Below are positions 1-64,000 of a stretch of 64,000 bases of DNA, in pieces; position 1 is the stretch's first letter, and the number at the start of each line of letters is the position of its first letter. The translations under genes and the position numbers were made by a program. Below the pieces are notes generated by a model. The model saw only the letters and a list, made by a program, of their open reading frames with translations. It ran no database searches and was not told where the DNA came from. The DNA lies in assembly GCF_021026345.1 (NCBI RefSeq), contig NZ_JAJNCZ010000004.1, positions 1 to 64,000 of the forward strand. Reading direction: 5' to 3'. The DNA comes from Rhizobium sp. GN54. GTDB taxonomy: Bacteria; Pseudomonadota; Alphaproteobacteria; Rhizobiales; Rhizobiaceae.

Positions 1-282
1 CCGGTCTCAATCCGCGCGAGATAGTGACCTGGGCCCCTGGTTCCCTCCAGCCTCCGGGAGTGTCTATGGTACTCCATCTGGCCTCAAGCGGCCCGATTTT
101 CCGTAGCTATTTTCGCGGCGAATACGGCTGCGTTGCCGCCATCGGGTCCACAGTCGCGCTGTTCGTGGCATGCGGTCCTGGTCGGGCCGATTTCGGGATG
201 CGGCAGGGATCCAGCTTGGGTAACGCCGATGGTCGCCATTGTTAGGGCCGTCGAAGCTGCGGAGGCCTCTCGGAGACGGGAG
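1..282. other. Left edge without supportable gene
   Basis: I see no convincing coding region, RNA gene or repeat here. The open frames are short, lack a ribosome binding site and have no recognisable domain. The stretch is downstream of the kinase gene that ends at 283, so it may hold the end of that operon's transcript, but I could not identify a clear hairpin terminator. Confidence 0.5.
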
Positions 283-1506
283 CTACCGTGGGAACCGCGC
301 CGCGAAGCGTTCGAACAGGTCGGCCGCGCCGACCTGTCCGCCTTTCAGCAGGAGGACGGTTCCGTCGAGTGGGCTTCCGGCCGCTTGGCCCCGGCAGATG
401 GCGACGCCCGGGCCGGCACGTTCGATGAATGATAGGCTACGGAATCCGAGCTGGTTCACGAGCACGCTGGAGGTATCGCCGCCGGCCACAGCGATGCCCG
501 CGACACGGCATCGGCTCAGGATCGCCCCGGTGAGGTACGCCAGCCGATCGGACAGCGCGGCCGGCGGCGCGCCATAGTCCAGATCCGGCTGCAGATGGAC
601 CATCACATTCGCACCGGCCTCGATCCGGCTGGCGCATCGGCCTGCAAGATCTTCGGGATGGCCGAGGTCGTCGCGCTGGAGCGCGAAACGTTCATAGCTG
701 TCGGCGGCCGCCACCTGAGCAGCCGTCGCCGATGACCGGCTGCCGGCGACGGCGAGGATCGGGCCAGGTTCCCATGCGACCGGCACCGTGTCCGGCTCAG
801 CCGGCGGTACCGCGGGAACGAGCGCTTCGGCCACGCTGCTGGCGCCGACAAGGAGCAGGGGAGCCTCCCGGTCGTCGATTTCCGCAAGCCGCCTGCCCAG
901 GCGGTCGATGTCCGGCTGTTCGATCGCGTCGACCAGGGTCCGGTCCGTCTTCAGGGCGGCCTCCAGCGTTTTGCGGTCCGTCAGGGAAAGGCCTTCGAGG
1001 CCCTGCCTTGCCAGGTGAACCCGCAGATCGGCCTCGTCCATAGGCGTGACGGGGTGGCGGCTCATGACGGGGTGCCGATCGATCCGGTATATCTCGCCGT
1101 CCGGCGCGCGGGCGAACAGCGTTCCGAAGAGGCAGTAGCGTCCGAGGCTCGGCTGGCCGCCGACCACGATCGTTCGGGACGGCGCGAGCACCGCTTCGAG
1201 CGTCTTTACGGCGGCGCCGATGCTGCCGATCTGCGGTGACGAATCGAAGGTGGAGCAGACCTTGTAATGGACGAATTGTGGTGACAGCGCGCGGAGAGCA
1301 GGCGCAAGGGCGCCCAGCCGCGCGGCGATGTCCTCGGACGGCCGGGCCCTGAAATCCGTGGCTATGCCCACGGCGTCGAGGCTTGCGGTTTCCTCGACCT
1401 TTGGCGGATCGAGAAAAAGGCGTGCCCTGGCGCCGCGCTCGGAAAGCGTCGCCAGCGTGTCCGACGCACCCGTGAAATCGTCGCCGATGAACATGATCCG
1501 GGTCAT
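283..1506 (-). CDS. DUF1537 four-carbon/branched sugar-acid kinase (OtnK/OiaK-like)
   Basis: This 407-residue protein belongs to the DUF1537 kinase family, which phosphorylates sugar acids such as threonate, erythronate and 3-oxo-isoapionate with ATP. The N-terminal substrate domain begins MTRIMFIGDDFTGASD; the GDDFTG motif (about residues 8-13) is the family hallmark. The C-terminal nucleotide-binding domain carries AGGDTSS and a final LKGGQVGAADLF segment. I chose the ATG at 1506, one base after the stop of the RuBisCO-like gene, over an upstream ATG at 1539 that would overlap it. It is the last gene of the TRAP/VOC/RuBisCO-like operon. A kinase followed by a RuBisCO-like protein is the arrangement known from apionate catabolism, where the kinase makes the 4-phosphate that the RuBisCO-like enzyme cleaves. 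The exact substrate here is inferred. Confidence 0.88.
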   Translation of the reverse strand: MTRIMFIGDDFTGASDTLATLSERGARARLFLDPPKVEETASLDAVGIATDFRARPSEDIAARLGALAPALRALSPQFVHYKVCSTFDSSPQIGSIGAAVKTLEAVLAPSRTIVVGGQPSLGRYCLFGTLFARAPDGEIYRIDRHPVMSRHPVTPMDEADLRVHLARQGLEGLSLTDRKTLEAALKTDRTLVDAIEQPDIDRLGRRLAEIDDREAPLLLVGASSVAEALVPAVPPAEPDTVPVAWEPGPILAVAGSRSSATAAQVAAADSYERFALQRDDLGHPEDLAGRCASRIEAGANVMVHLQPDLDYGAPPAALSDRLAYLTGAILSRCRVAGIAVAGGDTSSVLVNQLGFRSLSFIERAGPGVAICRGQAAGSPLDGTVLLLKGGQVGAADLFERFAARFPR

Positions 1507-1507
1507 T

Positions 1508-2782
1508 CTAGGAACCGAAGAACCGTAGCGCCGCCGCAAGTTCGCTCTGCGAGGATGCGGCGCTTTCCAGGGGTTGGCCGAGGCAGAGGGCCTCCCAGGC
1601 CTGGCGCAGGCTGCGGATGCCGGCCGCCGCGCCGCCGGGATGGGCGAGGATGCCGCCGCCCGCCATGAACATGAAATCGGCAGAGCCCGCCGCGTCGAGC
1701 GTCACCGGCAGGGTGCCGGCCCACTGGCCCGATGAAAACGCCGGCATGACGATGTCGCCGTCATCCGCAGCATCCGCCGCGAGCGGCCGAAGGCAGCGCC
1801 GCGCGGCGGCTTTCACCTCGTCGGCTGCGTCGGAGAATTTTCCGCCGATGCCGTGGACATGCATGTGGTCGACGCCGGCGAGCCGATACAGCGCCTGATA
1901 GGCGTCAAAGCCGATGCCGAGCGCCGGGTGGCGGGAGAGGGCTCCGTAGCCGTTGCGATGGCCGTGGACGGCCAGCCCTGTCGCGCGGCGCAAGGTCTGC
2001 ACCCCGGACAGGCCGCACCAGTTGAGGCTCGCCATGACGCAGGAACCGCCTTCGCGCTCGACCAGCTCGGCATGGCGGCGCATGGCGTCGGTCTCGTCGG
2101 TGATGTTGAAGGCGACCATCACATGCTTGCCGGTCCTGTCCCGGTGCGCCCGGACCTTCGCCATCACGGCCGGCACGCGCTCGGCAATCGGGGCATGGTC
2201 TGGATTGGCGCAGACCTCGTCGTCCTTGATGAAGTCGATGCCCGCCTCGCACAGAAGCTCAACGATATCCGCGATCTCATGCGGGCGCATGCCGACATTG
2301 GGCTTGATGATCGTGCCGAACAGCGGCCGGTTATGGACATCGGTTGCGCTGCGCGTCCCGGCAACGCCCATGGCGGGCTGTTCGAAGCGGTTGCGATAGG
2401 CCTGCGGCAGCGCGACGTCGACCAGCTTCAGGCCGGTGACCTCGCCGAGATCGTAGAGGTTGCCGGAAGCGGTCGCCGCGAGCGTCGGCAGGTTGGCGCC
2501 GATATTCGCCACGGGGAAGGCGACACGCACATGCGCGCGCCGCCAGGGCCCGCCGATGGCCTTGCGCTCCAGATAGGCGCTTGCGAGGCTGGGCGCTCCG
2601 GCGGGCTCCAGTTCCTCGACGGAAAGGACTTCTGCGGCGGCGCGCTCACGCAATTCGTCGGTCTCGTTGGCGACGCGCACGAAGGTGCCGCTCGACTGTT
2701 CGCCGGCCATGATGTCGGCGATCTTGCGCGGATCGAGCGGCGTCTCGATCAGGTAGGACGCCTCTATGCGTTCGGCGGCCAT
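1508..2782 (-). CDS. RuBisCO-like protein (form IV), probable phosphorylated branched sugar-acid decarboxylase/hydrolase
   Basis: This 424-residue protein is a homologue of the RuBisCO large subunit. GTIIKPNVGM (about 156-165) matches the catalytic lysine region; K160 aligns with RuBisCO K175, but the next functional lysine (K177) is asparagine. GIDFIKDDE (181-189) keeps the carbamylated lysine and metal-binding Asp and Glu (K186, D188, E189). HGHR (273-276), HVHGIGGKF (308-316), the MPAFSS serines and a GGG phosphate loop near 375 are also present. Most of the enolase and metal machinery is therefore intact while the carboxylation lysine set is changed, as expected for a RuBisCO-like enzyme and not a CO2-fixing one. 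No small subunit or phosphoribulokinase is nearby. Known relatives act on 3-oxo-isoapionate-4-phosphate; that assignment is an inference from the adjoining kinase. The start at 2782 lies two bases after the VOC gene's stop. Confidence 0.9.
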   Translation of the reverse strand: MAAERIEASYLIETPLDPRKIADIMAGEQSSGTFVRVANETDELRERAAAEVLSVEELEPAGAPSLASAYLERKAIGGPWRRAHVRVAFPVANIGANLPTLAATASGNLYDLGEVTGLKLVDVALPQAYRNRFEQPAMGVAGTRSATDVHNRPLFGTIIKPNVGMRPHEIADIVELLCEAGIDFIKDDEVCANPDHAPIAERVPAVMAKVRAHRDRTGKHVMVAFNITDETDAMRRHAELVEREGGSCVMASLNWCGLSGVQTLRRATGLAVHGHRNGYGALSRHPALGIGFDAYQALYRLAGVDHMHVHGIGGKFSDAADEVKAAARRCLRPLAADAADDGDIVMPAFSSGQWAGTLPVTLDAAGSADFMFMAGGGILAHPGGAAAGIRSLRQAWEALCLGQPLESAASSQSELAAALRFFGS

Positions 2783-2784
2783 GG

Positions 2785-3324
2785 TCAGATCACCGACAGG
2801 TCGGGGAAGGGCCTGACGGGGTCGTTGCCGTCCCAACCTTCCGATGCCGCGCGGATGAGATCGAACATGCGGCCCTTCGGCCCCATGACCTCGGAAAGTT
2901 CGATCACCGTACCCGGATGGGCCTCGCGATCGAAATAGCAGAAACGGCCGTTCTCCCCGACCTTGCCGCTCATCTTGACCTTGAAGCCCTCGGCTTCCAT
3001 CGCCGCGAGGTCTGCGTCGTATTGCTGCGTCCAGTAGGCGACATGCTGAAGCCCGCGATGGCCCGCCTGCCTGAAGTCGCGATACATCGACGGTGCATCG
3101 TTGCGGCACTGGATCAGCTCGACCTGGACGTAGCCGCTATTGGCCAGCGCCACCGAATTGTGCACGTCATAGGATTTGCCGTCATAGCGGTAATCCTCGA
3201 TCGGCACGCGCGGATTGTAGTACCAGGGGCCGACGCCCATCACGTCGTACCAGTGCTTCATCGCCGCTTCGATGTCGTCGACGACATAGCCGAGCTGGCG
3301 GATTGGCCCGAGAAACTTGCTCAT
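2785..3324 (-). CDS. VOC-superfamily (glyoxalase-fold) protein
   Basis: This 179-residue protein has two beta-alpha-beta-beta-beta modules of the vicinal oxygen chelate fold. The first opens with IRQLGYVVDDIEAAMKHW (near residue 8), where a tyrosine stands at the usual first metal-ligand histidine. VQVELIQ supplies an early glutamate, GLQHVAYWT a histidine, and GTVIELSE the last glutamate. VOC enzymes bind a divalent metal and act as lyases, epimerases, isomerases or dioxygenases on alpha-oxygenated substrates. It lies 2 bases upstream of the RuBisCO-like gene and 9 bases downstream of the TRAP permease, so it is probably an enzyme in the same pathway, perhaps an isomerase or epimerase. No VOC protein is part of the apionate routes I know, so its reaction is open. 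Confidence 0.82.
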   Translation of the reverse strand: MSKFLGPIRQLGYVVDDIEAAMKHWYDVMGVGPWYYNPRVPIEDYRYDGKSYDVHNSVALANSGYVQVELIQCRNDAPSMYRDFRQAGHRGLQHVAYWTQQYDADLAAMEAEGFKVKMSGKVGENGRFCYFDREAHPGTVIELSEVMGPKGRMFDLIRAASEGWDGNDPVRPFPDLSVI

Positions 3325-3333
3325 GGATTTGTC

Positions 3334-4611
3334 CTATTGAGAAATGAGGTGCGGCAGCCAGGTCGATACGGCGGGCACCATGGTAACCACCAGCAGCGAC
3401 AGGATCAGGGGAATGAAGAAAGGCAATACGCCGCGTACGACCGAATGAACCGGCATCTTGGCGATGATCGACACCATGTAGAGGCTCATGCCCACCGGCG
3501 GCGTCAGCAGGCCGATCATCAGGTTGAGCACGAAGACGATGCCGAGTTGGAGCGGATCGACGCCGGCCGCATGCAGAGCGGGGGCGACGATCGGCGCGAT
3601 GATCAGGATCGCAGCGATCGACTCGAGGAACATTCCGACGATCAGCAACAGCAGATTGACCAGCAACAGCAGCACGAAGGGGTTGTCGGAAAGGCCGAGC
3701 AGCAGGGCGCCGGCCTTGGCGGGCACCTGGTCGAGGGTCAGCACCCAGGCGAACACCGCAGCCGTCGAGACGATGAACAGGATGCTGGCGGTCGCCTCGA
3801 CGGTCTCCCGCAGGCCATCCATGACCGCTTTCAGCGTGAGCGAGCGGTAGATGAAGGCGCCGATCAGCAGGGCATAGGCAACCGTCACGCCGGCAACCTC
3901 CGTCGGACCGAAATAGCCGCTGAGCAGGCCGCCGATCAGGATGAGCGGGGCCAGCAGCGCGGGGAAGGAAATCACGGCCTTTGCGGCAACCTCGCGCACC
4001 GTCGGCTTCACGGTATCGCGGGGCAGGTCATAAAGACGCGCCATCACGGCGACCTGCAGCATGAGGAACAGCGTGATCAGGATCGCGGGCACGATGCCGG
4101 CGACGAGCAGCTGAACCGCAGATACGTTGGTGACGCTGGCATAGATGATGATGGGGATGGACGGCGGAAAGATCGGACCGATCGTCGCCGCGGCGATCGT
4201 CAGGCCCGCCGCGAAGTTCTTCTTGTAGCCCTGCCTGACCATCTCGTCGATCTGGATCCTGCCCAGTGCGCCGATATCGGCCAGCGCCGCGCCGGAAACA
4301 CCGGAGAAGATCAGGCTGACAAGGATCGACACCTGGGCGAAGGAGCCGCGGATGCGCCCGACCAGCATGCGGATCAGGTCGAAGATGTGCTGTGTGACGC
4401 CGATCGAGCTCAACAGGCTGGCGGCCAGGATGAACAGCGGCACAGCCAGCAGCGGCGTCGAATCCAGTGCGTTGACGCCGCGTTGCGCCAGCACGTGGAT
4501 CGGCAGGCCGTAGGCCAGGATCGTGACCGCCGACGACAGGCCGAGTGCGACCGCGATCGGCGCGCCCGCGAGAAGGGCGGCGGCGAAAAGGGCGATAAGG
4601 AGCAGGCTCAT
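3334..4611 (-). CDS. TRAP transporter large permease (DctM type)
   Basis: This 425-residue, very hydrophobic protein with about 12 membrane spans is the Na+-coupled large subunit of a tripartite TRAP carrier. Recognisable DctM segments are PLLAVPLFILAASLLSS (near 50), the SGVSGAALADIGALG stretch, the FPPSIPIIIYASVTNVS motif and the late LTPPVGMSLY motif. The start at 4611 overlaps the stop of the small permease as ATGA, which implies translational coupling, and excludes a longer frame that would run back through the DctQ gene. With the upstream DctQ and DctP it should import the sugar acid that the kinase, RuBisCO-like and VOC proteins degrade. Confidence 0.93.
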   Translation of the reverse strand: MSLLLIALFAAALLAGAPIAVALGLSSAVTILAYGLPIHVLAQRGVNALDSTPLLAVPLFILAASLLSSIGVTQHIFDLIRMLVGRIRGSFAQVSILVSLIFSGVSGAALADIGALGRIQIDEMVRQGYKKNFAAGLTIAAATIGPIFPPSIPIIIYASVTNVSAVQLLVAGIVPAILITLFLMLQVAVMARLYDLPRDTVKPTVREVAAKAVISFPALLAPLILIGGLLSGYFGPTEVAGVTVAYALLIGAFIYRSLTLKAVMDGLRETVEATASILFIVSTAAVFAWVLTLDQVPAKAGALLLGLSDNPFVLLLLVNLLLLIVGMFLESIAAILIIAPIVAPALHAAGVDPLQLGIVFVLNLMIGLLTPPVGMSLYMVSIIAKMPVHSVVRGVLPFFIPLILSLLVVTMVPAVSTWLPHLISQ

Positions 4612-5135
4612 GACGGCGGGACCCCGGGCTCGTCGTGGGAGAGGTCGGCGCCGCGCAGCAGGGCTGCGATCCGGGCGACGGTGATGATCGTGAGCAGCGT
4701 CAGCGCGACGGCTGCCGGCGCATAGTAGACCCAGTTCGGAATACCGAGGGTGGGGGTGGCGAACTTCCAGGCGCGCGACAGGAAGGCGTAGATCGACCAC
4801 ACGCCGACCGCGCCGAAGGCCAGGACCATGATCTCGACGATCAGGGCGCAGACATGCCGGCCGGCCGGCGGCAGCATCGCCGGGACCATGTCGACGGCGA
4901 CATGGCTGCCGCGCAGGGCCAGCAGCGGCACGCCGAGGAAGACGAGCGCCACGCCGCAGAAGCGCGAAAGCTCGTCCGCCCAGGGCATGCCGAGATCGAA
5001 GAGGTTTCGGCCCAGGACCTGCGCGACGATGAGTATGCTCATCAGGGCGAGCAGGAGGATGCCGAGATTGAGGCAGGCCCTGGACATTGTCGCCAGTATC
5101 CTGCCGCCCGGCACCCGTGCCGTTTCGTTCACCAT
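4608..5135 (-). CDS. TRAP transporter small permease (DctQ type)
   Basis: This 175-residue protein has four predicted membrane spans (about residues 20-40, 55-75, 90-115 and 138-160). It carries the family feature of a tryptophan/acidic patch after span 1-2: MPWADELSRF. DctQ subunits pair with the large permease in the cytoplasmic membrane. It sits between the binding-protein gene (28 bases upstream) and the large permease (4-base overlap). Confidence 0.9.
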   Translation of the reverse strand: MVNETARVPGGRILATMSRACLNLGILLLALMSILIVAQVLGRNLFDLGMPWADELSRFCGVALVFLGVPLLALRGSHVAVDMVPAMLPPAGRHVCALIVEIMVLAFGAVGVWSIYAFLSRAWKFATPTLGIPNWVYYAPAAVALTLLTIITVARIAALLRGADLSHDEPGVPPS

Positions 5136-5163
5136 CTGATTGTCCTCTCCGACCGGCTGAAGA

Positions 5164-6183
5164 TCAGGCTATCGCCTTGATCTTCTCGTAGAGCGCGCCG
5201 AACTTCTCGCCAAAGCGCTCCTCGACGACCTTGCCGACCGAGGCACTGAAGGCGTCGATATCGAGACCTTCGGCCGGGCCGATGACCTTCATGCCCTTGT
5301 CGCGCAGCGCCTGGGTATCCTTGTCCTCATTGTCCTCGATCGCCTTGGTGGCGCGGTCGCGGATCTCGAGGGAGGCCTTCGCGACGGCTTCCTTCTGGGC
5401 GTCCGACAGGCCCTGCCAGGCGTCCTCGTTCATCACGACCACCTCGGCGTTCGACATGTGGCCCGTCAGCATGAGATGCGACTGCACTTCGTAGAGCTTG
5501 ACGTTGAGGATGACGTTGACCGGGTTTTCCTGGCCGTTGACGACGCCGGTGGCAAGCGCGGTCGGCACCTCCGACCAATCGACCGGAACGGGTGCGGCGC
5601 CCATCCCCTCGACGGCGGCCTGGTAGATCGGGAACGGTACGGCGCGGATCTTCATGCCCGCGAGGTCGGCGGGCGTCTTGACCTCCTTGTTGCAGGTCAG
5701 GTTGCGGCGGCCGAAATAGTGAGCGTAGATGACGCGGCAGTTCGCGGCCTGGATCAGGCCCTGGTTGAGCTCCTGCATGACCGGCGAATTGATGTCCATC
5801 ACCTTCATCAGGTGGTCGATGTCGCGATAGAGGTAGGGTGTGTCCAGCGCGGCGAAAGGCTCGTAGAGCGAGCCGATGCCGCCGGCGGTGTTGTGCGAGA
5901 AGGCTATGGTGCCGAGCGAAACCGCCTCCGCCAGTTCCTGGAGCTTGCCGAGTTGTGAGGACGGGAAGACCTCGACCTTGATGTCGCCATTCGAATGCTT
6001 GCCGACCGCCTCCGCGAACCAGTCCGCTTGCGCGCCGGCGACGCTCGCCGGCTCGTTGTTATGGCCGTAGCGCAGCGAAACCTGTTCTGCGCGCACGATC
6101 GCCGGCGCAAACAGCGCCGCGCCGGCGCCAAGGCCGAGACCCATCACGCCGCGGCGTGAAAATTCGAATGACTTGCGGTTCAT
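5164..6183 (-). CDS. TRAP transporter substrate-binding protein (DctP type)
   Basis: This 339-residue periplasmic binding protein carries a twin-arginine-like leader: SRRGVMGLGLGAGAAL followed by an alanine-rich cleavage region near FAPAIVRA. The mature DctP fold shows the conserved central section MKIRAVPFPIYQAAVEGMG, with the arginine that binds the substrate carboxylate, and the NPVNVILNVK region. A carboxylate ligand is therefore expected. The ATG at 6183 was chosen because GGGAGG lies about 8 bases upstream; longer starts lack one. It is the first gene of the operon, divergent from the LacI regulator. Confidence 0.92.
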   Translation of the reverse strand: MNRKSFEFSRRGVMGLGLGAGAALFAPAIVRAEQVSLRYGHNNEPASVAGAQADWFAEAVGKHSNGDIKVEVFPSSQLGKLQELAEAVSLGTIAFSHNTAGGIGSLYEPFAALDTPYLYRDIDHLMKVMDINSPVMQELNQGLIQAANCRVIYAHYFGRRNLTCNKEVKTPADLAGMKIRAVPFPIYQAAVEGMGAAPVPVDWSEVPTALATGVVNGQENPVNVILNVKLYEVQSHLMLTGHMSNAEVVVMNEDAWQGLSDAQKEAVAKASLEIRDRATKAIEDNEDKDTQALRDKGMKVIGPAEGLDIDAFSASVGKVVEERFGEKFGALYEKIKAIA

Positions 6184-6319
6184 GAGATCCTCCCTGAGTG
6201 AAATTGATGTGATCATCTCCCGAATGCTTGCGCAGACGTGGTGATAATTCGCTCCTCTTGACATTACGGTAAGAAACGGAAAGCCTCAGGTCAAACAGCA
6301 AAAATTGAGGTTATTTGAG
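6184..6319. promoter_or_regulatory. Divergent control region between TRAP operon and LacI gene
   Basis: This 136-base intergenic space must hold both promoters and, by analogy, the LacI operator. A TTGACA hexamer lies at 6258-6263 on the plus strand and TTGACC on the minus strand around 6294, but neither has a good -10 at the right spacing. A short odd-centred palindrome TTACGGTAA sits at about 6264-6272. I cannot fix the operator from one copy. Confidence 0.4.
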
Positions 6320-7372
6320 GTGAATCTGGTTAAGCCGGGAAATCCGTCCCTGAACGATGTCGCGGCCGCCGCGCGGGTTTCGTTGGCGACAGTCGACCGC
6401 GTCATGAACCGCCGCAAGGGTGTGACGGCGCGCACGGTGGAACGTGTTCTGACCGCGGCGGTGAAACTCGGCTATCTCAGCGAAGAGCAGAGGGACCTGC
6501 TGTCCGCCCCGCGCCCCGCCCAGATCGCGTTCCTGCTGCCGATGGGCGGCAATCCCTATCTCAAGCTCCTGGGGGAGAAAGTCCGGGGCGTGGCGGAGAC
6601 CGGCCGCCGCGACGCCAGCCCGGTGCGCTGCTTCTTCATCGAGAGCTTCAATGCCGCGGCGATTGCGGCGGCGCTGCGCCTCCATTCCAAATGGGCCGAC
6701 GGCATCGCCTTCATGGCGATCGACCATCCGCTGGTGCGCGAGGCGGCCGAGGAGGTCAGCGCGGCGGGAACCCGCCTGGTCACCATCGTCTCGGACATGA
6801 TCCATCCGGCCCGCGAGGCCTATGTCGGGCTGGACAACCATGCGGCCGGCCGCACGGCGGCCTATCTGCTCGGCCGCTTCTGCGGCGCGCGCGAGGGCAG
6901 CGTGGCGCTTGTCGCCGGCAGCCGCACATATCGCACCCACTCCGAACGCGAGCTCGGTTTTCTCGGCCTTCTGGAAGAGACCTATCCCCGCTTGCGCGTG
7001 GTGGGGATGCGCGAAGGCCACGACGACCGCAACGAGAACTATCGGCACACCTTGTCGCTGATCGATCAGAACCCCGATCTCGTCGGCATCTACAATGTCG
7101 GTGGCTCCTCGGACGGGATTGCGCGTGCCCTGCGCGAACGCGGCAAGGGCGAGGGCGTTGTCTTCATCGGACATGGATTGACCGCCGACACGCGCCGCTT
7201 CCTGATCGAGGGGACGATGGACGCCGTCATCAATTCCGATCCGGATCAACTGATTGCCCGGGCGCTCGAACAGTTTGCGGTTTTTCCGCCGATGACCGCG
7301 ACCGGCCTTGCATGCCCTCCGCTGAGCATGGAGATCATCTTCCGCGAGAACATACCCTTGCTGGCAAAGTAG
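6320..7372 (+). CDS. LacI-family transcriptional regulator (RbsR/PurR-like, sugar-sensing)
   Basis: This is a regulator of about 350 residues. The N-terminal helix-turn-helix and hinge region reads PSLNDVAAAARVSLATVDRVMNR, followed by a periplasmic-binding-protein-like ligand domain (IAFLLPMGGNPYLKLL onward, with YVGLDNHAAGRTAAYLLGRF). I placed the start at a GTG (6320) with GAGG 9 bases upstream. A TTG at 6305 is also in frame but has no ribosome binding site. It is transcribed away from the TRAP/RuBisCO-like operon and most likely represses or activates it in response to the substrate or a phosphorylated intermediate. Confidence 0.88.
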   Translation: MNLVKPGNPSLNDVAAAARVSLATVDRVMNRRKGVTARTVERVLTAAVKLGYLSEEQRDLLSAPRPAQIAFLLPMGGNPYLKLLGEKVRGVAETGRRDASPVRCFFIESFNAAAIAAALRLHSKWADGIAFMAIDHPLVREAAEEVSAAGTRLVTIVSDMIHPAREAYVGLDNHAAGRTAAYLLGRFCGAREGSVALVAGSRTYRTHSERELGFLGLLEETYPRLRVVGMREGHDDRNENYRHTLSLIDQNPDLVGIYNVGGSSDGIARALRERGKGEGVVFIGHGLTADTRRFLIEGTMDAVINSDPDQLIARALEQFAVFPPMTATGLACPPLSMEIIFRENIPLLAK

Positions 7373-7441
7373 CCTGACGCCGGTTGCCGTATCTTTTGCC
7401 GACGCCGTCACCGACGCCGGCTTCTGTGGCGACACCGTGGC

Positions 7442-9505
7442 TCAGGCGGGATGCGCTTCGTCGGAATGCCGCGCCTGCCAATGGCGCAGCAGGACGGGGA
7501 CGATGAGGGCAAGGCCGAGCAGTGAGGAATAGAGTTCGGGCGCGACGAGCAACAGTGCGGCCAGCAGCAGCAGCACGTTCTCCCACGGGCGCGTGCGCAC
7601 CAGCAGGTAGCGCGACAGCGCGGCGCCAAGGCAGGTGATGCCTATGATGCAGCCGAGGAACGCCACGAAGAAGTCCGGCCAGTTGAAGTCCTTCGTCACC
7701 AGAAGCAGGGACGGGGAGAAGACGAAGACGAAGGGCACCAGTGCCTTGCCGAGACCAAGCCGGAAGGCCGTGTTGCCGGTCTTGAACGGGTCCGATCCGG
7801 CCATGCCCGCCGCGGCATAGGCGGCGAGCGCCACCGGCGGCGTGATGTCCGCCAAAAGCCCATAGTAGAAGACGAAGAAGTGGGCGACGATCGGCTCGAC
7901 CCCGAGCATGACCAGCGCCGGCGCTGCGATGGTCACCATGATGATGTAGTTGGCGGTCGTCGGAATGCCGCAGCCCATGAGGATGCACACCACGCCGGTC
8001 ATCAGCAGGGTGAACAGCAGCGTCAGGCCCTGGGTCGAGAAGATCATCTCGGGAACGAAGGTGCTGAACAGCGCCGAAAGCTGCCCCGCCGTCGAGGTGA
8101 CGATATAGGACAGCTTGAAGCCGACGCCCGTCAGCGTCACGATGCCGACGACGATGCCGACGGTGGCGGCGGCCGCGCCCACGGCAAGCGCATATTTGGC
8201 CCCGTCGCGCAGGCAGACCACGATCTCGGCGACGGACATGCGCCGCCGCGGATTGAGCAGGCCCACGACGACGCACAGGGTGATGCCCCAGAAGGCGGCG
8301 AGATAAGGTGTATAGCCCGAGAGCAGGACGGCGATGAGAACGACGAGCGGAATGATCGTCGGCCAATCCCGCTTCAGCGCCTCGACCACGTCCGGCATCT
8401 CGTCCGACCGCAGGCCCCTGAGGCCGGTGCGCTTGGCCTCGAAATGCACCTGCATGAACACGCCGAAGAAATGCATGAAGGCCGGCACGATGGCCGCCAG
8501 GATGATGGTCGTATAGGGCAGTTCCAGGAACTCGATCATCAGGAAGGCGGCCGCGCCCATGATCGGCGGCGTCACCTGTCCGCCCGTGGAGGAGGCCGCC
8601 TCCACCGCCGCGGCGAAATGCTTCTTGTAGCCGAGCCGGATCATCGCCGGGATGGTCAGGGAACCGACCGTGACGGTGTTGGCGACCGACGAACCGGAGA
8701 TCATGCCGAACAGCGCCGAACCGAAGATCGACACCTTGGCCGGGCCGCCCGCATAGCGGCCGGCGACCCATGCCGCGCAATCGAGGAAGAGCTGGCCGAG
8801 GCCGATGCGGGTGGCGAACACGCCGAACAGGACGAAGTGGAAGACGTAGGTGGCGACGACGCCGAGGGCGATGCCGTAGATGCCCTGCGTCGTCAGGTAG
8901 AGATGGTCCACGAGCTGGGAGACGGACGCGCCGGGATGGACGAGGATGCTCGGCATGTAGGGGCCGAACAGGGCATAGGCCATGAAGATCACGGCGATGA
9001 TGGGAAGCGGAATGCCGACGGAGCGCCGCGTCGCCTCGAGCAGGAGCACGATCAGGACCAGGCCGAGGATCACGTCCAGCCGCGTCGGATTGCCGACGCG
9101 GAAGGCAAGGTCGTCCAGCGGGATCAACGGCACATGCATGACGGCCACGACGGCGGCGATCGCCAGCAGCCAGTCGAGGATCGATATGCCGAGCGGACGC
9201 AGCAGGCTGGACCGCGCGGGCACGTCATAGCCCGTCTTCACCAGGGGAAAGACGAGAAAGACCAGTCCCAGCACCATCGACAGGTGGATGCCCCGGTGCA
9301 TCATCTCCTGCAAGAGACCGAAGCCGGCGGTGTAGTAGTGAAACAGCGACAGCGCGACCAGCAGGAAGCCGACCAGCCAGCCGGCAGCAGGCGTCAGCGG
9401 CCGGAAGCGGATTTCGGAATCGAACTTCTCCTCCAGCTCCCGCGCCTTCTCCTCGTCGAATTCCATGCCGGAAAGTTTGATCTTGTCGCTGTCGCCGTCG
9501 CTCAT
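7442..9505 (-). CDS. TRAP transporter fused small/large permease (TAXI-associated, 4TM-12TM type)
   Basis: This 687-residue membrane protein fuses the two TRAP permease subunits. A charged cytoplasmic N-terminus of about 45 residues is followed by about 4 helices (DctQ-like) and then by the long DctM-like domain. The latter carries SALFGMISGSSVANTVTVGSLTIPAM, AASSTGGQVTPPIMGAAAF, and the repeat MGCGIPTTANYIIM ... DITPPVALAAYAAAG. This architecture goes with TAXI-type binding proteins. The ATG at 9505 has AAGGAA 8 bases upstream. It is 84 bases downstream of the TAXI gene, with a terminator-like hairpin in the gap. The last ~70 residues are an extra hydrophobic tail. Confidence 0.92.
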   Translation of the reverse strand: MSDGDSDKIKLSGMEFDEEKARELEEKFDSEIRFRPLTPAAGWLVGFLLVALSLFHYYTAGFGLLQEMMHRGIHLSMVLGLVFLVFPLVKTGYDVPARSSLLRPLGISILDWLLAIAAVVAVMHVPLIPLDDLAFRVGNPTRLDVILGLVLIVLLLEATRRSVGIPLPIIAVIFMAYALFGPYMPSILVHPGASVSQLVDHLYLTTQGIYGIALGVVATYVFHFVLFGVFATRIGLGQLFLDCAAWVAGRYAGGPAKVSIFGSALFGMISGSSVANTVTVGSLTIPAMIRLGYKKHFAAAVEAASSTGGQVTPPIMGAAAFLMIEFLELPYTTIILAAIVPAFMHFFGVFMQVHFEAKRTGLRGLRSDEMPDVVEALKRDWPTIIPLVVLIAVLLSGYTPYLAAFWGITLCVVVGLLNPRRRMSVAEIVVCLRDGAKYALAVGAAAATVGIVVGIVTLTGVGFKLSYIVTSTAGQLSALFSTFVPEMIFSTQGLTLLFTLLMTGVVCILMGCGIPTTANYIIMVTIAAPALVMLGVEPIVAHFFVFYYGLLADITPPVALAAYAAAGMAGSDPFKTGNTAFRLGLGKALVPFVFVFSPSLLLVTKDFNWPDFFVAFLGCIIGITCLGAALSRYLLVRTRPWENVLLLLAALLLVAPELYSSLLGLALIVPVLLRHWQARHSDEAHPA

Positions 9506-9538
9506 GCCCGGTTCCTTTCTTGACCCTTCAGACAAAAG

Positions 9539-9564
9539 GGGGCGGAAGACCAGCCTTCCGCCCC
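9539..9564 (-). terminator. Intercistronic hairpin, likely partial terminator
   Basis: A perfect 10-base stem GGGGCGGAAG/CTTCCGCCCC with a 6-base loop lies between the TAXI binding-protein gene and the fused permease gene. On the transcribed minus strand it is followed by CTTTTGTC, a short T-rich run. It looks like a leaky intrinsic terminator or RNA-stabilising hairpin that raises binding-protein output relative to permease. Confidence 0.7.
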
Positions 9565-9589
9565 ATCGTTGTCAGCCTGTTTCAGGGGG

Positions 9590-10579
9590 CTATTTCAGGG
9601 CGCCGACTTCCTTGTAGAACTTCTCCGCGCCCGGATGGAACGGGATGCCGGCGCTGGTAACCGCGTTTTCGAGCGTGATGAGCTTGCCCTTGGCGTGGCC
9701 GGCCTGCAGCGCTTTCTGGGTCTCGTCGCTGTAGAGCGATTTGACGATGTTGTAGACGAGATCGTCGGACTGCTTGGCGCTGGTCACCCACTGGGCGGCG
9801 ACGGAGATGGTCTTGGTCTCGCCGACGTTCTTGTAGGTGCCGTCCGGGACCGTGTCGGTGGAAAAGAACTTCTGCTCGGACAGGAGCTTGTCGGCTTCCG
9901 GGCCGGAAATCGGCACGAGCGTAATGTTGTTGGTGCTGGCAAGCTCCACGATGGCGCCGGTCGGATAGCCGCCGACGAAGAAATAGGCGTCGAGCGCGCC
10001 GTCCTGCAGGCGCTCGCCGGACGGGCCGGGCTTGAGATATTCCGGTTCGATATCCTTTTCCGTCAGCCCGTAGGCCCCGAGCACGAGCCGCGCATCGACG
10101 ATCGTGCCGGATCCGGGCTCGTCGAGGGAGACACGCTTGCCCTTCAGGTCTGCAACCGACTTGATACCTGCATCGGCGCGGGCGACGAGATGGATGGTCT
10201 CGGGATAGAGCGTTGCGATCAGCCGCAGATCTTCGACCTTGGGCTTGCCCTCGTAAAGGCCCGTTCCCGAATGGGCCCAGTAGGCGACGTCGGACTGCGT
10301 GAAGCCGGATTCAGAAGCGCCCGACTGGATGGCGCTGATATTGGCAACCGAGCCGTTCGAGGACACCGCGGTGGAGACGAGGCCTTCGACGCCTGCCGGC
10401 CCCGTTGCCGAGATCGCGTTGGCGATCAGGCCGCCGACGGGATAGTAGGTACCCGAGGTGCCGCCCGTTCCGATACGAAAGAATGCCTGCTGCGCACGCG
10501 CCGGCGTAAGCCCGGCTGCCGCAAATCCCGCGACGGCGGCCCCGATGGAAAAGGCGCGACGAGTGATCGAAATGCTCAT
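9590..10579 (-). CDS. TAXI-family TRAP solute-binding protein
   Basis: This 329-residue exported protein has a leader beginning MSISITRRAFSIGAA and ending near LTPARAQQ (twin-arginine-like). The TAXI hallmark FFRIGTGGTSGTYYPVGG follows at about residues 33-50. Further TAXI segments are SNGSVANISAIQSGASESGFTQSD and LKGKRVSLDEPGSGT. TAXI proteins bind carboxylate or amino-acid-like solutes for TRAP carriers. The start at 10579 has GGGAGG about 7 bases upstream. The frame is open far beyond this start, but that extension lies antisense to the sulfatase gene and is not real. Confidence 0.92.
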   Translation of the reverse strand: MSISITRRAFSIGAAVAGFAAAGLTPARAQQAFFRIGTGGTSGTYYPVGGLIANAISATGPAGVEGLVSTAVSSNGSVANISAIQSGASESGFTQSDVAYWAHSGTGLYEGKPKVEDLRLIATLYPETIHLVARADAGIKSVADLKGKRVSLDEPGSGTIVDARLVLGAYGLTEKDIEPEYLKPGPSGERLQDGALDAYFFVGGYPTGAIVELASTNNITLVPISGPEADKLLSEQKFFSTDTVPDGTYKNVGETKTISVAAQWVTSAKQSDDLVYNIVKSLYSDETQKALQAGHAKGKLITLENAVTSAGIPFHPGAEKFYKEVGALK

Positions 10580-10996
10580 AATTACCTCCCGCAAAAAGAT
10601 TGCTAACATGTTCAGCGAGTTAAAGATTGTCAACCTGCCGGCGCGATCTTCCGAGGCGTTGCCATGAAACGGATACGGGCCGACCCGGTAACCCGCAGGT
10701 TTCTCCGCCGCTGGCCTGCTCGCCTGCAGTGGGGCCGAGGAAATGAAACCATGCTCACACACACCACCGAAAGCGGGAGCGATGCAATGTACGAATTGGC
10801 GGCAACGGGCGGCCGCTTTCCGTAGCCCTCCTAGCCCAAGATTAAATTTCAAGCTTCTACTTGACGTTGCCGTCGTGGCCGCCAGAATGTTCAGGCGGAC
10901 TTGACCGGGGCCCAAATGGCGGCCGGCGCGTTCCGAAGTCCGACGAACTTCATCTACATGCATCCGAAAATTGCAATTGCCATGCAGGAGCAGACG
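10580..10996. promoter_or_regulatory. Divergent intergenic region, TAXI transporter/sulfatase
   Basis: This stretch of 417 bases has no supportable gene. A possible minus-strand promoter for the TAXI operon is TTGACA (plus-strand TGTCAA at 10628-10633), with only a poor -10 (CATGTT) 17 bases on. An AT-rich patch at about 10841-10856 could serve the sulfatase. No repeated operator was found. Confidence 0.35.
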
Positions 10997-12679
10997 ATGA
11001 GCATCTTTCGAAACGACGTTCCGGACACCAAGATCGACACCGACACATTGCCGATAAGCGTGGATCGCCGCAGCCTGCTTTTGGGGGGGACGGTGCTGGC
11101 GGCTGCGGGGATCGTGGGATCTGCAGCTTCGGCCGACAGGGCGCAGGCCCAGACGCAGGGGCAGGAGCAGACCGCAGCACCTTCCGGCAAGCCGCCGAAC
11201 ATCCTCGTCATCTTCGGAGACGACATCGGCATTCCGCAGATCAGCGCCTATACCATGGGGCTGATGGGCTATCGCACGCCCAACATCGACCGCATCGCGG
11301 CCGAAGGGGCGATCTTCACCGACAGCTACGGCCAGCAGAGCTGCACGGCCGGGCGCGCCTCCTTCATTCTCGGGCAGGAGCCGTTCCGCACCGGCCTGCT
11401 GACGATCGGCATGCCCGGCGATCCGCACGGCATCCAGGACTGGATGCCGACGATCGCCGATGTGATGAAGACCAAGGGCTATGCGACGGGCCAGTTCGGC
11501 AAGAACCATCTCGGCGACCGCGACGAGCACCTGCCGACCAAGCACGGTTTCGACGAGTTCTTCGGCAACCTCTACCATCTCAACGCCGAGGAGGAGCCGG
11601 AAGGCTATTTCTACCCGAAGGATCCGGAGTTCCGTAAGGAATTCGGGCCGCGTGGCGTCATCAAGTCGAGCGCCGACGGCAAGATCGAGGATACCGGGGC
11701 GCTGAACACCAAGCGCATGGAGACGGTCGACGAGGAGTTCCTCGCTGCCGCCAAGGACTTCATCGACCGGCAGGCCAAGGCGGACAAGCCGTTCTTCGTC
11801 TGGTTCAACTCCACCCGCATGCATGTCTTCACCCACCTGAAGCCGGATTCGCTTGGCAAGACCGGCAAGGGCATCCATGCCGACGGCATGGCCGAGCACG
11901 ACGGCCATGTCGGCCAGTTGCTGCAGCAGCTCGACGACCTCGGCATCGCCGAGAACACGATCGTGCTCTACACGACCGACAACGGCGCGGAGATCGCGCT
12001 GTGGCCGGACGGGGCGATGACCATGTTCCACGGCGAGAAGGGCACGACCTGGGAAGGCGGCATGCGCATCCCGATGATGGTGCGCTGGCCGGGCGTGGTG
12101 AAGCCGGGCACGCAGATCAACGAGATCGTCACGCTGATGGACTGGATGCCGACCTTTGCCACGGCCGCCGGCATTCCCGACCTGAAGCAGCAGATGACGC
12201 AGGGCTTCCAGTCAGGCGACAAGAGCTTCAAGGTCCACCTCGACGGCTACGACCTGACGGAGCTCCTGAAGGGCACCGCCGAGACGCCGCCGCGCGACGC
12301 CATGTACTACTTCGACCAGGGCGGCAACCTGAACGCCATCCGCTGGAACGACTGGAAGCTGAGCTTTGCCGTCAACAGCGAAGGCAATATCGCCACGGCC
12401 ACGCGTGAGGTGCCGAGCTGGGCCAATATCACCAACCTGCGCATGGACCCTTATGAAAGGGGCGCCAAGGAAGGCGGCAATGCGATGGATTTCATCGCGC
12501 GGAACATGTGGCTGCTGGTGCCGGTCCAGGCAAAGATGAAAGAGTTCTTCGCCGACTTCAACCAGTATCCGTACCAGACCGGCAGCACGCTGAACGCCAG
12601 CGGCATCAACTATGGCTGGCTGCAGCAGCAGGCGGCGATGCAGAGGCTGAACGAACTGGAGCGCCTGGCGCCGCGCTAA
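10997..12679 (+). CDS. Tat-exported sulfatase (arylsulfatase-like, formylglycine type)
   Basis: This 560-residue type I sulfatase of the alkaline phosphatase superfamily hydrolyses a sulfate ester, probably in the periplasm. The leader has DRRSLLLGG followed by a hydrophobic stretch and ADRAQAQ. The metal-binding DD follows ILVIFGDD (residues 75-76). The active-site signature CTAGR starts at C116 (C-x-A-x-R), the cysteine oxidised to formylglycine. Later motifs include GKNHLGD, TTDNGAE and HGEKGTTWEGGMRIP. The ATG at 10997 has AGGAG 6 bases upstream; earlier in-frame ATGs at 10958 and 10982 do not. Its stop codon falls inside the mosaic repeat. No formylglycine-generating enzyme or choline-sulfate transporter is in the window. 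The substrate could be a sulfated sugar or aryl sulfate. Confidence 0.93.
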   Translation: MSIFRNDVPDTKIDTDTLPISVDRRSLLLGGTVLAAAGIVGSAASADRAQAQTQGQEQTAAPSGKPPNILVIFGDDIGIPQISAYTMGLMGYRTPNIDRIAAEGAIFTDSYGQQSCTAGRASFILGQEPFRTGLLTIGMPGDPHGIQDWMPTIADVMKTKGYATGQFGKNHLGDRDEHLPTKHGFDEFFGNLYHLNAEEEPEGYFYPKDPEFRKEFGPRGVIKSSADGKIEDTGALNTKRMETVDEEFLAAAKDFIDRQAKADKPFFVWFNSTRMHVFTHLKPDSLGKTGKGIHADGMAEHDGHVGQLLQQLDDLGIAENTIVLYTTDNGAEIALWPDGAMTMFHGEKGTTWEGGMRIPMMVRWPGVVKPGTQINEIVTLMDWMPTFATAAGIPDLKQQMTQGFQSGDKSFKVHLDGYDLTELLKGTAETPPRDAMYYFDQGGNLNAIRWNDWKLSFAVNSEGNIATATREVPSWANITNLRMDPYERGAKEGGNAMDFIARNMWLLVPVQAKMKEFFADFNQYPYQTGSTLNASGINYGWLQQQAAMQRLNELERLAPR

Positions 12680-12780
12680 AGCATGTCGCGTAGAACCGTG
12701 CAGCGGTTTTGCGACAACGACATGGGCGAAAACATGGACCTAAAGCGTGCGGAGCGAATCCGAAGGATCGCGACACGCTT
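12676..12780. repeat. Rhizobial intergenic mosaic element (RIME/ABC-like palindromic repeat)
   Basis: The unit is about 105 bases and contains two dyads: CATGTCG (12682-12688)/CGACATG (12718-12724) and AAGCGTG (12743-12749)/CACGCTT (12774-12780). From memory, the wording of the element (AAAGCATGTCGCG, then CAGCGGTTTTGCGACAA, then GACCTAAAGCG) matches a family scattered between genes in Rhizobiaceae. I see one copy here. It begins at the sulfatase stop codon, so the TAA is contributed by the repeat. Confidence 0.7.
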
Positions 12781-12794
12781 CTGGCCGATCAACG

Positions 12795-12820
12795 AGATGG
12801 CGGGCAAGGCCCCGCCATCT
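12795..12820. terminator. Hairpin between convergent sulfatase and BatD-like genes
   Basis: A perfect 10-base stem AGATGGCGGG/CCCGCCATCT with loop CAAGGC lies between two converging genes, directly after the mosaic repeat. There is no T-run on either strand, so termination may be factor-assisted or bidirectional. Confidence 0.5.
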
Positions 12821-12837
12821 CCGGCTGCCTTTCGCAG

Positions 12838-14205
12838 TCAGTCGATATCCGTTCCTGCCATCGCGGGATTGAGCGGAGGCAGGGCGGACGTCGCCGGCGT
12901 CGCGCGTTGGTCGCCTTCCTTTTCCAACCAGAGCTTTCGCGCCGCCCGCAACCCGGACGGAAACATGCGCGGCGGGCTCTTTTCATCCGTTCCGGCTGAT
13001 CCATAAAGAGCCCTCTGGTGGCGGCGATACGCCTCCTGCGTCGATGCATCGGCGTATCGCTCGAGCCAGGACTGCAGAGGCGCGATGCCTGCCGTGCGCG
13101 ACCAGGCGTCGAGTTCGCGCGCGATCTCCGCCGCCGCCCCGTCCCGGCAAGCGTCCTCGACGCGCCGGAAATGCGCCGCCTCCGACTGGCGATATTGCGA
13201 TTGCCGCCTGCCGTACCACACCTGCAGCCGCGACAGGGCCAAGGCGAGGAGAGCGATGGCAAGGCCGGCCAGCATCGCCAGCGCTGCCATCCCCGCTGCC
13301 AGGAGCCAGTCGAACGGTGCGGCCTGCCGTTCGCCCGGCGGGGCGATCGCAGTCGATGGCGGCGATGGAGCCGCGGCCACGGTGACGGTGGTGGCGGGCG
13401 CAGTCGCGGACTGGGATTTTGCCGTCGCGGGATCGAACCAATTGACGGTCACGGCGGGCAGGACATAGGTACCCGCATCCGCGAACAGGTAGCTTGCCTC
13501 GTCCCTGCGCACGCCGGCAACCGGCTGGCCGGTTCGGTCGGCTTCGTCGGAGAGGACCGGGTCCTTTCGATAAAGCCGCACTCCTTCAGGGGCGGAAAGT
13601 TCGGGTTCGGGGATCATCATCGCCCGCATCCCCTCCGCCCGCACCGTGATCGTGCGCACCAGCGTGTCGCCGGCCTTCAGGGTCGTCGGGTCGCGGTCCA
13701 GATCCTGGGTTACCTCGACCTTTGCAGCCACGACCCCGCTGCTTCCCGCCGCCGCCCCCGGGGCAGCCTGCACGGCAAAGGTCAGCGGTGGCAACGCTAC
13801 CTTGCCCTGCGTCGTATGCCCCGGCACCGCCGCATAGCCGAACGTGATTTCGGCGAGCGGAAGGGCGAAGTCTCCCGCCTGCTGCGGGGTGACGACATAG
13901 GTGCGACGGATGCCGGAATAGGCGGTGCCGTCGATCGTCTCGTTGAGGTTCAGCGCCGGCCCGTCCTGCAAGGTGACGATCGCGCCGGAGAGATCGACGG
14001 GCGGGAATTGCGGCGGCTGCAGGAAATAGTTCGGCACGAGGACGTCGACGTCGATGAGGATCTGCTGACCGACATAAAGCGTCCCCTTCGATTGCAGCGC
14101 CGCCCGGGCCAGCGGGTCGGCTCCTTGCGCGAAAGCCACGGACAGAAGCCACCACAGGAGGGCGACGGCCGGGAACAACGATCGGATGGCTCGCCGGATC
14201 ATCAT
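12838..14205 (-). CDS. BatD-like membrane protein of MoxR/VWA operon
   Basis: This protein of 455 residues has a signal peptide (PAVALLWWLLSVAFAQG, to about residue 28) and a long beta-rich periplasmic part with a BatD/oxygen-tolerance-like pattern (GQQILIDVDVLVPNYF; TVRAEGM; YVLPAVTVNWF). One membrane span follows at about 299-327, then a cytoplasmic tail of about 125 residues. The start at 14205 overlaps the previous stop (ATGATGA), so translation is coupled. It closes the six-gene operon. Proteins of this kind are thought to scaffold VWA partners; the specific target is unknown. Confidence 0.72.
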   Translation of the reverse strand: MMIRRAIRSLFPAVALLWWLLSVAFAQGADPLARAALQSKGTLYVGQQILIDVDVLVPNYFLQPPQFPPVDLSGAIVTLQDGPALNLNETIDGTAYSGIRRTYVVTPQQAGDFALPLAEITFGYAAVPGHTTQGKVALPPLTFAVQAAPGAAAGSSGVVAAKVEVTQDLDRDPTTLKAGDTLVRTITVRAEGMRAMMIPEPELSAPEGVRLYRKDPVLSDEADRTGQPVAGVRRDEASYLFADAGTYVLPAVTVNWFDPATAKSQSATAPATTVTVAAAPSPPSTAIAPPGERQAAPFDWLLAAGMAALAMLAGLAIALLALALSRLQVWYGRRQSQYRQSEAAHFRRVEDACRDGAAAEIARELDAWSRTAGIAPLQSWLERYADASTQEAYRRHQRALYGSAGTDEKSPPRMFPSGLRAARKLWLEKEGDQRATPATSALPPLNPAMAGTDID

Positions 14206-15764
14206 TGGTGCCCCCGTGCTTCGATCGCGAATTTTCGTGCCAGGAGATCGGCGGGCGACACCTGGATGTTGCGCATCCACATGTCCGCGGTCTGCGCGCC
14301 GGCCGGAACCTGGCCCTCCTTGCCGCGCTTGCCCTTGTCGTCGAACTGGATCTGGTCGGGATCGAGACCGGCCTGTTCCTGCTGCTGCTCCTGTTCCTTC
14401 TCGTCGTTTTCCTTTTTCCGCCGTTGTGCCAGTTCGAGGTTCGCCTTCGCCTCGGCCCAGTCGGGTTTCTGCTTCAGCGCCTGCTGATAGGCGGTGATGG
14501 CCTCTTCCGGCTTGTCGAGATGCATCAGGGCGTTCGCCTGATTGTAGTAGCTCTCGGCCGTGGTGGACCGGGCAAAGGCATCGATCGCGTCCTGGTAGCG
14601 GCCCGTTCGATAGAGCGCGGCGCCGCGCCAGGCAGGATCGGAGAAGTGCTCGGCCGCCGCCGTAAAATCGCCCTGTGTGAAGGCGCGCTGACCCTGCTGA
14701 TCCGGTGTGTGCCACGGATTGCCGAGATCGGCCGCCTCGGCACGGATCGGACCGCCGACAACGACCGCGAGCACTGCGGCACCCAGCCAGTGGATCTTGC
14801 TTCCCCGGCGGAAGGTCAGCGTGCAGAGGATCGCGATCGGAAGGGTCAGGTACCAGCCGAAATCGCGCCAGCGCGTCAGCCCCTCTTCAGATTTCTGCGT
14901 GAACGACGTCTGGATGCGCCGGACGATCCAGTCGACGTCGCCGTCGTCGAGCGTGACGGTCGCGACCTGCGCCGATGAGGAGGACTGCAGCGCCTTCAGG
15001 CCGTCCACGTCGAGCCTCGCCTGCACACGTGCACCGGAGCTGTCGGTCAGGTATTCGCCGGACCCGGTCCTGACCGACCCGCCTTCCGGCGTGCCGATGC
15101 CGAGCACCATCAGGTCGTTGCGGCCCTTGTAGTCCGAGAAGGCGGCAAAGGCAGCGCGCTCGACACCGTCCGTCAGAAAGAGGATCGTTCCCGGCGCCGT
15201 CTCGTCGGCAAGTGCTGTCTCGACCGTCTCCAGCGCCTTGGCCGTGTCCTTGCCCGGTACCGGCATCAGCGCCGGCGAAAGGGCTGCGAGATAGGTGGCG
15301 ACGAGCGCGGCGTCGTCGGTGAGCGGCAGCACCATATGGGCCGAGCCGGCATAGGCGAACAGCGCGGTGCGGGCGCCCTTGCGCCGGGCCATGATGTCCT
15401 GCACCTTGAGTTTGGCCCGCTCGAGGCGGGTCGGGGTGATATCCGTCGCATTCATCGTGGGGCCGAGGTCGATCGCGATCGCGAGCGGTGCCGTGTCCTC
15501 GACGAAGGGAGGGCGTTCCCGTTCCCAGGTCGGGCCGGCAGCGGCGATCCCGGAAAGCGCGATCAGCCCGGCAATGAGGTGGACCGGGCGGAGCCCGCCC
15601 GACCGCCCGCGTTCGATCAGGAGGTGGTCGAGCAGGTTCGGCGCGATCAGGTTCTGCCAGCGCGCCCGCATGTTCGACTGCCGGCCGAGCAGCCAGACGA
15701 GAAGCAAGGCGGCTGCGATCGCCAGCAGCCACCACGGGCGCAGGAAGTGGAATTCGGAGATCAT
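14202..15764 (-). CDS. VWA domain protein with TPR repeats (BatB/BatC-type fusion)
   Basis: This protein of 520 residues has two N-terminal membrane spans (about 9-26 and 60-78), a VWA domain (about 90-270), a third span near 315-335, and C-terminal TPR repeats (ALYRTGRYQDAIDAFARS; EEAITAYQQALKQ). A charged low-complexity tail (KKENDEKEQEQQQEQ) follows. The first VWA metal motif reads DLGPT where the canonical form is DxSxS, whereas the neighbouring VWA protein keeps DLSQS. Metal binding here may therefore be weakened. It overlaps the upstream gene by ATGA. The VWA-plus-TPR layout corresponds to BatB and BatC joined in one chain. Confidence 0.82.
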   Translation of the reverse strand: MISEFHFLRPWWLLAIAAALLLVWLLGRQSNMRARWQNLIAPNLLDHLLIERGRSGGLRPVHLIAGLIALSGIAAAGPTWERERPPFVEDTAPLAIAIDLGPTMNATDITPTRLERAKLKVQDIMARRKGARTALFAYAGSAHMVLPLTDDAALVATYLAALSPALMPVPGKDTAKALETVETALADETAPGTILFLTDGVERAAFAAFSDYKGRNDLMVLGIGTPEGGSVRTGSGEYLTDSSGARVQARLDVDGLKALQSSSSAQVATVTLDDGDVDWIVRRIQTSFTQKSEEGLTRWRDFGWYLTLPIAILCTLTFRRGSKIHWLGAAVLAVVVGGPIRAEAADLGNPWHTPDQQGQRAFTQGDFTAAAEHFSDPAWRGAALYRTGRYQDAIDAFARSTTAESYYNQANALMHLDKPEEAITAYQQALKQKPDWAEAKANLELAQRRKKENDEKEQEQQQEQAGLDPDQIQFDDKGKRGKEGQVPAGAQTADMWMRNIQVSPADLLARKFAIEARGHQ

Positions 15765-16765
15765 GCCCCCGCCTCCCTGTCGCGCCTGCCGGACGCATGG
15801 ATGGAGACCAGCCACATCACGACATGATAGGCGAGCACCAGCAACACGGCCGCGCCGAGCGGATAGTGGAACAGCTCGATGCGCGGCCGCCAGCTCAGCG
15901 TTTTCTGGTTTGCCGGCGTGATCTCGTCGAGCAGCGCATAGATCTTTGCCAGTGCGGCCTGGTCCTGTCCGAAGAAGTAACGGCCGCCCGTGGTGGTGGC
16001 GATCGTTTCCAGCATGGCTGCGTCGAGCTTCTCCTCGCCTTGTGCATTCGGGTCGCCGATGCCGATGGTGTGGATGCGGATCTGGTTGTCCCTTGCGATC
16101 CCGGCTGCCTTGTCCGGCGGCATCTTGCTTGCGGTGTCGTTGCCGTCAGTGAGCACGATCAGGATCTTGTCGGGCGCCGGGCTCTCCTGGAACAGCTTGA
16201 TGGACAGGCCGATCGCATCGCCCATCGCCGTTCGCGGTCCGGCCATGCCGGGCAGCGTGTCGTTGAGCATGGTCCGCACGGTTCCGTGGTCCATGGTGAA
16301 GGGAACGAGCGGGTAGGGTGCATCGCCGAAGGCGATCAGGCCGAGGCGATCGCCCGGCCGGCGGTCGATGAAGTCGGCCACGACCGATTTCACCGCATCG
16401 ACCCGCATTTCGAGGTTGCCCTGCGGCGTGCGGAAGTCGCGGGTGTCCATCGACTGCGACAGGTCGAGCGCCAGCATCAGGTCGCGCTGCGGCTCGGTCT
16501 TCTCGAGCGGTGGCTCGACATATTGCGGTCGTGCCACCGCCAGGAGCACTAGCAGCCAGCAGATCGGCCCGATGATCTTCTGCAGCAGGTTGGCGCGGGG
16601 GACGACGGCGCCCTCGGTTGCACCGATGCCGGCCGCTTTCGTGATGTCCTCGAAGAAGGGAATGCGCACCGCCGGCGTCTGCTCGCGGTAGGGCGGCAGC
16701 AGCCACCAGACGAGGAGCGGAAGCGGCAACAGCAGCAGGAGCCAGGGATGGTCAAGGGTGTACAT
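15761..16765 (-). CDS. VWA domain membrane protein (BatA-like)
   Basis: This 334-residue protein has N-terminal hydrophobic spans (WLLLLLPLPLLVWWLL and IIGPICWLLVLLAVA), a VWA domain with an intact metal-ion-dependent adhesion site (LALDLSQSMDTRD and IVLTDGNDTAS), and a C-terminal span before a short basic tail. BatA-type proteins are substrates or partners of MoxR AAA ATPases at the inner membrane. The ATG at 16765 overlaps the DUF4381 gene by 14 bases. Confidence 0.87.
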   Translation of the reverse strand: MYTLDHPWLLLLLPLPLLVWWLLPPYREQTPAVRIPFFEDITKAAGIGATEGAVVPRANLLQKIIGPICWLLVLLAVARPQYVEPPLEKTEPQRDLMLALDLSQSMDTRDFRTPQGNLEMRVDAVKSVVADFIDRRPGDRLGLIAFGDAPYPLVPFTMDHGTVRTMLNDTLPGMAGPRTAMGDAIGLSIKLFQESPAPDKILIVLTDGNDTASKMPPDKAAGIARDNQIRIHTIGIGDPNAQGEEKLDAAMLETIATTTGGRYFFGQDQAALAKIYALLDEITPANQKTLSWRPRIELFHYPLGAAVLLVLAYHVVMWLVSIHASGRRDREAGA

Positions 16766-17282
16766 CGTGCCCCTCGATCCATTGGCGCGCCGCGGAAAGC
16801 GTGCGTTTCGCAGCCGCCTCGTCCGCAAGGGATGCCGCGGGCAGGCGGTACTCGGTCTCGGCAAAGAAGCGATAGGTGTCGTCTTCGATCCTCGCCTTTC
16901 CAGCATGGGCCTTGAGAAAATCCGACCAGTCGGGACCGCTCAGAGCGGCGACGGTCTCGCGTGGCCAGGCTGCGAGCGCCGTCCGCTTCACAAGTGACGG
17001 CAGGCTCAAAAGGGCCTGCATACGGCCGTCCGGCCGGTCGATACCTGTCTCCAGCAGGGCAAGCTCCGCCAGCGCTTCGCGCCGGTAGCGGTTCTGTGCG
17101 CGGTGCCGCAACCAGCGCCAGAGGACAAAGGCAAGCGCGAGCGCGATGGCGGCGGCCAGCGCCGCCCAGCCCCAGGTCGCCGGCATCATCGAGACAGGGG
17201 GCGGGAGCGCGATGTCGGCCATTTGCCGCAAGGTCGCAGCCAGCATGGGATCGGTCGGCGGGCTTGCGACATCGGGCTCCAT
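16752..17282 (-). CDS. DUF4381 family membrane protein
   Basis: This 176-residue protein has a single membrane span at about 36-60 (WGWAALAAAIALALAFVLWRWL) and a cytoplasmic region of about 110 residues. The latter includes the family pattern REALAELALLE and SLVKRTALAAWPRETVAALSGPDWSDFL. DUF4381 proteins occur almost only in MoxR/VWA operons, between the DUF58 and VWA genes, exactly as here; their biochemical role is unknown. Its ATG follows the DUF58 stop without any gap (TGAATG). Confidence 0.85.
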   Translation of the reverse strand: MEPDVASPPTDPMLAATLRQMADIALPPPVSMMPATWGWAALAAAIALALAFVLWRWLRHRAQNRYRREALAELALLETGIDRPDGRMQALLSLPSLVKRTALAAWPRETVAALSGPDWSDFLKAHAGKARIEDDTYRFFAETEYRLPAASLADEAAAKRTLSAARQWIEGHDVHP

Positions 17283-18278
17283 TCAGCGCCTCCTCTGCCG
17301 CCAGGCAAGCTGGCCGAGCAGCGTGCGCAATTGCGGCGCGACCTCTTCGGCCGCCGAGAGCGGCAACATCGGCAGGCCCATTTCCTTCTGCCAGGAAAGC
17401 AGTTCGCGGCCCCGGTTGCGGGCGAAGCTGTCCACGGCATCGCGCACGCTGCTGCGGCCGAACTGCAATTCGGCCTGCAGCGCCCCGCCGCTGATCACCA
17501 TCTCGCCGGTGCGGGGCAGTTCCAGCAGAAACGGATCGTAGACGAGGATGGCAATCACATCGTTGGCCACCGACATCTTCAGCAGGAGGTCGCGCGTCGC
17601 GGGCCCGTGGCCGTCGAAATCGCTGACGACGATGATCAGGTGATCGTGCCGGGCGACGGCGGCAATTCTTGTCAGAACGGCATCGAGTTGTTCCGGCGTC
17701 CGTTTCGCCTCCGAGGTGGCGTTGAGCGCCTTGTTCTTGACCGAGATCGCCTCGGCAAAGCGGATGACAGCCTCGCGGCTGCGATGCGGCCGCACGGCTT
17801 CCTGTTGCGCGTCGTCGAATACGACGCCGCCGACGCGGTCGCCGAGCGCCATGACGCGCCAGGCGCAAAGCGCTGCGGCTTCGGCCGCCGCGACCGACTT
17901 CATCGAACGCCTGCTGCCGAAGAACATGTTGACCCGCTGGTCGACGACGACGAGCGCCGGACGGTCCTTCTCCTCGTCGTAGACGCGCACAAAGGGCTGC
18001 CCGGTGCGGGCGGTGACGCGCCAGTCGATCGTGCGGATATCGTCGCCGGGCTGGTAGGTGCGCAGTTCCTCGAAGCTCAGGCCGCGACCGCGCATGCGCG
18101 ATTCGTGGCGGCCGGCGAGCAACCTGCGGACCGGCGCCTTTCGCAGGAACGTCAGGTCGCAGGCGACCGGCTCCAGGGCCGCAAGGTCGTCGACGGAGAC
18201 ATAGACGCCGTCGGTGCCATGCGCGGCCGGCCGCGCGATGCCTTTCGTTCTTCCGAAGGCGGGCAGGGAAAATGCCAA
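17283..18278 (-). CDS. DUF58 domain protein
   Basis: This 331-residue DUF58 protein carries the family core RMRGRGLSFEELRTYQPGDDIRTIDWRVTARTG and a degenerate VWA-like second half (LIIVVSDFDG). I chose a TTG start at 18278: it has a perfect AGGAGG 8 bases upstream and lies just after the MoxR stop. The frame is open upstream, but that part lies within moxR and is not plausible. DUF58 proteins accompany MoxR ATPases and probably act with them in folding or activating partner complexes. Confidence 0.85.
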   Translation of the reverse strand: MAFSLPAFGRTKGIARPAAHGTDGVYVSVDDLAALEPVACDLTFLRKAPVRRLLAGRHESRMRGRGLSFEELRTYQPGDDIRTIDWRVTARTGQPFVRVYDEEKDRPALVVVDQRVNMFFGSRRSMKSVAAAEAAALCAWRVMALGDRVGGVVFDDAQQEAVRPHRSREAVIRFAEAISVKNKALNATSEAKRTPEQLDAVLTRIAAVARHDHLIIVVSDFDGHGPATRDLLLKMSVANDVIAILVYDPFLLELPRTGEMVISGGALQAELQFGRSSVRDAVDSFARNRGRELLSWQKEMGLPMLPLSAAEEVAPQLRTLLGQLAWRQRRR

Positions 18279-18294
18279 TGCAAGTTCCTCCTGG

Positions 18295-19269
18295 TCAGGC
18301 CGTCGCGACCTTCTCGACGATGCGATCGACCGCCTGGTCTGCGACGATCCCGCCGGCATGGGCCTCGTAGGAGAGCACGAGCCTGTGGCGGAAGACGTCG
18401 TGGACAATGGCCTGGACATCGTCCGGGGTCACGTAGTCGCGCCCGTGCAGCCACGCATAGGAACGCGAAACCTTGTCCAGCCCGATCACGCCGCGCGGGC
18501 TGACGCCGACCTGGATCCATTTCGCAAGATCGGCATCGATCTTGTCGGGATAGCGTGTCGCCATGACGAGAGCGACGATATAGTCCTCCACCGCCTTGGA
18601 AACGGTGATGTCGGAGATTTCGCGGCGCGATGCGAGCACGACGTCCGCGGCCAGCTTCTCGGGATCGTCCCCGGCCTTGCCGTGGGCTTCCTTTTCCTCC
18701 GATCGCACCAGTTCCATGATCGCCGCTTCCGACTTGGCATCCGGATAGTCGACGCGGATGTGCATCAGGAAGCGGTCGAGCTGGGCTTCCGGCAGCGGAT
18801 AGGTGCCTTCCTGCTCGATCGGGTTCTGCGTCGCCATGACAAGAAAGAGTTCCGGCAACCCATGGCTCTTGCCGCCGACCGTCACTTGCCGTTCCTCCAT
18901 GGCTTCCAGAAGCGCGGATTGCACCTTCGCCGGCGCCCGGTTGATCTCGTCGGCCAGAATGAGGTTTGCGAAGACGGGCCCCTGCTGGAACTGGAATTCG
19001 CCCTTGCCCGCCTCGCTGAAATAGACCTCGGACCCGGTAATGTCGGAGGGCAGCAGGTCCGGGGTGAACTGGATGCGCGAGAGGGTCGCGTCGAGGTTCT
19101 TCGCCAGGCTCTTGATCGCCCGTGTCTTGGCCAGCCCCGGCAAGCCCTCGACGAGCAGATGGCCATTGGCCAGAAGCCCGAGCAGCAGGCGTTCGATCAT
19201 GGCCTCCTGGCCGATGATCGACCGGCCCATGCGCTTGCCGAGCGCCTCGATGTCGTCGCGACTGCCCAT
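18295..19269 (-). CDS. moxR: MoxR-type AAA+ ATPase
   Basis: This 324-residue ATPase carries the MoxR-type Walker A (GLPGLAKTRAIK, about 43-54), Walker B (LILADEINRAPAKVQSALLEAMEE), sensor 1 (ATQNPIEQEGTYPLPEAQLDRF), and a C-terminal lid with GVSPRG and SRSYAWLHGRDYVTPDD. It leads a six-gene operon (MoxR, DUF58, DUF4381, VWA, VWA-TPR, BatD-like). MoxR ATPases act as chaperones for metal insertion or complex maturation and stress tolerance. What it serves here is unknown; the sulfatase next door is only a neighbour by position. Confidence 0.93.
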   Translation of the reverse strand: MGSRDDIEALGKRMGRSIIGQEAMIERLLLGLLANGHLLVEGLPGLAKTRAIKSLAKNLDATLSRIQFTPDLLPSDITGSEVYFSEAGKGEFQFQQGPVFANLILADEINRAPAKVQSALLEAMEERQVTVGGKSHGLPELFLVMATQNPIEQEGTYPLPEAQLDRFLMHIRVDYPDAKSEAAIMELVRSEEKEAHGKAGDDPEKLAADVVLASRREISDITVSKAVEDYIVALVMATRYPDKIDADLAKWIQVGVSPRGVIGLDKVSRSYAWLHGRDYVTPDDVQAIVHDVFRHRLVLSYEAHAGGIVADQAVDRIVEKVATA

Positions 19270-19716
19270 TGGATTCCCTCTCCTGCGCGTCGTCAGTTCA
19301 GGTGTACTCGATTCCGGGATGCCACTGCTGTGCCTCCTGCCTTTCAGCAGGCCAGGTTCAAGATATCGCGTAAAAGTTGACGGGCAAGGGTGGCGGGCGT
19401 CGATAGCTGAACAAACGGCGCTGCCGATGGGCGCGGGGCGGACTGGCGGAACGTACGCGGTTTCTCAAACTGATGAGCTTGCTTGAGCTCCACAAGATGC
19501 GCTGCAGCCACGATGAGGTCACGGGCAGCGGAACAGGCGGCCGCTTCGTCAACGGCATCGACCTGGTCAGCCGCCTTGTAACGGCAGCATGCTGCGGCAG
19601 GCAGGGATGACCGCGATGGAATCTTTCCCGCGTGGCTTGCCTTTGCATTTTATCTTGTATACTAGAAAACATCTGACGCCTGGGGAGGATCCGACAGGCC
19701 GCATAGGGAGAGGAAT
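19270..19716. promoter_or_regulatory. Divergent intergenic region moxR operon/amino-acid-type ABC transporter
   Basis: This stretch of 447 bases has no supportable gene. It contains a short dyad CCTGC/GCAGG near 19336-19351 and, close to the right end, a probable promoter/operator for the ABC transporter (19654-19665). I recognised no RNA gene. Short open frames here show no ribosome binding site or domain. Confidence 0.4.
19654..19665 (+). promoter_or_regulatory. Probable GntR operator over -10 of the ABC transporter promoter
   Basis: The sequence CTTGTATACTAG contains a good -10 (TATACT, 19658-19663), 54 bases before the start codon of the binding protein. The same 12-mer with one change (CTTGCATACTAG) lies on the minus strand at 26212-26223 in front of uxuA, at practically the same distance. 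This points to a shared regulator, most likely one of the two flanking GntR proteins. Confidence 0.55.
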
Positions 19717-20553
19717 ATGGTACAGTTCAGCAAGCTTTGCATCGCCGTTGGCGTCGCCGCCGGCCTGGCGTTCTCGGCATCCGCGGCCTTTGCGCAGGAG
19801 GTTCCCGCCGCCGGCGCAAGCGCGCGCATCGATGCGATCAAGTCGGCGGGCCAGTTGCGCGTCGGCGTGCTGGCCAACCCGCCATGGCTCGTGGAAGACA
19901 CGACCGGCGCAGGCGAGCCCTGGCGCGGCCCGGCATGGACCCTTGCGGTCGCCTATGCGGAAAAGCTGGGCGTGACGCTCGTTCCCGTGGCCGTCTCCCA
20001 CGAGACCAAGGTGCCGGTCCTGGCGGCCAACCAGGTCGACATGACGATCTCGCCGCTGTCGATGACGAAGAAGCGCATGGAAGTCGTGGACTTCGTCACC
20101 TATTCGCGCACCTCGCTCTGCGTCTTCGGCAAGGCTTCCAACCCAAAGGTCGCCAACGCCAAGTCGGTTGACGATTTTGACAGCCCCGACGTCACCATCG
20201 CCTACTTCACGGGGGGCGGCGAAGAGAACTGGGTGAAGGAGCGCTTCCCGAAGGCCACCCTGCGCGGCGTGACCAGCGCCGGCACGGCCGCTCCGGTGGA
20301 GGAGATCATGGCCGGCCGCGCCGACGTCGCGCCGATCAACCGCATCCCCTACGTCGCGCTGGCGCGCAAGGTGAAGGGCCTCGAGGCCCTGCCGCGCGAA
20401 AACAGCTGCCAGGACAGCACCGAGGCGGTCAACGAGATCGGCCTGGCCGTCGACAAGAACCAGCCGGAATATGTCGAATGGCTGCGCGCGGTCGCCGAGA
20501 AGATGCTCCCCGAACTGCAGGCGCAAGAGGAAGCCGAAGTCGCCAAGATGTAG
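19717..20553 (+). CDS. ABC transporter substrate-binding protein, family 3 (amino-acid type)
   Basis: This 278-residue periplasmic protein has a signal peptide of about 26 residues (LCIAVGVAAGLAFSASAAFAQ) and the two-lobed family 3 fold (LRVGVLANPPWLVEDTTG; MTISPLSMTKKRMEVVDFVTY; RADVAPINRIPYVAL). Family 3 proteins usually bind polar amino acids, opines or related small acids. The shared operator with uxuA suggests that this one may serve uronate-type or conjugated sugar-acid uptake; that is inference. It leads the operon SBP-permease-permease-ATPase-GntR. Confidence 0.9.
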   Translation: MVQFSKLCIAVGVAAGLAFSASAAFAQEVPAAGASARIDAIKSAGQLRVGVLANPPWLVEDTTGAGEPWRGPAWTLAVAYAEKLGVTLVPVAVSHETKVPVLAANQVDMTISPLSMTKKRMEVVDFVTYSRTSLCVFGKASNPKVANAKSVDDFDSPDVTIAYFTGGGEENWVKERFPKATLRGVTSAGTAAPVEEIMAGRADVAPINRIPYVALARKVKGLEALPRENSCQDSTEAVNEIGLAVDKNQPEYVEWLRAVAEKMLPELQAQEEAEVAKM

Positions 20554-20566
20554 GCGACGGCGGATT

Positions 20567-20590
20567 GCGGCCGGTGATCCCGCCGGCCGC
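20567..20590 (+). terminator. Intercistronic hairpin after binding-protein gene
   Basis: A stem GCGGCCGG/CCGGCCGC (8 pairs) with an 8-base loop, followed by GCTCCTTTC, lies between the binding-protein stop and the first permease. It probably acts as a partial terminator or mRNA 3'-end stabiliser. Confidence 0.5.
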
Positions 20591-20610
20591 GCTCCTTTCG
20601 GAGAAAGATC

Positions 20611-21276
20611 ATGGAACTGAACCTTTCCGCCGTGCTGGACAGCTGGCGGTTTCTTCTCAGCGGGCTCGGGGTCACGCTCCTGCTTGCCGCCGGCGTGACC
20701 GTGCTCAGCCTGTTTTCCGGCACGCTGCTCGCTCTCGGGCGGCTCTACGGGCCGCGCTGGCTGAGTGCCGTCATCGTGTTCTATATCGACTCGATGCGGG
20801 CCATCCCGGTCCTGGTGGTACTCGTCTGGGTCTATTTCGCCCTGCCGATCGCGACGGGTCTCAACCTTCCGCCCTTCTGGTCAGCACTTCTGTCGCTTTC
20901 CGCCCACCTTGCCGCCTATGTGGCCGAGGTCGTGCGGGCCGGCATCCAGTCGGTCCGCCCCGGCCAGGTGCGCGCAGGCATGGCGCTCGGCATGACCCGC
21001 GCGCAGATCCTCCGCAAGATCGTCCTGCCGCAGGCGGTCGTCAGAATGCTGCCGGCCTTCGGTTCGCTGCTGTCGCTTGCAGTGAAGGACACGGCTATTG
21101 CGACCGTCATCGCCGTGCCGGAGCTCATGCGCCGGGCCGATGCGGTGGCCGGCCAGACCTATGCGCCGGTCGAGGTCTTCACCACGGTGATGATCCTCTA
21201 TTTCATCGTCATCTTCCCGCTCACCCGAGGCATTGACATGATCTATCGCCGCATTTCCTTCCTGGGGCGGTCATGA
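20611..21276 (+). CDS. ABC transporter permease, HisM/GlnP type
   Basis: This 221-residue inner-membrane permease of the polar amino-acid type has about five spans. The cytoplasmic EAA loop reads [22 protein letters not shown] (around 125-146), which docks to the ATPase. The early segment SMRAIPVLVVLVWVYFALP matches the family's RGTP-type region. It has a clear ribosome binding site (GGAGAAAGATC ATG) and overlaps the next permease by four bases. Confidence 0.92.
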   Translation: MELNLSAVLDSWRFLLSGLGVTLLLAAGVTVLSLFSGTLLALGRLYGPRWLSAVIVFYIDSMRAIPVLVVLVWVYFALPIATGLNLPPFWSALLSLSAHLAAYVAEVVRAGIQSVRPGQVRAGMALGMTRAQILRKIVLPQAVVRMLPAFGSLLSLAVKDTAIATVIAVPELMRRADAVAGQTYAPVEVFTTVMILYFIVIFPLTRGIDMIYRRISFLGRS

Positions 21277-21932
21277 CATTCGATTGGTCCATCATCTGGC
21301 AAAGCATGGGGGCCCTCTGGCAGGGCGCGCTCGTCACCATCGGATTGACCGTCCTGACGATGGTGCTCGCCGTTCCCCTCGGGATCGTCGTCGCGCTCTT
21401 GCGGGATTCCCGGCTGAAGCCAGTCTCCGCGCTAGCGACGGCCTATGTCGAACTGATGCGGAACGTTCCCATCATCCTCGTCGTCTACTGGGCCTTCTAC
21501 GTACTGCCCATCCTTACCGGCGTCGGCTTCTCGCCGTTCCTCACCGGTCTGGTGGCGCTCGTCCTCAACAATACCGCCTATAATTCGGAGACCTTCCGCT
21601 CGGGCATCCGCTCGATCCGCAAGGGCCAGACGGAAGCGGGGCTGGCGCTCGGCATGAGCGAGGGCGAGGCCTTCCGCAAGATCGTCCTGCCGCAGGCCTG
21701 GCGCCGGGTGCTGCCGATCCTGGCGACCACCTGGGTCACGCTCTTCAAGGACACCTCGCTGGTTTCCGTGATTGCCGTCGGGGACCTGGCGCATACCGCG
21801 CTGCAGATCCGCTCGCAGTCCTTCCGGGTCATCGAAATGCTCACCGCGATGGCTGCCATCTACTGGCTGCTCGGTTATCCGCAGGCCAAGATCGTGGACT
21901 GGATCCACCGCAAATACGGGGTCACCGAATGA
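21273..21932 (+). CDS. ABC transporter permease, HisQ/GlnP type
   Basis: This 219-residue second permease of the heterodimer shows the family region [20 protein letters not shown], then [44 protein letters not shown], the substrate-channel and EAA-loop segment. It overlaps the preceding permease and the following ATPase by ATGA at both ends, so the three membrane/ATPase parts are translationally coupled. Confidence 0.92.
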
Positions 21933-22711
21933 CTGACACGCTTGTCAAACTCCCGCAGGGCTTTGCGCTTCCGGAGGTCGTGATCGAATACCGCGACGTC
22001 CGCAAGCAATATGGCGAGTTCGTCGCGCTCGCCGGGGTCAATCTCGAGGTCCGCCGTGGCCAGGTCGTCTGTCTGATCGGCCCGTCCGGATCGGGAAAAT
22101 CCACGCTTTTGCGCTGCACCAACGGCCTTGAGACCATGACTTCGGGCGAAGTCTATTTCGACGGCATGCCGCTGTCGAAGGATCCGCGCAAGACCCGGCT
22201 CATCCGACAGCGCATGGGCATGGTGTTCCAGAACTTCGAACTGTTCCCGCACAAGACGGCTCTCGGCAACATCATGATGGGTCCGATGACGGTGCTCGGC
22301 CTCAGCGAAGAACAGGCGCGGACGCGGGCCGAAGCACTGCTCGCCAAGGTCGGCCTTTCCGACAAGGCGGGCAACTATCCCGCCAACCTTTCGGGCGGCC
22401 AGCAGCAGCGTGTCGCCATTGCCCGTGCCCTTGCCATGGAGCCCGAAGTCATGCTCTTTGATGAGCCGACTTCGGCGCTCGACCCGGAAACGATCGGCGA
22501 GGTGCTGAACGTGATGAAGCGGCTGGCGGATGACGGCATGACGATGGTGGTGGTGACGCACGAGATGACCTTTGCCCGGCGGGTCGCCGACCACGTGGTC
22601 GTCTTCGCGAACGGGCAGATCGTGGAGCAGGGGCCGCCGGAGCAGATCTTCGACGCCCCGAAGACCACCCGTACCCGCGACTTCCTCAGCCATCTCGGTT
22701 GGGACGGATGA
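21929..22711 (+). CDS. ABC transporter ATP-binding protein, GlnQ type
   Basis: This 260-residue ATPase has Walker A ([12 protein letters not shown], about 50-61), Q-loop ([19 protein letters not shown]), signature [15 protein letters not shown], Walker B ([14 protein letters not shown]) and H-loop ([16 protein letters not shown]). It energises the family 3 importer. The C-terminus ([20 protein letters not shown]) is typical of polar amino-acid ATPases. It overlaps the GntR gene by ATGA. Confidence 0.95.
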
Positions 22712-23439
22712 GCGGGATGCCGGCACAGGACCGATTGGCACAGGGCCAACCTGGCAGGATCGCAGGCGAGGTCGCCGGGATGCCGGCGAGCGTCGACGAC
22801 ATACACGGTATCATTCGCAACGAGATCATCACCCTGGGGCTGATGCCCGGCGTCAAGGTTTCCGAGAACGAGCTGGCGCGTCGCTTTCATACGAGCCGCA
22901 CGCCGGTTCGCGAGGCGCTCCTGCGGCTCGTGGACGAAGGACTGGTCAAGGCCTGGCCGCAACGCGGCACGCTGATAACCCCGATTTCGCTGCGTGCCGT
23001 GCGGCGCGCGCGCTTCGTACGCGAGGCCATCGAGGTCGCCGTGTTCCGCAGGGCTGCGACGGACGGCCTGTCTGCCGAGGTGCCGGCGAAACTCGATGCC
23101 ATCATGACGCGCCAGCATGAGGCCCGCGAAGATTCCATCCTCTTTACCGATGCAGACGACGCCTTCCACCGGGCCTTCGCCGAGGCGATCGCCGTGGGCG
23201 ACATCTGGTCCGTGCTTGAACGCGAGAAGGCACAGTTCGACCGGTTGCGCTTCCTCAGCCTTCCGAACGTGACGCCTGTCGCCGTCCTGATTGCCCAGCA
23301 CGAGCGGATGATCGCAACCGTCCGCGCCCGGGATCCGGACGCTGCGGAGAAGGCGGTCCGCGACCATCTTTCGGAGGTGCTGAAGGTGACGGAACAGCTT
23401 TCCGCCCGCTATCCGGATCTCATCGTCAACGACATCTGA
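22708..23439 (+). CDS. GntR-family regulator, FCD (FadR) type
   Basis: This 243-residue regulator has an N-terminal winged helix ([38 protein letters not shown]) and an all-helical FCD ligand domain ([54 protein letters not shown]). The FCD metal-site residues appear present (D..H, and the two later His). I placed the start at 22708 (ATGA with the ATPase stop); an ATG at 22699 is possible. As the last gene of the ABC operon it is a natural candidate to bind the 19654 and 26212 sites. Confidence 0.88.
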
Positions 23440-23447
23440 CGCCGGTC

Positions 23448-23475
23448 TTCCCCCGTCCCCGCACGGTGAGGGGAA
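23448..23475. terminator. Possible bidirectional hairpin between convergent GntR and uxuB
   Basis: A TTCCCC/GGGGAA stem with a GC-rich interior (CCG/CGG possible) lies in the 39-base gap between converging genes. The stem is short and there is no long T-run, so this is a weak call. Confidence 0.35.
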
Positions 23476-23478
23476 ACG

Positions 23479-24942
23479 TCATTCGGCTTCCGCGGCGATC
23501 GCCTTTTCCATGCCGAGCGAAAGCATCCGCTCCAGCCGCCGGATCGTCTCATCCGCGAATGTCCCTTCGGCGAGCGCCTCGGGCAGAAGATCGGGCATCG
23601 CCGCCAGTGCGGAAAAGACGGCCGCGGGGCTTTCCGTCCCGCTGCCCGCGAGGGCTGCCTGCAGTTCCGCCTCGCGCGGATCGTTCAACGGATAGGAACT
23701 CCCCCCGTCGTCGCGGCCGAGCGCGTAGCGCATCCAGCCGGCGGTGGCGAAGGCGAAAGGAGCGACATCTCCGCCGTGCGCGAGCATTTCGAGGGCGGGC
23801 GCGAATATGCGCTGCGGCAGCTTCTGCGTGCCGTCCATGGCGATCTGCCGGGTCTCGTGGGCGATGGCCGGATTGGCAAAGCGCGCGCAAAGCGATGCGG
23901 CATAGGCGTCGAGGTCCATGGCGACCGTCGGCAAGGTCGCCCGCGCGGCCGTCATGTGGCGGCGGACGAGGCTGTTCAGTGCGGCATCCGCCATCACGTC
24001 GCAGACATAGGTCTTGCCGCTCAGAAAGCCCGCATAGGCCAGCATCGAATGGCTGCCGTTCAGCATCCGCAGCTTCATCTTCTCATAGGGGGCGACATCC
24101 GGCACGAAAAGCGCGCCGGCCTTTTCCCAAGACGGGCGGCCGGACGGGAAATCGTCCTCGATCACCCATTGGCTGAAGGGTTCCGTCTCGACGGCCGCCC
24201 GGTCCTTGTAGCCGGTCAGCGCTTCGGCATCCGCAAGCGTTCGCGCGGTCGACGCGGGGGTGATGCGGTCGACCATCGTCGCCGGAAACGACACCTCGGC
24301 CGCGATCCGGTCGGCAAGGGCGGGACCGTGCGCGCGGCGGGCGAAATCGACCACCGCTGCCCGCAGCAGCGGGCCGTTCTCCGGCAGATTGTCGCAACAC
24401 AGCACGGCGAACGGAGCAAGACCGTTGGCAAAGCGCAGGGCAAGGCCCTGGGCGATCAGGCCCAGCACGCCCCGGGGGGACGACGGATTCAGCAGATCGG
24501 CGGCAACGGCCGGATGGCCGATATCGCATCCGCCGCTCCGCAGGAGGCCGTAGCCCTTCTCGGTCACGGTGGTGCTGACGATGCGGCAGCCGGGGTCGGA
24601 GATGGCTGTGAGCACGCGGTCACTCAGGCCGTTTCCGGCGATGACGCCTGCAATCGATGCGATGACGCGCGCCTGTGGCTTCTCCCCCCGTTCGATCAGC
24701 GTGTAGCGGCCGTCCTGCGGGTTCAGCACATTCGCCACGTCCGCGCCGCGGAGCGATACCCCGATGATCCGCCAGTCGCCGCCGTCAGCCGCGATCGCAC
24801 CGTCGGTATAGGCGGCGATGTGGGCGCGCGCGAAGGCGCCGAGCCCGAGATGGACGATGCCCGTTCCCGTGTCTTCGGGCCGATAGCCGGGCCAGTGCGC
24901 CGGATGGTCCGGCATGGGCCTCGCTGCCGCCGAGAGCCTCAC
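23479..24942 (-). CDS. uxuB: Mannitol dehydrogenase-family protein, probable fructuronate reductase
   Basis: This 487-residue NAD(P)-dependent polyol/uronate dehydrogenase has an N-terminal Rossmann domain (IVHLGLGAFARAHIAAYTD), VTEKGYGL, the CDNLPENG segment, VDRITPAST, and the C-terminal catalytic KMKLRMLNGSHSMLAYAG with the family lysine/asparagine/histidine pattern. Mannitol, fructuronate and arabinitol enzymes share this fold. The 4-base GTGA overlap with uxuA makes reduction of D-fructuronate to D-mannonate the best reading. The start is a GTG at 24942. Confidence 0.87.
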   Translation of the reverse strand: MRLSAAARPMPDHPAHWPGYRPEDTGTGIVHLGLGAFARAHIAAYTDGAIAADGGDWRIIGVSLRGADVANVLNPQDGRYTLIERGEKPQARVIASIAGVIAGNGLSDRVLTAISDPGCRIVSTTVTEKGYGLLRSGGCDIGHPAVAADLLNPSSPRGVLGLIAQGLALRFANGLAPFAVLCCDNLPENGPLLRAAVVDFARRAHGPALADRIAAEVSFPATMVDRITPASTARTLADAEALTGYKDRAAVETEPFSQWVIEDDFPSGRPSWEKAGALFVPDVAPYEKMKLRMLNGSHSMLAYAGFLSGKTYVCDVMADAALNSLVRRHMTAARATLPTVAMDLDAYAASLCARFANPAIAHETRQIAMDGTQKLPQRIFAPALEMLAHGGDVAPFAFATAGWMRYALGRDDGGSSYPLNDPREAELQAALAGSGTESPAAVFSALAAMPDLLPEALAEGTFADETIRRLERMLSLGMEKAIAAEAE

Positions 24943-26159
24943 TTGCCCGCACCGTGCACGAGCGGATGGTCGAGGGCGGTCATGATTCCGCGAAGTTCGG
25001 CCAGCCCTTTCAGGCGCCCGATGGCCGGGTAGCCGGGTTGCGCCTTCCGCTTCAGGTCGTCGAGGATGTCCTGCCCGTGGTCGGGACGCATCGGAATCTG
25101 CCAGTCGGCCCGGCCTGCGGCCTTGCGCGCGCGCTCCTCGGCGAGGATCGCGTCGATCATCGCCACCATGTCCGTACCGCCTTCCAGATGGCCGGCCTCA
25201 TAGAACGATCCGCCGAAATGCGGGGTTTCGAGGTGGACATTGCGTAGGTGCAGGAAGTGCACGCGGCTGCCCAGCCGCTTCATCATGCCGGGCAGGTCGT
25301 TGTCACGGCGCGTGCCGAGCGAACCGGTACAAAGCGTGATCCCATTTGCCGGCAGGTCGACCGCCTCCATGACGCGGCGATAATCCGCCTCGGTCGACAT
25401 GACGCGCGGCAGGCCGAGGAGCGGGAACGGCGGATCGTCCGGATGGCAGCAGAGCCGCACGCCGAGTTCCTGCGCGAGCGGCGCGACTTCGGAAAGGAAG
25501 TCGACCAGATGCGTGCGAAGGCTTTCCGCGCTGATGGAATCGTATTCCGCAAGGTGGGCCCGCACGTCCTCAAGCGTGAAGGATTCGGCCGCGCCCGGCA
25601 GGCCGAAGACGACATTGCCGGCAAGCTCACGACGGCGGTCGTCGTCCATGTCGGCGAAACGCTGCGCTGCCTCTGCCACGACGAAATCGGGGAAACTCTC
25701 CGCAGCGCCGGGCCGGGCCAGGATATGGATGTCGAAGGCGGCGAAATCGACCACGTCGAAACGCATGCAGGTGGCGCCCGACGGCAGGCGATAGGCGAGA
25801 TCGGTCCGCGTCCAGTCGAGGACCGGCATGAAATTGTAGCAGATGACCTCGACCCCGGCGCGGGAGAGGTTCGTCATGCTTTCCTTCCAGGCGGCGATAT
25901 GCGCCTTCCAGTTGCCTTTCTGCTTCTTGATGTCCTCCGATACGGGAAGGCTTTCCACCACTTCCCAGGCAAGGCCCGAGGGCGCCCCGTCCGTCATCGA
26001 TCCGATGACGCGCTGGCGCTCGGCGATCTCCCCGGGTGCCCAGGCCGAACCGGTGGGCACGTGGTGGAGCGCGGAGACGACCCCCTCGACGCCCGCCTGC
26101 AGCATGTCGTCGATCGAGACGAGGTCCTTCGGACCAAACCACCGCCACGTCTGGCGCAT
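24939..26159 (-). CDS. uxuA: Mannonate dehydratase
   Basis: This 406-residue UxuA-family TIM-barrel enzyme dehydrates D-mannonate to 2-keto-3-deoxygluconate. Typical segments are MRQTWRWFGPKDLVSIDDMLQAGVEG, GVEVICYNFMPVLDWTRTDL, LGVRLCCHPDDPPFPLLGLPRVMS, GITLCTGSLGTRRDN, VHFLHLRNVH and the C-terminal MRPDHGQDI, which include the Cys/His/Asp metal ligands. The ATG at 26159 has AAGGGG about 6 bases upstream. With uxuB it forms a two-gene operon. It starts 63 bases downstream of the operator-like CTTGCATACTAG. Confidence 0.94.
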   Translation of the reverse strand: MRQTWRWFGPKDLVSIDDMLQAGVEGVVSALHHVPTGSAWAPGEIAERQRVIGSMTDGAPSGLAWEVVESLPVSEDIKKQKGNWKAHIAAWKESMTNLSRAGVEVICYNFMPVLDWTRTDLAYRLPSGATCMRFDVVDFAAFDIHILARPGAAESFPDFVVAEAAQRFADMDDDRRRELAGNVVFGLPGAAESFTLEDVRAHLAEYDSISAESLRTHLVDFLSEVAPLAQELGVRLCCHPDDPPFPLLGLPRVMSTEADYRRVMEAVDLPANGITLCTGSLGTRRDNDLPGMMKRLGSRVHFLHLRNVHLETPHFGGSFYEAGHLEGGTDMVAMIDAILAEERARKAAGRADWQIPMRPDHGQDILDDLKRKAQPGYPAIGRLKGLAELRGIMTALDHPLVHGAGK

Positions 26160-26211
26160 ATCATTCCCCTTTTAGGCCGCTTGAAACATGCCAGAGCTAA
26201 CACTTAGTAGA

Positions 26212-26223
26212 CTAGTATGCAAG
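26212..26223 (-). promoter_or_regulatory. Probable GntR operator in the uxuA promoter
   Basis: On the minus strand this reads CTTGCATACTAG and overlaps a possible -10 (CATACT). It is the near-identical partner of the 19654-19665 site. The 5' end of the motif lies about 64 bases from the uxuA ATG, against 63 bases for the binding-protein ATG. The wider region has CACTT...AAGTG ends (26201-26225). Confidence 0.55.
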
Positions 26224-26359
26224 TGTTGGCGTATCCCTGGACCTCCGTCCGGCAGCAAGGCGCGGCGACGACACGCCAGCGATCAGCGCGCATTGCAGGA
26301 ATGGCTCGCCGACCGCCTGATCGTGCGTGCTCAGGAGGGGGAGGTGCGACCGATCTCGT

Positions 26360-27061
26360 CTATTCGAACAGATCCGGATTGTCCGCCTCTATCTGCGGCA
26401 GGTCGGCCAGAATGCCGTTCAGGTGGCTTCGCATGGCGCGGGCCGATCCGTCGCCATCCTTCGCATCGATGGCGGCGATGATGGCCTCGTGCTCCCCGAT
26501 CAGCCGCATCATCGAATCCGGGTGGCGTAGCTGAAGATTGCAGACCCGGTCCATGTGCGCCTTGATGTCGGCGACGGCGTTCCAGGCGAGGCTGCAGCCG
26601 GCGCCCGCGGCGATCGCAATGTGGAACTGCTCGTCCTCGCGGCGGAAGGCATTGTGGTCGTCGGCTTCCATCGCCAGTTTCTGCCGGGCAAGGATCGTGT
26701 CGATCCGACGCCGCGTCCATGCATCGAAATTCTCGCTGGCCCGGCGCGCGACTGCGACCTCGAGCGCCTCGCGCACGAAGCGGGCTTCCATCATGTGCCG
26801 CGCCGAGATGCGGACCACGACCGTTCCCCGGTTCGGGCGGATCTCGACCAGCCTGGACTTGCCGAGCGCGATCAGCGCCTCTCGCACCGGCTGGCGCGAG
26901 ACGCCCATCCGTGTCGCGATCTCCTGCTCGGAGAGGCGGGTGCCCGGGGCGAGCTCGAGCCGGATGATCATCTCGCGCAGGTCGCGCTCCACCTGCGCGG
27001 CTGCCGTCCCGCCGGTTTCCATCTTCAGGGATTCGAGGTTCATATCTTTCGCTGCCGCCAT
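26360..27061 (-). CDS. GntR-family regulator, FCD (FadR) type
   Basis: This 233-residue regulator has a winged helix (LSEQEIATRMGVSRQPVREALIALGKSRLVEIRPNRGTVVV) and an FCD ligand domain (ARFVREALEVAVARR; NAFRREDEQFHIAIAAGAG; GEHEAIIAAIDAKDGDGSARAMRSHL). It is divergent from the aldehyde dehydrogenase/ABC/kdu operon and upstream of uxuA on the same strand, so it could control either or both. The ATG at 27061 has only a weak ribosome binding site; MNLESL at 27043 is an alternative start. Confidence 0.88.
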   Translation of the reverse strand: MAAAKDMNLESLKMETGGTAAAQVERDLREMIIRLELAPGTRLSEQEIATRMGVSRQPVREALIALGKSRLVEIRPNRGTVVVRISARHMMEARFVREALEVAVARRASENFDAWTRRRIDTILARQKLAMEADDHNAFRREDEQFHIAIAAGAGCSLAWNAVADIKAHMDRVCNLQLRHPDSMMRLIGEHEAIIAAIDAKDGDGSARAMRSHLNGILADLPQIEADNPDLFE

Positions 27062-27064
27062 GCG

Positions 27065-27101
27065 TTGACATCCATTTCAAACCACCATACAGTACCATAC
27101 A
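27065..27101 (+). promoter_or_regulatory. Promoter with direct-repeat operator for the uronate operon
   Basis: TTGACA (27065-27070), a 17-base spacer, then TACAGT (27088-27093) form a credible sigma-70 promoter. ACCATACA occurs twice (27084-27091 and 27094-27101) at a 10-base period, one helical turn, overlapping the -10. This is a likely binding site for the divergent GntR, giving repression without inducer. Confidence 0.55.
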
Positions 27102-27185
27102 ACTCAAGTGCAACATAAATCCGGTCCCTCGAAGACCGGACGAACGAGGAGGGGTCGGCGCATTGCGCCCGGCCTGGGAGAGATA

Positions 27186-28706
27186 TTGCTGACGAATTTC
27201 ATTGCACCCGATACCCGTGATCCGCGGCTCAATACTAAAGCGCGCTATCAGATGCTTGTCGATGGCAAGTCCGTCGATGCGGCATCGGGCAAGACGATCG
27301 ACCGCGTCAGCCCCGGTCACGCCGGCGTGGTCGTCGGCACATGGCCGGATGCTTCCGCCGATGATGTGAGGAAGGCGATCGCCGCGGCCCGCCGTGCCTT
27401 CGACACCGGCCCGTGGCCGCGCATGTCGGGCGCCGAGCGCTCCCGCCTGATGTTCAAGGTCGCCGATCTCATCCTCGAACGGCAGGACGAACTGGCCCTG
27501 ATCGAGAGCCTCGAGGTCGGCAAGCCGATCGCGCAGGCCCGCGGCGAGATCGGATTCTGCGCCGATCTCTGGGCCTATGCGGCGGGACAGGCCCGTGCGC
27601 TGGAGGGCCAGAGCCACAACAATATCGGCGACGACAGGATCGGTCTCGTCCTGCGCGAGCCGGTCGGCGTCGTCGGCATCATAACGCCTTGGAACTTTCC
27701 CTTCATCATCGCCTCGGAGCGCGTGCCGTGGGCGATCGGCGCCGGCTGCACGGTCGTGCTGAAGCCCTCGGAATTCACCTCCGGCACCTCGATCCGCATG
27801 GCGGAACTGGCGCGCGAGGCGGGTATCCCCGATGGCGTCTTCAACGTCGTCACCGGCTACGGCGATCCAGCCGGCCAGGTGCTGGCGGAGGATCCCGGCA
27901 CCGACATGGTGGCCTTCACCGGTTCCGTCCGCGTCGGCACCAGGCTCGGCGAGATCGCGGCCCGCACCGTCAAGCGCGTCGGCCTGGAACTCGGCGGCAA
28001 GGGGCCGCAGATCGTCTTCGCCGATGCCGATCTCGACGCGGCGGCGGACGGCATTGCCTACGGGGTCTATCACAATGCCGGCCAGTGCTGCATTTCCGGC
28101 AGCCGGCTGCTGGTCGAGGAGGGCATCCGCGATGCGCTGATGGAGCGCGTGCTGGAGATCTCCAGAAAGGTCACCTTCGGCGATCCGCTGAACGAGCGCA
28201 CGAAGATCGGTGCGATGATTTCCGAGGCCCATACCGAAAAGGTGCATTCCTATGTGGAGGCGGGGCTGGAGGCGGGCGCGCGGCTGCTGCTCGGCGGCGA
28301 GCGGGTCGGTCGCGATACCGGGCTGTACTACGCGCCGACGGTGTTTGCCGGCGTGACCCCGGACATGGCGATCGCCAGGGAGGAGATCTTCGGGCCGGTC
28401 TTGTCGACGCTGACCTTCAGGACTGCGGACGAGGCGGTGGCGCTCGCAAATGCTTCGGAGTTCGGCCTGTCCGCCTGCGTCTGGTCCACCAATCTCGAAA
28501 ACGCGCTGCAGAGCATCCGCCGCATCCGCGCCGGCCGCTGCTGGGTCAACAGCGTTATCGACGGCACGCCGGAACTGCCGATCGGCGGCTACAAGAAGAG
28601 CGGCCTCGGCCGCGAACTCGGCCGCTACGGCTTCGACGAATACTCGCAGTTCAAGGGAATCCACGTGACCCTCGGGCGCCCTGCGCCCTGGTTCGGAACC
28701 GCCTGA
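27186..28706 (+). CDS. Aldehyde dehydrogenase family protein
   Basis: This is an NAD(P)-dependent aldehyde dehydrogenase of about 506 residues. It carries the cofactor segment GIITPWNFPF, ALDH glutamate LELGGKGP, catalytic cysteine in NAGQCCISGSRL, EEIFGPVLS and GGYKKSGLGRELG near the end. The TTG at 27186 was chosen for a GGAG 5 bases upstream; an ATG at 27108 gives a longer, untypical N-terminus, and ATG 27249 lacks a ribosome binding site. It heads the operon with the sugar transporter and kduI/kduD/kdgF, so a sugar- or uronate-derived aldehyde (for example a semialdehyde or an uronic aldehyde) is likely. The precise substrate is unknown. Confidence 0.9.
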   Translation: MLTNFIAPDTRDPRLNTKARYQMLVDGKSVDAASGKTIDRVSPGHAGVVVGTWPDASADDVRKAIAAARRAFDTGPWPRMSGAERSRLMFKVADLILERQDELALIESLEVGKPIAQARGEIGFCADLWAYAAGQARALEGQSHNNIGDDRIGLVLREPVGVVGIITPWNFPFIIASERVPWAIGAGCTVVLKPSEFTSGTSIRMAELAREAGIPDGVFNVVTGYGDPAGQVLAEDPGTDMVAFTGSVRVGTRLGEIAARTVKRVGLELGGKGPQIVFADADLDAAADGIAYGVYHNAGQCCISGSRLLVEEGIRDALMERVLEISRKVTFGDPLNERTKIGAMISEAHTEKVHSYVEAGLEAGARLLLGGERVGRDTGLYYAPTVFAGVTPDMAIAREEIFGPVLSTLTFRTADEAVALANASEFGLSACVWSTNLENALQSIRRIRAGRCWVNSVIDGTPELPIGGYKKSGLGRELGRYGFDEYSQFKGIHVTLGRPAPWFGTA

Positions 28707-28725
28707 CAGCGAAAGTTCAGGATGT

Positions 28726-28803
28726 CCGCCTTTGGAGGAAGGCGGAGGTCCGGGAGGAAAATCTCGGCTGGCGTGATCTTTGGTCGGAGCCCGCCAGCCG
28801 AGA
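28726..28803 (+). other. Two consecutive hairpins between ALDH and binding-protein genes
   Basis: The first stem is CCGCCTT/AAGGCGG (28726-28745, 6-base loop). The second is a perfect 12-base stem TCTCGGCTGGCG/CGCCAGCCGAGA (28762-28773 with 28792-28803, 18-base loop). They fill most of the 145-base gap. They may terminate, process or stabilise mRNA ahead of the highly expressed binding-protein gene, whose ribosome binding site (GGGAGG) lies after them. Confidence 0.5.
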
Positions 28804-28851
28804 CTTGGGTCTTGCGACCCTGCATTGCACATCCAAAGGGAGGATACGCAA

Positions 28852-29802
28852 ATGAAACTGACCAGGTTGAGAACCGCGGCGCTCGCCGCGGGCCTTACCG
28901 TCATGCTGGCATCCACGGCGCTGGCCGCGGACGTCAAGGCCACGATGATCATCTACCTCGATCCGAGTGTCCAGTTCTTTAATCCGGTGGTGAAGGGTGC
29001 ACAAGACGCCGCCGCCCAGTTCGGCGTCGATCTCGACGTGCAGTACGCCAACAACGATCCGGTCCGGCAGAACGATCTGATCGAGAGCGCGACCGCCGCC
29101 GGCGTTGACGGCATCGCCGTCGCCATCTCCAGTTCGGACGCCTTCGACCAGAGCATCTGCTCTGCGGTCGAGGCCGGCATCATCGTCATCGGTTTCAACA
29201 ATGACGATCTGGAAGGTGCCAAGGGCAACTGCCGCCAGGCCTATGTCGGTATGGACGAGTTCGCCTCGGGCTATGAACTCGGCAACCGCATGATCAAGGA
29301 ATTCGGCCTGAAGGAAGGCGACGTGGTGTTCAATCCGCGCGAGATCCCCGAGGCGAGCTTCGCGGTCGCCCGCGGCGGCGGCATCGAGAAGGCCATGACC
29401 GAGAACGGCATCAAGGTGGAAACGGTGCGGGCCGGGCTCGACCCGGCGGAAGCCCAGAATATCATCGCCCAGTTCCTGGTCGCCAATCCGGGCGTCAAGG
29501 CCCTGTTCGGGACCGGCTCGGTCACCTCGACCGTCGGCGCCAACGCCATCAAGGACGCCGGCGTCGACATTCCCTTCGGCGGATTCGACCTCGCCGTCGA
29601 GATCGTCAATGCGGTCGAGTCCGGGGCGATGTTCGCGACCATGGACCAGCAGCCCTACCTGCAGGGCTACTACCCGATCGCCCAGATCGCGCTTGCGAAG
29701 AAATACGGGCTGACCCCGACCGATGTCGACACCGGGCAGGGCGCCTTCCTCGACAAGTCGCGCATCGGTTCGGTGAAGCCGCTGATCGGCAGCTTCCGCT
29801 AG
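28852..29802 (+). CDS. Sugar ABC transporter substrate-binding protein (CUT2, RbsB/FrcB-like)
   Basis: This 316-residue periplasmic protein has a signal peptide to about residue 25 (LAAGLTVMLASTALAA) and a type I sugar-binding fold (FFNPVVKGAQDAAAQFGVDLDV; GVDGIAVAISSSDAF; FGGFDLAVEIVNAVESG; MDQQPYLQGYY). The start at 28852 has a strong GGGAGG 7 bases upstream. With the permease and single-domain ATPase it forms a B-C-A ordered transporter like the rhizobial fructose system. The kdu genes downstream suggest an (unsaturated) uronate or oligouronide ligand. Confidence 0.92.
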   Translation: MKLTRLRTAALAAGLTVMLASTALAADVKATMIIYLDPSVQFFNPVVKGAQDAAAQFGVDLDVQYANNDPVRQNDLIESATAAGVDGIAVAISSSDAFDQSICSAVEAGIIVIGFNNDDLEGAKGNCRQAYVGMDEFASGYELGNRMIKEFGLKEGDVVFNPREIPEASFAVARGGGIEKAMTENGIKVETVRAGLDPAEAQNIIAQFLVANPGVKALFGTGSVTSTVGANAIKDAGVDIPFGGFDLAVEIVNAVESGAMFATMDQQPYLQGYYPIAQIALAKKYGLTPTDVDTGQGAFLDKSRIGSVKPLIGSFR

Positions 29803-29813
29803 CCACCTTCGAA

Positions 29814-29845
29814 GGGGGGCCGTCCGCCAGTCCGGCCGGCTCCCC
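29814..29845 (+). terminator. Intercistronic hairpin after binding-protein gene
   Basis: The stem GGGGGGCCG (29814-29822) pairs with CGGCTCCCC (29837-29845) with one G-T wobble and a 14-base loop, followed by GTTCTC. It lies between the binding-protein stop and the permease start. Confidence 0.5.
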
Positions 29846-29871
29846 GTTCTCAAACGATCGAGTGCCAGACC

Positions 29872-30891
29872 GTGACACCCATTCTCGCAGAAAGTGCCGC
29901 GCCACGTTCGCGGACCCGGAGACAATCGTTCCTCGGGCAGATCGTCGCCATGCCGGCGGGGGCGATCTTTCTCGTCTTCGCCAGCCTGCAGATCGTCTGC
30001 ATCGTCGGCGCGCTGCTCTATCCGGACGAATTCCGGTATCTCTCGCCGCAGAACCTGACGATCCTGATGAAGGCCATCCCGGTGCTCGGATGCCTTGCGC
30101 TCGGCGCAGGTGTCCTGATGATCGCCGGCGAATTCGACCTGTCCATCGGTTCCGTCTACACCTTCACCGCCATCCTGATGGCCTCGCTCGTCGAGGCCGG
30201 GCTGAGCGCCTTCATCGCAGCCCCCCTCGGCATCCTGGCCGGCCTGATGATCGGCATGCTGAACGGGCAGATCACCCTGCGCTTCGGCCTGCCGTCCTTC
30301 ATCGTCACCCTGGGCGGCCTGTTGTTCTGGCGCGGCGCGGTGCTGCTCTATAACGGCGCGGTCCAAGTGCGCTTCGATCCGGAGCCCGCCTTCTCCAGCC
30401 TGTTCGCCGGCAGCCTGTTCGGCATCAACGCCGCCTTCATCTGGATCATCCTCTTCGTCGTCGGCTTTCATTTCCTGCTGCATCGTCACCGTTTCGGCAA
30501 CCACGTCTTCGCCACCGGCGGCAACCGCGCCGCGGCCGAGGCGATCGGCATCAATACGGGCCGGGTCAAGCTTGTCGCCTTCGCCATCGCCGGCGGCATG
30601 GCAGCGATGGCGGGCATTCTCGCGACCGCCCGGGTCGGCAGCGTGCAGCCGGGGCAGGGGGCGGGCCTCGAGCTCCAGGCGATCGCCGCCTGCGTCATCG
30701 GCGGCCTGTCGCTTCGGGGCGGGCGCGGCTCGATCATCGGCATCTTCCTCGGCGTGCTGCTGATCCACACCATTACCGACGTGCTCCTGCTGTTGCGTGC
30801 GCCGGGCTTCTATCTCGACATGTTCATCGCGACGCTGATCGTGCTGGCCGCCATCTTCAACCATCTCATCGAGCGGCGGGGGCTTGCGTGA
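29872..30891 (+). CDS. Sugar ABC transporter permease (CUT2, RbsC/FrcC-like)
   Basis: This 339-residue inner-membrane protein has about 8-10 spans. Family features include GVLMIAGEFDLSIGSVYTF, GLPSFIVTLGGLLFWRG, HRFGNHVFATGGNRAAAEAIGI (the ATPase-contact loop) and CVIGGLSLRGGRGSIIG. The start is a GTG at 29872; no ATG offers a better fit. It ends one base into the ATPase start codon (TGATG). Confidence 0.92.
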   Translation: MTPILAESAAPRSRTRRQSFLGQIVAMPAGAIFLVFASLQIVCIVGALLYPDEFRYLSPQNLTILMKAIPVLGCLALGAGVLMIAGEFDLSIGSVYTFTAILMASLVEAGLSAFIAAPLGILAGLMIGMLNGQITLRFGLPSFIVTLGGLLFWRGAVLLYNGAVQVRFDPEPAFSSLFAGSLFGINAAFIWIILFVVGFHFLLHRHRFGNHVFATGGNRAAAEAIGINTGRVKLVAFAIAGGMAAMAGILATARVGSVQPGQGAGLELQAIAACVIGGLSLRGGRGSIIGIFLGVLLIHTITDVLLLLRAPGFYLDMFIATLIVLAAIFNHLIERRGLA

Positions 30892-31628
30892 TGTCCAGGG
30901 CCAATCTCCTCGAACTGCACAACATCTCGAAAAGCTTCGGCGCGCTGACGGCGCTGAGAAATCTCAGCTTCCACGTCGAGGAAGGCGAAGTGGTGGGCCT
31001 GCTCGGCGACAACGGCGCCGGCAAGTCGACCACGGTCAACCTGATCTCCGGCATTCACAAGCCCACGAGCGGCCATCTGAGCGTCGACGGGCGTAAGACC
31101 ACCTTCACCTGCCGGTCGGATTCCGCCGAGGCCGGCATCGAGACGATCTACCAGCACACCGCACTGGTGGATTCCCTGTCCATCACCCGCAACATCTTCA
31201 TGGGACGCGAACTGACGGACCGCTTCGGCTTCCTGCGGCAGCGGGAAATGCGCGAGATCGCCATGGAGGTGCTGCAGAACGCCGTCCATATCTCGGGCAT
31301 CGACAGCCCGGATACCCTCGTCGGCAACCTCTCGGGCGGCCAGAAGCAGGCCGTCGCCATCGCCCGCGCGGTCTATTTCAAGAAGCGCGTGCTGCTTCTC
31401 GACGAGCCGACCTCCGCGCTCTCGGTGCGCGAAACCGAGGCGCTCCTGAACCAGGTCCTGAAGCTCAAGGGCGAGAACGTGTCCAGCGTGCTCGTCACCC
31501 ACAACCTCTACCACGCCTACCAGGTGTGCGACCGATTCGTGATCATGAGCCACGGCACCAAGGTGTTCGACGTGCAGAAGGCCGACACCACGATCAGCCA
31601 GCTGACCGAATATGTCGTGCTGACCTGA
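30891..31628 (+). CDS. Sugar ABC transporter ATP-binding protein, single-domain (FrcA-like)
   Basis: This ATPase of about 245 residues has one nucleotide-binding domain, where many CUT2 systems have a tandem of about 500 residues. Motifs are Walker A GDNGAGKSTT, signature LSGGQKQAVAIARA, Walker B VLLLDEPTSAL and the H-loop LVTHNLYHAYQ. Single-domain CUT2 ATPases are known from rhizobial fructose transporters, so this is a normal variant and not a truncation. I used the ATG at 30891 (TGATG junction); a GTG at 30888 is equally possible. Confidence 0.92.
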   Translation: MSRANLLELHNISKSFGALTALRNLSFHVEEGEVVGLLGDNGAGKSTTVNLISGIHKPTSGHLSVDGRKTTFTCRSDSAEAGIETIYQHTALVDSLSITRNIFMGRELTDRFGFLRQREMREIAMEVLQNAVHISGIDSPDTLVGNLSGGQKQAVAIARAVYFKKRVLLLDEPTSALSVRETEALLNQVLKLKGENVSSVLVTHNLYHAYQVCDRFVIMSHGTKVFDVQKADTTISQLTEYVVLT

Positions 31629-31658
31629 CGCCACTCCTGAAGACAAGAGGCAAGTATT

Positions 31659-32501
31659 GTGACCATTACCGTGAAGACACGCCAGGCCGTCGGGCCGGAA
31701 GACGCCGCACGGCGCGACACGCAGGGACTGCGCGACGGCTTCGTGATCGAGGACGTGTTCCGGCCGGGCGAAATCTGCCTGACCTACAGCCACCTCGACC
31801 GGATGATCGTCGGCGGCGCGTCACCGGTTTCCGGATGGCTGACGCTCGATCATGTCGCCGAGACCGGGACCGAGCATTTCCTCGATCGCCGCGAGGCGGC
31901 CATCGTCAATATCGGCGGTCGCGGAACGGTAAGCGTCGGCGGCACGAAGCATGTCCTCGATACCCGCGAGGCGCTCTATGTCGGGTTGGGCGCGGGGGCG
32001 CTGGAGTTTGCTAGCGAGGATGCCGGCACGCCGGCGCTCTTCTACCTGCTGAGCGCGCCGGCGCACCGACCCTGCCCGACCGTGCTGATCACGCGAGACA
32101 TGGCGAAGAAGGTCAGCCTCGGCTCGGCGGAGGAATCCAATGCCCGCACGATCAACCAGTATGTGCATCCGGACGTCTGCGAGAGCTGCCAGTTGCTCGT
32201 CGGCCTGACGATGTTCGAGCCGGGATCGGTCTGGAACACCATGCCGGCGCATGTGCATGACCGGCGCATGGAGGTCTATCTCTATTTCGGCATGCAGGAG
32301 ACTACGCGGATCTTTCACTTCATGGGCGAGCCGGGTGAGACGAGGCACGTCGTGCTCAAGAACCATGAGGCGGTGCTGTCGCCGGGGTGGTCGATCCACT
32401 CCGGCGCCGGCACCGGCCGCTATGCCTTCATCTGGGCGATGGCCGGCGACAATATGAGCTTCACCGACATGGACAAGGTGCCGATGGAAGCGCTGCGATG
32501 A
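31659..32501 (+). CDS. kduI: 5-dehydro-4-deoxy-D-glucuronate isomerase
   Basis: This 280-residue cupin-fold isomerase converts 5-keto-4-deoxyuronate to 2,5-diketo-3-deoxygluconate. KduI-specific stretches are FVIEDVFRPGEICLTYSHLDRMIVGGASP, EHFLDRREAAIVNIGG and KVSLGSAEESNARTINQYVHPD. The metal centre lies in MPAHVHDRRMEVYLYF and GWSIHSGAGT (His, His, Glu, His). The start is a GTG with GAGG about 8 bases upstream. It overlaps kduD by ATGA. It works downstream of pectin/alginate/glycosaminoglycan lyases, none of which is in this window. Confidence 0.95.
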   Translation: MTITVKTRQAVGPEDAARRDTQGLRDGFVIEDVFRPGEICLTYSHLDRMIVGGASPVSGWLTLDHVAETGTEHFLDRREAAIVNIGGRGTVSVGGTKHVLDTREALYVGLGAGALEFASEDAGTPALFYLLSAPAHRPCPTVLITRDMAKKVSLGSAEESNARTINQYVHPDVCESCQLLVGLTMFEPGSVWNTMPAHVHDRRMEVYLYFGMQETTRIFHFMGEPGETRHVVLKNHEAVLSPGWSIHSGAGTGRYAFIWAMAGDNMSFTDMDKVPMEALR

Positions 32502-33253
32502 GCATGTTCGATCTCGCCGGCCGCTGGGCGATCGTCACCGGGGCCAATACCGGTATCGGCCGGGCGATCGCGACCGGTCTTGCGCAGGCCGGTGCCGATA
32601 TCGTCGGCGTCGGTCGCTCGCCGATGACGGAGACCGCGGCCGATGTCGCGTCCACCGGACGACGGTTCGTTTCCGTCATGGCCGACCTGTCCGGGGCGGG
32701 CATCGGTGCGCAAGTCCTCGCAGAAGCACTTGCGGCCGGTGCGACGCCGGACATCCTCGTCAACAATGCCGGCATCATCCGCCGCGCCGACGCCATCGCG
32801 TTCACGGAGGAGGATTGGGATGCGGTGCTCGACACCAACCTGAAGTCCGTCTTCTTTCTCTGCCAGGCCTTCGCGAAGGCGGCGATCGCGGCGGAGCGGC
32901 CGGCGAAGATCATCAACATCGCCTCGCTGCTCTCCTTCCAGGGCGGAATCCGTGTGCCGTCCTATACCGCGGCCAAAAGCGGGCTTGCGGGGCTCACCAA
33001 GCTGATGGCAAACGAATGGGCGGCCAGGGGCATCAACGTCAACGCCATTGCGCCGGGCTATGTCGAGACCAACAATACCGAGGCGCTGCGTGCCGATCCG
33101 GAGCGCAACGCCGACATCCTGAAACGCATACCGGCCGGGCGCTGGGCGCGGGCGGACGATATGGTCGGCGCCGCGGTCTTCCTTGCGGCTCCCGCATCCG
33201 ATTATGTCCATGGCGCCATCCTGCCGGTCGACGGCGGCTGGCTCGCCCGATGA
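32498..33253 (+). CDS. kduD: 2-dehydro-3-deoxy-D-gluconate 5-dehydrogenase (SDR)
   Basis: This 251-residue short-chain dehydrogenase has a cofactor motif TGANTGIGRA (about 14-23), NNAG (about 87-90), the catalytic serine in IASLLSFQGG and YTAAK, with the KduD-typical RVPSYTAAKSGLAGLTKLMANEWA and ending DGGWLAR. It reduces 2,5-diketo-3-deoxygluconate to 2-keto-3-deoxygluconate, the same compound UxuA makes. The start at 32498 sits on the kduI stop codon. Confidence 0.93.
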   Translation: MSMFDLAGRWAIVTGANTGIGRAIATGLAQAGADIVGVGRSPMTETAADVASTGRRFVSVMADLSGAGIGAQVLAEALAAGATPDILVNNAGIIRRADAIAFTEEDWDAVLDTNLKSVFFLCQAFAKAAIAAERPAKIINIASLLSFQGGIRVPSYTAAKSGLAGLTKLMANEWAARGINVNAIAPGYVETNNTEALRADPERNADILKRIPAGRWARADDMVGAAVFLAAPASDYVHGAILPVDGGWLAR

Positions 33254-33263
33254 GAGAACCGAA

Positions 33264-33602
33264 ATGCCTTATTATTCGTTGCCTGAAAATATCGTCTGGA
33301 CTGAAGTTGCGCCGGGCAACCGCCGCGCAGTCCTGAGCGAGCGTCCGGAACTGATGCTGGTTGCCTTCCGTTTCGACAAGGGCGCCGTCGGCGCGCTGCA
33401 CGCGCACCCGCACACGCAGGTAAGCTATGTCGCAGAGGGAAGCTTCGACGTCACCGTGGATGGCGTCACGACCCGCCTCGGTGCCGGAAGCAGCTTCATC
33501 GTTGCGCCTGATCTCGTCCATGGGGTGGTGGCGCTGACGGACGGTCTGTTGATCGATACCTTTACGCCGCGCCGCGACGACTTCCTGACGCCTTCGTCGT
33601 GA
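33264..33602 (+). CDS. kdgF: KdgF-like cupin (unsaturated uronate ring-opening)
   Basis: This 112-residue single-domain cupin has the metal motif HAHPHTQVSYVAEGSFDVTVDG (about 45-66) and a later histidine in APDLVHGVVA. KdgF proteins speed conversion of 4,5-unsaturated monouronates to 5-keto-4-deoxyuronate, the KduI substrate. Ten bases separate it from kduD, and ATG 33264 follows GAGAGAACCGAA. The gene order kduI-kduD-kdgF gives a complete soluble path from unsaturated monouronate to 2-keto-3-deoxygluconate. Confidence 0.88.
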   Translation: MPYYSLPENIVWTEVAPGNRRAVLSERPELMLVAFRFDKGAVGALHAHPHTQVSYVAEGSFDVTVDGVTTRLGAGSSFIVAPDLVHGVVALTDGLLIDTFTPRRDDFLTPSS

Positions 33603-33643
33603 TGCGGCGGTCGCCGCGCAAGGGCACGGCAGGTCACTGTGGG

Positions 33644-33681
33644 GGCAGGGAGTGGCCGGTTTCGTGCCGCCACTCCCTGCC
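33644..33681. terminator. Bidirectional hairpin between kdgF and TctA genes
   Basis: A perfect 12-base stem GGCAGGGAGTGG/CCACTCCCTGCC with a 14-base loop lies between two converging operons. It is the strongest hairpin in this gap, although no T-run follows on either strand. Confidence 0.65.
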
Positions 33682-33684
33682 GCG

Positions 33685-35193
33685 TCAAGCCTGGGAGGGC
33701 TTCATGGTGCGCTGATAGAGGCGGTTGATCCAGGGCATCAGGATGACCAGCGCCGTGGCGATGAAGATCGTCAGCGAGATCGGATGCGAGTAGAAGACGC
33801 TGAGGTCGCCGCGCGAGGCGATCAGTGTCCGGCGCACGCCGAGCTCCAGCAGCGGGCCGAGCACCACGCCCATGATCAGCGGCACGGCGGGATACTTCAG
33901 CTTCGCCATCACATAACCGAGCACGCCGAAGACGGCCATGATCAGCAGCGCCTCCAGGCTGAGGTCGATGCTGTAGATGCCGTAGATGACGATGCCCATC
34001 ACAATCGAAAACAGCAACCCGCGCGAGACGAAGATCGCGGCCGCGAGGATCGGGGTCAAAAGGATGGTGATGAACACCAGCGCCAGATTGCCGATGTAGA
34101 AGGTGCCGAATAGGGTCCAGACGAACTCGCCCTGCTCCTGGAACAGGCGCGGCCCGGGCTGCAGGCCGACCATCAGCAGGCCGGCGAGCAGGACCGCGGT
34201 CGTGGCCGAGCCGGGAATGCCGAGCGTGAACAGGGTGACCATCGCCCCGTAGGAGGCGCTGTTGTTGGCGGCTTCGGGGGCGGCGACGCCGTCGAGTGCG
34301 CCCTTGCCGAAGGTCTCGGGCTCCTTCGACATCTTCTTGGCCGCGCCGTACGCCATCATCGTGGATGCCGTGGCGCCGGCGCCCGGCAGCACGCCGACCA
34401 GGAAGCCGATCAGCGAGCCTACGACGAGTGTGGTCTTCGTCGCCACCAGGTCGGCAAGCCGCGGCAGCATCGAGCGGTAGCTGTAGGTGGCCGCATCAAC
34501 CTTGTCAGGCGTCTCCTCCTCCAGCGCCATGAACATCTGGCCGAGGCCGAACATGCCGACGGCGATCAGCGAGAATTCGATGCCTTCGAGCAGCGCCATG
34601 CTGCCGAAGGTGAAGCGCGGGCCGCCCATGATCTGGTCGAGGCCGATCATGCCGAGCCAGAGGCCGATGCCGAGCGCCAGGAAGCTCTTCAGGTGATCGT
34701 CGGTGCCGAGCACCGCGACGAGCGAGAGTGACAGCACCATCAGTGCGGTCATCTCGGTCGGACCGAACATCAGCGCGTATCGTGAGACGACGTTGGCCAT
34801 CAGCGTCAGGCCGATGAGACCGATCAGACCGCCGATGAAGGAGGCGTAGGTGGCGAGCCCGAGGGCGCGGCCGGCCTGTCCCATCTTGGCCAGCGGATAT
34901 CCGTCCATCACGGTCATGACGGAAGGCGCGTCGCCGGGGATGCCGAGCAGGATCGAGGTGACTGCGCCGCCGAACATCGCGCCGTAATAGACACCGGCGA
35001 GCATGGCGAGCGCCACGGTCGGCTCGAAGCCGACGGCCACCGGCAGCATGATGGCGACGCCGGCGGTCGGCCCGAGGCCGGGCAGGGCACCGATCAGGAG
35101 CCCGACGAGGGCGCCGACGAAGATGGCGAGGAGCATTCCGGGATCGGTCGCGGCCGTCGCGATGCCGTGTCCCAACAGAGTAAGCGTTTCCAT
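33685..35193 (-). CDS. TTT transporter large permease (TctA family)
   Basis: This 502-residue protein has about 12 spans and the duplicated TctA glycine motifs: LLIGALPGLGPTAGVAIMLP near residue 33, FLVGVLPGAGATASTMMAY near 265, plus GVAAPEAANNSASYGAMVTLFTLGIPGSATTAVLL. TTT carriers move carboxylates with a high-affinity TctC binding protein. It is the last gene of the minus-strand TctC-TctB-TctA operon, 55 bases after TctB. Confidence 0.94.
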   Translation of the reverse strand: METLTLLGHGIATAATDPGMLLAIFVGALVGLLIGALPGLGPTAGVAIMLPVAVGFEPTVALAMLAGVYYGAMFGGAVTSILLGIPGDAPSVMTVMDGYPLAKMGQAGRALGLATYASFIGGLIGLIGLTLMANVVSRYALMFGPTEMTALMVLSLSLVAVLGTDDHLKSFLALGIGLWLGMIGLDQIMGGPRFTFGSMALLEGIEFSLIAVGMFGLGQMFMALEEETPDKVDAATYSYRSMLPRLADLVATKTTLVVGSLIGFLVGVLPGAGATASTMMAYGAAKKMSKEPETFGKGALDGVAAPEAANNSASYGAMVTLFTLGIPGSATTAVLLAGLLMVGLQPGPRLFQEQGEFVWTLFGTFYIGNLALVFITILLTPILAAAIFVSRGLLFSIVMGIVIYGIYSIDLSLEALLIMAVFGVLGYVMAKLKYPAVPLIMGVVLGPLLELGVRRTLIASRGDLSVFYSHPISLTIFIATALVILMPWINRLYQRTMKPSQA

Positions 35194-35248
35194 AACAGTC
35201 TCCGGGGTCGCGGGGACCCGCGTCAGTGGAGGTTTGCGTGCCGGTGGC

Positions 35249-35722
35249 TCAGAAGCCGAGCGGGCCGGTGACGAGCGGCACGCGGATGATCATGCCGAAG
35301 AGGATGTGGCAGGCGATGACGGTGCCGATGCTGAGCCCTATGAGCTTCCAGCGGAAATTGCCGCCCTTGCGGTGCGGCTCCTCGGTGAGGTAGCCGATGA
35401 CGATCATGGCGATCGCGGCCGCGGCGGCCATGCCGATGAAGGGCGCGGCGAAGACGAACCCGACAACGGCGGCGGTGACGCCGGCGATGCCGAGCAGGAC
35501 GGGCCGGGCGATCTCGCCCTTGAGCCGTTCGTGTCCGGCAAGGTCGCGCAGGAGGATGGCGGCGGCGAGAACGGTCATGAGAAGACCGGCGATCGCCGGG
35601 AAGAAGCCGGGACCGGGCACGGCATTGCGATAGAGGCCGTAGTTCCAGCCGCTGATCGTGACGTAAAGGCCGAGCACGAGCGCTGCGATCGTGAACATGC
35701 GGTCGAGAAGGGCGATCTTCAT
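35249..35722 (-). CDS. TTT transporter small permease (TctB family)
   Basis: This 157-residue membrane protein has four predicted spans, the typical TctB opening (YVTISGWNYGLYRNAVPGPGFFPAIAGLLMTVLAAAILLRDL) with a PGPGFFP motif at about 35-41, and a central cytoplasmic loop. It partners TctA. Confidence 0.88.
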   Translation of the reverse strand: MKIALLDRMFTIAALVLGLYVTISGWNYGLYRNAVPGPGFFPAIAGLLMTVLAAAILLRDLAGHERLKGEIARPVLLGIAGVTAAVVGFVFAAPFIGMAAAAAIAMIVIGYLTEEPHRKGGNFRWKLIGLSIGTVIACHILFGMIIRVPLVTGPLGF

Positions 35723-35754
35723 GAAATCCTCCCGGATATGCCTAAAGACATGCG

Positions 35755-35778
35755 GCTGCGCCGGTTGCCCGGCGCAGC
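35755..35778 (-). terminator. Intercistronic hairpin between TctC and TctB genes
   Basis: A perfect 10-base stem GCTGCGCCGG/CCGGCGCAGC with a 4-base loop lies seven bases after the TctC stop on the transcribed strand, followed by CGCATGTCTTT. It probably acts as a partial terminator or stabiliser favouring binding-protein expression. Confidence 0.6.
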
Positions 35779-35785
35779 GTGATCG

Positions 35786-36757
35786 TTACTTGATGAGGCC
35801 GAGGGTCGTCATCAGCGCGGTGTAGTCGGCGTTGCGCTTGTCCATCTCCGCGGCGAACTCGGCACCGGCCATGTATTTCGGCACGACCTTGAAGCGGTCG
35901 AGATACTGCGTCTTCCAGTTCTCGCTTTCCAGCGCCTTCTTGATGATGTCGGCCCAGTAGGCCACGGCATCGTCGGGGGCGTTGGCGGGCATGACAAAGC
36001 CGCGAAGCTGGGTCAGCACCACGTCGTATCCGCTTTCCTTGATCGTCGGCACGTCCGGGAAGGCCGGCAGCCGCTCTTCGGAGCTGACGGCGATCGGGCG
36101 CACGTCGCCGGACTGGATCAGCGGCAGCACCTCGCTCGGATTGCCGAACTGCACCTCGATGTGCCCGCCCAGCAGCGCCGCCACCACCTCGCCGTCACCG
36201 CCGAAGGGAACGACGTCGGCCTCGATGCCCATCGCCGTTTCCAGCCGCTGCGCCAGAAGTGCGGGATCGGCGACGATGCCGGTGGTGCCGGAGATCATCC
36301 TGCCGGCCGCCTTGATGTCCTGGAGGCTTTTGATCGGGGAATCCTTGGCGACCACCATGATGTAGGGGTCTTCGGAGACCGCCGCGAGCGGCTTGAAGTC
36401 CTTGTAGGTGACCGGGGATTCGCCGAGCAGAGGCGTGGTGAAGAAGCTGACGCCGATGTTGGCCCACAGATAGGGGTCCTCGGCGCGCTTGGCGGCATAG
36501 CTGTAGCCGACGGCGCCGCTGCCGCCCGTGCGGTTCTCGACGACAAAGTTCGATTCGGTCAGGTCCATCTTGGAGATGGTGTCGGTGAGGATACGGGTGA
36601 TGGTGTCGCTGCCGCCGCCCGCCGAACTGGTGACGACGACGGTGACGTCGCGTTCCGGCGCGAACGCATGCGCCGCGCCGGCGGCCAGAAGACCGGCCGT
36701 GAGCGCCAGCGTGCGAACGCCATGAAGGCTGAAAGAATGGGAAATTATTGTCGACAT
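35786..36757 (-). CDS. TTT transporter substrate-binding protein (TctC/Bug family)
   Basis: This 323-residue periplasmic protein has a signal peptide to about residue 33 (LALTAGLLAAGAAHAFA). The Bug-family fold shows VVVTSSAGGGSDTITRIL, where most family members read VPFAAGGxxD; VENRTGGSGAVGYSYAA; SGTTGIVADPALLAQ; and PIAVSSEERLPAFPDVPTIKESGYDV. Bug proteins bind carboxylates. The ATG at 36757 has GGGAGG upstream. It is divergent from the GntR-PdxA2-like operon, which probably degrades the solute. Confidence 0.92.
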   Translation of the reverse strand: MSTIISHSFSLHGVRTLALTAGLLAAGAAHAFAPERDVTVVVTSSAGGGSDTITRILTDTISKMDLTESNFVVENRTGGSGAVGYSYAAKRAEDPYLWANIGVSFFTTPLLGESPVTYKDFKPLAAVSEDPYIMVVAKDSPIKSLQDIKAAGRMISGTTGIVADPALLAQRLETAMGIEADVVPFGGDGEVVAALLGGHIEVQFGNPSEVLPLIQSGDVRPIAVSSEERLPAFPDVPTIKESGYDVVLTQLRGFVMPANAPDDAVAYWADIIKKALESENWKTQYLDRFKVVPKYMAGAEFAAEMDKRNADYTALMTTLGLIK

Positions 36758-36873
36758 TTAAGGCTCCTCCCAAAAGTCGTGTATGGCAAAATAGTCCGAA
36801 AAGCCAGCATGCGACCGCTATGCTCTCCCTCGGCGGTGCGGCTTTCGATAGGCAGAGAACGCTTTTGCGCCAG

Positions 36874-36887
36874 TATTGTCAACAATA
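36874..36887. promoter_or_regulatory. Inverted repeat, candidate GntR operator
   Basis: TATTGTCAACAATA has 6-base arms with a 2-base centre. It lies about 117 bases upstream of the TctC start and shares its TATTG half-site with the palindrome at 36950. Confidence 0.5.
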
Positions 36888-36949
36888 ATGTTCCTGTTTT
36901 TTCGGCAAATACCTCGCATCGATAAGGGCCATAGATCATTATCTTATTG

Positions 36950-36963
36950 TTATTGATCAATAA
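36950..36963. promoter_or_regulatory. Perfect 14-base palindrome, candidate GntR operator
   Basis: TTATTGATCAATAA is fully self-complementary and sits in an AT-rich patch midway between the divergent operons, 76 bases from the 36874 repeat (about 7 helical turns). Confidence 0.5.
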
Positions 36964-37051
36964 AATGCTGAGAGAAATTTATCGAACTAATTCTCCACCC
37001 TGATGATGGAGGGTGCTGAGGGTAAAAATTGCCGACACTTTTGAAAAAATG

Positions 37052-37079
37052 TTGACACTTATCGGCGTCGAGCTATGTT
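37052..37079 (+). promoter_or_regulatory. Sigma-70-like promoter for the GntR-PdxA2 operon
   Basis: TTGACA (37052-37057), a 16-base spacer and TATGTT (37074-37079) give a predicted transcription start about 12-15 bases before the ATG at 37101. The ribosome binding site is AGGAGG at about 37087. Confidence 0.5.
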
Positions 37080-37100
37080 CAAGCCTCAGGAGGCCTGTTC

Positions 37101-37814
37101 ATGACGACAACCGAACTCTATCCCTCGCCGGAATCCGGTGCGGCGCAGTCGATCGCGACCGGCATCTATCGCGAGCTCGAGACGATGATCATCGAAGGCG
37201 CGCTGGCGCCGGGCGATCGTATCAACGAGAAGTCGTTCGCCGACCAGCGGGGCATCAGCCGCGGGCCGATCCGCGAGGCCTGCCGTCGGCTGGAAGAGGC
37301 CGGACTGGTCGAGTTCAAGGTTAATCGCGGCTTCTTCGTCCGCGTCCTCGATCTTCGCGACGTGTTGGAGATTTACGACGTCCGGGCGGCGCTGTTCGCC
37401 CATGCGGGTCGGATTCTCGCGCGGCGGATCACCGGCGACCAGCTCGCCGAACTAACCGCGCTGCACGAGGAGATGGAGACGGCGGTCGAGGCGGGGGAGG
37501 CGGATCTTTTCTATACGCTGAACCGGCGCTTCCATTCCCGCATCATGGCGTTCACCAAGAACAACCATCTGGCTGACATCTACGAAGGTCTCGATCGCGA
37601 GCTTCACATCTGGCGCAAACGCGCGCTCATCCTCGACGGTAACGTGCGGGCCTCGTCGGCCGAGCACGGGCTGATCCTGGACGTACTCAGAAACGGCAAT
37701 CCTTCACGGATCGCGCAGGTGCTGCGCGATCACAGTCTCGCCGGCCGAAACCGCCTGTTGCGCACCATGCCGGAGCAGGTGGCGTGGCTGCAGATGGACT
37801 GGGACGACGACTGA
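37101..37814 (+). CDS. GntR-family regulator, FCD (FadR) type
   Basis: This 237-residue regulator has an N-terminal winged helix (INEKSFADQRGISRGPIREACRRLEEAGLVEFKVNRGFFV) and an FCD domain (DVLEIYDVRAALFAHAGRILA; FYTLNRRFHSRIMAFTKNNHL; HGLILDVLRNGNPSRIAQVLRDHSLAGRNRLL) retaining the metal-site histidines. The variant SRGPIREA in the recognition helix region differs from the SRTPVREA of the other GntR genes here. It leads the PdxA2-like operon (40 bases) and is divergent from the TTT carrier; it likely controls both. Confidence 0.88.
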   Translation: MTTTELYPSPESGAAQSIATGIYRELETMIIEGALAPGDRINEKSFADQRGISRGPIREACRRLEEAGLVEFKVNRGFFVRVLDLRDVLEIYDVRAALFAHAGRILARRITGDQLAELTALHEEMETAVEAGEADLFYTLNRRFHSRIMAFTKNNHLADIYEGLDRELHIWRKRALILDGNVRASSAEHGLILDVLRNGNPSRIAQVLRDHSLAGRNRLLRTMPEQVAWLQMDWDDD

Positions 37815-37854
37815 ACACAAATCCCCGAGTTGCAAGCCAATCAAAGAGGTTCCC

Positions 37855-38859
37855 ATGTATACCCAGTCCGGTAAACCCATCGTCGCGATCTCCAATGGCG
37901 ATCCGTCGGGCATCGGCCCCGAGATCACGCTGAAGGCGATGACGAAGGCGGAGGTGCGCGATGTCGCGGCACCGATCGTCGTCGGCAGCCCGGAAGTGTT
38001 CGAGCGCGACCTGGCGCTTGCCGGCGCGCCGCTGAAGATCCGCCTGCTCGAAAAGGCCTCGGACGCCACCGGCGACGCCGGTACCGTCGAGATCCTGCCC
38101 TTCGACAGGCTCGATCTCTCGCAGTGCCCGCGCGGCGAGGTCTCGGCCGAAGCCGGCCGCTACAGCGGTTTCAGCATTGCGAAAGCCATCGAGCTCGGCA
38201 TGGCGGGAACGGTTCACTCGGTGGTCGTTTCGCCGAACAACAAGCGCGCGATGAAGAATGGCGGCCACGAGCATACCGGCTTCGAGGAGATCGCCCGTCA
38301 CTATACCGGTGCCAAGCGCTCCATTCAGATCTTGATGGGCCGCAAATACAACCTCGCGCGCGTCACCAACCACGTTCCGCTGCGACAGGTGGCCGACATC
38401 TGCACCCGCGAGCGGGTGTTCGGCCAGATCAAGGTGCTGAAGGACAGCCTGGCGATGGTCGGCTTGAACGACCCCGTCATCGGCGTCTCCGGCCTCAATC
38501 CGCACAATGGCGAGCACGGGCTGATGGGCACCGAGGAGATGACCGATATCGGCCCGGCCTGCGACGACGCCCGCGCCGAGGGCCTCCGCGTCATCGGCCC
38601 GATCCCGGCCGACACGGTATTCGTCGACATCGACAAGCTCGGCCTCGACATCGTGCTGTCGATGTATCACGACCACGGCAATTCGGGCATCAAGATCCTC
38701 GAGTTCGGCCATCTGGTGAACTTCATCGGCGGCCTACCGATCCCGGTCTTCACGGTCTCGCACGGCACCGCCTTCGACATCGCCGGCAAGGGCATCGCCG
38801 GCTCCACCAACATGGAGCTGTCGATCATCGCCGCGGCCAAGAGCGTCAGGGCGCACTGA
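37855..38859 (+). CDS. PdxA-family 4-phospho-hydroxyacid dehydrogenase (PdxA2-like)
   Basis: This 334-residue enzyme belongs to the PdxA family, which oxidises and decarboxylates 4-phosphorylated hydroxy acids with NAD and a divalent metal. The three metal histidines are visible: H173 (TNHVPL), H217 (GLNPHNGE) and H272 (YHDHG), plus the SHGTAFDIAGKG C-terminal motif. The substrate-binding stretch departs from vitamin B6-type PdxA: VSPNNKRAMKNGGHEHTGF (about 125-143), and YHDHGNSGIK where PdxA has YHDQGxxxxK. The context (carboxylate carrier, GntR) implies a catabolic PdxA2 acting on a sugar-acid phosphate. The usual DUF1537 kinase partner is absent here, but one lies at 283-1506. Confidence 0.85.
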   Translation: MYTQSGKPIVAISNGDPSGIGPEITLKAMTKAEVRDVAAPIVVGSPEVFERDLALAGAPLKIRLLEKASDATGDAGTVEILPFDRLDLSQCPRGEVSAEAGRYSGFSIAKAIELGMAGTVHSVVVSPNNKRAMKNGGHEHTGFEEIARHYTGAKRSIQILMGRKYNLARVTNHVPLRQVADICTRERVFGQIKVLKDSLAMVGLNDPVIGVSGLNPHNGEHGLMGTEEMTDIGPACDDARAEGLRVIGPIPADTVFVDIDKLGLDIVLSMYHDHGNSGIKILEFGHLVNFIGGLPIPVFTVSHGTAFDIAGKGIAGSTNMELSIIAAAKSVRAH

Positions 38860-38862
38860 GCG

Positions 38863-39834
38863 ATGCTGCGCATCGGCCCCCACGCCTTCGGAGCGGGCGT
38901 CGTTCATGGCGCGGCCTATGCCGGCCATGACCACGACCAGTTGGCGACGACGGAACGCTTCCTGCTCGATCCCGCGGTCCAGTGCGTCGAGGGCGCCTGG
39001 CAACTGGACGGGGAGGCGGCGGCCCGCTTGCGCGACCACCTCTCCTGGTCGGGCTGCGACGTCGTCTACGTCGTCGGCGGCTTCATGCGCCGCCAGGGCA
39101 TAGACCCGGGCGCGGCGACGGCGGAGGCGCGGGCAAAGGCGCTGGACGCGCTGAAGGCGCTGGTGGAGACTGCCAGCTTTTATGGCGCGACGATGATGCT
39201 CCTGTGCTCCGGAGCCGATCCGGGGCCGGAGCGGAGGGCCGAGGCGATCGGCCATTTCGGCGCGGCGGTCGAGGCGCTCTGCGCCCATGCCAGGGCGATC
39301 CGGCCGGAGCGTCCGATGTGGATCACGGTGGAGCATTTCGACCGCGAACTCGACCAGAAGCGGCTGCTCGGCCCGACCGCCGAGGCGGCAGCACTGCTGC
39401 GGGAGGTGCGCAAGCGCCACGCCAATGTCGGCATGACCGTCGACCTCAGCCACGTCGTCCAGCTCGGCGAGGATATCGAGGAGGCGGTCGCGGTCGCAGG
39501 CGACCTTCTGATCCACGCCCATGTCGCCAATTGCGGGCTCGATCGCGCCGTTGCCGCGACCTTCGGCGATTCGCATTGCCGCTTCGGCGCGGCAGGCGGC
39601 GCTGTCGTCCTTGCCGACGTCGTGCGCTTTCTCAAGGCGCTCGTCCGCAATGGCTACGGCGCGCGGGCGCTGCCGACGACGATGCCGATCATCACCGTCG
39701 AGATGAAGACGCCGCAGGGCGAGACGCCGGAACTGGCGCTCGCCAGCGGATTGAGGATGCTCGCGCATGCGGCGATGCGTGCCGACATCGAGCTGGCGCG
39801 GGAAGCGTCGGGCGTACAGGGGGCAGAACCATGA
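38863..39834 (+). CDS. Sugar-phosphate isomerase/epimerase-like TIM-barrel protein
   Basis: This 323-residue protein has no exact named match that I recognise. The pattern of a xylose isomerase-like TIM barrel is visible: WITVEHFDRE (metal-type Glu, near 148), VGMTVDLSHVVQLGEDIEEA (Asp/His, near 190), LLIHAHVANC (His, near 215) and IITVEMKTPQGE (Glu, near 275). These are at the positions where such enzymes hold a divalent metal. Three bases separate it from the PdxA2-like gene and it overlaps the racemase-family gene by ATGA, so it should be a pathway enzyme, either an isomerase/epimerase or an aldolase-like cleavage enzyme. Confidence 0.68.
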   Translation: MLRIGPHAFGAGVVHGAAYAGHDHDQLATTERFLLDPAVQCVEGAWQLDGEAAARLRDHLSWSGCDVVYVVGGFMRRQGIDPGAATAEARAKALDALKALVETASFYGATMMLLCSGADPGPERRAEAIGHFGAAVEALCAHARAIRPERPMWITVEHFDRELDQKRLLGPTAEAAALLREVRKRHANVGMTVDLSHVVQLGEDIEEAVAVAGDLLIHAHVANCGLDRAVAATFGDSHCRFGAAGGAVVLADVVRFLKALVRNGYGARALPTTMPIITVEMKTPQGETPELALASGLRMLAHAAMRADIELAREASGVQGAEP

Positions 39835-40502
39835 AATCGAGACCGCGGATCGTCCTCTATCATGCGACGCCGGTTGCGATGGAACCGGTGATATCTTCCA
39901 TGGCGCGGCTGTGGCCCGAGGCCGAAGCCGTCAACCTGCTCGACGACGGCTTGACCATCGACCGGGCGAAGGAGGGGTCGGAACTCTCCGACGAACTCAC
40001 CGGGCGCTTCCTCGATTTTGGCCGCTACGCGCACCGGATCGGCGCCGACGGTATTCTGGTGACCTGCTCCGCCTTCGGTCCGGCGATCGAGAAAATGGCC
40101 GACGAACTGCCCGTTCCGGTGCTGAAGCCGAACGAGGCCATGTTCCGCGATGCGATCGCAGCCGGCGGGCGCATCGGCATGCTGGCGACCTTCGCTCCTG
40201 CCGTCTCGACGATGACGGAAGAGTTTAGCCAGTTCGCCGCGGACACCGGCGCCGCCGCGACGCTCGACACGATCGTCGTCGCCGACGCCATCGATCTGCT
40301 GCGCAAGGGCGATGCGGCGGCGCATAACCGTCTGGTCGCAGCCCGCGCGCCGGAACTCGCAAGGCATGACGCCATCATGCTGGCGCACTTTTCGACCTCG
40401 CGGGCGGCCGAGGCCGTGCGGGCGGTCGTCGACGTGCCGGTCCTGTCGGCCCCCGATGCGGCCGTCCTGCGTATGCGCGCCCTTCTCAACGGAGAGGGAT
40501 GA
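39831..40502 (+). CDS. Asp/Glu/hydantoin racemase-superfamily protein with one cysteine
   Basis: This 223-residue protein belongs to the aspartate/glutamate racemase fold, which includes hydantoin racemase, maleate isomerase and arylmalonate decarboxylase. The first active-site loop ILVTCSAFGP (C79) is intact, but the second catalytic cysteine loop reads MLAHFSTSRAA (about 183-193) with no cysteine. C79 is the only cysteine in the protein. A single-cysteine member cannot racemise by the standard two-base route, so an isomerase, decarboxylase or lyase activity is more likely. It starts on the previous stop codon (ATGA). Confidence 0.8.
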   Translation: MKSRPRIVLYHATPVAMEPVISSMARLWPEAEAVNLLDDGLTIDRAKEGSELSDELTGRFLDFGRYAHRIGADGILVTCSAFGPAIEKMADELPVPVLKPNEAMFRDAIAAGGRIGMLATFAPAVSTMTEEFSQFAADTGAAATLDTIVVADAIDLLRKGDAAAHNRLVAARAPELARHDAIMLAHFSTSRAAEAVRAVVDVPVLSAPDAAVLRMRALLNGEG

Positions 40503-40654
40503 CGCTCCCCGGTGCCATGGCGGACGCTGTCACCGAGGCAGGCGATATCGTCTACATAGCTGGCAAGGCGGTCGCCAGGGCGGCCTTCATTGCTGCGGTG
40601 GCAGAGATCACTGCGGCGTTTCCTCGCCCGCCCGCAGGATCGCCGCGGCGGTGA
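40499..40654 (+). CDS. Small ORF of 51 codons, possibly remnant of a larger gene
   Basis: The ATG overlaps the racemase-family stop (ATGA), in the style of the operon, and the frame runs 51 codons before a TGA, entering the 3' end of the converging GntR gene. The readable part, AGDIVYIAGKAVARAAFIAAVAE, vaguely resembles the N-terminus of an acyl-CoA synthetase/AMP-binding protein, but this is only an impression. It could be a truncated operon gene cut off where the GntR region joined, or a chance frame. Confidence 0.3.
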   Translation: MTLPGAMADAVTEAGDIVYIAGKAVARAAFIAAVAEITAAFPRPPAGSPRR

Positions 40655-41303
40655 GGATGTGGGTGCGCATGACGGAATGCGCCAGAAGATCGTCCTTCAG
40701 CCGGAAGGCGTGCAGCAGGATGCGGTGATCGCTGTTGCTGCGATGGACCTCCTCCTCGTCGAACTGGTTGAAAGTCATCGTCAGCACGGCCAGATCCATC
40801 AGTTGCGTCGCGGTTCGCTCCGCATGGGGGAGGCCGGAGATCTGCAGGATGCGGAGATGAAGCTGGCGGTTGAGGGTGCTTCTGGACTGCGGCGCGGGGC
40901 TTTCGTCATGATCGCTTTCACGCTCCATCAGGTCGCAAAGGGCGGCAAGCTCCTCGATCTCCTCTTTCGTGATGCGCCTTGCCGCATGGGCCGCCGCCTG
41001 GGCTTCGATGTCGGCGCGGATGACGAAACTGGAATACAGTTCCTCGAAATTCCAGGGCCTGACGATCGCGCCGACATGAGGGCGCAGTTCGAGGAAGCCG
41101 TCGGCTGCTAGATTGCGCAGTGCCTCCCGGACCGGCGTCCGGCTTACGCCAAGCTCGGTTGCGATGGTGACTTCGCCAAGGCGTTCGCTGGGAGAAAAAC
41201 GGCCTGATAGTATGCAATCTCGTACATGGTCATAGGCGCGCTGCATGGCGGTCAAGCTGATTCCTGTTCTGGAGGATGATGCCTTGTCGTTATTTTTGCT
41301 CAC
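40608..41303 (-). CDS. GntR-family regulator, FCD (FadR) type
   Basis: This 231-residue regulator has a winged helix ([39 protein letters not shown]) and an FCD domain (SFVIRADIEAQAAAHAARRI; TLNRQLHLRILQISGL; SDHRILLHAFRLKDDLLAHSVMRTHI). It is divergent from the second TTT carrier and the lyase/LeuCD-like operon. The 148-base gap carries the 13-mer at 41336. Confidence 0.88.
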   Translation of the reverse strand: MSKNNDKASSSRTGISLTAMQRAYDHVRDCILSGRFSPSERLGEVTIATELGVSRTPVREALRNLAADGFLELRPHVGAIVRPWNFEELYSSFVIRADIEAQAAAHAARRITKEEIEELAALCDLMERESDHDESPAPQSRSTLNRQLHLRILQISGLPHAERTATQLMDLAVLTMTFNQFDEEEVHRSNSDHRILLHAFRLKDDLLAHSVMRTHILTAAAILRAGEETPQ

Positions 41304-41335
41304 TTTTCCCCCATTATCGGCTTCGATCGTTTCAA

Positions 41336-41348
41336 TGAAAAATTTTCA
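41336..41348. promoter_or_regulatory. Quasi-palindrome in GntR/TctC intergenic region
   Basis: TGAAAAATTTTCA is a perfect dyad around a single central base. The identical 13-mer lies at 50556-50568, just before the LacI gene at 50580. It may be a common operator linking the two clusters, but it is AT-rich and short. Confidence 0.35.
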
Positions 41349-41451
41349 ACGAGATGTTAGATGGTTGACGCAATGCATACAATCCTGCTCTTTTCAATTC
41401 GGCGATGTGGGAGCGTCGCCGATGACAGCAGTTGCGTGAAGGGAGGAACAC

Positions 41452-42450
41452 ATGCAATTCAGTCGCCGTACATTCCTGAAGATCGCAGGCGCGACGCCGA
41501 TCGCCGCCGGGCTGGGCGCGTTGCCGGTCCACGCGTCGGAAGCCTATCCCCACAGCAAATTGACCCTGCTCGTGCCCTTCGATGCAGGCGGTTCCGCCGA
41601 CCGGCTCGCCCGTGCCATCGCCCAGTTCCTGCCGTCCGAGCTCGGCGAGACGCCGGTGACGGTCGTCAATCGCTCCGGCGGGTCGGGCGCGCTCGGCTTC
41701 ACCTGGTTTTCCCGGCAGAAGGATGATGGTTCGGTCGCCATGGTGGCGCCGATCAATCCCTATCTCATCTCCGCGGTGTTGCGCGGCCAGGGCAACCTGA
41801 AATGGGACGACTTCCACCACATCAATGGCCAGTGGCAGGATTACTACGTCGTCCTGGTCAACAAAGCGCAGCCCTACGAGACGATGGAGAGCCTGCTCAA
41901 GGATATCCGCGAAAACCCGGGCAAGGTCAGCTGTGCGGTCATCCCGGGCGACGGCGGCCATCTTTCCGCGGTCATCATGCTGGACCGGCTCGGCATCCCG
42001 AAGGAAAACGTCAACTGGATCACCTATGACGGCGGCGGGCCGATGCGCACCGCGATCGCGGGCGACCAGGCAACGATGACCTTCATCTCCGCCCTCGGCA
42101 GCAACGTCATCGCCGATCAGGTTCGTCCCCTTGCGGTCTATCGCGACGAGCGCGACGATGCCCGTTGGCCGGCCCCCACGATCAACGAGGCGCTGAAACC
42201 GCTCAATGTCGAGGTGCCGGTGCTGGCGGCCGACCTTCGTTGCCTCTCGGTCCAGAAGACATTCGTCGAACGCCACCCGGACGTCTACGAGCAACTCGTG
42301 GCCGCCTACCGGCGCATGCTCGAGCGACAGGATTTCCGCGATTTCATCGCCAAGGGAGAGATCGGCGGCGACTGGATGGGGCCGGAAGCAACGGCGGCCT
42401 CCCTGAAGAAGAGCTACGAGATCTTCGAGCAGTATCTTCCGCAGCTCTGA
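41452..42450 (+). CDS. TTT transporter substrate-binding protein (TctC/Bug family)
   Basis: This 332-residue protein is exported by a twin-arginine leader (FSRRTFLKIAGATPIAAG, then LPVHASEA at about 22-29). The Bug fold shows LLVPFDAGGSADRLARAIA, VVNRSGGSGALGFTWFS and DQVRPLAVYRDERDDARWPAPTINEAL. The tail is longer than usual and rich in charged residues. It is the first gene of the operon that continues with TctB, TctA and the lyase/hydratase genes; the start has GGGAGG 8 bases upstream. Confidence 0.92.
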   Translation: MQFSRRTFLKIAGATPIAAGLGALPVHASEAYPHSKLTLLVPFDAGGSADRLARAIAQFLPSELGETPVTVVNRSGGSGALGFTWFSRQKDDGSVAMVAPINPYLISAVLRGQGNLKWDDFHHINGQWQDYYVVLVNKAQPYETMESLLKDIRENPGKVSCAVIPGDGGHLSAVIMLDRLGIPKENVNWITYDGGGPMRTAIAGDQATMTFISALGSNVIADQVRPLAVYRDERDDARWPAPTINEALKPLNVEVPVLAADLRCLSVQKTFVERHPDVYEQLVAAYRRMLERQDFRDFIAKGEIGGDWMGPEATAASLKKSYEIFEQYLPQL

Positions 42451-42471
42451 CGTAGCGACAGGATCGGAGCC

Positions 42472-42939
42472 ATGAACATCACCATCAACAGAGCGGGCCA
42501 TTTCGGCCTGCTCGTGATCTTCGCCGCATTCGTCATCTGGTTCACCCACAATGCCTGGGTCGCCAGTCCGACGACGATCAACATGCTGCTGATCGCGCCG
42601 ACGGCATTGCTGGCCCTGTGTCTCATCGTCGCGATTGCGGCGGGACTTGTCCTGCATCCGGAGCGGGATGCCAACGGTCCGGAGGACGAAGGCGACGGTT
42701 CGTTGCGCCAGCGGTTTGGCGTTCCTATCGGCTGTCTCGCGCTGGCGCTCTATGTCCTCAGCCTTGAGACGATCGGCTACGACATTGCAGGGGTTCTATT
42801 CTGTGCCGCAACGATGGTGCTGATGGGCAAGCGCAACCTGCTTGTCATCGTTCTCTATTCCTTCCTCGTCGGTTTCGGTCCTGTCTGGATCCTGCAGCAC
42901 CCGATGGGGGTTCCGGTTCATTCCCTGATCCTGGAGTAG
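42472..42939 (+). CDS. TTT transporter small permease (TctB family)
   Basis: This 155-residue protein has four hydrophobic spans (about 8-28, 40-62, 82-102 and 118-140) and the typical small size and hydrophobicity profile of TctB. It lies 21 bases after TctC and 4 bases before TctA. Confidence 0.85.
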   Translation: MNITINRAGHFGLLVIFAAFVIWFTHNAWVASPTTINMLLIAPTALLALCLIVAIAAGLVLHPERDANGPEDEGDGSLRQRFGVPIGCLALALYVLSLETIGYDIAGVLFCAATMVLMGKRNLLVIVLYSFLVGFGPVWILQHPMGVPVHSLILE

Positions 42940-42943
42940 TGGG

Positions 42944-44482
42944 ATGCTCGATTTCCAAGCCATTCTGGACGCCTTCACCTTATTGTTCTCCATGCCCATG
43001 GCATGGGTCGTCGTTCCGCTCGGTATCTTCATCGGCCTCGTCTTCGGAGCCATTCCGGGCCTCTCCGTTCCGATCGCGATGGCGATTTTCCTGCCGATGA
43101 CGCTGTATATGGACTTCCTGGAGTCCATTCTTTTCCTGACGGCGATCTTCACCGGCGGCGGTTTCGGCGGTTCGATACCTGCAATCCTGATGAACGTCCC
43201 CGGGACGTCTGCGGCCATCGCGACGTGTTTTGACGGCTATCCGATGGCGAAGAAGGGGCAGCACAACCGGGCGCTCGGGCTTGCGCTCAGTGCTTCCACC
43301 GTCGGCACGGCATTCGGCTACCTCATGCTGCTCGTCATTCTCGAGCCGCTATCGCATGTCGTCCTGAAGCTCGGCCCCGCCGAACTGTTTCTCGTCGCAG
43401 TCATCGGCCTGCTGCTGATCGGGCTGATGACGGACGGGCGCTTCTGGCGGGCGATCGCGGCGGGCGCGCTTGGCGTCCTCCTCGCGCTCATCGGCATGAG
43501 TTCGGCGGGTACGGAGCGCGGTACGTTCGGCTCGCTCTATCTCCTGGACGGCGTCGACACGAACGCGGCCATGATCGGCCTTTTCGCGGCGTCCGAACTC
43601 TTCCTTCTCGTCAAGAGCGACTATCTCGTCAAGGACCAGGAGAGCCGTCGGGTCAGCACCCGCGAGATCATCAGCGGCTTCTTCGCCATCGGCGGCAATT
43701 CGGTGACCCTGCTGCGCGGTTCCGTACTCGGCGCGGGGCTGGGCGTCATCCCGGGCCTCGGATCCTCGATCGCCAATCTCGTATCCTACAGTGTGACGAA
43801 GCGGTTCTCGAAAAATCCGGACAGTTTCGGCAAGGGCAACCCCGACGGCGTGGTTGCTGCCGAATCCGCCAATTCCTCCTCGGAGGGCGGATCAATGGTC
43901 GGGCTTCTGGCGCTCGGCATTCCTTCGAGCGCTGCGACCGCCATCATGCTCAGCGCGTTTTCGGTGCACAACATCACCGGGGGGCCGCGCTTCATATCCG
44001 ACCAGAAGGACGTCGTATACGCGATTATTGCGGGCAACCTGATCCAGGCCATCATCCTCGCCGTGATCGGTGTCGTTTTCATCCGCTTCGTCGTCTACAT
44101 CGTTCGCGTGCCGTTGGCCTACCTTCTGCCGCCGATCGTCATCTGCACGGCGCTCGGTTCCTATGCGCTGACGACCAGTATCAGCGGCCCGGTGACGCTT
44201 CTGGTCTTTTCGATCCTGGGCGTCTTGATGAAGCGCTACGGCTATTCCGTCGTCGCCATGGTGATCGGCCTTCTGCTCGGCCTGATGATGGAGGGCAACC
44301 TCGTCCGCACCTGGCAGCTTGGCGGCGGAAGCCTTTGGCCCCTGATCGAGCGTCCGATCTCGATTGCCATGCTGGCCCTGATCATCATCTCCGTCGGCGC
44401 GGCCCTCTACGGCTCATGGAAGCGCCGGCAGGATCGTTCCTCCCTGCTGCCGGGCGAAGAACTCGCCGGCCGGGATGCCTAA
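42944..44482 (+). CDS. TTT transporter large permease (TctA family)
   Basis: This 512-residue, about 12-span permease carries the TctA motifs FGAIPGLSVPIAMAIFLPM (near 30), GGFGGSIPAILMNVPGTSAAIATCFDGYPMAKKGQ, GAGLGVIPGLGSSIANLVSY and GVVAAESANSSSEGGSMVGLLALGIPSSAATAIML. Its sequence differs clearly from the TctA at 33685, so the two carriers are not recent duplicates. Confidence 0.94.
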   Translation: MLDFQAILDAFTLLFSMPMAWVVVPLGIFIGLVFGAIPGLSVPIAMAIFLPMTLYMDFLESILFLTAIFTGGGFGGSIPAILMNVPGTSAAIATCFDGYPMAKKGQHNRALGLALSASTVGTAFGYLMLLVILEPLSHVVLKLGPAELFLVAVIGLLLIGLMTDGRFWRAIAAGALGVLLALIGMSSAGTERGTFGSLYLLDGVDTNAAMIGLFAASELFLLVKSDYLVKDQESRRVSTREIISGFFAIGGNSVTLLRGSVLGAGLGVIPGLGSSIANLVSYSVTKRFSKNPDSFGKGNPDGVVAAESANSSSEGGSMVGLLALGIPSSAATAIMLSAFSVHNITGGPRFISDQKDVVYAIIAGNLIQAIILAVIGVVFIRFVVYIVRVPLAYLLPPIVICTALGSYALTTSISGPVTLLVFSILGVLMKRYGYSVVAMVIGLLLGLMMEGNLVRTWQLGGGSLWPLIERPISIAMLALIIISVGAALYGSWKRRQDRSSLLPGEELAGRDA

Positions 44483-44519
44483 CCCCACGTTTCAATTCCC
44501 ATTTCTGAAGGAGAAGCCC

Positions 44520-45383
44520 ATGTCCGACCCACGGCTCAAACAGGCGATCGCCACCGGCGAATTCGTTGTCGCTCCCGGCGTGTTCGACCTCATTTCCGCG
44601 CTGATGGCCAATTCGATGGACTTCAAGGCGCTCTATGTGACGGGTTACGGCACGGTCGCATCCTATCTCGGCGTGCCGGATGCCGGCATCGCCACCTATC
44701 GCGACATGCTCGAGCGGATCGCGCAGATCTGCAAGCGCACCGAAAAGCCGATCATCGCCGATGCGGATACGGGCTATGGCGGGCTTCTGAACGTCCGCAC
44801 GACGGTGGAGGGATATGAGGCCGCGGGCGTCACCGCGATCCAGATCGAGGACCAGGAATTTCCCAAGAAATGCGGCCATACGCCCTTCCGGCGGGTCATC
44901 CCGACCGCCGACATGCAGCGCAAGATCGAGGTCGCGGCCAAGGCGCGCAAGTCCGACGATTTCTTGATCATCGCGCGGACCGACAGCCGCACCTCGCTCG
45001 GCATCGAGGAGGCGATCCGGCGTGGCCAGGCCTATGCCGAGGCCGGAGCGGATGTCGTCTTCGTCGAATCGCCGGAAAGCGAACAGGAAATGATCGACGC
45101 CGCCAACGCCATCAAGGCGCCGATGTTCGCCAACATGGTCAATGGCGGGCGCACGCCGCTCCTGTCGGCCGATCGGCTGAAAGAGATGGGATACGCCATC
45201 GCCATCCATCCCGCGGTCGGGTTCCTGGCCGTCACGCGTGCGCTGGAAAAGGCCTATGGCGACCTGCTCGCCAAGGGCATCACGAGCAGCGACATCGATC
45301 TCTATTCCTTCGCCGAAATGAACAAGCTCCTCGGTTTCGAGGACATCTGGTCGTTCGAGAAGGAATGGGCGGAAGCCGTCTAG
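44520..45383 (+). CDS. Isocitrate lyase/PEP mutase-family C-C lyase
   Basis: This 287-residue TIM-barrel enzyme of the isocitrate lyase/PEP mutase superfamily carries [25 protein letters not shown], the metal-binding ADADTGYGG (near 80) and the catalytic loop KKCGH with C118. A cysteine in this loop marks true lyases (isocitrate, methylisocitrate, dimethylmalate lyase) and argues against oxaloacetate decarboxylase or PEP mutase. It follows a carboxylate carrier and precedes LeuC/LeuD-like subunits, so it probably splits a 2-hydroxy di/tricarboxylate made by that hydro-lyase. The ATG at 44520 has GGAG 8 bases upstream; ATG 44475 overlaps tctA and was rejected. Confidence 0.88.
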
Positions 45384-45399
45384 GATCGGATGCCTCGGG

Positions 45400-46815
45400 A
45401 TGAACGCGCCACGCACCCTCTATGAGAAACTGTGGGACAGCCATGTCGTCCGTCCGATGTCGGACGATACTGCGCTGCTCTATGTCGATCGCCACCTGCT
45501 GCATGAGGTGTCGACGCCGCAATCCTTCGTCGCGCTCGACAAGCGCGGCTGCGGCGTCCATCGGCCGGCCGCCAATCTGGCGGTTCCCGACCATTCGGTG
45601 CCCACACGTCATCGCGACCGCCCGATCGCCGATCCGCAGGCGAGGGCGCAGGCGGCGCGGCTGGTCGAGAATGTCGAGCGGTACGGCATTCCCTTCATTC
45701 CGCTGGACGATATCCGGCAGGGCATCGTGCACGTGATGGGTCCGGAGCAGGGCTTCACACTGCCGGGCATGACGCTCGCATGCGGCGACAGCCATACCAC
45801 GACGCATGGGGCCTTCGGCACGCTCGCCTTCGGCGTCGGCGCCTCCGAATGCGGGATCGTCATGGCCGCGCAGGCGCTGGTGCAGCGCAAGGCGCGCACC
45901 ATGGCGGTGCGGATCGAAGGCTCGCTGCCGCCCGGCGTCGGGGCGAAGGACGTGGCGCTGGCCTTCATCGCCAGGGTGGGCGTCAACGGCGCTGTCGGCC
46001 ATGCCATCGAATACATGGGGCCGGTCGTGCGCGGTTTCTCGATGGAAGCGCGCATGACGCTCTGCAACATGGCGATCGAGGCAGGCGCGCGCGTGGCGCT
46101 GGTGGCGCCCGACGACGTCACCTTCGACTGGCTCAAGGGCCGCCCCATGGCGCCGCAGGGCGATCTTTGGGAACAGGCGGTGTCCTGTTGGCGCAGCCTG
46201 CCCAGCGACGAGAATGCTGCCTTCGACCGGGAAGTCACGCTCGATGCCGGCGAGATTGCGCCGCATGTCACCTGGGGCACATCACCCGAAGACACGATCG
46301 CGATCGACCAGCCGGTGCCCGATCCGGCAGCGGTCATGGACGAGCAGCGCCGGGGCCGACTGCAGCGGGCGCTCGCCTATATGGACCTGGAGCCCGGAAA
46401 GCCGATCGAGGGAACGCCGGTCGACATGGTGTTCATCGGGTCCTGCACCAACGGGCGGCTGGTGGATCTCGAGGCGGCGGCCGATGTCGTAAGGGGACGC
46501 AGGGTTGCGCCCCATGTGCAGGCGCTGGTCGTGCCCGGATCGGGCCTCGTGAAGAGGGCCGCCGAAGAGAAGGGGCTGGATCGTATCTTTATCGAAGCCG
46601 GCTTCGAATGGCGCGAAGCGGGATGCTCGATGTGCGTGGCGATGAACGAGGACCGGCTGAAGCCCGGCCAGCGCTGTGCCTCGACCTCCAACCGCAATTT
46701 CGAAGGCAGGCAGGGACGGGGCGGGCGCACGCATCTTCTCTCGCCGGCGATGGCGGCGGCCGCGGCCATAACCGGGACGCTGACCGACATCCGCAAGCTG
46801 GAGGCCATGTCGTGA
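45400..46815 (+). CDS. LeuC-like hydro-lyase large subunit (aconitase family)
   Basis: This 471-residue protein is closest in layout to 3-isopropylmalate dehydratase large subunit. The [4Fe-4S] ligands are in GSCTNGR (C349) and AGCSMC (C409, C412). [22 protein letters not shown] and the LeuC-type [20 protein letters not shown] are intact, so it should be active. The genomic setting (carboxylate carrier, C-C lyase, dehydrogenase, no other leu genes) argues against leucine biosynthesis and for a catabolic hydratase, for example for citraconate/dimethylmaleate-type acids. It overlaps the small-subunit gene by four bases. Confidence 0.88.
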
Positions 46816-47429
46816 GTGAACCGCTAGTCCGCATCGCTTCGCAGGCGATCTCGCTGCCCGACCCGAACGTCGATACGGACATCATCTTTCCGGCGCGGTT
46901 TCTCTTGAAAATCGACCGTGACGGCATGGCCGACTGTCTGTTCCACGACCGTCGCTTCGACGCCGATGGCGTCCTGCAGGAGGCATTTCCGTTCAACCGG
47001 CCGGACCGGCAAACGGCGCAATTCCTTGTGGCCGGTCCCGGCTTCGGCTGCGGTTCGTCGCGCGAGCAGGCGGTATGGGCGCTGACCGATTGGGGCATCC
47101 GCGTCGTGATCGCGCCGGATTTCGGCGACATCTTTTCCGGCAATGCCGCCAAGAACGGGCTTCTGCTTATCCGCATGGATGCCGGGCGCACGGCAGCGCT
47201 CGCAGCGAAAGCGGAGCGCGGCGCGATCTTCTCGGTCGATGTGCCCGCACGCAGGTTCACGGTCGACAACGAGGAGGTCTGTCGCCTCGATCTCAGCGAT
47301 GCCATGGCGGAGGCCTTCATCGAGGGCTGGGAAGAGATCGACGTGATCCTGAACCGCGAACGGGAGCATATCGCTTCCTTCGAGGCGGGTCATCGATCAC
47401 GCCAGCCATGGCTGTTTGCCAATGAGTAA
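46812..47429 (+). CDS. LeuD-like hydro-lyase small subunit
   Basis: This 205-residue swivel-domain subunit carries [16 protein letters not shown] (near 15), the substrate loop [44 protein letters not shown] (about 75-118) and a LeuD-length C-terminus. The GTG start at 46812 sits on the LeuC-like stop (GTGA). Together the two make one heterodimeric Fe-S hydro-lyase. Confidence 0.88.
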
Positions 47430-47439
47430 GGAGACAGGA

Positions 47440-48369
47440 ATGAATGCGATCAGGACAGTTGCCGTCGTCGGTGCCGGTCTGGTGGGGCAGGGCTGGGCAA
47501 TCGTCTTCGCGCGCGCCGGCATGGACGTCGCTATCTTCGACGCACGCGAGAAGGCCGAAGCCGTCATCGGTGCGCAGATCGAGAAGGCGGTCGGCGATCT
47601 GGCGGCAGGCGGCCTTTGCGATGATCCGGCTTCGCTCCTGTCGCGCATCCGGTTTGCTACCAGCCTTCAGGACGCGGTCGCAAGCTGCGACTACGTCCAG
47701 GAGTCGGCCTTCGAGCGGATCGATGTCAAGGTTGATGTCAGCCGGGCCATCGATGCTGCGCTTCCCGCCCATGCCTTCGTCGGCAGCTCCACCTCGGGCT
47801 TTCCGGGCTCCGATTTCTATGCGGATTGCGGGAACCGCGCGCGCATGATGGTCGTGCATCCGGTCAATCCGCCGCATCTCGTACCCCTGGTCGAAATCGT
47901 GCCGACACCCTGGACCGCACCCGAGGTGGCCGCACGGGCACGCGAGCTGATGGAACAGGTCGGGCAATCCGCTGTCTCGCTCTCGCGCGAAGTGCCGGGC
48001 TTCATCCTGAACAGGCTGCAGGGCGCGCTTCTGGACGAGGCCTTCGCGCTCTTTGCCGAAGGCTATGCGACAGCCGACGATATAGACCGCACGGTGCGCG
48101 ACGGGCTTGGCCTGCGGTGGGCATTCATGGGGCCTTTCGAGACCATCGATCTCAATGCGCCAAAAGGGCTGGCCGACTATGCGGAGCGTCTTGGGCCGAT
48201 GTATTCCGGCTTTGCCGAACAGCGCAAGGCGAACCGGGACTGGGTGCCGGAAGCCGTAGTGCGCGCCGACGCCGAGCGGCGCCGGGTGCTGCCGGCCGGC
48301 GCGCTCGAGGACCGGCGATCCTGGCGCGACGACATGCTGATGCGGATGGTCAGGGCGAAGCGCGGATGA
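47440..48369 (+). CDS. 3-hydroxyacyl-CoA dehydrogenase-family enzyme (lambda-crystallin/L-gulonate 3-dehydrogenase-like)
   Basis: This 309-residue NAD-dependent enzyme has a Rossmann motif AVVGAGLVGQGWAIVFARAG (about 6-25), the second-domain active-site stretch MVVHPVNPPHLVPLVEIVPT (catalytic His/Glu) and FILNRLQGALLDEAFAL. It lacks a crotonase domain, so it is a stand-alone dehydrogenase. Relatives oxidise L-gulonate, carnitine or 3-hydroxyacyl-CoA at C3. AAGGAG 6 bases before the ATG at 47440 fixes the start; it lies 10 bases after the LeuD-like gene and ends the operon. Confidence 0.85.
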   Translation: MNAIRTVAVVGAGLVGQGWAIVFARAGMDVAIFDAREKAEAVIGAQIEKAVGDLAAGGLCDDPASLLSRIRFATSLQDAVASCDYVQESAFERIDVKVDVSRAIDAALPAHAFVGSSTSGFPGSDFYADCGNRARMMVVHPVNPPHLVPLVEIVPTPWTAPEVAARARELMEQVGQSAVSLSREVPGFILNRLQGALLDEAFALFAEGYATADDIDRTVRDGLGLRWAFMGPFETIDLNAPKGLADYAERLGPMYSGFAEQRKANRDWVPEAVVRADAERRRVLPAGALEDRRSWRDDMLMRMVRAKRG

Positions 48370-48425
48370 GACGCGGTGGCGGCGGGCGGTCCCACGCAAT
48401 CGGTCAATATCAGTGCAGGTTGGTA

Positions 48426-49178
48426 TCAGTCGGCCGTCCATCCGCCATCGATCAGGAGAGACGCCCCCGTCATCAGGGAAGACGCGTCTGAGGCGAGAAA
48501 GACGGCGGCGCCGACGAGATCGGACGGCTGCCCCAGGCGGCCGAGCTTGATCTTCGACAGTGTCTGCCGGCGAAACTCCTCATTGTCCAGGAAGGGTGCG
48601 GTCATCGGCGTTTCGATGAAGGTCGGGCAGATGGTGTTGATCCGGATGCCGACCGGGCCGAGCTCCACCGCCAGGGCTCTGGTGAAGCCCTCGATCGCCC
48701 ATTTCGAGCCGCAATAGAGCGTTCTATTGGCGCCGCCGACATGCCCCATCTGCGACGACATGTTGATGACCGAACCCCGAACCGCGCCGGCCGCCATGAC
48801 GGCCGTCACCGCTTTCGCCGCGAAGATGGCCGCCTTGGTGTTCAGCCCGAAGACGGCGTCATAGTCTTCCTCCGTCACCTCCGAGAGCGGCTTTGGCCGG
48901 TTCGTCCCGGCATTGTTGACGAACACGTCGAAGGCGGGCTGCGCCTCGATCCGGTCCCGAAAACCGGGAATATCGGTGACATCGCAGACCAGCGGGGTGG
49001 CCCTGAGCCCTCGGGCGGCGAGCTCGGCGCAGGCGGTTTCTATCTCGTCGCGCGACCGGGCGCAGAGCGTGACCTGCGCGCCCGCCTCGGCAAGGCCTTC
49101 GGCAATCGCCCGGCCGATGCCGCGGCCGGCGCCGGTGACCAGCGCGCGCTTGCCGGTGAGATCGAAGAGGCCGCTCAT
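48426..49178 (-). CDS. Short-chain dehydrogenase/reductase
   Basis: This 250-residue classical SDR has [19 protein letters not shown] (about 14-32), [21 protein letters not shown] (Ser) and YCGSK (Tyr-x-x-x-Lys), ending IDGGWTAD. It overlaps the HisD-family gene by ATGA, so the two oxidoreductases act in one pathway, on neighbouring hydroxyl groups or on stereoisomers. It is near gluconate 5-dehydrogenase-type SDRs in pattern; the substrate is unknown. Confidence 0.88.
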
Positions 49179-50485
49179 TCGGCGGCTTCGCCATAGGCGA
49201 CGTTCTGGCCGCCATAGCGGCGGACGCGGAGATTGGCCTGCTCGGCGTGGCCGACGAAGCCCTCGAGCATGCAGAGCCGCGAACAATAGGCGCCGATCTC
49301 GGCGGCAGCGGCGTCGGTCGTGACCCTCTGGTAGGAATGGGTCTTCAGGAACTTACCGACCCACAGGCCGCCGGTATAACGCCCGGCCTTCCTGGTCGGC
49401 AGCGTGTGATTGGTGCCGATGACCTTGTCGCCGTTGGCGACATTGGTGCGCGGTCCGAGGAAGAGCGCGCCGTAGGAATGCATGTGTTCCAGGAACCAGT
49501 CGTCGCGGTCTGTCATCACCTGCACGTGCTCGGAGGCGATCTCGTTGGCGACATCCAGCATCTCCTCGTAGCTGTCGCAGACGATCACCTCGCCATAGTC
49601 GCGCCAGGAGGCGGATGCGGTCTCCGCCGTCGGCAGGATCTTGAGGATGCGTTCGATCTCCGCAAGCGTCGCCGTCGCGAGCTTCTCGGAGTTGGTGACG
49701 AGAACGGCGGGCGAATTGTAGCCGTGCTCGGCCTGCCCCAGGAGGTCGGTCGCGCAGATCTCGGCATCGACCGTGTCGTCGGCGATGACCATCGTCTCGG
49801 TGGGGCCGGCGAAGAGATCGATGCCGACGCGGCCGTAAAGCTGGCGCTTGGCTTCGGCGACGAAGGCGTTGCCGGGGCCGACGAGCATGTCGACCGGGCG
49901 GATCGTCTCCGTCCCGAGCGCCATCGCGCCGATCGCCTGGATGCCGCCGAGCACGTAGATCTCGTGGGCGCCGCCAAGATGCATCGCGGCGACGATCGCC
50001 GGGTGGGGCATGCCCTTCTGCGCCGGCGCGGCGGCGGCGATGCGCGGCACGCCGGCGACCGAGGCGGTCAGCACCGACATATGCGCCGAAGCCACCATCG
50101 GGAACTTGCCGCCCGGAACATAGCAGCCCACGGACTGCACCGGGATGTTGCGGTGGCCGAGGATGACGCCCGGCATCGTTTCGACCTCGATATCGGTCAT
50201 CGAGGCCTTCTGGGCCTCGGCGAAACGGCGGATCTGCGCCTGCGCGAAGCGGATGTCGGCCATGTCCCGGTCGGAGACCCTGTTCATCGCGGCTTCGACC
50301 TCCGACGGGGCCAGCCTGAAGGACGCGGGCGAGAAGTTGTCGAACTTCGCCGACAGATCGCGCACCGCGGCATCGCCGCGTGTCTCGATGTCCTTGAGCG
50401 TCGTCTCGACGAACGACCTCACTTTCGCGTCGTCGTCCGCGCGTTCGGCTGCGGGCTTGCCCTGCTTCAGATATCGAATGGCCAT
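49175..50485 (-). CDS. HisD-family dehydrogenase, catabolic (sulfopropanediol dehydrogenase HpsN-like)
   Basis: This 436-residue protein of the histidinol dehydrogenase fold oxidises a primary alcohol to an acid in two NAD-dependent steps. Zinc and catalytic sites are kept: [12 protein letters not shown] (Gln, His), ASEHVQVMT (Glu-His), [14 protein letters not shown] (Asp) and EGFVGHAEQ (His). The loop [23 protein letters not shown] and the ending differ from biosynthetic HisD. No his genes are near; its partners are an SDR, a LacI regulator and a TRAP carrier. That setting fits the HpsN group, which oxidises 2,3-dihydroxypropane-1-sulfonate. Sulfolactate lyase genes are not seen, so the sulfonate assignment is only a hypothesis. 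Confidence 0.85.
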
Positions 50486-50555
50486 GACGGGTACCTCCCT
50501 TTTGGCGACAGAGCTAATGTGCTAGCGATGACGATTGCAAGTTTTCATCGGCGTT

Positions 50556-50568
50556 TGAAAAATTTTCA
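50556..50568. promoter_or_regulatory. Quasi-palindrome upstream of LacI gene
   Basis: TGAAAAATTTTCA, identical to the element at 41336-41348, lies 12 bases before the LacI TTG start within the 94-base divergent gap to the HisD-family gene. It is a plausible autoregulatory operator. Confidence 0.4.
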
Positions 50569-50579
50569 CGGAGGCGGGT

Positions 50580-51560
50580 TTGAAGCCGACAGCCAAGCAG
50601 GTCGCCCATGAGGCGGGGGTTTCGATCTCGGCCGTATCGCGTGCATTCTCACCGGGATCGTCGATCGATGCCGACAAAAGGCAGCGCATCCTGCAGGTTG
50701 CCGTGCAACTGGGCTATACGAGCCCGGCGCGGCGAACCGCGGAGGTGATCTCCGCCGGAACCGTCACGCTCGTTGCCGGCGACCTTGCCAATCCGTTCTA
50801 TCCCCTCGTGCTCGACACGCTCGCCAAGGCGCTTCAGGCGGTCGGGCGACAATTGCTCGTCTATGCGATCCCGCCGCAGACGGACATGGACCAGTTGACG
50901 CCGCAGATCCTTGCGGCCCGCCCCAACGCGCTCGTGGTGACGTCGGCGAGGCTGACCTCCGGCATGGCCCAGGCCTGCCGGCAGCATGGCATCAAGGTGG
51001 TGCTCCTGAACCGGATCCAGCGCGATGTCCGCGTCAATGCGGTCGCCTGCGACAACCATGCGGGCGGGCGGGACGCCGCGACCTTTCTGATGGCGCGCGG
51101 GCGGCGTCGCATCGGGCTCATCGGCGGCATTGCCGATACTTCGACCCATCGCGAGCGGGTGCAGGGCTTCCGCGAAGTCCTGCAGGAGGGAGGACAGTCC
51201 ATCCTTGCGGAGGCGACAGGCGACTATACCTACCGCGGCAGCTACGTCGCGGTGCAGTCGATGCTGTCAAGGAAGGACCGCCCCGACGCGCTCTTCTGCT
51301 GCAACGACATCATGGCGCTGGCGGCGATCGATGCTGCGCGCGAACGCGGGCTTTCGGTCCCTGCCGATCTCTCCATCATCGGGTTCGACGACATTCCCAT
51401 GGCCGGCTGGACGTCCTATCGCCTGACGACGATCCGCCAGCCGGTCACGCGCATGGTCAGCGAAGTCGTGAGCCTGATTCACGACGGCGCGCACGTTCCG
51501 GTCGACGAAACGACCACGAGCATCCTGCCCGGAAAGCTGATGATAAGAGGCAGTGCCTAG
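50580..51560 (+). CDS. LacI-family transcriptional regulator
   Basis: This 326-residue regulator has a helix-turn-helix (AKQVAHEAGVSISAVSRAFSPGSSI, about 4-28), a hinge helix to about 55 and a sugar-binding-like effector domain (LVAGDLANPFYPLVLDTLAKAL; VACDNHAGGRDAATFLMARGRRRIGLI; LFCCNDIMALAAIDAA; GFDDIPMAGW). The start is TTG at 50580 with GGAGG 5 bases upstream. It is divergent from the HisD-family/SDR operon and upstream of the TRAP operon on the same strand. Confidence 0.9.
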   Translation: MKPTAKQVAHEAGVSISAVSRAFSPGSSIDADKRQRILQVAVQLGYTSPARRTAEVISAGTVTLVAGDLANPFYPLVLDTLAKALQAVGRQLLVYAIPPQTDMDQLTPQILAARPNALVVTSARLTSGMAQACRQHGIKVVLLNRIQRDVRVNAVACDNHAGGRDAATFLMARGRRRIGLIGGIADTSTHRERVQGFREVLQEGGQSILAEATGDYTYRGSYVAVQSMLSRKDRPDALFCCNDIMALAAIDAARERGLSVPADLSIIGFDDIPMAGWTSYRLTTIRQPVTRMVSEVVSLIHDGAHVPVDETTTSILPGKLMIRGSA

Positions 51561-51614
51561 GCGCCGGGCCTTCTCATTCCCCCGTGTGAAAATTTGACGG
51601 AAGACAAATAGAAC

Positions 51615-51662
51615 TTGACTGGCCGGGTAAATTCGCCATGGTTTGTGCACACGTTTGCGCAC
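51615..51662 (+). promoter_or_regulatory. Promoter and LacI-type operator of the TRAP operon
   Basis: TTGACT (51615-51620) is followed 17-18 bases later by a weak -10 (ATGGTT/TGGTTT). Overlapping and following it is TTGTGCACACGTTTGCGCAC (51643-51662), which matches the perfect palindrome at 55879-55898 at 17 of 20 positions, centred on ACGT. The placement over the transcription start fits repression. Confidence 0.65.
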
Positions 51663-51728
51663 CATCAGTAGGCACGAAGGAGGTCGTGCCTGCAGCCAGG
51701 GATGCGAAAATTGGGACGGGAGGAATAG

Positions 51729-52721
51729 ATGAAACTCAAAGTGTTTGCCGTGCTGTTGACGGCGGTTCTTTCCATTGCGGTCGCGCCGGGCAATGCCGCC
51801 GAGCGCACGCTGCGTGTGGCAACGAGCGTCCCGCACAATCACTATCTCACCAGGGTCATCAAGGAATTTGCGGCCAACGTCTCGAAGCGGACGAATGGCG
51901 AGCTTGCCTTCGAGTTCTACGATTCCGGTTCTCTCGTCAGCGACCAGCACATGGACGAGGCCGTGGCGAACGGCACGATCGACATCGGGATCGCCTCGGC
52001 CTCCATCCTCGCCGGTACGGTGCCGGCGCTCAACGTCTTCGCCGTCCCCTTCTACTTCGACAAGCGCGAAAAGCTCGACCGGTCCGTTCTGCCGGGAATG
52101 CCGATCCGCGCCATGCTCGACGAGCGGATCAACGAGACGGGATCGCGGGCGCTGTTCTGGATCCCCTATGGTTTCATCACGATGATCACGCGTGACAAGG
52201 AAGTGCATACGCCTGCCGACATGGGCGGGCTCAAGATCCGGACCTTCGGCTCGACGGTGAGCGAATTCGTCGAGGCTCTCGATGCGGCGCCCGTCGTCAC
52301 CAGCGGCGGCGAACAGTTCCTGGCGCTTCAGCGCGGCATCGTCGATGGCGGGCTCACCGGCTGGCCATCGGTCGAGGAGCGCCGGCTTTTCGAGGTCTCC
52401 CGCTATGTGATCGCGACCGACCACATGTACGAGACGCATTTCGCGCTGATGAGCGAAAAGACCCTCGACGACATGCCGACCGAACTCCGAGACATCTTTC
52501 GCGAGGAGGCGGCAAAGCTGGAGACCGTGCTGATGGACCGCATCTTCGATGCGACGAAGCACACCCGGGACGTCCTTTCGACGAAGATGACGATCGTCGA
52601 TCTCACCCCGGAGGAAGTGGCCGCCTGGAAGGAGAAGACCGCGCCGGTGGCAAAGACGTTCTACGAGAACGGCGACGAACTTGCCCGCGCGGTGTTCAGG
52701 GAAGCCCAGAAGATCCAGTAG
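51729..52721 (+). CDS. TRAP transporter substrate-binding protein (DctP type)
   Basis: This 330-residue periplasmic protein has a signal peptide to about residue 23 (VFAVLLTAVLSIAVAPGNAAE). The DctP fold shows YDSGSLVSDQHMDEAVANGTIDIGIAS, FWIPYGFITMITRDKEVHTPADMGGLKIRTFGS (with the carboxylate-binding arginine), and the GLTGWPSVEERRLFEVSRYV section. A GGGAGG site precedes the ATG. The LacI-type operator lies about 67 bases upstream. Confidence 0.92.
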   Translation: MKLKVFAVLLTAVLSIAVAPGNAAERTLRVATSVPHNHYLTRVIKEFAANVSKRTNGELAFEFYDSGSLVSDQHMDEAVANGTIDIGIASASILAGTVPALNVFAVPFYFDKREKLDRSVLPGMPIRAMLDERINETGSRALFWIPYGFITMITRDKEVHTPADMGGLKIRTFGSTVSEFVEALDAAPVVTSGGEQFLALQRGIVDGGLTGWPSVEERRLFEVSRYVIATDHMYETHFALMSEKTLDDMPTELRDIFREEAAKLETVLMDRIFDATKHTRDVLSTKMTIVDLTPEEVAAWKEKTAPVAKTFYENGDELARAVFREAQKIQ

Positions 52722-52734
52722 GCGCTGCCGCGCT

Positions 52735-52755
52735 CCGGCCCATTTGCCCGGCCGG
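52735..52755 (+). terminator. Short hairpin between DctP and DctQ genes
   Basis: CCGGCC/GGCCGG with a 9-base loop lies 13 bases after the DctP stop, in a 148-base gap that is unusually long for this operon. It has the same position in the gene order as the stronger hairpins after other binding-protein genes in this window. Confidence 0.4.
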
Positions 52756-52869
52756 CAGGATCATGCAGTCAAATCAAAACGATAGGCGGTGGCGGTAGCC
52801 ACCGCGAAGGTCAACTGCGCTCCGGCGCAAGCACCGGGATCAGGTGTGAATATTCGGGAGGACCGCTTC

Positions 52870-53400
52870 ATGTCCACGGAAGAAAAGAAATGGGTCGCCG
52901 CGACAGAGGCGACCGTCATGAAGATCGGCGAGCTCAGTTCGTGGATCTACCTCCTCATCGGCATCATCGTCGCCTATGAGGTGGCGCTCCGCTACCTCTT
53001 CAACAGCCCGACCGACTGGGTCGAGGAGACCTCGCGGCTCGGCATGGTCTGGGCAACGTTCCTGATCTTTCCGGCCTGCATGAGCCGGCGCCAGTTGATC
53101 TCGATCACGCTCCTTTCCGATGCGCTCGGCGATCGCGGCAAGGCGGCGCTCGAGGCGATCAGCTTCGCCGTCATCTGTGTGGCCTGTGCGCTGGTGACCT
53201 GGCATGCGGCAGAGGCCGCGATCGACGCGGCGATGGTGGGTCGGGCCACGGCGAGCGTTCTGCGTATCCCCTACTGGCTCTTCTATCTTCCCGTCGCGCT
53301 CGGCTTTTTCCTGTTCTTTCTCCAGGCCGCACTCGAACTGGTCCTGCTTCTGGTCACCGGCCAGCGGCGCAAACTCGAACTGACGCACGAGGAAATCTGA
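52870..53400 (+). CDS. TRAP transporter small permease (DctQ type)
   Basis: This 176-residue protein has four spans (about 15-37, 48-65, 90-112 and 132-155) and the DctQ region SPTDWVEETSRLGMVWATFLIFPA. The ATG at 52870 follows GGGAGGACCGCTTC; an earlier ATG at 52789 would add residues with no counterpart in the family. It ends one base before the large permease. Confidence 0.9.
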   Translation: MSTEEKKWVAATEATVMKIGELSSWIYLLIGIIVAYEVALRYLFNSPTDWVEETSRLGMVWATFLIFPACMSRRQLISITLLSDALGDRGKAALEAISFAVICVACALVTWHAAEAAIDAAMVGRATASVLRIPYWLFYLPVALGFFLFFLQAALELVLLLVTGQRRKLELTHEEI

Positions 53401-53401
53401 G

Positions 53402-54682
53402 ATGGAAAGCATGCTCGTTCTCATCGCGCTTTTCGTGTTTCTCTTTGCTGGGCTCCCGGTCGGGATCGCGCTGACAACAACGGGCATCGGCCTGTTGATG
53501 CTGAAGGGCGTGCCGCTTGCCAGCGTGTCGATGGAGTTCCTCGGCTCGGTGAACAATTTCATCCTTCTCGCCGTGCCGGTCTTCCTCCTGACCTCGAACA
53601 TCCTCCTGAAGGCGGGCGTCGCAAAAGACCTCTTCGACGCCGTGCAGCGGTGGGTCGGCGGCATCAGGGGAGGGGTCGCGATTGCGACGATCATTTCCTG
53701 CGGAATTTTCTCAGCGATTTCAGGATCTTCGGTGGCTGTTGCGGCGATGATCGGAACCGTGGCCATCCCCGAGATGACCGGGCGCGGCTATGATCGTCGC
53801 TTCGTCATGGGCACGCTGGCGGCAGGCGCTACGCTCGGCATTCTCATTCCGCCGTCCATTCCGCTCATCATCTATTCGGCGGTCGCCGAGCAGTCCACGG
53901 CGTCGATGTTCCTGGCCGGCGTCGGGCCGGGTCTCTTCCTGATCGGGGCATTCCTCATCTATTGCGTCGCCAAGTCGTTCATGGGAGCCGCCCCGGAAGT
54001 CGAAGCCGGCGCCTCGGAACCGGGCGGGCGCATGGCGGCCAGCATCCGCGCCCTGCCGACCATCGTCATCGCGCTGACGATGATCATCGGCATCTATGCC
54101 GGCGTCTTCACGCCGACGGAATCGGCTGCGGTCGGGCTGGTGATGACGCTCGTCTACGTGTTCGGGATCCGACGCGGACTATCCTTCGCGGACTTCCGCG
54201 ACGCCGTCTTCGGCGCCGGTCTCACCACCGCCAACCTGCTGCTGATCATCGCCGGGGCAAATGTCTTCGGCAAGGCGATCATGCTCTATCGCATTCCCTA
54301 CGAGATCTCGGAGTGGATCGCCGCCAACATCGAATCGGCCGGTCTCTTCATGCTGACCGTGACGGCAGTGCTGCTGCTGCTGGGGCTGTTCCTCGAGGGG
54401 ATCGCGATGATTCTGATCGTGCTGCCGGTGCTGCTGCCATCGCTCGGCGTCCACGGCATCGATCCGGTCTGGTTCGGCATCTACTTCGTTCTGATGATCG
54501 AGATCGCGCTGATTACGCCGCCGGTGGGGATGAACCTCTTCGTCATCCAGTCCGTGGCCAAATCGAGCCTGAAGGAGGTGATGTACGGGGCCTTGCCCTA
54601 TGTCTTCATCATGCTGGGGACCGTGCTTGCGATCTACTTCTTCCCGGCGATCGTCACCTATATCCCCTTCGGTGGCGGATAG
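53402..54682 (+). CDS. TRAP transporter large permease (DctM type)
   Basis: This 426-residue, about 12-span protein carries the DctM signatures LLAVPVFLLTSNILLKAGVA, CGIFSAISGSSVAVAAMIGTVAIPEM, GILIPPSIPLIIYSAVAEQSTASMFLAG, TPTESAAVGL and ITPPVGMNLFVIQSVA. It completes the DctP-DctQ-DctM carrier and ends at a terminator shared with the converging LacI gene. Confidence 0.94.
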   Translation: MESMLVLIALFVFLFAGLPVGIALTTTGIGLLMLKGVPLASVSMEFLGSVNNFILLAVPVFLLTSNILLKAGVAKDLFDAVQRWVGGIRGGVAIATIISCGIFSAISGSSVAVAAMIGTVAIPEMTGRGYDRRFVMGTLAAGATLGILIPPSIPLIIYSAVAEQSTASMFLAGVGPGLFLIGAFLIYCVAKSFMGAAPEVEAGASEPGGRMAASIRALPTIVIALTMIIGIYAGVFTPTESAAVGLVMTLVYVFGIRRGLSFADFRDAVFGAGLTTANLLLIIAGANVFGKAIMLYRIPYEISEWIAANIESAGLFMLTVTAVLLLLGLFLEGIAMILIVLPVLLPSLGVHGIDPVWFGIYFVLMIEIALITPPVGMNLFVIQSVAKSSLKEVMYGALPYVFIMLGTVLAIYFFPAIVTYIPFGGG

Positions 54683-54695
54683 GTGCATCGCTTCG

Positions 54696-54721
54696 GCAGG
54701 GGGCGCGACGGCGCCCTCTGC
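54696..54721. terminator. Bidirectional terminator hairpin between DctM and LacI genes
   Basis: The stem GCAGGGGGCGC/GCGCCCTCTGC (11 pairs, one wobble) with a GACG loop fills the 38-base gap between converging genes and reaches the first base of the LacI stop codon. Confidence 0.6.
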
Positions 54722-55746
54722 TACGCGCGGCCGGTGGAACCGCGGACGACCAGCTTTCCGCGCATGGCGATCAGTTCGTCGGGGAGGTTCGGGTCCAGCG
54801 TGCGTGCCTGCAGCAGTTCGAAGGCGCGCTGGATCATCAGGGACAGAGGCTGCTGGATGGTCGTCAGGTCATAGATCGGCCTGGCGGATGCCGCCACGCC
54901 GTCGAAGCCGGCCACCAGGATCTCGCCGGGCACGTCGACAGAGGCCAGCCGCAGGGCGTCGAGGACGCCCATGGCCATGATGTCGCTCAGTGCGAACACA
55001 GAATCCGGCCGCTGGTCGGCCGGCAGTCCGGCTATTTCCCTGCCCGCTTCGAAGCCTCCGTCGTAGTTGGAGTGACCGTCGAACCGATGCGAAAGCGTGA
55101 AGCCGGCCTGCTCCAGCTCGGCGACGAAACCCTCTTCCCGTTCGCGGGACGTGGAACTGGTCGACGTCGTATAGACGAGGCCGAAGCGCCGGCGGCCGCG
55201 CGCGATCAGAAGACGGGCGATCTCGGCGCCGCCGGCCCTGTTGTCGCAGGTGACGAAGCAGCCATGCGAGAGCGCGACGCGGTTGACCATGACGAGCGGC
55301 ACGTTGTTCTGGGCGCAGATGTCGGCGGCCTTCGATGACAGGATGGCCGACGAGATGATGCAGCCGTCGACCTGATACTGGATCAGTGCCTGGGCGGTCG
55401 TATCCTCGATCGGGCCGGCGCCCGCATGGATGATGAGCAGGCGGAAGCCGAGTTTCTCCGCCTGGCGCGTCGCCTCATGCAGAAGCTCCGTATAGAAGGG
55501 GTTCTCGGCGGGGCCCAGCACCAGGCCGTACAATCCGCTCTTGCCGGAGGAGAGCGTGCGCGCCAGCGCATTCGGCATGTAGCCGTGCTCTTTCGCCAGC
55601 CCCAGAATGAGATCGCGCGTCTTCTGCGAGATGCGGGTGTCGCCCTTCAGCGCGCGCGTCACCGTCGACGGTGCCACACCCGCCAGTTCCGACAGGGTGA
55701 CGACCGTCGCCCTGCGCGGTGTCGATGGGGTCAGGATCGAGCTCAT
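54721..55746 (-). CDS. LacI-family transcriptional regulator
   Basis: This 341-residue regulator has a helix-turn-helix (VTLSELAGVAPSTVTRALKGDTRIS, about 16-40), a hinge (YMPNALARTLSSGKS) and an effector domain (YGLVLGPAENPFYTELLHEATRQAEKLGF; VTCDNRAGGAEIARLLIARGRRRFGLV; VFALSDIMAMGVLDAL). It lies between the TRAP operon and the divergent monooxygenase operon. Each of these has a copy of the TTGCGCAAACGTTTGCGCAA-type operator, so this protein is the best candidate for the common repressor. Confidence 0.9.
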   Translation of the reverse strand: MSSILTPSTPRRATVVTLSELAGVAPSTVTRALKGDTRISQKTRDLILGLAKEHGYMPNALARTLSSGKSGLYGLVLGPAENPFYTELLHEATRQAEKLGFRLLIIHAGAGPIEDTTAQALIQYQVDGCIISSAILSSKAADICAQNNVPLVMVNRVALSHGCFVTCDNRAGGAEIARLLIARGRRRFGLVYTTSTSSTSREREEGFVAELEQAGFTLSHRFDGHSNYDGGFEAGREIAGLPADQRPDSVFALSDIMAMGVLDALRLASVDVPGEILVAGFDGVAASARPIYDLTTIQQPLSLMIQRAFELLQARTLDPNLPDELIAMRGKLVVRGSTGRA

Positions 55747-55845
55747 GTCGCTTCATAACAAAACGTTGGCGGCCTGTCGCGTCGGTCCGCATCTTTCCCG
55801 GGCAGGCGACGATACCCCGCGCGGGACAAAAATTTCCGTCCCAAC

Positions 55846-55898
55846 TTGACATTCCGCACGCAAACCGGTTGGATTGGATTGCGCAAACGTTTGCGCAA
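55846..55898 (+). promoter_or_regulatory. Promoter and perfect LacI palindrome of the monooxygenase operon
   Basis: TTGACA (55846-55851), a 17-base spacer and a weak TTGGAT precede the palindrome TTGCGCAAACGTTTGCGCAA at 55879-55898, which is perfectly self-complementary over 20 bases with the central CG expected for LacI-family operators. It would block the transcription start region. A related copy lies at 51643-51662. Confidence 0.75.
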
Positions 55899-55931
55899 AA
55901 AATTGCATTTTATGAAGGTATGGGAGGAACG

Positions 55932-57299
55932 ATGTCCGCTTCAAAACGCCAGATGAAAATGGTGGGCTTCCTGCAGGCGCAGAACTGCTCCATCGCGCCG
56001 GGCTCCTGGCGGCATCCGGCCGGTGCCACCGATTTTCTGTCCGCCGAGTACTTCCAGCGCATCGGTCGCATTCTCGAGGAAGGAAAGTTCCATCTTGCCT
56101 TCTTCGACGATCGTCTGGCGATGCCGGACATCTACGGAGACGATCACAGGGAGGCGGTCGAAAACGGCGTGCGCGTCGTCAAGATGGATCCGGTCTCGAT
56201 CATCACGGCGATCGGCATGGCCACCAGCCGCATCGGCCTCGGCATCACCTATTCCACGACTTATTACGAGCCCTTTCACGTCGCGCGCCTGTTCGGCACG
56301 CTCGACCTGATGACCAAGGGCCGCGCCGCCTGGAACGTGGTGACCTCGCTCAACAATTCGGAGGCTGCCAATTTCGGCCGCACCGAACACCTCGCTCACG
56401 ACCTGCGCTATGAGCGGGCCGACGAATTCATGGAGGTCGTGACCGGGCTGTGGAACAGCTGGGAGCCCGACGCGCTGATCGTCGACAAGGAGACCGGCCA
56501 GTTCGCCGATCCGAAGAAGGTTCACAGGCTCGATCACAAGGGCAAGTATTTCAGCTCGCGCGGTCCGCTGCCGGTGCCGCCGTCGGCTCAGGGCCGTCCG
56601 GTGCTCATCCAGGCGGGCCAGAGCGGCCGCGGCCGCCAGTTCGCGGGCAAGTGGGGCGATCTGATTTTCGTCGTCTATCCGACGATCGAGACTGGCCAGA
56701 AGCAGTATGCCGCCGTGAAGGAGGAGGTCGCCGCCGCCGGCCGCGATCCGGACGAGGTGGCAATCTGCCCGGCCTGCTATGTCTGCGTCGGCGAAAGCCT
56801 GGAGATCGCCGAGGAGAAGCGCGAATATATCCGCGCGCTCGCCAAGCCGATCGATGCCGTCGTGCTTCTTTCCGAAGCGCTGAACTTCGATTTCGCCAGC
56901 AAGCCGATGGACAGCGAGTTCACCGACGAGGAGTTGCAGAAGCTGTCCTGGTCCGGTTTCAAGGAGCGGGTGATCACGCTGAGCGGCAAGCCCAACCCGA
57001 CCGTGCGTGATTTCGTGCACTATTCCGGGCGCGGCACGATCGGCGAATTCCCGATCTTCTGCGGCACGCCCACCATGGTCGCCGACCAGATGGAAGAGTG
57101 GTTCACGTCCGGGGCCTGCGACGGCTTCGTGCTGGCCGCCACCCATACGCCCGGCGCCTACGAGGACTTCGTCCGTTATGTCGTGCCGGAACTGCAGCGC
57201 CGCGGCGTCTACCAGAAGGACTATGCAGGCACGACGCTTCGCGAAAACCTCGGCATTTCCATGCCCACCCATCCTGCCCAGCGCCAGGCGGCCGAATAA
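55932..57299 (+). CDS. LLM-class FMN-dependent monooxygenase (NtaA/SnaA/DszA type)
   Basis: This 455-residue luciferase-like monooxygenase uses reduced flavin supplied by a separate reductase. NtaA-type segments are GSWRHPAGATDFLSAEYFQRIGRILEEGKFHLAFFDDRLA, TYSTTYYEPFHVARLFGTLDLMTKGRAAWNVVTSLNNSEAANFG, and RGPLPVPPSAQGRPVLIQAGQSGRGRQFAGKWGD. Family members attack C-N or C-S bonds or insert oxygen (nitrilotriacetate, EDTA, dibenzothiophene sulfone, sulfonates). The ATG at 55932 has GGGAGG 4 bases upstream, 33 bases after the LacI palindrome. It heads a seven-gene operon that also encodes a flavin reductase (60420), a likely partner. Confidence 0.93.
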   Translation: MSASKRQMKMVGFLQAQNCSIAPGSWRHPAGATDFLSAEYFQRIGRILEEGKFHLAFFDDRLAMPDIYGDDHREAVENGVRVVKMDPVSIITAIGMATSRIGLGITYSTTYYEPFHVARLFGTLDLMTKGRAAWNVVTSLNNSEAANFGRTEHLAHDLRYERADEFMEVVTGLWNSWEPDALIVDKETGQFADPKKVHRLDHKGKYFSSRGPLPVPPSAQGRPVLIQAGQSGRGRQFAGKWGDLIFVVYPTIETGQKQYAAVKEEVAAAGRDPDEVAICPACYVCVGESLEIAEEKREYIRALAKPIDAVVLLSEALNFDFASKPMDSEFTDEELQKLSWSGFKERVITLSGKPNPTVRDFVHYSGRGTIGEFPIFCGTPTMVADQMEEWFTSGACDGFVLAATHTPGAYEDFVRYVVPELQRRGVYQKDYAGTTLRENLGISMPTHPAQRQAAE

Positions 57300-57319
57300 G
57301 CAGCAGTCGGAGAAGATTG

Positions 57320-58681
57320 ATGAAAGAGTTCAGAATGCTCTCGACGAGCGGTATCCTCGGCTATGGCTATGCGGAGGAATCGCTCAAGATCGGAATGTCC
57401 TGGGAGCCGCATGTCATCGGTTGCGATGGCGGCAGCACCGATCCGGGCCCCTATTATCTCGGTGCCGGCAAATCCTTCTGCTCGCGTCTTTCGGTGAAGC
57501 GCGACCTGCGGCTGATGCTGCAGGCGAGCATTGCGGCAGGTATTCCCTGCATCATCGGCACGTCCGGCGGCGCCGGCGGCGAGCCGCATCTGCAGGATAC
57601 GGCGGCACTGGTGCGTGAGATCGCGCGGGAAGAAAAGCTGTCCTTCAAGATGGCGCTGATCCATTCGGAACAGAGCAAGAGCGATCTTGCGAAATGGGCC
57701 GAAAGCGGGCTGACCAGGCCGCTTGCCAAGATGAGGCCGCTCGATCGCGGCATGATCGACAACGCCACCCGCGTCGTCGGCATGATGGGACCGGAGCCGT
57801 TTGCCAGGGCGCTCGACGAGGGTGCGCAGGTCATCCTCGCCGGCCGCAGCAGCGACCCGGCGCAATGGGCGGCCCCCGCCATCCGCGCCGGCATGGCGCC
57901 GGCTCCATCCTGGTATGCCGGCAAGATGCTGGAATGCGGCGCCGAGCCGACCGTGCCGAAGGAGCCGGACTGCATCTTCCTGCGCGTCCGCGACGACCAC
58001 GTCGTCTGCGAACCGCCGAACCCGATCCGCCGCTCGACGCCGCTTGCGGTCGCGAATTTTGCCCTGCACGAGAATTCGAGCCCGATCCACCATGTCGAGC
58101 CGGGCGGGTTGCTCGATACGGCCAATTGCCGCTTCGAGGCGATCAGCGATCGTGCAGTCAAGATCGACGGCATGACCTGGACGCCGGCGGAGCGCTACAC
58201 GGTGAAGCTCGAGGGCGTCGAGATGGCCGGTTACCGTGCGATTGCCATCTGCGGCACGCGCGACCCGATCCTGATCTCGCAGATCGACGACTATCTCGCC
58301 ACCCATCGCGAGAAGGTGGCGGTGAAGGCCGCGTCCTTCGGCGTGCAGCGCGAGGACTACCAGATGATCGTCCACTGCTACGGCAAGGATGGCGTCATGG
58401 GCGGCTGGGAGCCGGTCAAGCAGATCACCAGCCATGAACTTGGCTTCGTCATCGAAGTGGTCGGCAAGACGGCGGATGTCGCCAATGCGGTGATCGCCAT
58501 GGCGCGCACCTCGATGCTGCATGCGGACTTCCCGGGGCGCCTCTGCAAGGAAGGCAACATGGCCTTCCCGTTCAGCCCGTCGGATATCGACATGGGGCCG
58601 ATGTACCGCTTCAGCATCTTCCATACGGTCGAGGTCAGCGATCCTTGCGCCCTCTTCCCCATCGAATACGAGAAGGTTTGA
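57320..58681 (+). CDS. AtuA-like DUF1446 protein
   Basis: This 453-residue protein of the DUF1446/acyclic terpene utilisation AtuA family has a conserved N-terminal SGILGYGYAEESLKIGMSWEPHVIGCDGGSTDPGPYYLG, IIGTSGGAGGEPHLQDT, VILAGRSSDPAQWAAPAIRAG and SPIHHVEPGGLLDTANCRFE. The reaction of this family is not established. It starts 20 bases after the monooxygenase and is followed 2 bases later by a DUF4387 gene, its usual small partner. The pair therefore probably forms a two-subunit enzyme that processes the monooxygenase product or a coenzyme A/keto acid derived from it. Confidence 0.85.
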   Translation: MKEFRMLSTSGILGYGYAEESLKIGMSWEPHVIGCDGGSTDPGPYYLGAGKSFCSRLSVKRDLRLMLQASIAAGIPCIIGTSGGAGGEPHLQDTAALVREIAREEKLSFKMALIHSEQSKSDLAKWAESGLTRPLAKMRPLDRGMIDNATRVVGMMGPEPFARALDEGAQVILAGRSSDPAQWAAPAIRAGMAPAPSWYAGKMLECGAEPTVPKEPDCIFLRVRDDHVVCEPPNPIRRSTPLAVANFALHENSSPIHHVEPGGLLDTANCRFEAISDRAVKIDGMTWTPAERYTVKLEGVEMAGYRAIAICGTRDPILISQIDDYLATHREKVAVKAASFGVQREDYQMIVHCYGKDGVMGGWEPVKQITSHELGFVIEVVGKTADVANAVIAMARTSMLHADFPGRLCKEGNMAFPFSPSDIDMGPMYRFSIFHTVEVSDPCALFPIEYEKV

Positions 58682-58683
58682 CC

Positions 58684-59001
58684 ATGGCCCTCATCAGAGA
58701 CATTGCCCAGATCTGCAAGAGCAAGAACGCCGGTCCGTTCAACGTGACGATCGACGTGCTGTTCGAGGACCACGCGGTCTATCACAAGGTGAAGGACACG
58801 GGGGTTTTGAACGCCGCGCTGTTTACGAAGCTCTACGGCGTGAAGGAAGAGGACGTGCTGTTCACGCCCTATGACACGGCGGCTGCCTTCAAGGCGACGT
58901 TTCCCCGCGCCATTCCGGCCGGCGATATCGGCGATACCGACGTCTATGGGGCGCAACAGCATGCGCCGCTGCTGGACGTCGACATTCCGCTCGAAAAATA
59001 A
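58684..59001 (+). CDS. DUF4387 family protein, partner of AtuA-like protein
   Basis: This 105-residue protein carries the DUF4387 pattern IAQICKSKNAGPFNVTIDVLFEDHAVYHKVKDTG and ends with RAIPAGDIGDTDVYGAQQHAPLLDVDIP. DUF4387 is found directly after DUF1446 genes or fused to them, which indicates a complex. No catalytic motif is known. The ATG at 58684 begins two bases after the AtuA-like stop. Confidence 0.85.
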   Translation: MALIRDIAQICKSKNAGPFNVTIDVLFEDHAVYHKVKDTGVLNAALFTKLYGVKEEDVLFTPYDTAAAFKATFPRAIPAGDIGDTDVYGAQQHAPLLDVDIPLEK

Positions 59002-59079
59002 CGTTCACTATGCCTGGGTCCTTCTGCCGGGGAGGCGGGAAGATCCAGGCGGTCGCCAATTCAGCTCGGGGAGGAGCTT

Positions 59080-60423
59080 ATGGCCACAGAAACATCCGAC
59101 ATCCGCAAGGTCGCATTGGCGAGCTTCATCGGATCGACCCTGGAATGGTACGATTTCTTCATCTTCGGTACCGCCACGGCACTCGTCTTCAACAAGCTGT
59201 TCTTTCCCGCATTTGATCCGGTGACCGGCATGATCGCGGCTTTCGCGACCTTTGCCGTCGGGTTCATCGCTCGCCCGCTGGGCGGCATCGTGTTAGGTCA
59301 CTATGGTGACCGGATCGGCCGCAAGGCCATGCTGGTGCTCAGCCTGACGATGATGGGTGGCATAACCTTCCTCATCGGCCTACTTCCGACCTATGCGGTG
59401 CTCGGTGTCGGTGCGCCGATCCTTCTGACCTTGCTCCGCTTCCTGCAGGGCTTTGCCGTCGGTGGCGAATGGGGCGGTGCGACGCTGATGGTGGTCGAGC
59501 ATGCGCCCAACAAGACGCGCGGCTTCTTCGGCAGCTGGCCGCAGATGGGCATTCCGGCGGCTCTTCTTTTGTCATCCGGCATGATGGCGCTCGTCGGTGG
59601 GCTGACGACGCCGGAACAGTTCATGGCCTGGGGATGGCGTATCCCGTTCCTGTTCAGCGGTGTTCTGCTTGTCTTCGGCATCTATCTGCGCCGACGCCTG
59701 GCGGAATCGCCGAGCTTCCGGAAAATGAAGTCCGAGGGTGAGCAGGAGCGCCTGCCCATCGCCGAAGTGCTCGGCAAGCACGGCAGGAAGACCGCACTTC
59801 TCGTCGCCTGCCAGGCGGCGGAGAACACGAGTTTCTACGTCGTGGCCGTCTATTCTCTGGTCTATCTCACCACTGTGGTCGGCATCGATCGCGCCACCGC
59901 CTTGAACGCCCTGATGATCGCGGCCGTGTTCTGCTTCGCCGCCCAGCCGCTGTTTGCCGGGCTGTCCGATCGCATCGGCCGCAAGCGCGTCTTCATGGGC
60001 GGGATGATCTTCAACGGCCTCTTCATCGTGCCGTTCTTCCTGTTCCTAGATACGGCCAGCGTGTTCTGGATCACGGCGGCGATGACGCTCTCGATCGTGT
60101 TCGGACAGGCGACGACGCAATCCACGCAACCCAGCCTCTTTGCCGAGCAGTATGGTGCGTCGGTGCGCTACAGCGGTGTCTCCGTCGCCTACCAGTTCGC
60201 CACCGTGCTCTGGAGCGGGCCGACGCCGATGATCGCCGCATCGCTCTGGGCCTGGTCGGGAAGCTGGATACCGCTTGCCTGCTATATCGGCGCCGCCGCC
60301 TGCCTGTCGGTCCTGACGATCATTCCGCTCCGCGAGGCGGCCGGTGCCGATCTCGAAGGCGAGCGGAGCGAAGACCGGCGCGAACCGGTGTCTTCGACGC
60401 GCCCCGCCCACCAGTATCCGTGA
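59080..60423 (+). CDS. MFS transporter, metabolite:H+ symporter (MHS) family
   Basis: This 447-residue, 12-span major facilitator protein carries the MHS family opening (SFIGSTLEWYDFFIFGTATALVF), FIARPLGGIVLGHYGDRIGRKAMLVLSL (the loop 2-3 motif) and RFLQGFAVGGEWGGATLMVVEHAP. MHS carriers import organic acids and related solutes (shikimate, ketoglutarate, betaines) with protons. GGGGAGGAG precedes the ATG. It gives the monooxygenase operon its own uptake route besides the TRAP carrier that seems to share the operator. Confidence 0.93.
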   Translation: MATETSDIRKVALASFIGSTLEWYDFFIFGTATALVFNKLFFPAFDPVTGMIAAFATFAVGFIARPLGGIVLGHYGDRIGRKAMLVLSLTMMGGITFLIGLLPTYAVLGVGAPILLTLLRFLQGFAVGGEWGGATLMVVEHAPNKTRGFFGSWPQMGIPAALLLSSGMMALVGGLTTPEQFMAWGWRIPFLFSGVLLVFGIYLRRRLAESPSFRKMKSEGEQERLPIAEVLGKHGRKTALLVACQAAENTSFYVVAVYSLVYLTTVVGIDRATALNALMIAAVFCFAAQPLFAGLSDRIGRKRVFMGGMIFNGLFIVPFFLFLDTASVFWITAAMTLSIVFGQATTQSTQPSLFAEQYGASVRYSGVSVAYQFATVLWSGPTPMIAASLWAWSGSWIPLACYIGAAACLSVLTIIPLREAAGADLEGERSEDRREPVSSTRPAHQYP

Positions 60424-61418
60424 AACAGGGAGCCTCTGGCCCAATCGCCATGTCCAATGACCAACGCATTCTCCGCAACGCCCTTGGATCCTTCGCAACA
60501 GGCGTCACCGTCGTCACCACCCGTGCTGCCGACGGCAAGGATATCGGCCGCACCGCCAACAGCTTCAGCTCTGTCTCGCTCGATCCACCTATGATCCTCT
60601 GGAGCCTTTCGAAGACATCCTCGAGCTTCGAGGACTTCCGGCAGGCGGAGCATTTCGCCGTACATATACTCTCGGCGGATCAGAGCGACATATCCGGCCT
60701 GTTCGCGAGCAAGAAGGAAGACAAGTTCGAGGGGCTGACGGTCGAGCGGGGGGAGGGCGACATCCCGCTCCTGAAGAGCTGCGCGGCCCGTTTCGAATGC
60801 CGGACCACCTATCAGTATGAGGGTGGCGACCACATTATCTTCGTCGGCGAGGTCACCGGTTTCGAGCATTCCAGCACGCCGCCGCTGGTCTTTCATGGCG
60901 GCCAGTACGGCCGGCTTATCCGCCATGCCGGCGAGGGCACGTCCTTCGAGAAGAAGGACAGCAGCCTTTCGCCGGACGACTTCATCTACCAGATCTCGCG
61001 CGTCTTCTATCAGATCCGCAGCGACGCGATGGCGGAACGGCGCCGGCGCGGCTGGAGCGGCGCGGACTATGCCGTACTCACCCTGCTCGGCCATGAGGAT
61101 GGCAGAACATTGGACGATATTCGCGAGATCGGCCGTTCACGTGGAGACGAGATCACAGACGAGACGATCGACAAGCTCACGTCCATCGGGCTGATCAAGG
61201 TCGGGGAAGCGATGCCGCGACGGGCGCATCTGACCGGCGAGGGACGCCAGGCGATGATCGAGATCGTCGCCATGCTGAAGGCGGCGGAAGCCGAGAGTCT
61301 CGCCCTCCTCGACGAGAACGAGGTCTGGGTGTTGAAACAGCTTCTCAATCGGCTTGCGACATCGCGGGACAACGGCTGGCCGCCGGTCCGCCAGCCGGCG
61401 GCGCTTGCATCGGCTTGA
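60420..61418 (+). CDS. Flavin reductase fused to a MarR-like C-terminal domain
   Basis: This protein has about 332 residues. Residues ~15-165 form a flavin reductase domain of the two-component monooxygenase type (RNALGSFATGVTVVTTRAADGKDIGRTANSFSSVSLDPPMILWSLSK; HIIFVGEVTGFEH; LVFHGGQYGRL). Residues ~185-310 look like a MarR-type winged helix (DYAVLTLLGHEDGRTLDDI; LTSIGLIKVGEAMPRRAHLTGEGRQAMIEI; LDENEVWVLKQLLNRL). The same fusion occurs in the 4-hydroxyphenylacetate hydroxylase reductase of Acinetobacter, where the MarR part is an effector-sensing autoinhibitory domain. It probably feeds FMNH2 to the LLM monooxygenase. The start is GTG 60420 (GTGA overlap); ATG 60450 matches typical N-termini and is a fair alternative. 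Confidence 0.87.
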   Translation: MKQGASGPIAMSNDQRILRNALGSFATGVTVVTTRAADGKDIGRTANSFSSVSLDPPMILWSLSKTSSSFEDFRQAEHFAVHILSADQSDISGLFASKKEDKFEGLTVERGEGDIPLLKSCAARFECRTTYQYEGGDHIIFVGEVTGFEHSSTPPLVFHGGQYGRLIRHAGEGTSFEKKDSSLSPDDFIYQISRVFYQIRSDAMAERRRRGWSGADYAVLTLLGHEDGRTLDDIREIGRSRGDEITDETIDKLTSIGLIKVGEAMPRRAHLTGEGRQAMIEIVAMLKAAEAESLALLDENEVWVLKQLLNRLATSRDNGWPPVRQPAALASA

Positions 61419-61443
61419 TCAGACCCGGATATTGGAGAGTGTC

Positions 61444-62325
61444 ATGACCCGATTTGCTATCGGAGACATTACGGTCTCTGCCATATGGGAGATGGAGGAC
61501 ACGTCCTTCCGGATGAAGTCCTTCTTTCCGCTCGTCACGGAAGAGATGCTGGCGCGGGAGCAGACCTGGCTCACGCCGACTTATCATGATCCCGATACCG
61601 ACCAGATCAAGCTCAGCATCCATGCCTGGCTGATCGATACCGGCCGGCACAAGATTCTCGTCGATACCTGTGTCGGCAATGACAAGCAGCGACACGCCCG
61701 CAAGCAGTGGTCGGATCTGAACACGCCCTTCCTCGAACGCCTGCGTGCGGCGGGCGTCGAGCCCGAAGCGATAGACTATGTCTGCTGCACCCATCTCCAC
61801 GCCGATCATGTCGGCTGGAATACGAGGCTCATCGACGGACGCTGGGTGCCGACATTCCCGAACGCCAGATATATCTTCGGGCGGAAGGAATATGATTACT
61901 GGGCGGAGAAATACGGCTCCGATCCGGGCAGCCATCATCTCGCAGCCTATAGCGACAGCGTGTTGCCGGTCGTGGAGACTGGGCAAGTGGTGCTGGTGGA
62001 CGACGGATATGAGCTGGACGGCTGCCTGACGTTCAAGCCGGCGCCCGGCCACACGCCCGGCCATGTCGCCATCTGGCTGCATTCCAACGGTCGAGAATGC
62101 GTATTTTCGGGCGACATCATTCATCACCCGATCCAGCTCGCCTATCCGCAACTGAGCTGCATGGGTTGCGAGGATCCGGCTCAATCAGTGCGAACCCGAA
62201 GCGCGTTGCTGGCTGGCATTGCAGATACGGAGACGATGCTGATGACCGGGCATTTTCTGGCGCCGCATGCGGCTCATATCGAAACCGCGGGCGAATGTTT
62301 TCGCGTACGCTGCTCGGAATGCTAG
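61444..62325 (+). CDS. Metallo-beta-lactamase-fold hydrolase
   Basis: This 293-residue protein carries the di-zinc motif CTHLHADHVGWN (about 113-124), the next histidine in APGHTPGHVAIW, an aspartate in VFSGDIIHHP and a late histidine in TGHFLAPH. It resembles AHL-lactonase/N-acyl hydrolase-type members, but in this operon it is more likely a lactone, ester or thioester hydrolase acting on a pathway intermediate. GGAGAG lies 5 bases before ATG 61444, 25 bases after the flavin reductase. Confidence 0.88.
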   Translation: MTRFAIGDITVSAIWEMEDTSFRMKSFFPLVTEEMLAREQTWLTPTYHDPDTDQIKLSIHAWLIDTGRHKILVDTCVGNDKQRHARKQWSDLNTPFLERLRAAGVEPEAIDYVCCTHLHADHVGWNTRLIDGRWVPTFPNARYIFGRKEYDYWAEKYGSDPGSHHLAAYSDSVLPVVETGQVVLVDDGYELDGCLTFKPAPGHTPGHVAIWLHSNGRECVFSGDIIHHPIQLAYPQLSCMGCEDPAQSVRTRSALLAGIADTETMLMTGHFLAPHAAHIETAGECFRVRCSEC

Positions 62326-62361
62326 CTTCGCCGGCAACAGGTTGAATTCAGGGAGAGAGAC

Positions 62362-63486
62362 ATGAAGATCAGAGCCGCAACGCTTCGCCAGATGGGCGCG
62401 AGCATGCCTTATGCCGAGAGCAAGCCGCTGGACATCGCCGAGCTTGATCTGGAGCGCCCGCGGCAGGGGGAAGTTCTGGTGCGTATCCGCGCAGCCGGGC
62501 TCTGCCATTCGGATCTCTCCGTCATCAACGGCAGCAGGCCGCGTCCGCTGCCGATGGCGATCGGGCATGAGGCGGCGGGCGAGGTGGTCGAACTCGGCGA
62601 AGGCGTCGATGATCTCGAAGTCGGTGATCACGTCGTGCTTGCCTTCGTGCCAAGCTGCGGCCATTGCCTGCCCTGCTCGGAAGGGCGACCGGCGCTTTGC
62701 GAGCCGGGCGCTGCGGCAAACGGCAAGGGCACATTGCTCACCGGCAGCATCCGGCTGAAATACCAGGGAGAACCGGTGCATCACCACATCGGCTGCTCGG
62801 CCTTTGCCGAACATGCAGTCGTGTCGCGCCGCTCGATCGTGAAGGTGGACAAGGATCTGCCGTTCAACGAGGCGGCGCTGTTCGGCTGCGCCGTGCTGAC
62901 GGGTGTCGGCGCAGTGGTCAATACGGCAAAGGTGCAGGCGGGCCAGACGACCGTGGTCATCGGCCTCGGCGGCGTCGGGCTGGCGGCGCTGCTCGGCGCG
63001 ATCTCCGCCGGTGCCGCACAGGTGATTGCCGTGGATCTTTCCGATGAGAAGCTTGAGATCGCCCGTCAACTGGGGGCGACGGCGACGGTGAATGCGCGCG
63101 ATGCGGATGCGGTCGAAAAGGTCCGGCAGCTCACCAATGGCGGCGCAGATTTCGCTTTCGAATTCGCAGGCTCGGAAAAGGCGCTGGAAAGCGCTTACAA
63201 GATGACGCGCCGCGGCGGCACGACAGTCACGGCCGGACTGCCGGCGCCGACAGCCGCCTTGCCGGTCAACATCGTCAGCCTCGTGGCCGAGGAACGCACG
63301 CTCAAGGGCAGCTATATCGGCACCTGCGTCCCGGTTCGCGATATTCCGCGCTATGTCGCGCTCTACAAATCGGGGCGCCTTCCGGTGAACAGGCTTCTCA
63401 GCGGATCGATCCGCCTGGACGACATCAACGAAGGCTTCGACCGCCTGCACAGGGGCGAGGTTATCCGGCTGGTCGTCGAAATGTGA
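62362..63486 (+). CDS. Zinc-dependent alcohol dehydrogenase, class III-like
   Basis: This 374-residue MDR-family dehydrogenase carries catalytic zinc ligands in AGLCHSDLSVING (Cys-His), GHEAAGEV and FGCAVLTGVG, and the structural zinc loop CGHCLPCSEGRPALC (about 98-112). The NAD-binding motif is VIGLGGVGLAALLGAISAGA. It closes the monooxygenase operon, 36 bases after the hydrolase, and probably oxidises an alcohol released from the substrate. Confidence 0.92.
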   Translation: MKIRAATLRQMGASMPYAESKPLDIAELDLERPRQGEVLVRIRAAGLCHSDLSVINGSRPRPLPMAIGHEAAGEVVELGEGVDDLEVGDHVVLAFVPSCGHCLPCSEGRPALCEPGAAANGKGTLLTGSIRLKYQGEPVHHHIGCSAFAEHAVVSRRSIVKVDKDLPFNEAALFGCAVLTGVGAVVNTAKVQAGQTTVVIGLGGVGLAALLGAISAGAAQVIAVDLSDEKLEIARQLGATATVNARDADAVEKVRQLTNGGADFAFEFAGSEKALESAYKMTRRGGTTVTAGLPAPTAALPVNIVSLVAEERTLKGSYIGTCVPVRDIPRYVALYKSGRLPVNRLLSGSIRLDDINEGFDRLHRGEVIRLVVEM

Positions 63487-63696
63487 GGTTCGGGCGTTTT
63501 CGAAGGGCTGCGAAAGGGGGAGCCTTTCCCGGCCTCGCCTGCCCAGGAACGTGGAGAACGTCAACTCTTCTCAAGCCGTCAGATCGCCCCCGGTGCAACG
63601 TTTCTTAACGCGATGACACACCCGTCGGTGCCCTGATCGCTAGGGTCACTTCCGGATTATCCGCAACTGTCTGCGGATCAAACGGAAGGGCGTTTC
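63487..63696. promoter_or_regulatory. Intergenic region before the efflux adaptor gene
   Basis: This stretch of 210 bases holds two dyads. GAAAGG/CCTTTC at 63512-63528 may end the upstream operon, without a T-run. ATCCGCA/TGCGGAT at 63659-63678 (6-base loop) lies 18 bases before the membrane fusion protein start and could be a repressor operator or a leader hairpin. No regulator gene for it is in view. Confidence 0.4.
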
Positions 63697-64000
63697 ATGG
63701 GTGGGATATCCCGATCATTCTTGTCGCAGGCGCATCCGGCCCCGAGGTTTCTGGTGGGCGTGGTGCTTCTCTGGCTTGCCTTCATTTCCACCTCCCAGGC
63801 GGCCGAGGAACAGATGCCGGTTACGGTTGTCGTCGCCCGCCAGGGTGCCGTGACCGAGACGGTTCCCGTGGTCGGGTCGCTCGCTGCAAGGGAAGAGGTT
63901 CAGGTACACCCGCTCGTCCAGGGGCGGGCGATCGAGCATATCCTTGTGGAGGTCGGGCAGACCGTCGACAAGGGCCAGCCGCTCGCGCTGCTGGACACGA
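63697..64000 (+). CDS. RND-type efflux membrane fusion protein, N-terminal part
   Basis: This is an open frame of 101 codons running off the right end of the window. After a signal peptide (FLVGVVLLWLAFISTSQAAEE, about 18-38) comes the MFP/HlyD pattern MPVTVVVARQGAVTETVPVVGSLAAREEVQVHPLVQGRAIEHILVEVGQTVDKGQPLALLDT, a barrel strand and the first half of the lipoyl-like hairpin. An RND pump gene should follow outside the window. GGAAGGG lies 7 bases before the ATG. Confidence 0.82.
   Translation, partial: MGGISRSFLSQAHPAPRFLVGVVLLWLAFISTSQAAEEQMPVTVVVARQGAVTETVPVVGSLAAREEVQVHPLVQGRAIEHILVEVGQTVDKGQPLALLDT

Follow-up and report, generated by a model that had tools for sequence, protein, structure and literature searches.

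An FMN-dependent monooxygenase conserved beside a probable citramalate lyase-like AtuA-DUF4387 pair at a LacI-associated locus of Rhizobium sp. GN54

Results

Within the window, that is the whole stretch of 64,000 nucleotides of the soil bacterium Rhizobium sp. GN54 that was analysed, open reading frames and family scans recovered all seven tightly packed genes of the preliminary description, each on the forward strand. The series starts with an LLM class FMN-dependent monooxygenase of the NtaA/DmoA family (55932–57299; TIGR03860, PDB DszA/BdsA), followed by an AtuA/DUF1446 protein homologous to citramalate lyase subunit A, CmlA (57320–58681), and a DUF4387 protein homologous to subunit B, CmlB (58684–59001; PF14330 with 117 bits, PDB 9erq_B with E 1.5e-21). 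Downstream lie an MHS-type MFS symporter as an accessory uptake gene (59080–60423; TIGR00883 with 412 bits, below the cut-off of 443), an NADH:flavin reductase with a C-terminal MarR-like domain (60450–61418), an accessory metallo-beta-lactamase-fold (MBL) hydrolase of lactonase/MPH-like type (61444–62325; PF00753, best PDB matches 4xuk, MPH and dihydrocoumarin hydrolase) and an accessory zinc alcohol dehydrogenase (ADH; 62362–63486; PF08240 and PF00107). From the monooxygenase to the ADH the intergenic gaps amount to 20, 2, 78, 26, 25 and 36 bases, and the 26 bases between carrier and reductase become a 4-base overlap with the alternative GTG start at 60420. Because of this spacing we infer that the seven genes are co-transcribed. 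A sigma-70 scan of the operon region gave no promoter-like site against 1.7 expected, terminator-like sites were close to chance there (8 found, 5.1 expected), and a search for tRNA genes across the 64-kb window found none.

The LacI control proposed earlier finds support in the palindrome TTGCGCAAACGTTTGCGCAA at 55879–55898, located by a motif scan of the window, and in a divergent LacI-family repressor gene on the reverse strand (54721–55746; Pfam LacI and Peripla_BP_3). At up to three mismatches the palindrome matches twice in the 64-kb window, against 0.01 matches expected. The second copy (51643–51662, 3 mismatches in 20) and the TRAP transporter behind it, together 51643–54682, had not been mentioned before. 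This transporter consists of the solute-binding protein DctP (51729–52721, forward; Pfam DctP and NCBIfam TRAP_S1 above its cut-off), the small permease DctQ (52789–53400, forward; assigned from its reading frame and its position between DctP and DctM) and the large permease DctM (53402–54682, forward; Pfam DctM and TIGR00786 above its cut-off). With 0–2 mismatches the 18-mer operator occurs at just two places in the 5.57 Mb genome, in front of the LLM operon and of the TRAP genes; by sequence, both have one operator in common. Counting the window, 16 of the 42 AtuA-linked loci carry the operator at up to three mismatches within 350 bp 5' of the LLM gene, and 8 of the 9 loci with this dctP carry it 5' of dctP at up to three mismatches in 18. 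Homologues of the local repressor (53–90% identity) adjoin the LLM gene in 19/41 linked loci, and DctQ homologues stand between DctP and DctM in L002, L003, L014, L017 and L021. A second LacI-family regulator (50580–51560, forward; Pfam LacI and Peripla_BP_3) has homologues of 84–87% in L002, L104 and L105.

An accessory pair of dehydrogenases at 48426–50485 was likewise absent from the preliminary description and is operon-linked in several relatives. It comprises an SDR enzyme (48426–49178, reverse; Pfam adh_short), with homologues of 56–79% near the LLM locus in L105, L106/L003, L002, L053, L006 and L008 and of 49% in L104, and a HisD-like enzyme (49175–50485, reverse; Pfam Histidinol_dh), for which no more than 8 of the fetched loci show the linkage. 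In the PDB the latter is closest to (R)-DHPS dehydrogenase (379 bits) and HpsN (371 bits), while true HisD reaches at most 266 bits. However, the diagnostic HpsN motif GRY(A/S)H is absent from the window protein, which reads GKFPM with Met in place of the sulfonate-contacting His, and the eight linked relatives show GK(F/Y)P(M/L) or GRYPM. DHPS/sulfolactate catabolism was rejected on account of the missing motif.

The assignment of the oxygenase as an NtaA/DszA-type FMN monooxygenase holds. With 501.8 bits it exceeds the curated NCBIfam cut-off of TIGR03860 (279.7), and its best PDB match is DszA/BdsA (E 1.8e-125). For BdsA, V137, S139, H156, R159, Y160 and L230 are described as FMN-contacting residues (PMC5819316). 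The first five are identical in the window and in 41/41 LLM rows, while the position of L230 is occupied by Q, so that five of six contacts are kept. The substrate pocket is different. Phe variants of BdsA H20 and H316 are reported to lose more than 90% of the activity; the window has I21 and A316 at these positions, and His occurs in 0/41 LLM rows. Dibenzothiophene-type desulfurization was discarded, as both pocket histidines are missing in all of these rows. Further, no other Dsz-type protein was found among ten window proteins scanned, and in contrast to Dsz systems the window has organic-acid-type transporters instead.

Apart from the window, 41 of the fetched loci show linkage of LLM, DUF1446 and DUF4387; they come from alpha- and betaproteobacteria (L003 and L106 belong to one genome). 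The three genes form a conserved module, which supports the co-occurrence that the preliminary description named as a check. In the LLM tree 41 of the 42 AtuA-linked rows, window counted, fall into one group (support 80/70), 38 of them with 95/88, and the linkage is kept in L030, L035 and L038, where the order is AtuA-DUF4387-LLM. An even class sample contained DUF4387 in 35/385 genomes, beside this LLM only in the window's own; in G080 and G195 an LLM protein of 61–62% lies about 7 kb from DUF4387, and AtuA reaches only about 35%. The expectation that DUF1446/DUF4387 genes would not be found mainly in unrelated contexts therefore holds in part: most of them do lie elsewhere, whereas the closest branch is LLM-linked. 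The seven genes do not persist as one conserved unit, since the zinc ADH was found in three fetched loci (L002, L104 and L105, at least 50% identity) and the MBL hydrolase in five. MHS carrier, hydrolase and ADH are lineage-specific additions. A search of the open PMC literature by title and abstract gave no paper on this gene set.

The window pair of AtuA and DUF4387, which lie next to each other as the two CmlAB subunits do, matches CmlA/CmlB over nearly the full length (PDB 9ERQ, 9EVF). In view of these citramalate lyase structures, the earlier description of this step as unknown is not supported. The window AtuA shares 43.2% identity (188/435) with CmlA, and among the near-invariant positions of the 41 LLM-linked AtuA rows 94/126 are the same in CmlA; for D/E/H/K/R/N/Q positions this is 27/36, and nine differ. 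CmlA does not group with these proteins in the AtuA tree, where it is placed across a 100/99 branch in the other half, and the window pair differs from CmlAB also in being tied to an FMN oxygenase. The pair, taken as a CmlAB-like and CoA-independent lyase, is probably nucleotide-linked, because structure 9EVF holds ADP and pyruvate. Some other CmlA relatives are found near a MutL-type gene (L064, L069, L070, L075). The open PMC literature, searched by title and abstract without CmlA as a query word, yielded no paper on CmlAB.

In the acyclic terpene utilization (Atu) pathway, atuA is accompanied by other atu genes. A search for AtuA itself gave a single PF07287 match in the genome, the gene at 57320–58681, and CmlA is by far the better match; on these two grounds terpene (Atu) catabolism was discarded.

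Close LLM homologues without AtuA-DUF4387 (Variovorax, Pseudosulfitobacter, Rhodococcus; L085, L107, L108) are adjoined by a CoA-transferase III and a CoA-ester lyase. Both systems are present in five loci, four of Belnapia and one of Dankookia (L012, L015, L019, L020, L023). With each locus's own reference left out, a CoA-transferase was found within 8 kb of the LLM gene in 11/60 rows, together with the lyase in 7 of these 11 (at least 50% identity). At the same identity it occurred in 0/46 DUF4387 loci lacking this LLM, of which 32 have at least 5 kb on both sides (window stub L001 and contig-cut L004 excluded). The arrangement resembles the itaconate/citramalate CoA route, in which CoA-transferase III acts with RipC/Ccl or malyl-CoA lyase. 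That route is, however, CoA-dependent, built from other families and absent from the window's operon, and NCBIfam models match the relatives' genes below their cut-offs; for the lyases of L085, L107 and L020 the best model is RipC citramalyl-CoA lyase. We read AtuA-DUF4387 and the CoA pair as interchangeable cutters that would act on the same citramalate/malate-type product. This substitution, in addition to homology, leads us to infer that AtuA-DUF4387 works like citramalate lyase.

The MarR-like domain noted earlier on the reductase is supported by a fold match in the C-terminal part, giving the flavin reductase plus MarR architecture of the HPAH C1 type (AbHpaC, 5ZC2). A Pfam scan of this domain alone returned no MarR match, that of other reductase C-termini only weak matches for L003 (HTH_27, E 0.0042) and none for L017. 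Against NF045919 (HPAH C1-type) the window reductase scores 210.1 bits, under the cut-off of 340, and its reductase domain is about equidistant (49–50%) from C1, L034 and L030. The partner also differs, being the LLM enzyme and not HPAH, and relatives carry other domains at the same place: IclR_C, an effector domain, in 8 of 10 betaproteobacterial-type reductases scanned and FCD in 1. Other relatives' reductases are short. C1 is described as gated by 4-HPA via its MarR-like domain (PMC10816480). As MarR-like, IclR or FCD domains occupy the C-terminus, our analysis suggests ligand gating. Among open PMC papers, none combined four or more of five terms on IclR/FCD-bearing flavin reductases.

Discussion

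Taken as a possibility, the logic of uptake, oxygenation and hydrolysis put forward earlier finds support. We propose, with a probability of roughly 0.57, a LacI-repressed, substrate-inducible catabolic regulon in which a small organic anion is oxygenated and the product cut by the CmlAB-like lyase. The substrate would enter by TRAP DctPQM, with the MHS symporter as a second probable route. As in HPAH C1, the reductase may convert NADH to FMNH2 only with a pathway ligand on its MarR-like domain. FMNH2 would then diffuse to the LLM enzyme, which may oxygenate the substrate and break a C-X bond or open a ring. In the window lineage the MBL hydrolase could open an intermediate of lactone or ester type; adjusting alcohol groups would be the task of dehydrogenases (the ADH, probably also the HisD-like/SDR pair). 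The predicted outcome of these steps is a beta-hydroxy diacid of the citramalate or malate type. Its cleavage by AtuA-DUF4387 would give acetate together with pyruvate or another 2-oxo acid; in relatives the equivalent cut would fall to the CoA-transferase and a citramalyl/malyl-CoA-type lyase.

That AtuA-DUF4387 uses the CmlAB fold for some other reaction, without a C-C cut, and that the CoA pair of Belnapia serves another step, appears unlikely to us. The distant position of CmlA in the tree, the nine deviating near-invariant residues and the coexistence of both systems in five loci would fit such a reaction, but the CoA pair replaces AtuA-DUF4387 at three LLM loci and CmlA agrees at most near-invariant positions, polar and charged ones included. 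Quite improbable, too, is that the LLM enzyme, like NtaA, oxidatively cleaves the C-N bond of an amino or imino acid with an N-substituent, and that the lyase then cuts the acid half set free. This reading draws on the NtaA/DmoA family membership of the LLM enzyme and on amidohydrolase or isochorismatase-family genes near some LLM/AtuA loci (Diaphorobacter L083, Halomarina L084); the Halomarina LLM is, however, another, shorter protein, and family scans of genes from the window's operon gave no nitrogen-handling family.

We give even less credence to a sulfonate pathway, with TRAP import of a dihydroxypropanesulfonate-like compound, oxidation by the HisD-like enzyme (as HpsN) and the SDR, and C-S cleavage by the DszA-like LLM. 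The transporter is present, and the closest structures of both enzymes point in this direction. Yet neither known sulfur substrate is supported, because the DBT-sulfone pocket histidines as well as the DHPS-dehydrogenase motif are absent, and the HisD-like gene is linked in few loci. The regulon with oxygenation of an organic anion and subsequent lyase cleavage is our preferred reading.

In a wider sense, and at somewhat less than even odds, the loci may represent a widespread, undescribed aerobic pathway. From a naturally occurring small organic acid, a two-component FMN oxygenase would form an acid of citramalate or malate type for AtuA-DUF4387 or the CoA pair to cut, with the reductases of many carriers gated by MarR, IclR or FCD domains. 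These reductases form a natural series in which a shared type of catalytic domain is combined with sensor domains of three kinds, and would be useful for studying how cells avoid NADH waste and peroxide production. That a second lyase type takes the place of the first next to the same sort of oxygenase limits which compounds the oxygenase can produce. DUF1446/DUF4387, a large and poorly annotated pair usually labelled terpene utilization, would gain a defined reaction within an oxygen-dependent context, which makes the function of the family testable.

The seven genes occupy 55932-63486 on the plus strand, and the preliminary description had placed them correctly on one strand with small gaps. 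In the window, the FMN-dependent monooxygenase (LLM) matched TIGR03860 with 502 bits (cut-off 280), AtuA matched PF07287 with 57 bits (cut-off 22.8) and DUF4387 matched PF14330 with 117 bits. The family scan assigned the carrier to the MHS-type MFS transporters, the flavin reductase to PF01613, the hydrolase to the MBL fold (PF00753) and the alcohol dehydrogenase (ADH) to the zinc type. A LacI-family gene (54721-55746) is divergent from these seven.

Relatives were collected by a DUF4387 search of genome contigs (best 80 loci among the matches listed) together with plasmid and genome searches. The neighbourhood check proposed in the preliminary description revealed an LLM (at least 58% identity) no more than 2.5 kb from AtuA or DUF4387 in 41 fetched loci besides the window, counting L003 and L106 separately though they are one genome. 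Hosts include Rhizobiaceae, Aurantimonadaceae, Paracoccaceae, Roseobacteraceae, Methylobacteriaceae, Acetobacteraceae/Roseomonadaceae, Acidocellaceae, Alcaligenaceae and Comamonadaceae; three loci (L030, L035, L038) show the order AtuA-DUF4387-LLM. In the LLM tree (62 rows) a single group holds 41 of the 42 linked rows (support 80/70), 38 of them at 95/88, and 28 alphaproteobacterial rows group at 100/100. Outside the main group lie the 17 unlinked rows and one linked row, L063 from a Rhodospirillaceae MAG. There, a sulfotransferase-domain gene (L063:2600-3508) stands immediately 5' of LLM-AtuA-DUF4387, with a second, distant LLM-like match close by.

Because most rows were reached via DUF4387, linkage is over-sampled in this set, and searches starting from LLM are the fairer measure. 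Four of the 394 genomes in the family sample have LLM (E<=1e-150), linked in each case, and none of the six other genus members listed has it. Nine plasmid records matched at E<=1e-130, three of them AtuA-linked. In the class sample LLM (E<=1e-130) occurred in 11 and DUF4387 in 35 of 385 genomes, adjoining each other only in the window's own genome; in G080 and G195 they lie ~7 kb apart, with AtuA at ~35%. The phylum draw gave matches in 10 of 398 genomes, of which the nine besides the window's belong to one genus (57-58%); G361 (L101), the sole neighbourhood of the nine inspected, showed no AtuA/DUF4387 link. The module is thus patchy in distribution, and horizontal transfer is a reasonable inference.

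On an archaeal plasmid (Halomarina, L084:7650-10685), four consecutive genes carry the annotations NTF2-like, LLM enzyme (shorter than the one here), AtuA and DUF4387; an LLM enzyme may have been paired independently with the AtuA-DUF4387 lyase there. Isopropylmalate-dehydratase-type and PEP-mutase-type genes are also present at this locus. The window holds a second organic-acid cluster (41452-46815, plus strand), in which genes resembling TctC, TctB and TctA by eye are followed on the same strand by genes for a lyase of the ICL/PEP-mutase family (44475) and for the large subunit of an aconitase-family enzyme (45400). A link between the two gene contents is possible.

The operator TTGCGCAAACGTTTGCGCAA lies at 55879, and a second copy with 3 mismatches in 20 directly precedes dctP (51643). 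Across the whole genome, its 18-mer core occurs with 0-2 mismatches at these two positions only; two extra places at 3 mismatches equal the reversed-control number. As raw counts, the 350 bp preceding LLM contain an operator-like site (<=3 mismatches) in 16 of the 42 linked loci, counting the window, and these 16 are all alphaproteobacterial. Nine loci hold this dctP, and all of them except L104 have such a site upstream of it. Since operator copies are common to both upstream regions, the TRAP transporter (dctP/dctQ/dctM, 51729-54682, plus strand), which lies outside the coordinates of the preliminary description, belongs to the LLM regulon.

The genes for an SDR and a HisD-like dehydrogenase adjoin the regulon in the window (48426-50485), L002, L104 and L105, and recur in L006, L008 and L053. 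In Fulvimarina (L003/L106) this pair is on the same strand as LLM, with the reductase on one side and the TRAP genes on the other; a nitroreductase-family gene (L003:11590-12267) separates the reductase from the HisD-like gene there. The nearest relatives of the window's HisD-like protein (49175-50485) are HpsN/DHPS dehydrogenases, but it carries GKFPM in place of GRY(A/S)H, the HpsN-defining motif according to PMC11382572. Eight linked relatives show GK(F/Y)P(M/L) or GRYPM at this position.

The remaining enzymes vary. MBL-fold hydrolases also occur in Methylobacterium loci L006 and L082 and, distantly (Pfam), in betaproteobacterial L034, L042 and L086; MmgE/PrpD proteins are also present in betaproteobacterial loci. 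The zinc ADH was found at >=50% only in L002, L104 and L105 besides the window, and L082 has an iron-type ADH in its place. In nine loci (L027, L030, L034, L036, L037, L042, L045, L083, L086) the flavin reductase is fused to a ligand-binding domain of the IclR_C or FCD type, and no open-access paper combining four or more of five related terms was found. This domain architecture supports a putative sensor gating of the reductase in part of the carriers.

LLM homologues also occur beside a family III CoA-transferase and a CoA-ester lyase: in L085 (Variovorax VAI-C, 63%), L107 (Pseudosulfitobacter, 62%; one of three listed plasmids inspected) and L108 (Rhodococcus opacus, 53%; one of two inspected), AtuA-DUF4387 had no match within the locus. 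On L107, a conjugative 35-kb plasmid, a ribB-annotated gene (8237-9322) directly follows LLM and flavin reductase, which suggests that flavin supply travels together with the oxygenase. In four Belnapia loci (L012, L015, L019, L020) and Dankookia L023 the CoA pair stands immediately upstream of LLM and AtuA-DUF4387 downstream, leaving room for two different steps. L018 has the transferase without the lyase; L010 and L013 have a 52% transferase at greater distance and less similar lyases. With each locus's own reference excluded (>=50% identity, <=8 kb), the transferase lies near LLM in 11 of 60 rows, accompanied by the lyase in seven; neither was found in any of 46 control DUF4387 loci without this LLM, 32 of which have at least 5 kb on both sides.

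RipC, which is the citramalyl-CoA lyase in the breakdown of itaconate, was the best-scoring NCBIfam model for the lyases of L085, L107 and L020 (172-182 bits, below the cut-off of 375), and their CoA-transferases were nearest to succinate-glutarate and succinyl-CoA:mesaconate types, likewise below cut-off. Among PDB entries the L107 lyase scores highest against malyl-CoA/beta-methylmalyl-CoA lyase, with 324 and 268 bits, compared with 100 bits for the mitochondrial citrate-lyase-beta-like protein. Because two unrelated lyase systems adjoin one kind of oxygenase, the comparison points to a probable malate/citramalate-type oxygenase product.

Five of the six FMN-contacting residues of BdsA are kept in all 41 LLM rows. 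Among the DBT-sulfone residues, F12, F56 and F246 are retained; His20 and His316 were found in none of the 41 aligned rows (residues as in PMC5819316). CmoJ, DszA and YxeK of the same superfamily cut C-S bonds via flavin peroxides, according to PMC10863075, making this general chemistry plausible by analogy for the window LLM.

The gene set is genuine and conserved. The preliminary description knew of no described pathway with this set, and we likewise found none described in the open-access literature. From sequence, it is best read as a putative inducible oxygenase pathway whose final step would be a citramalate/malate-type lyase, and this predicted lyase role is the best-supported step. The individual parts are already known; the novelty lies in their combination.
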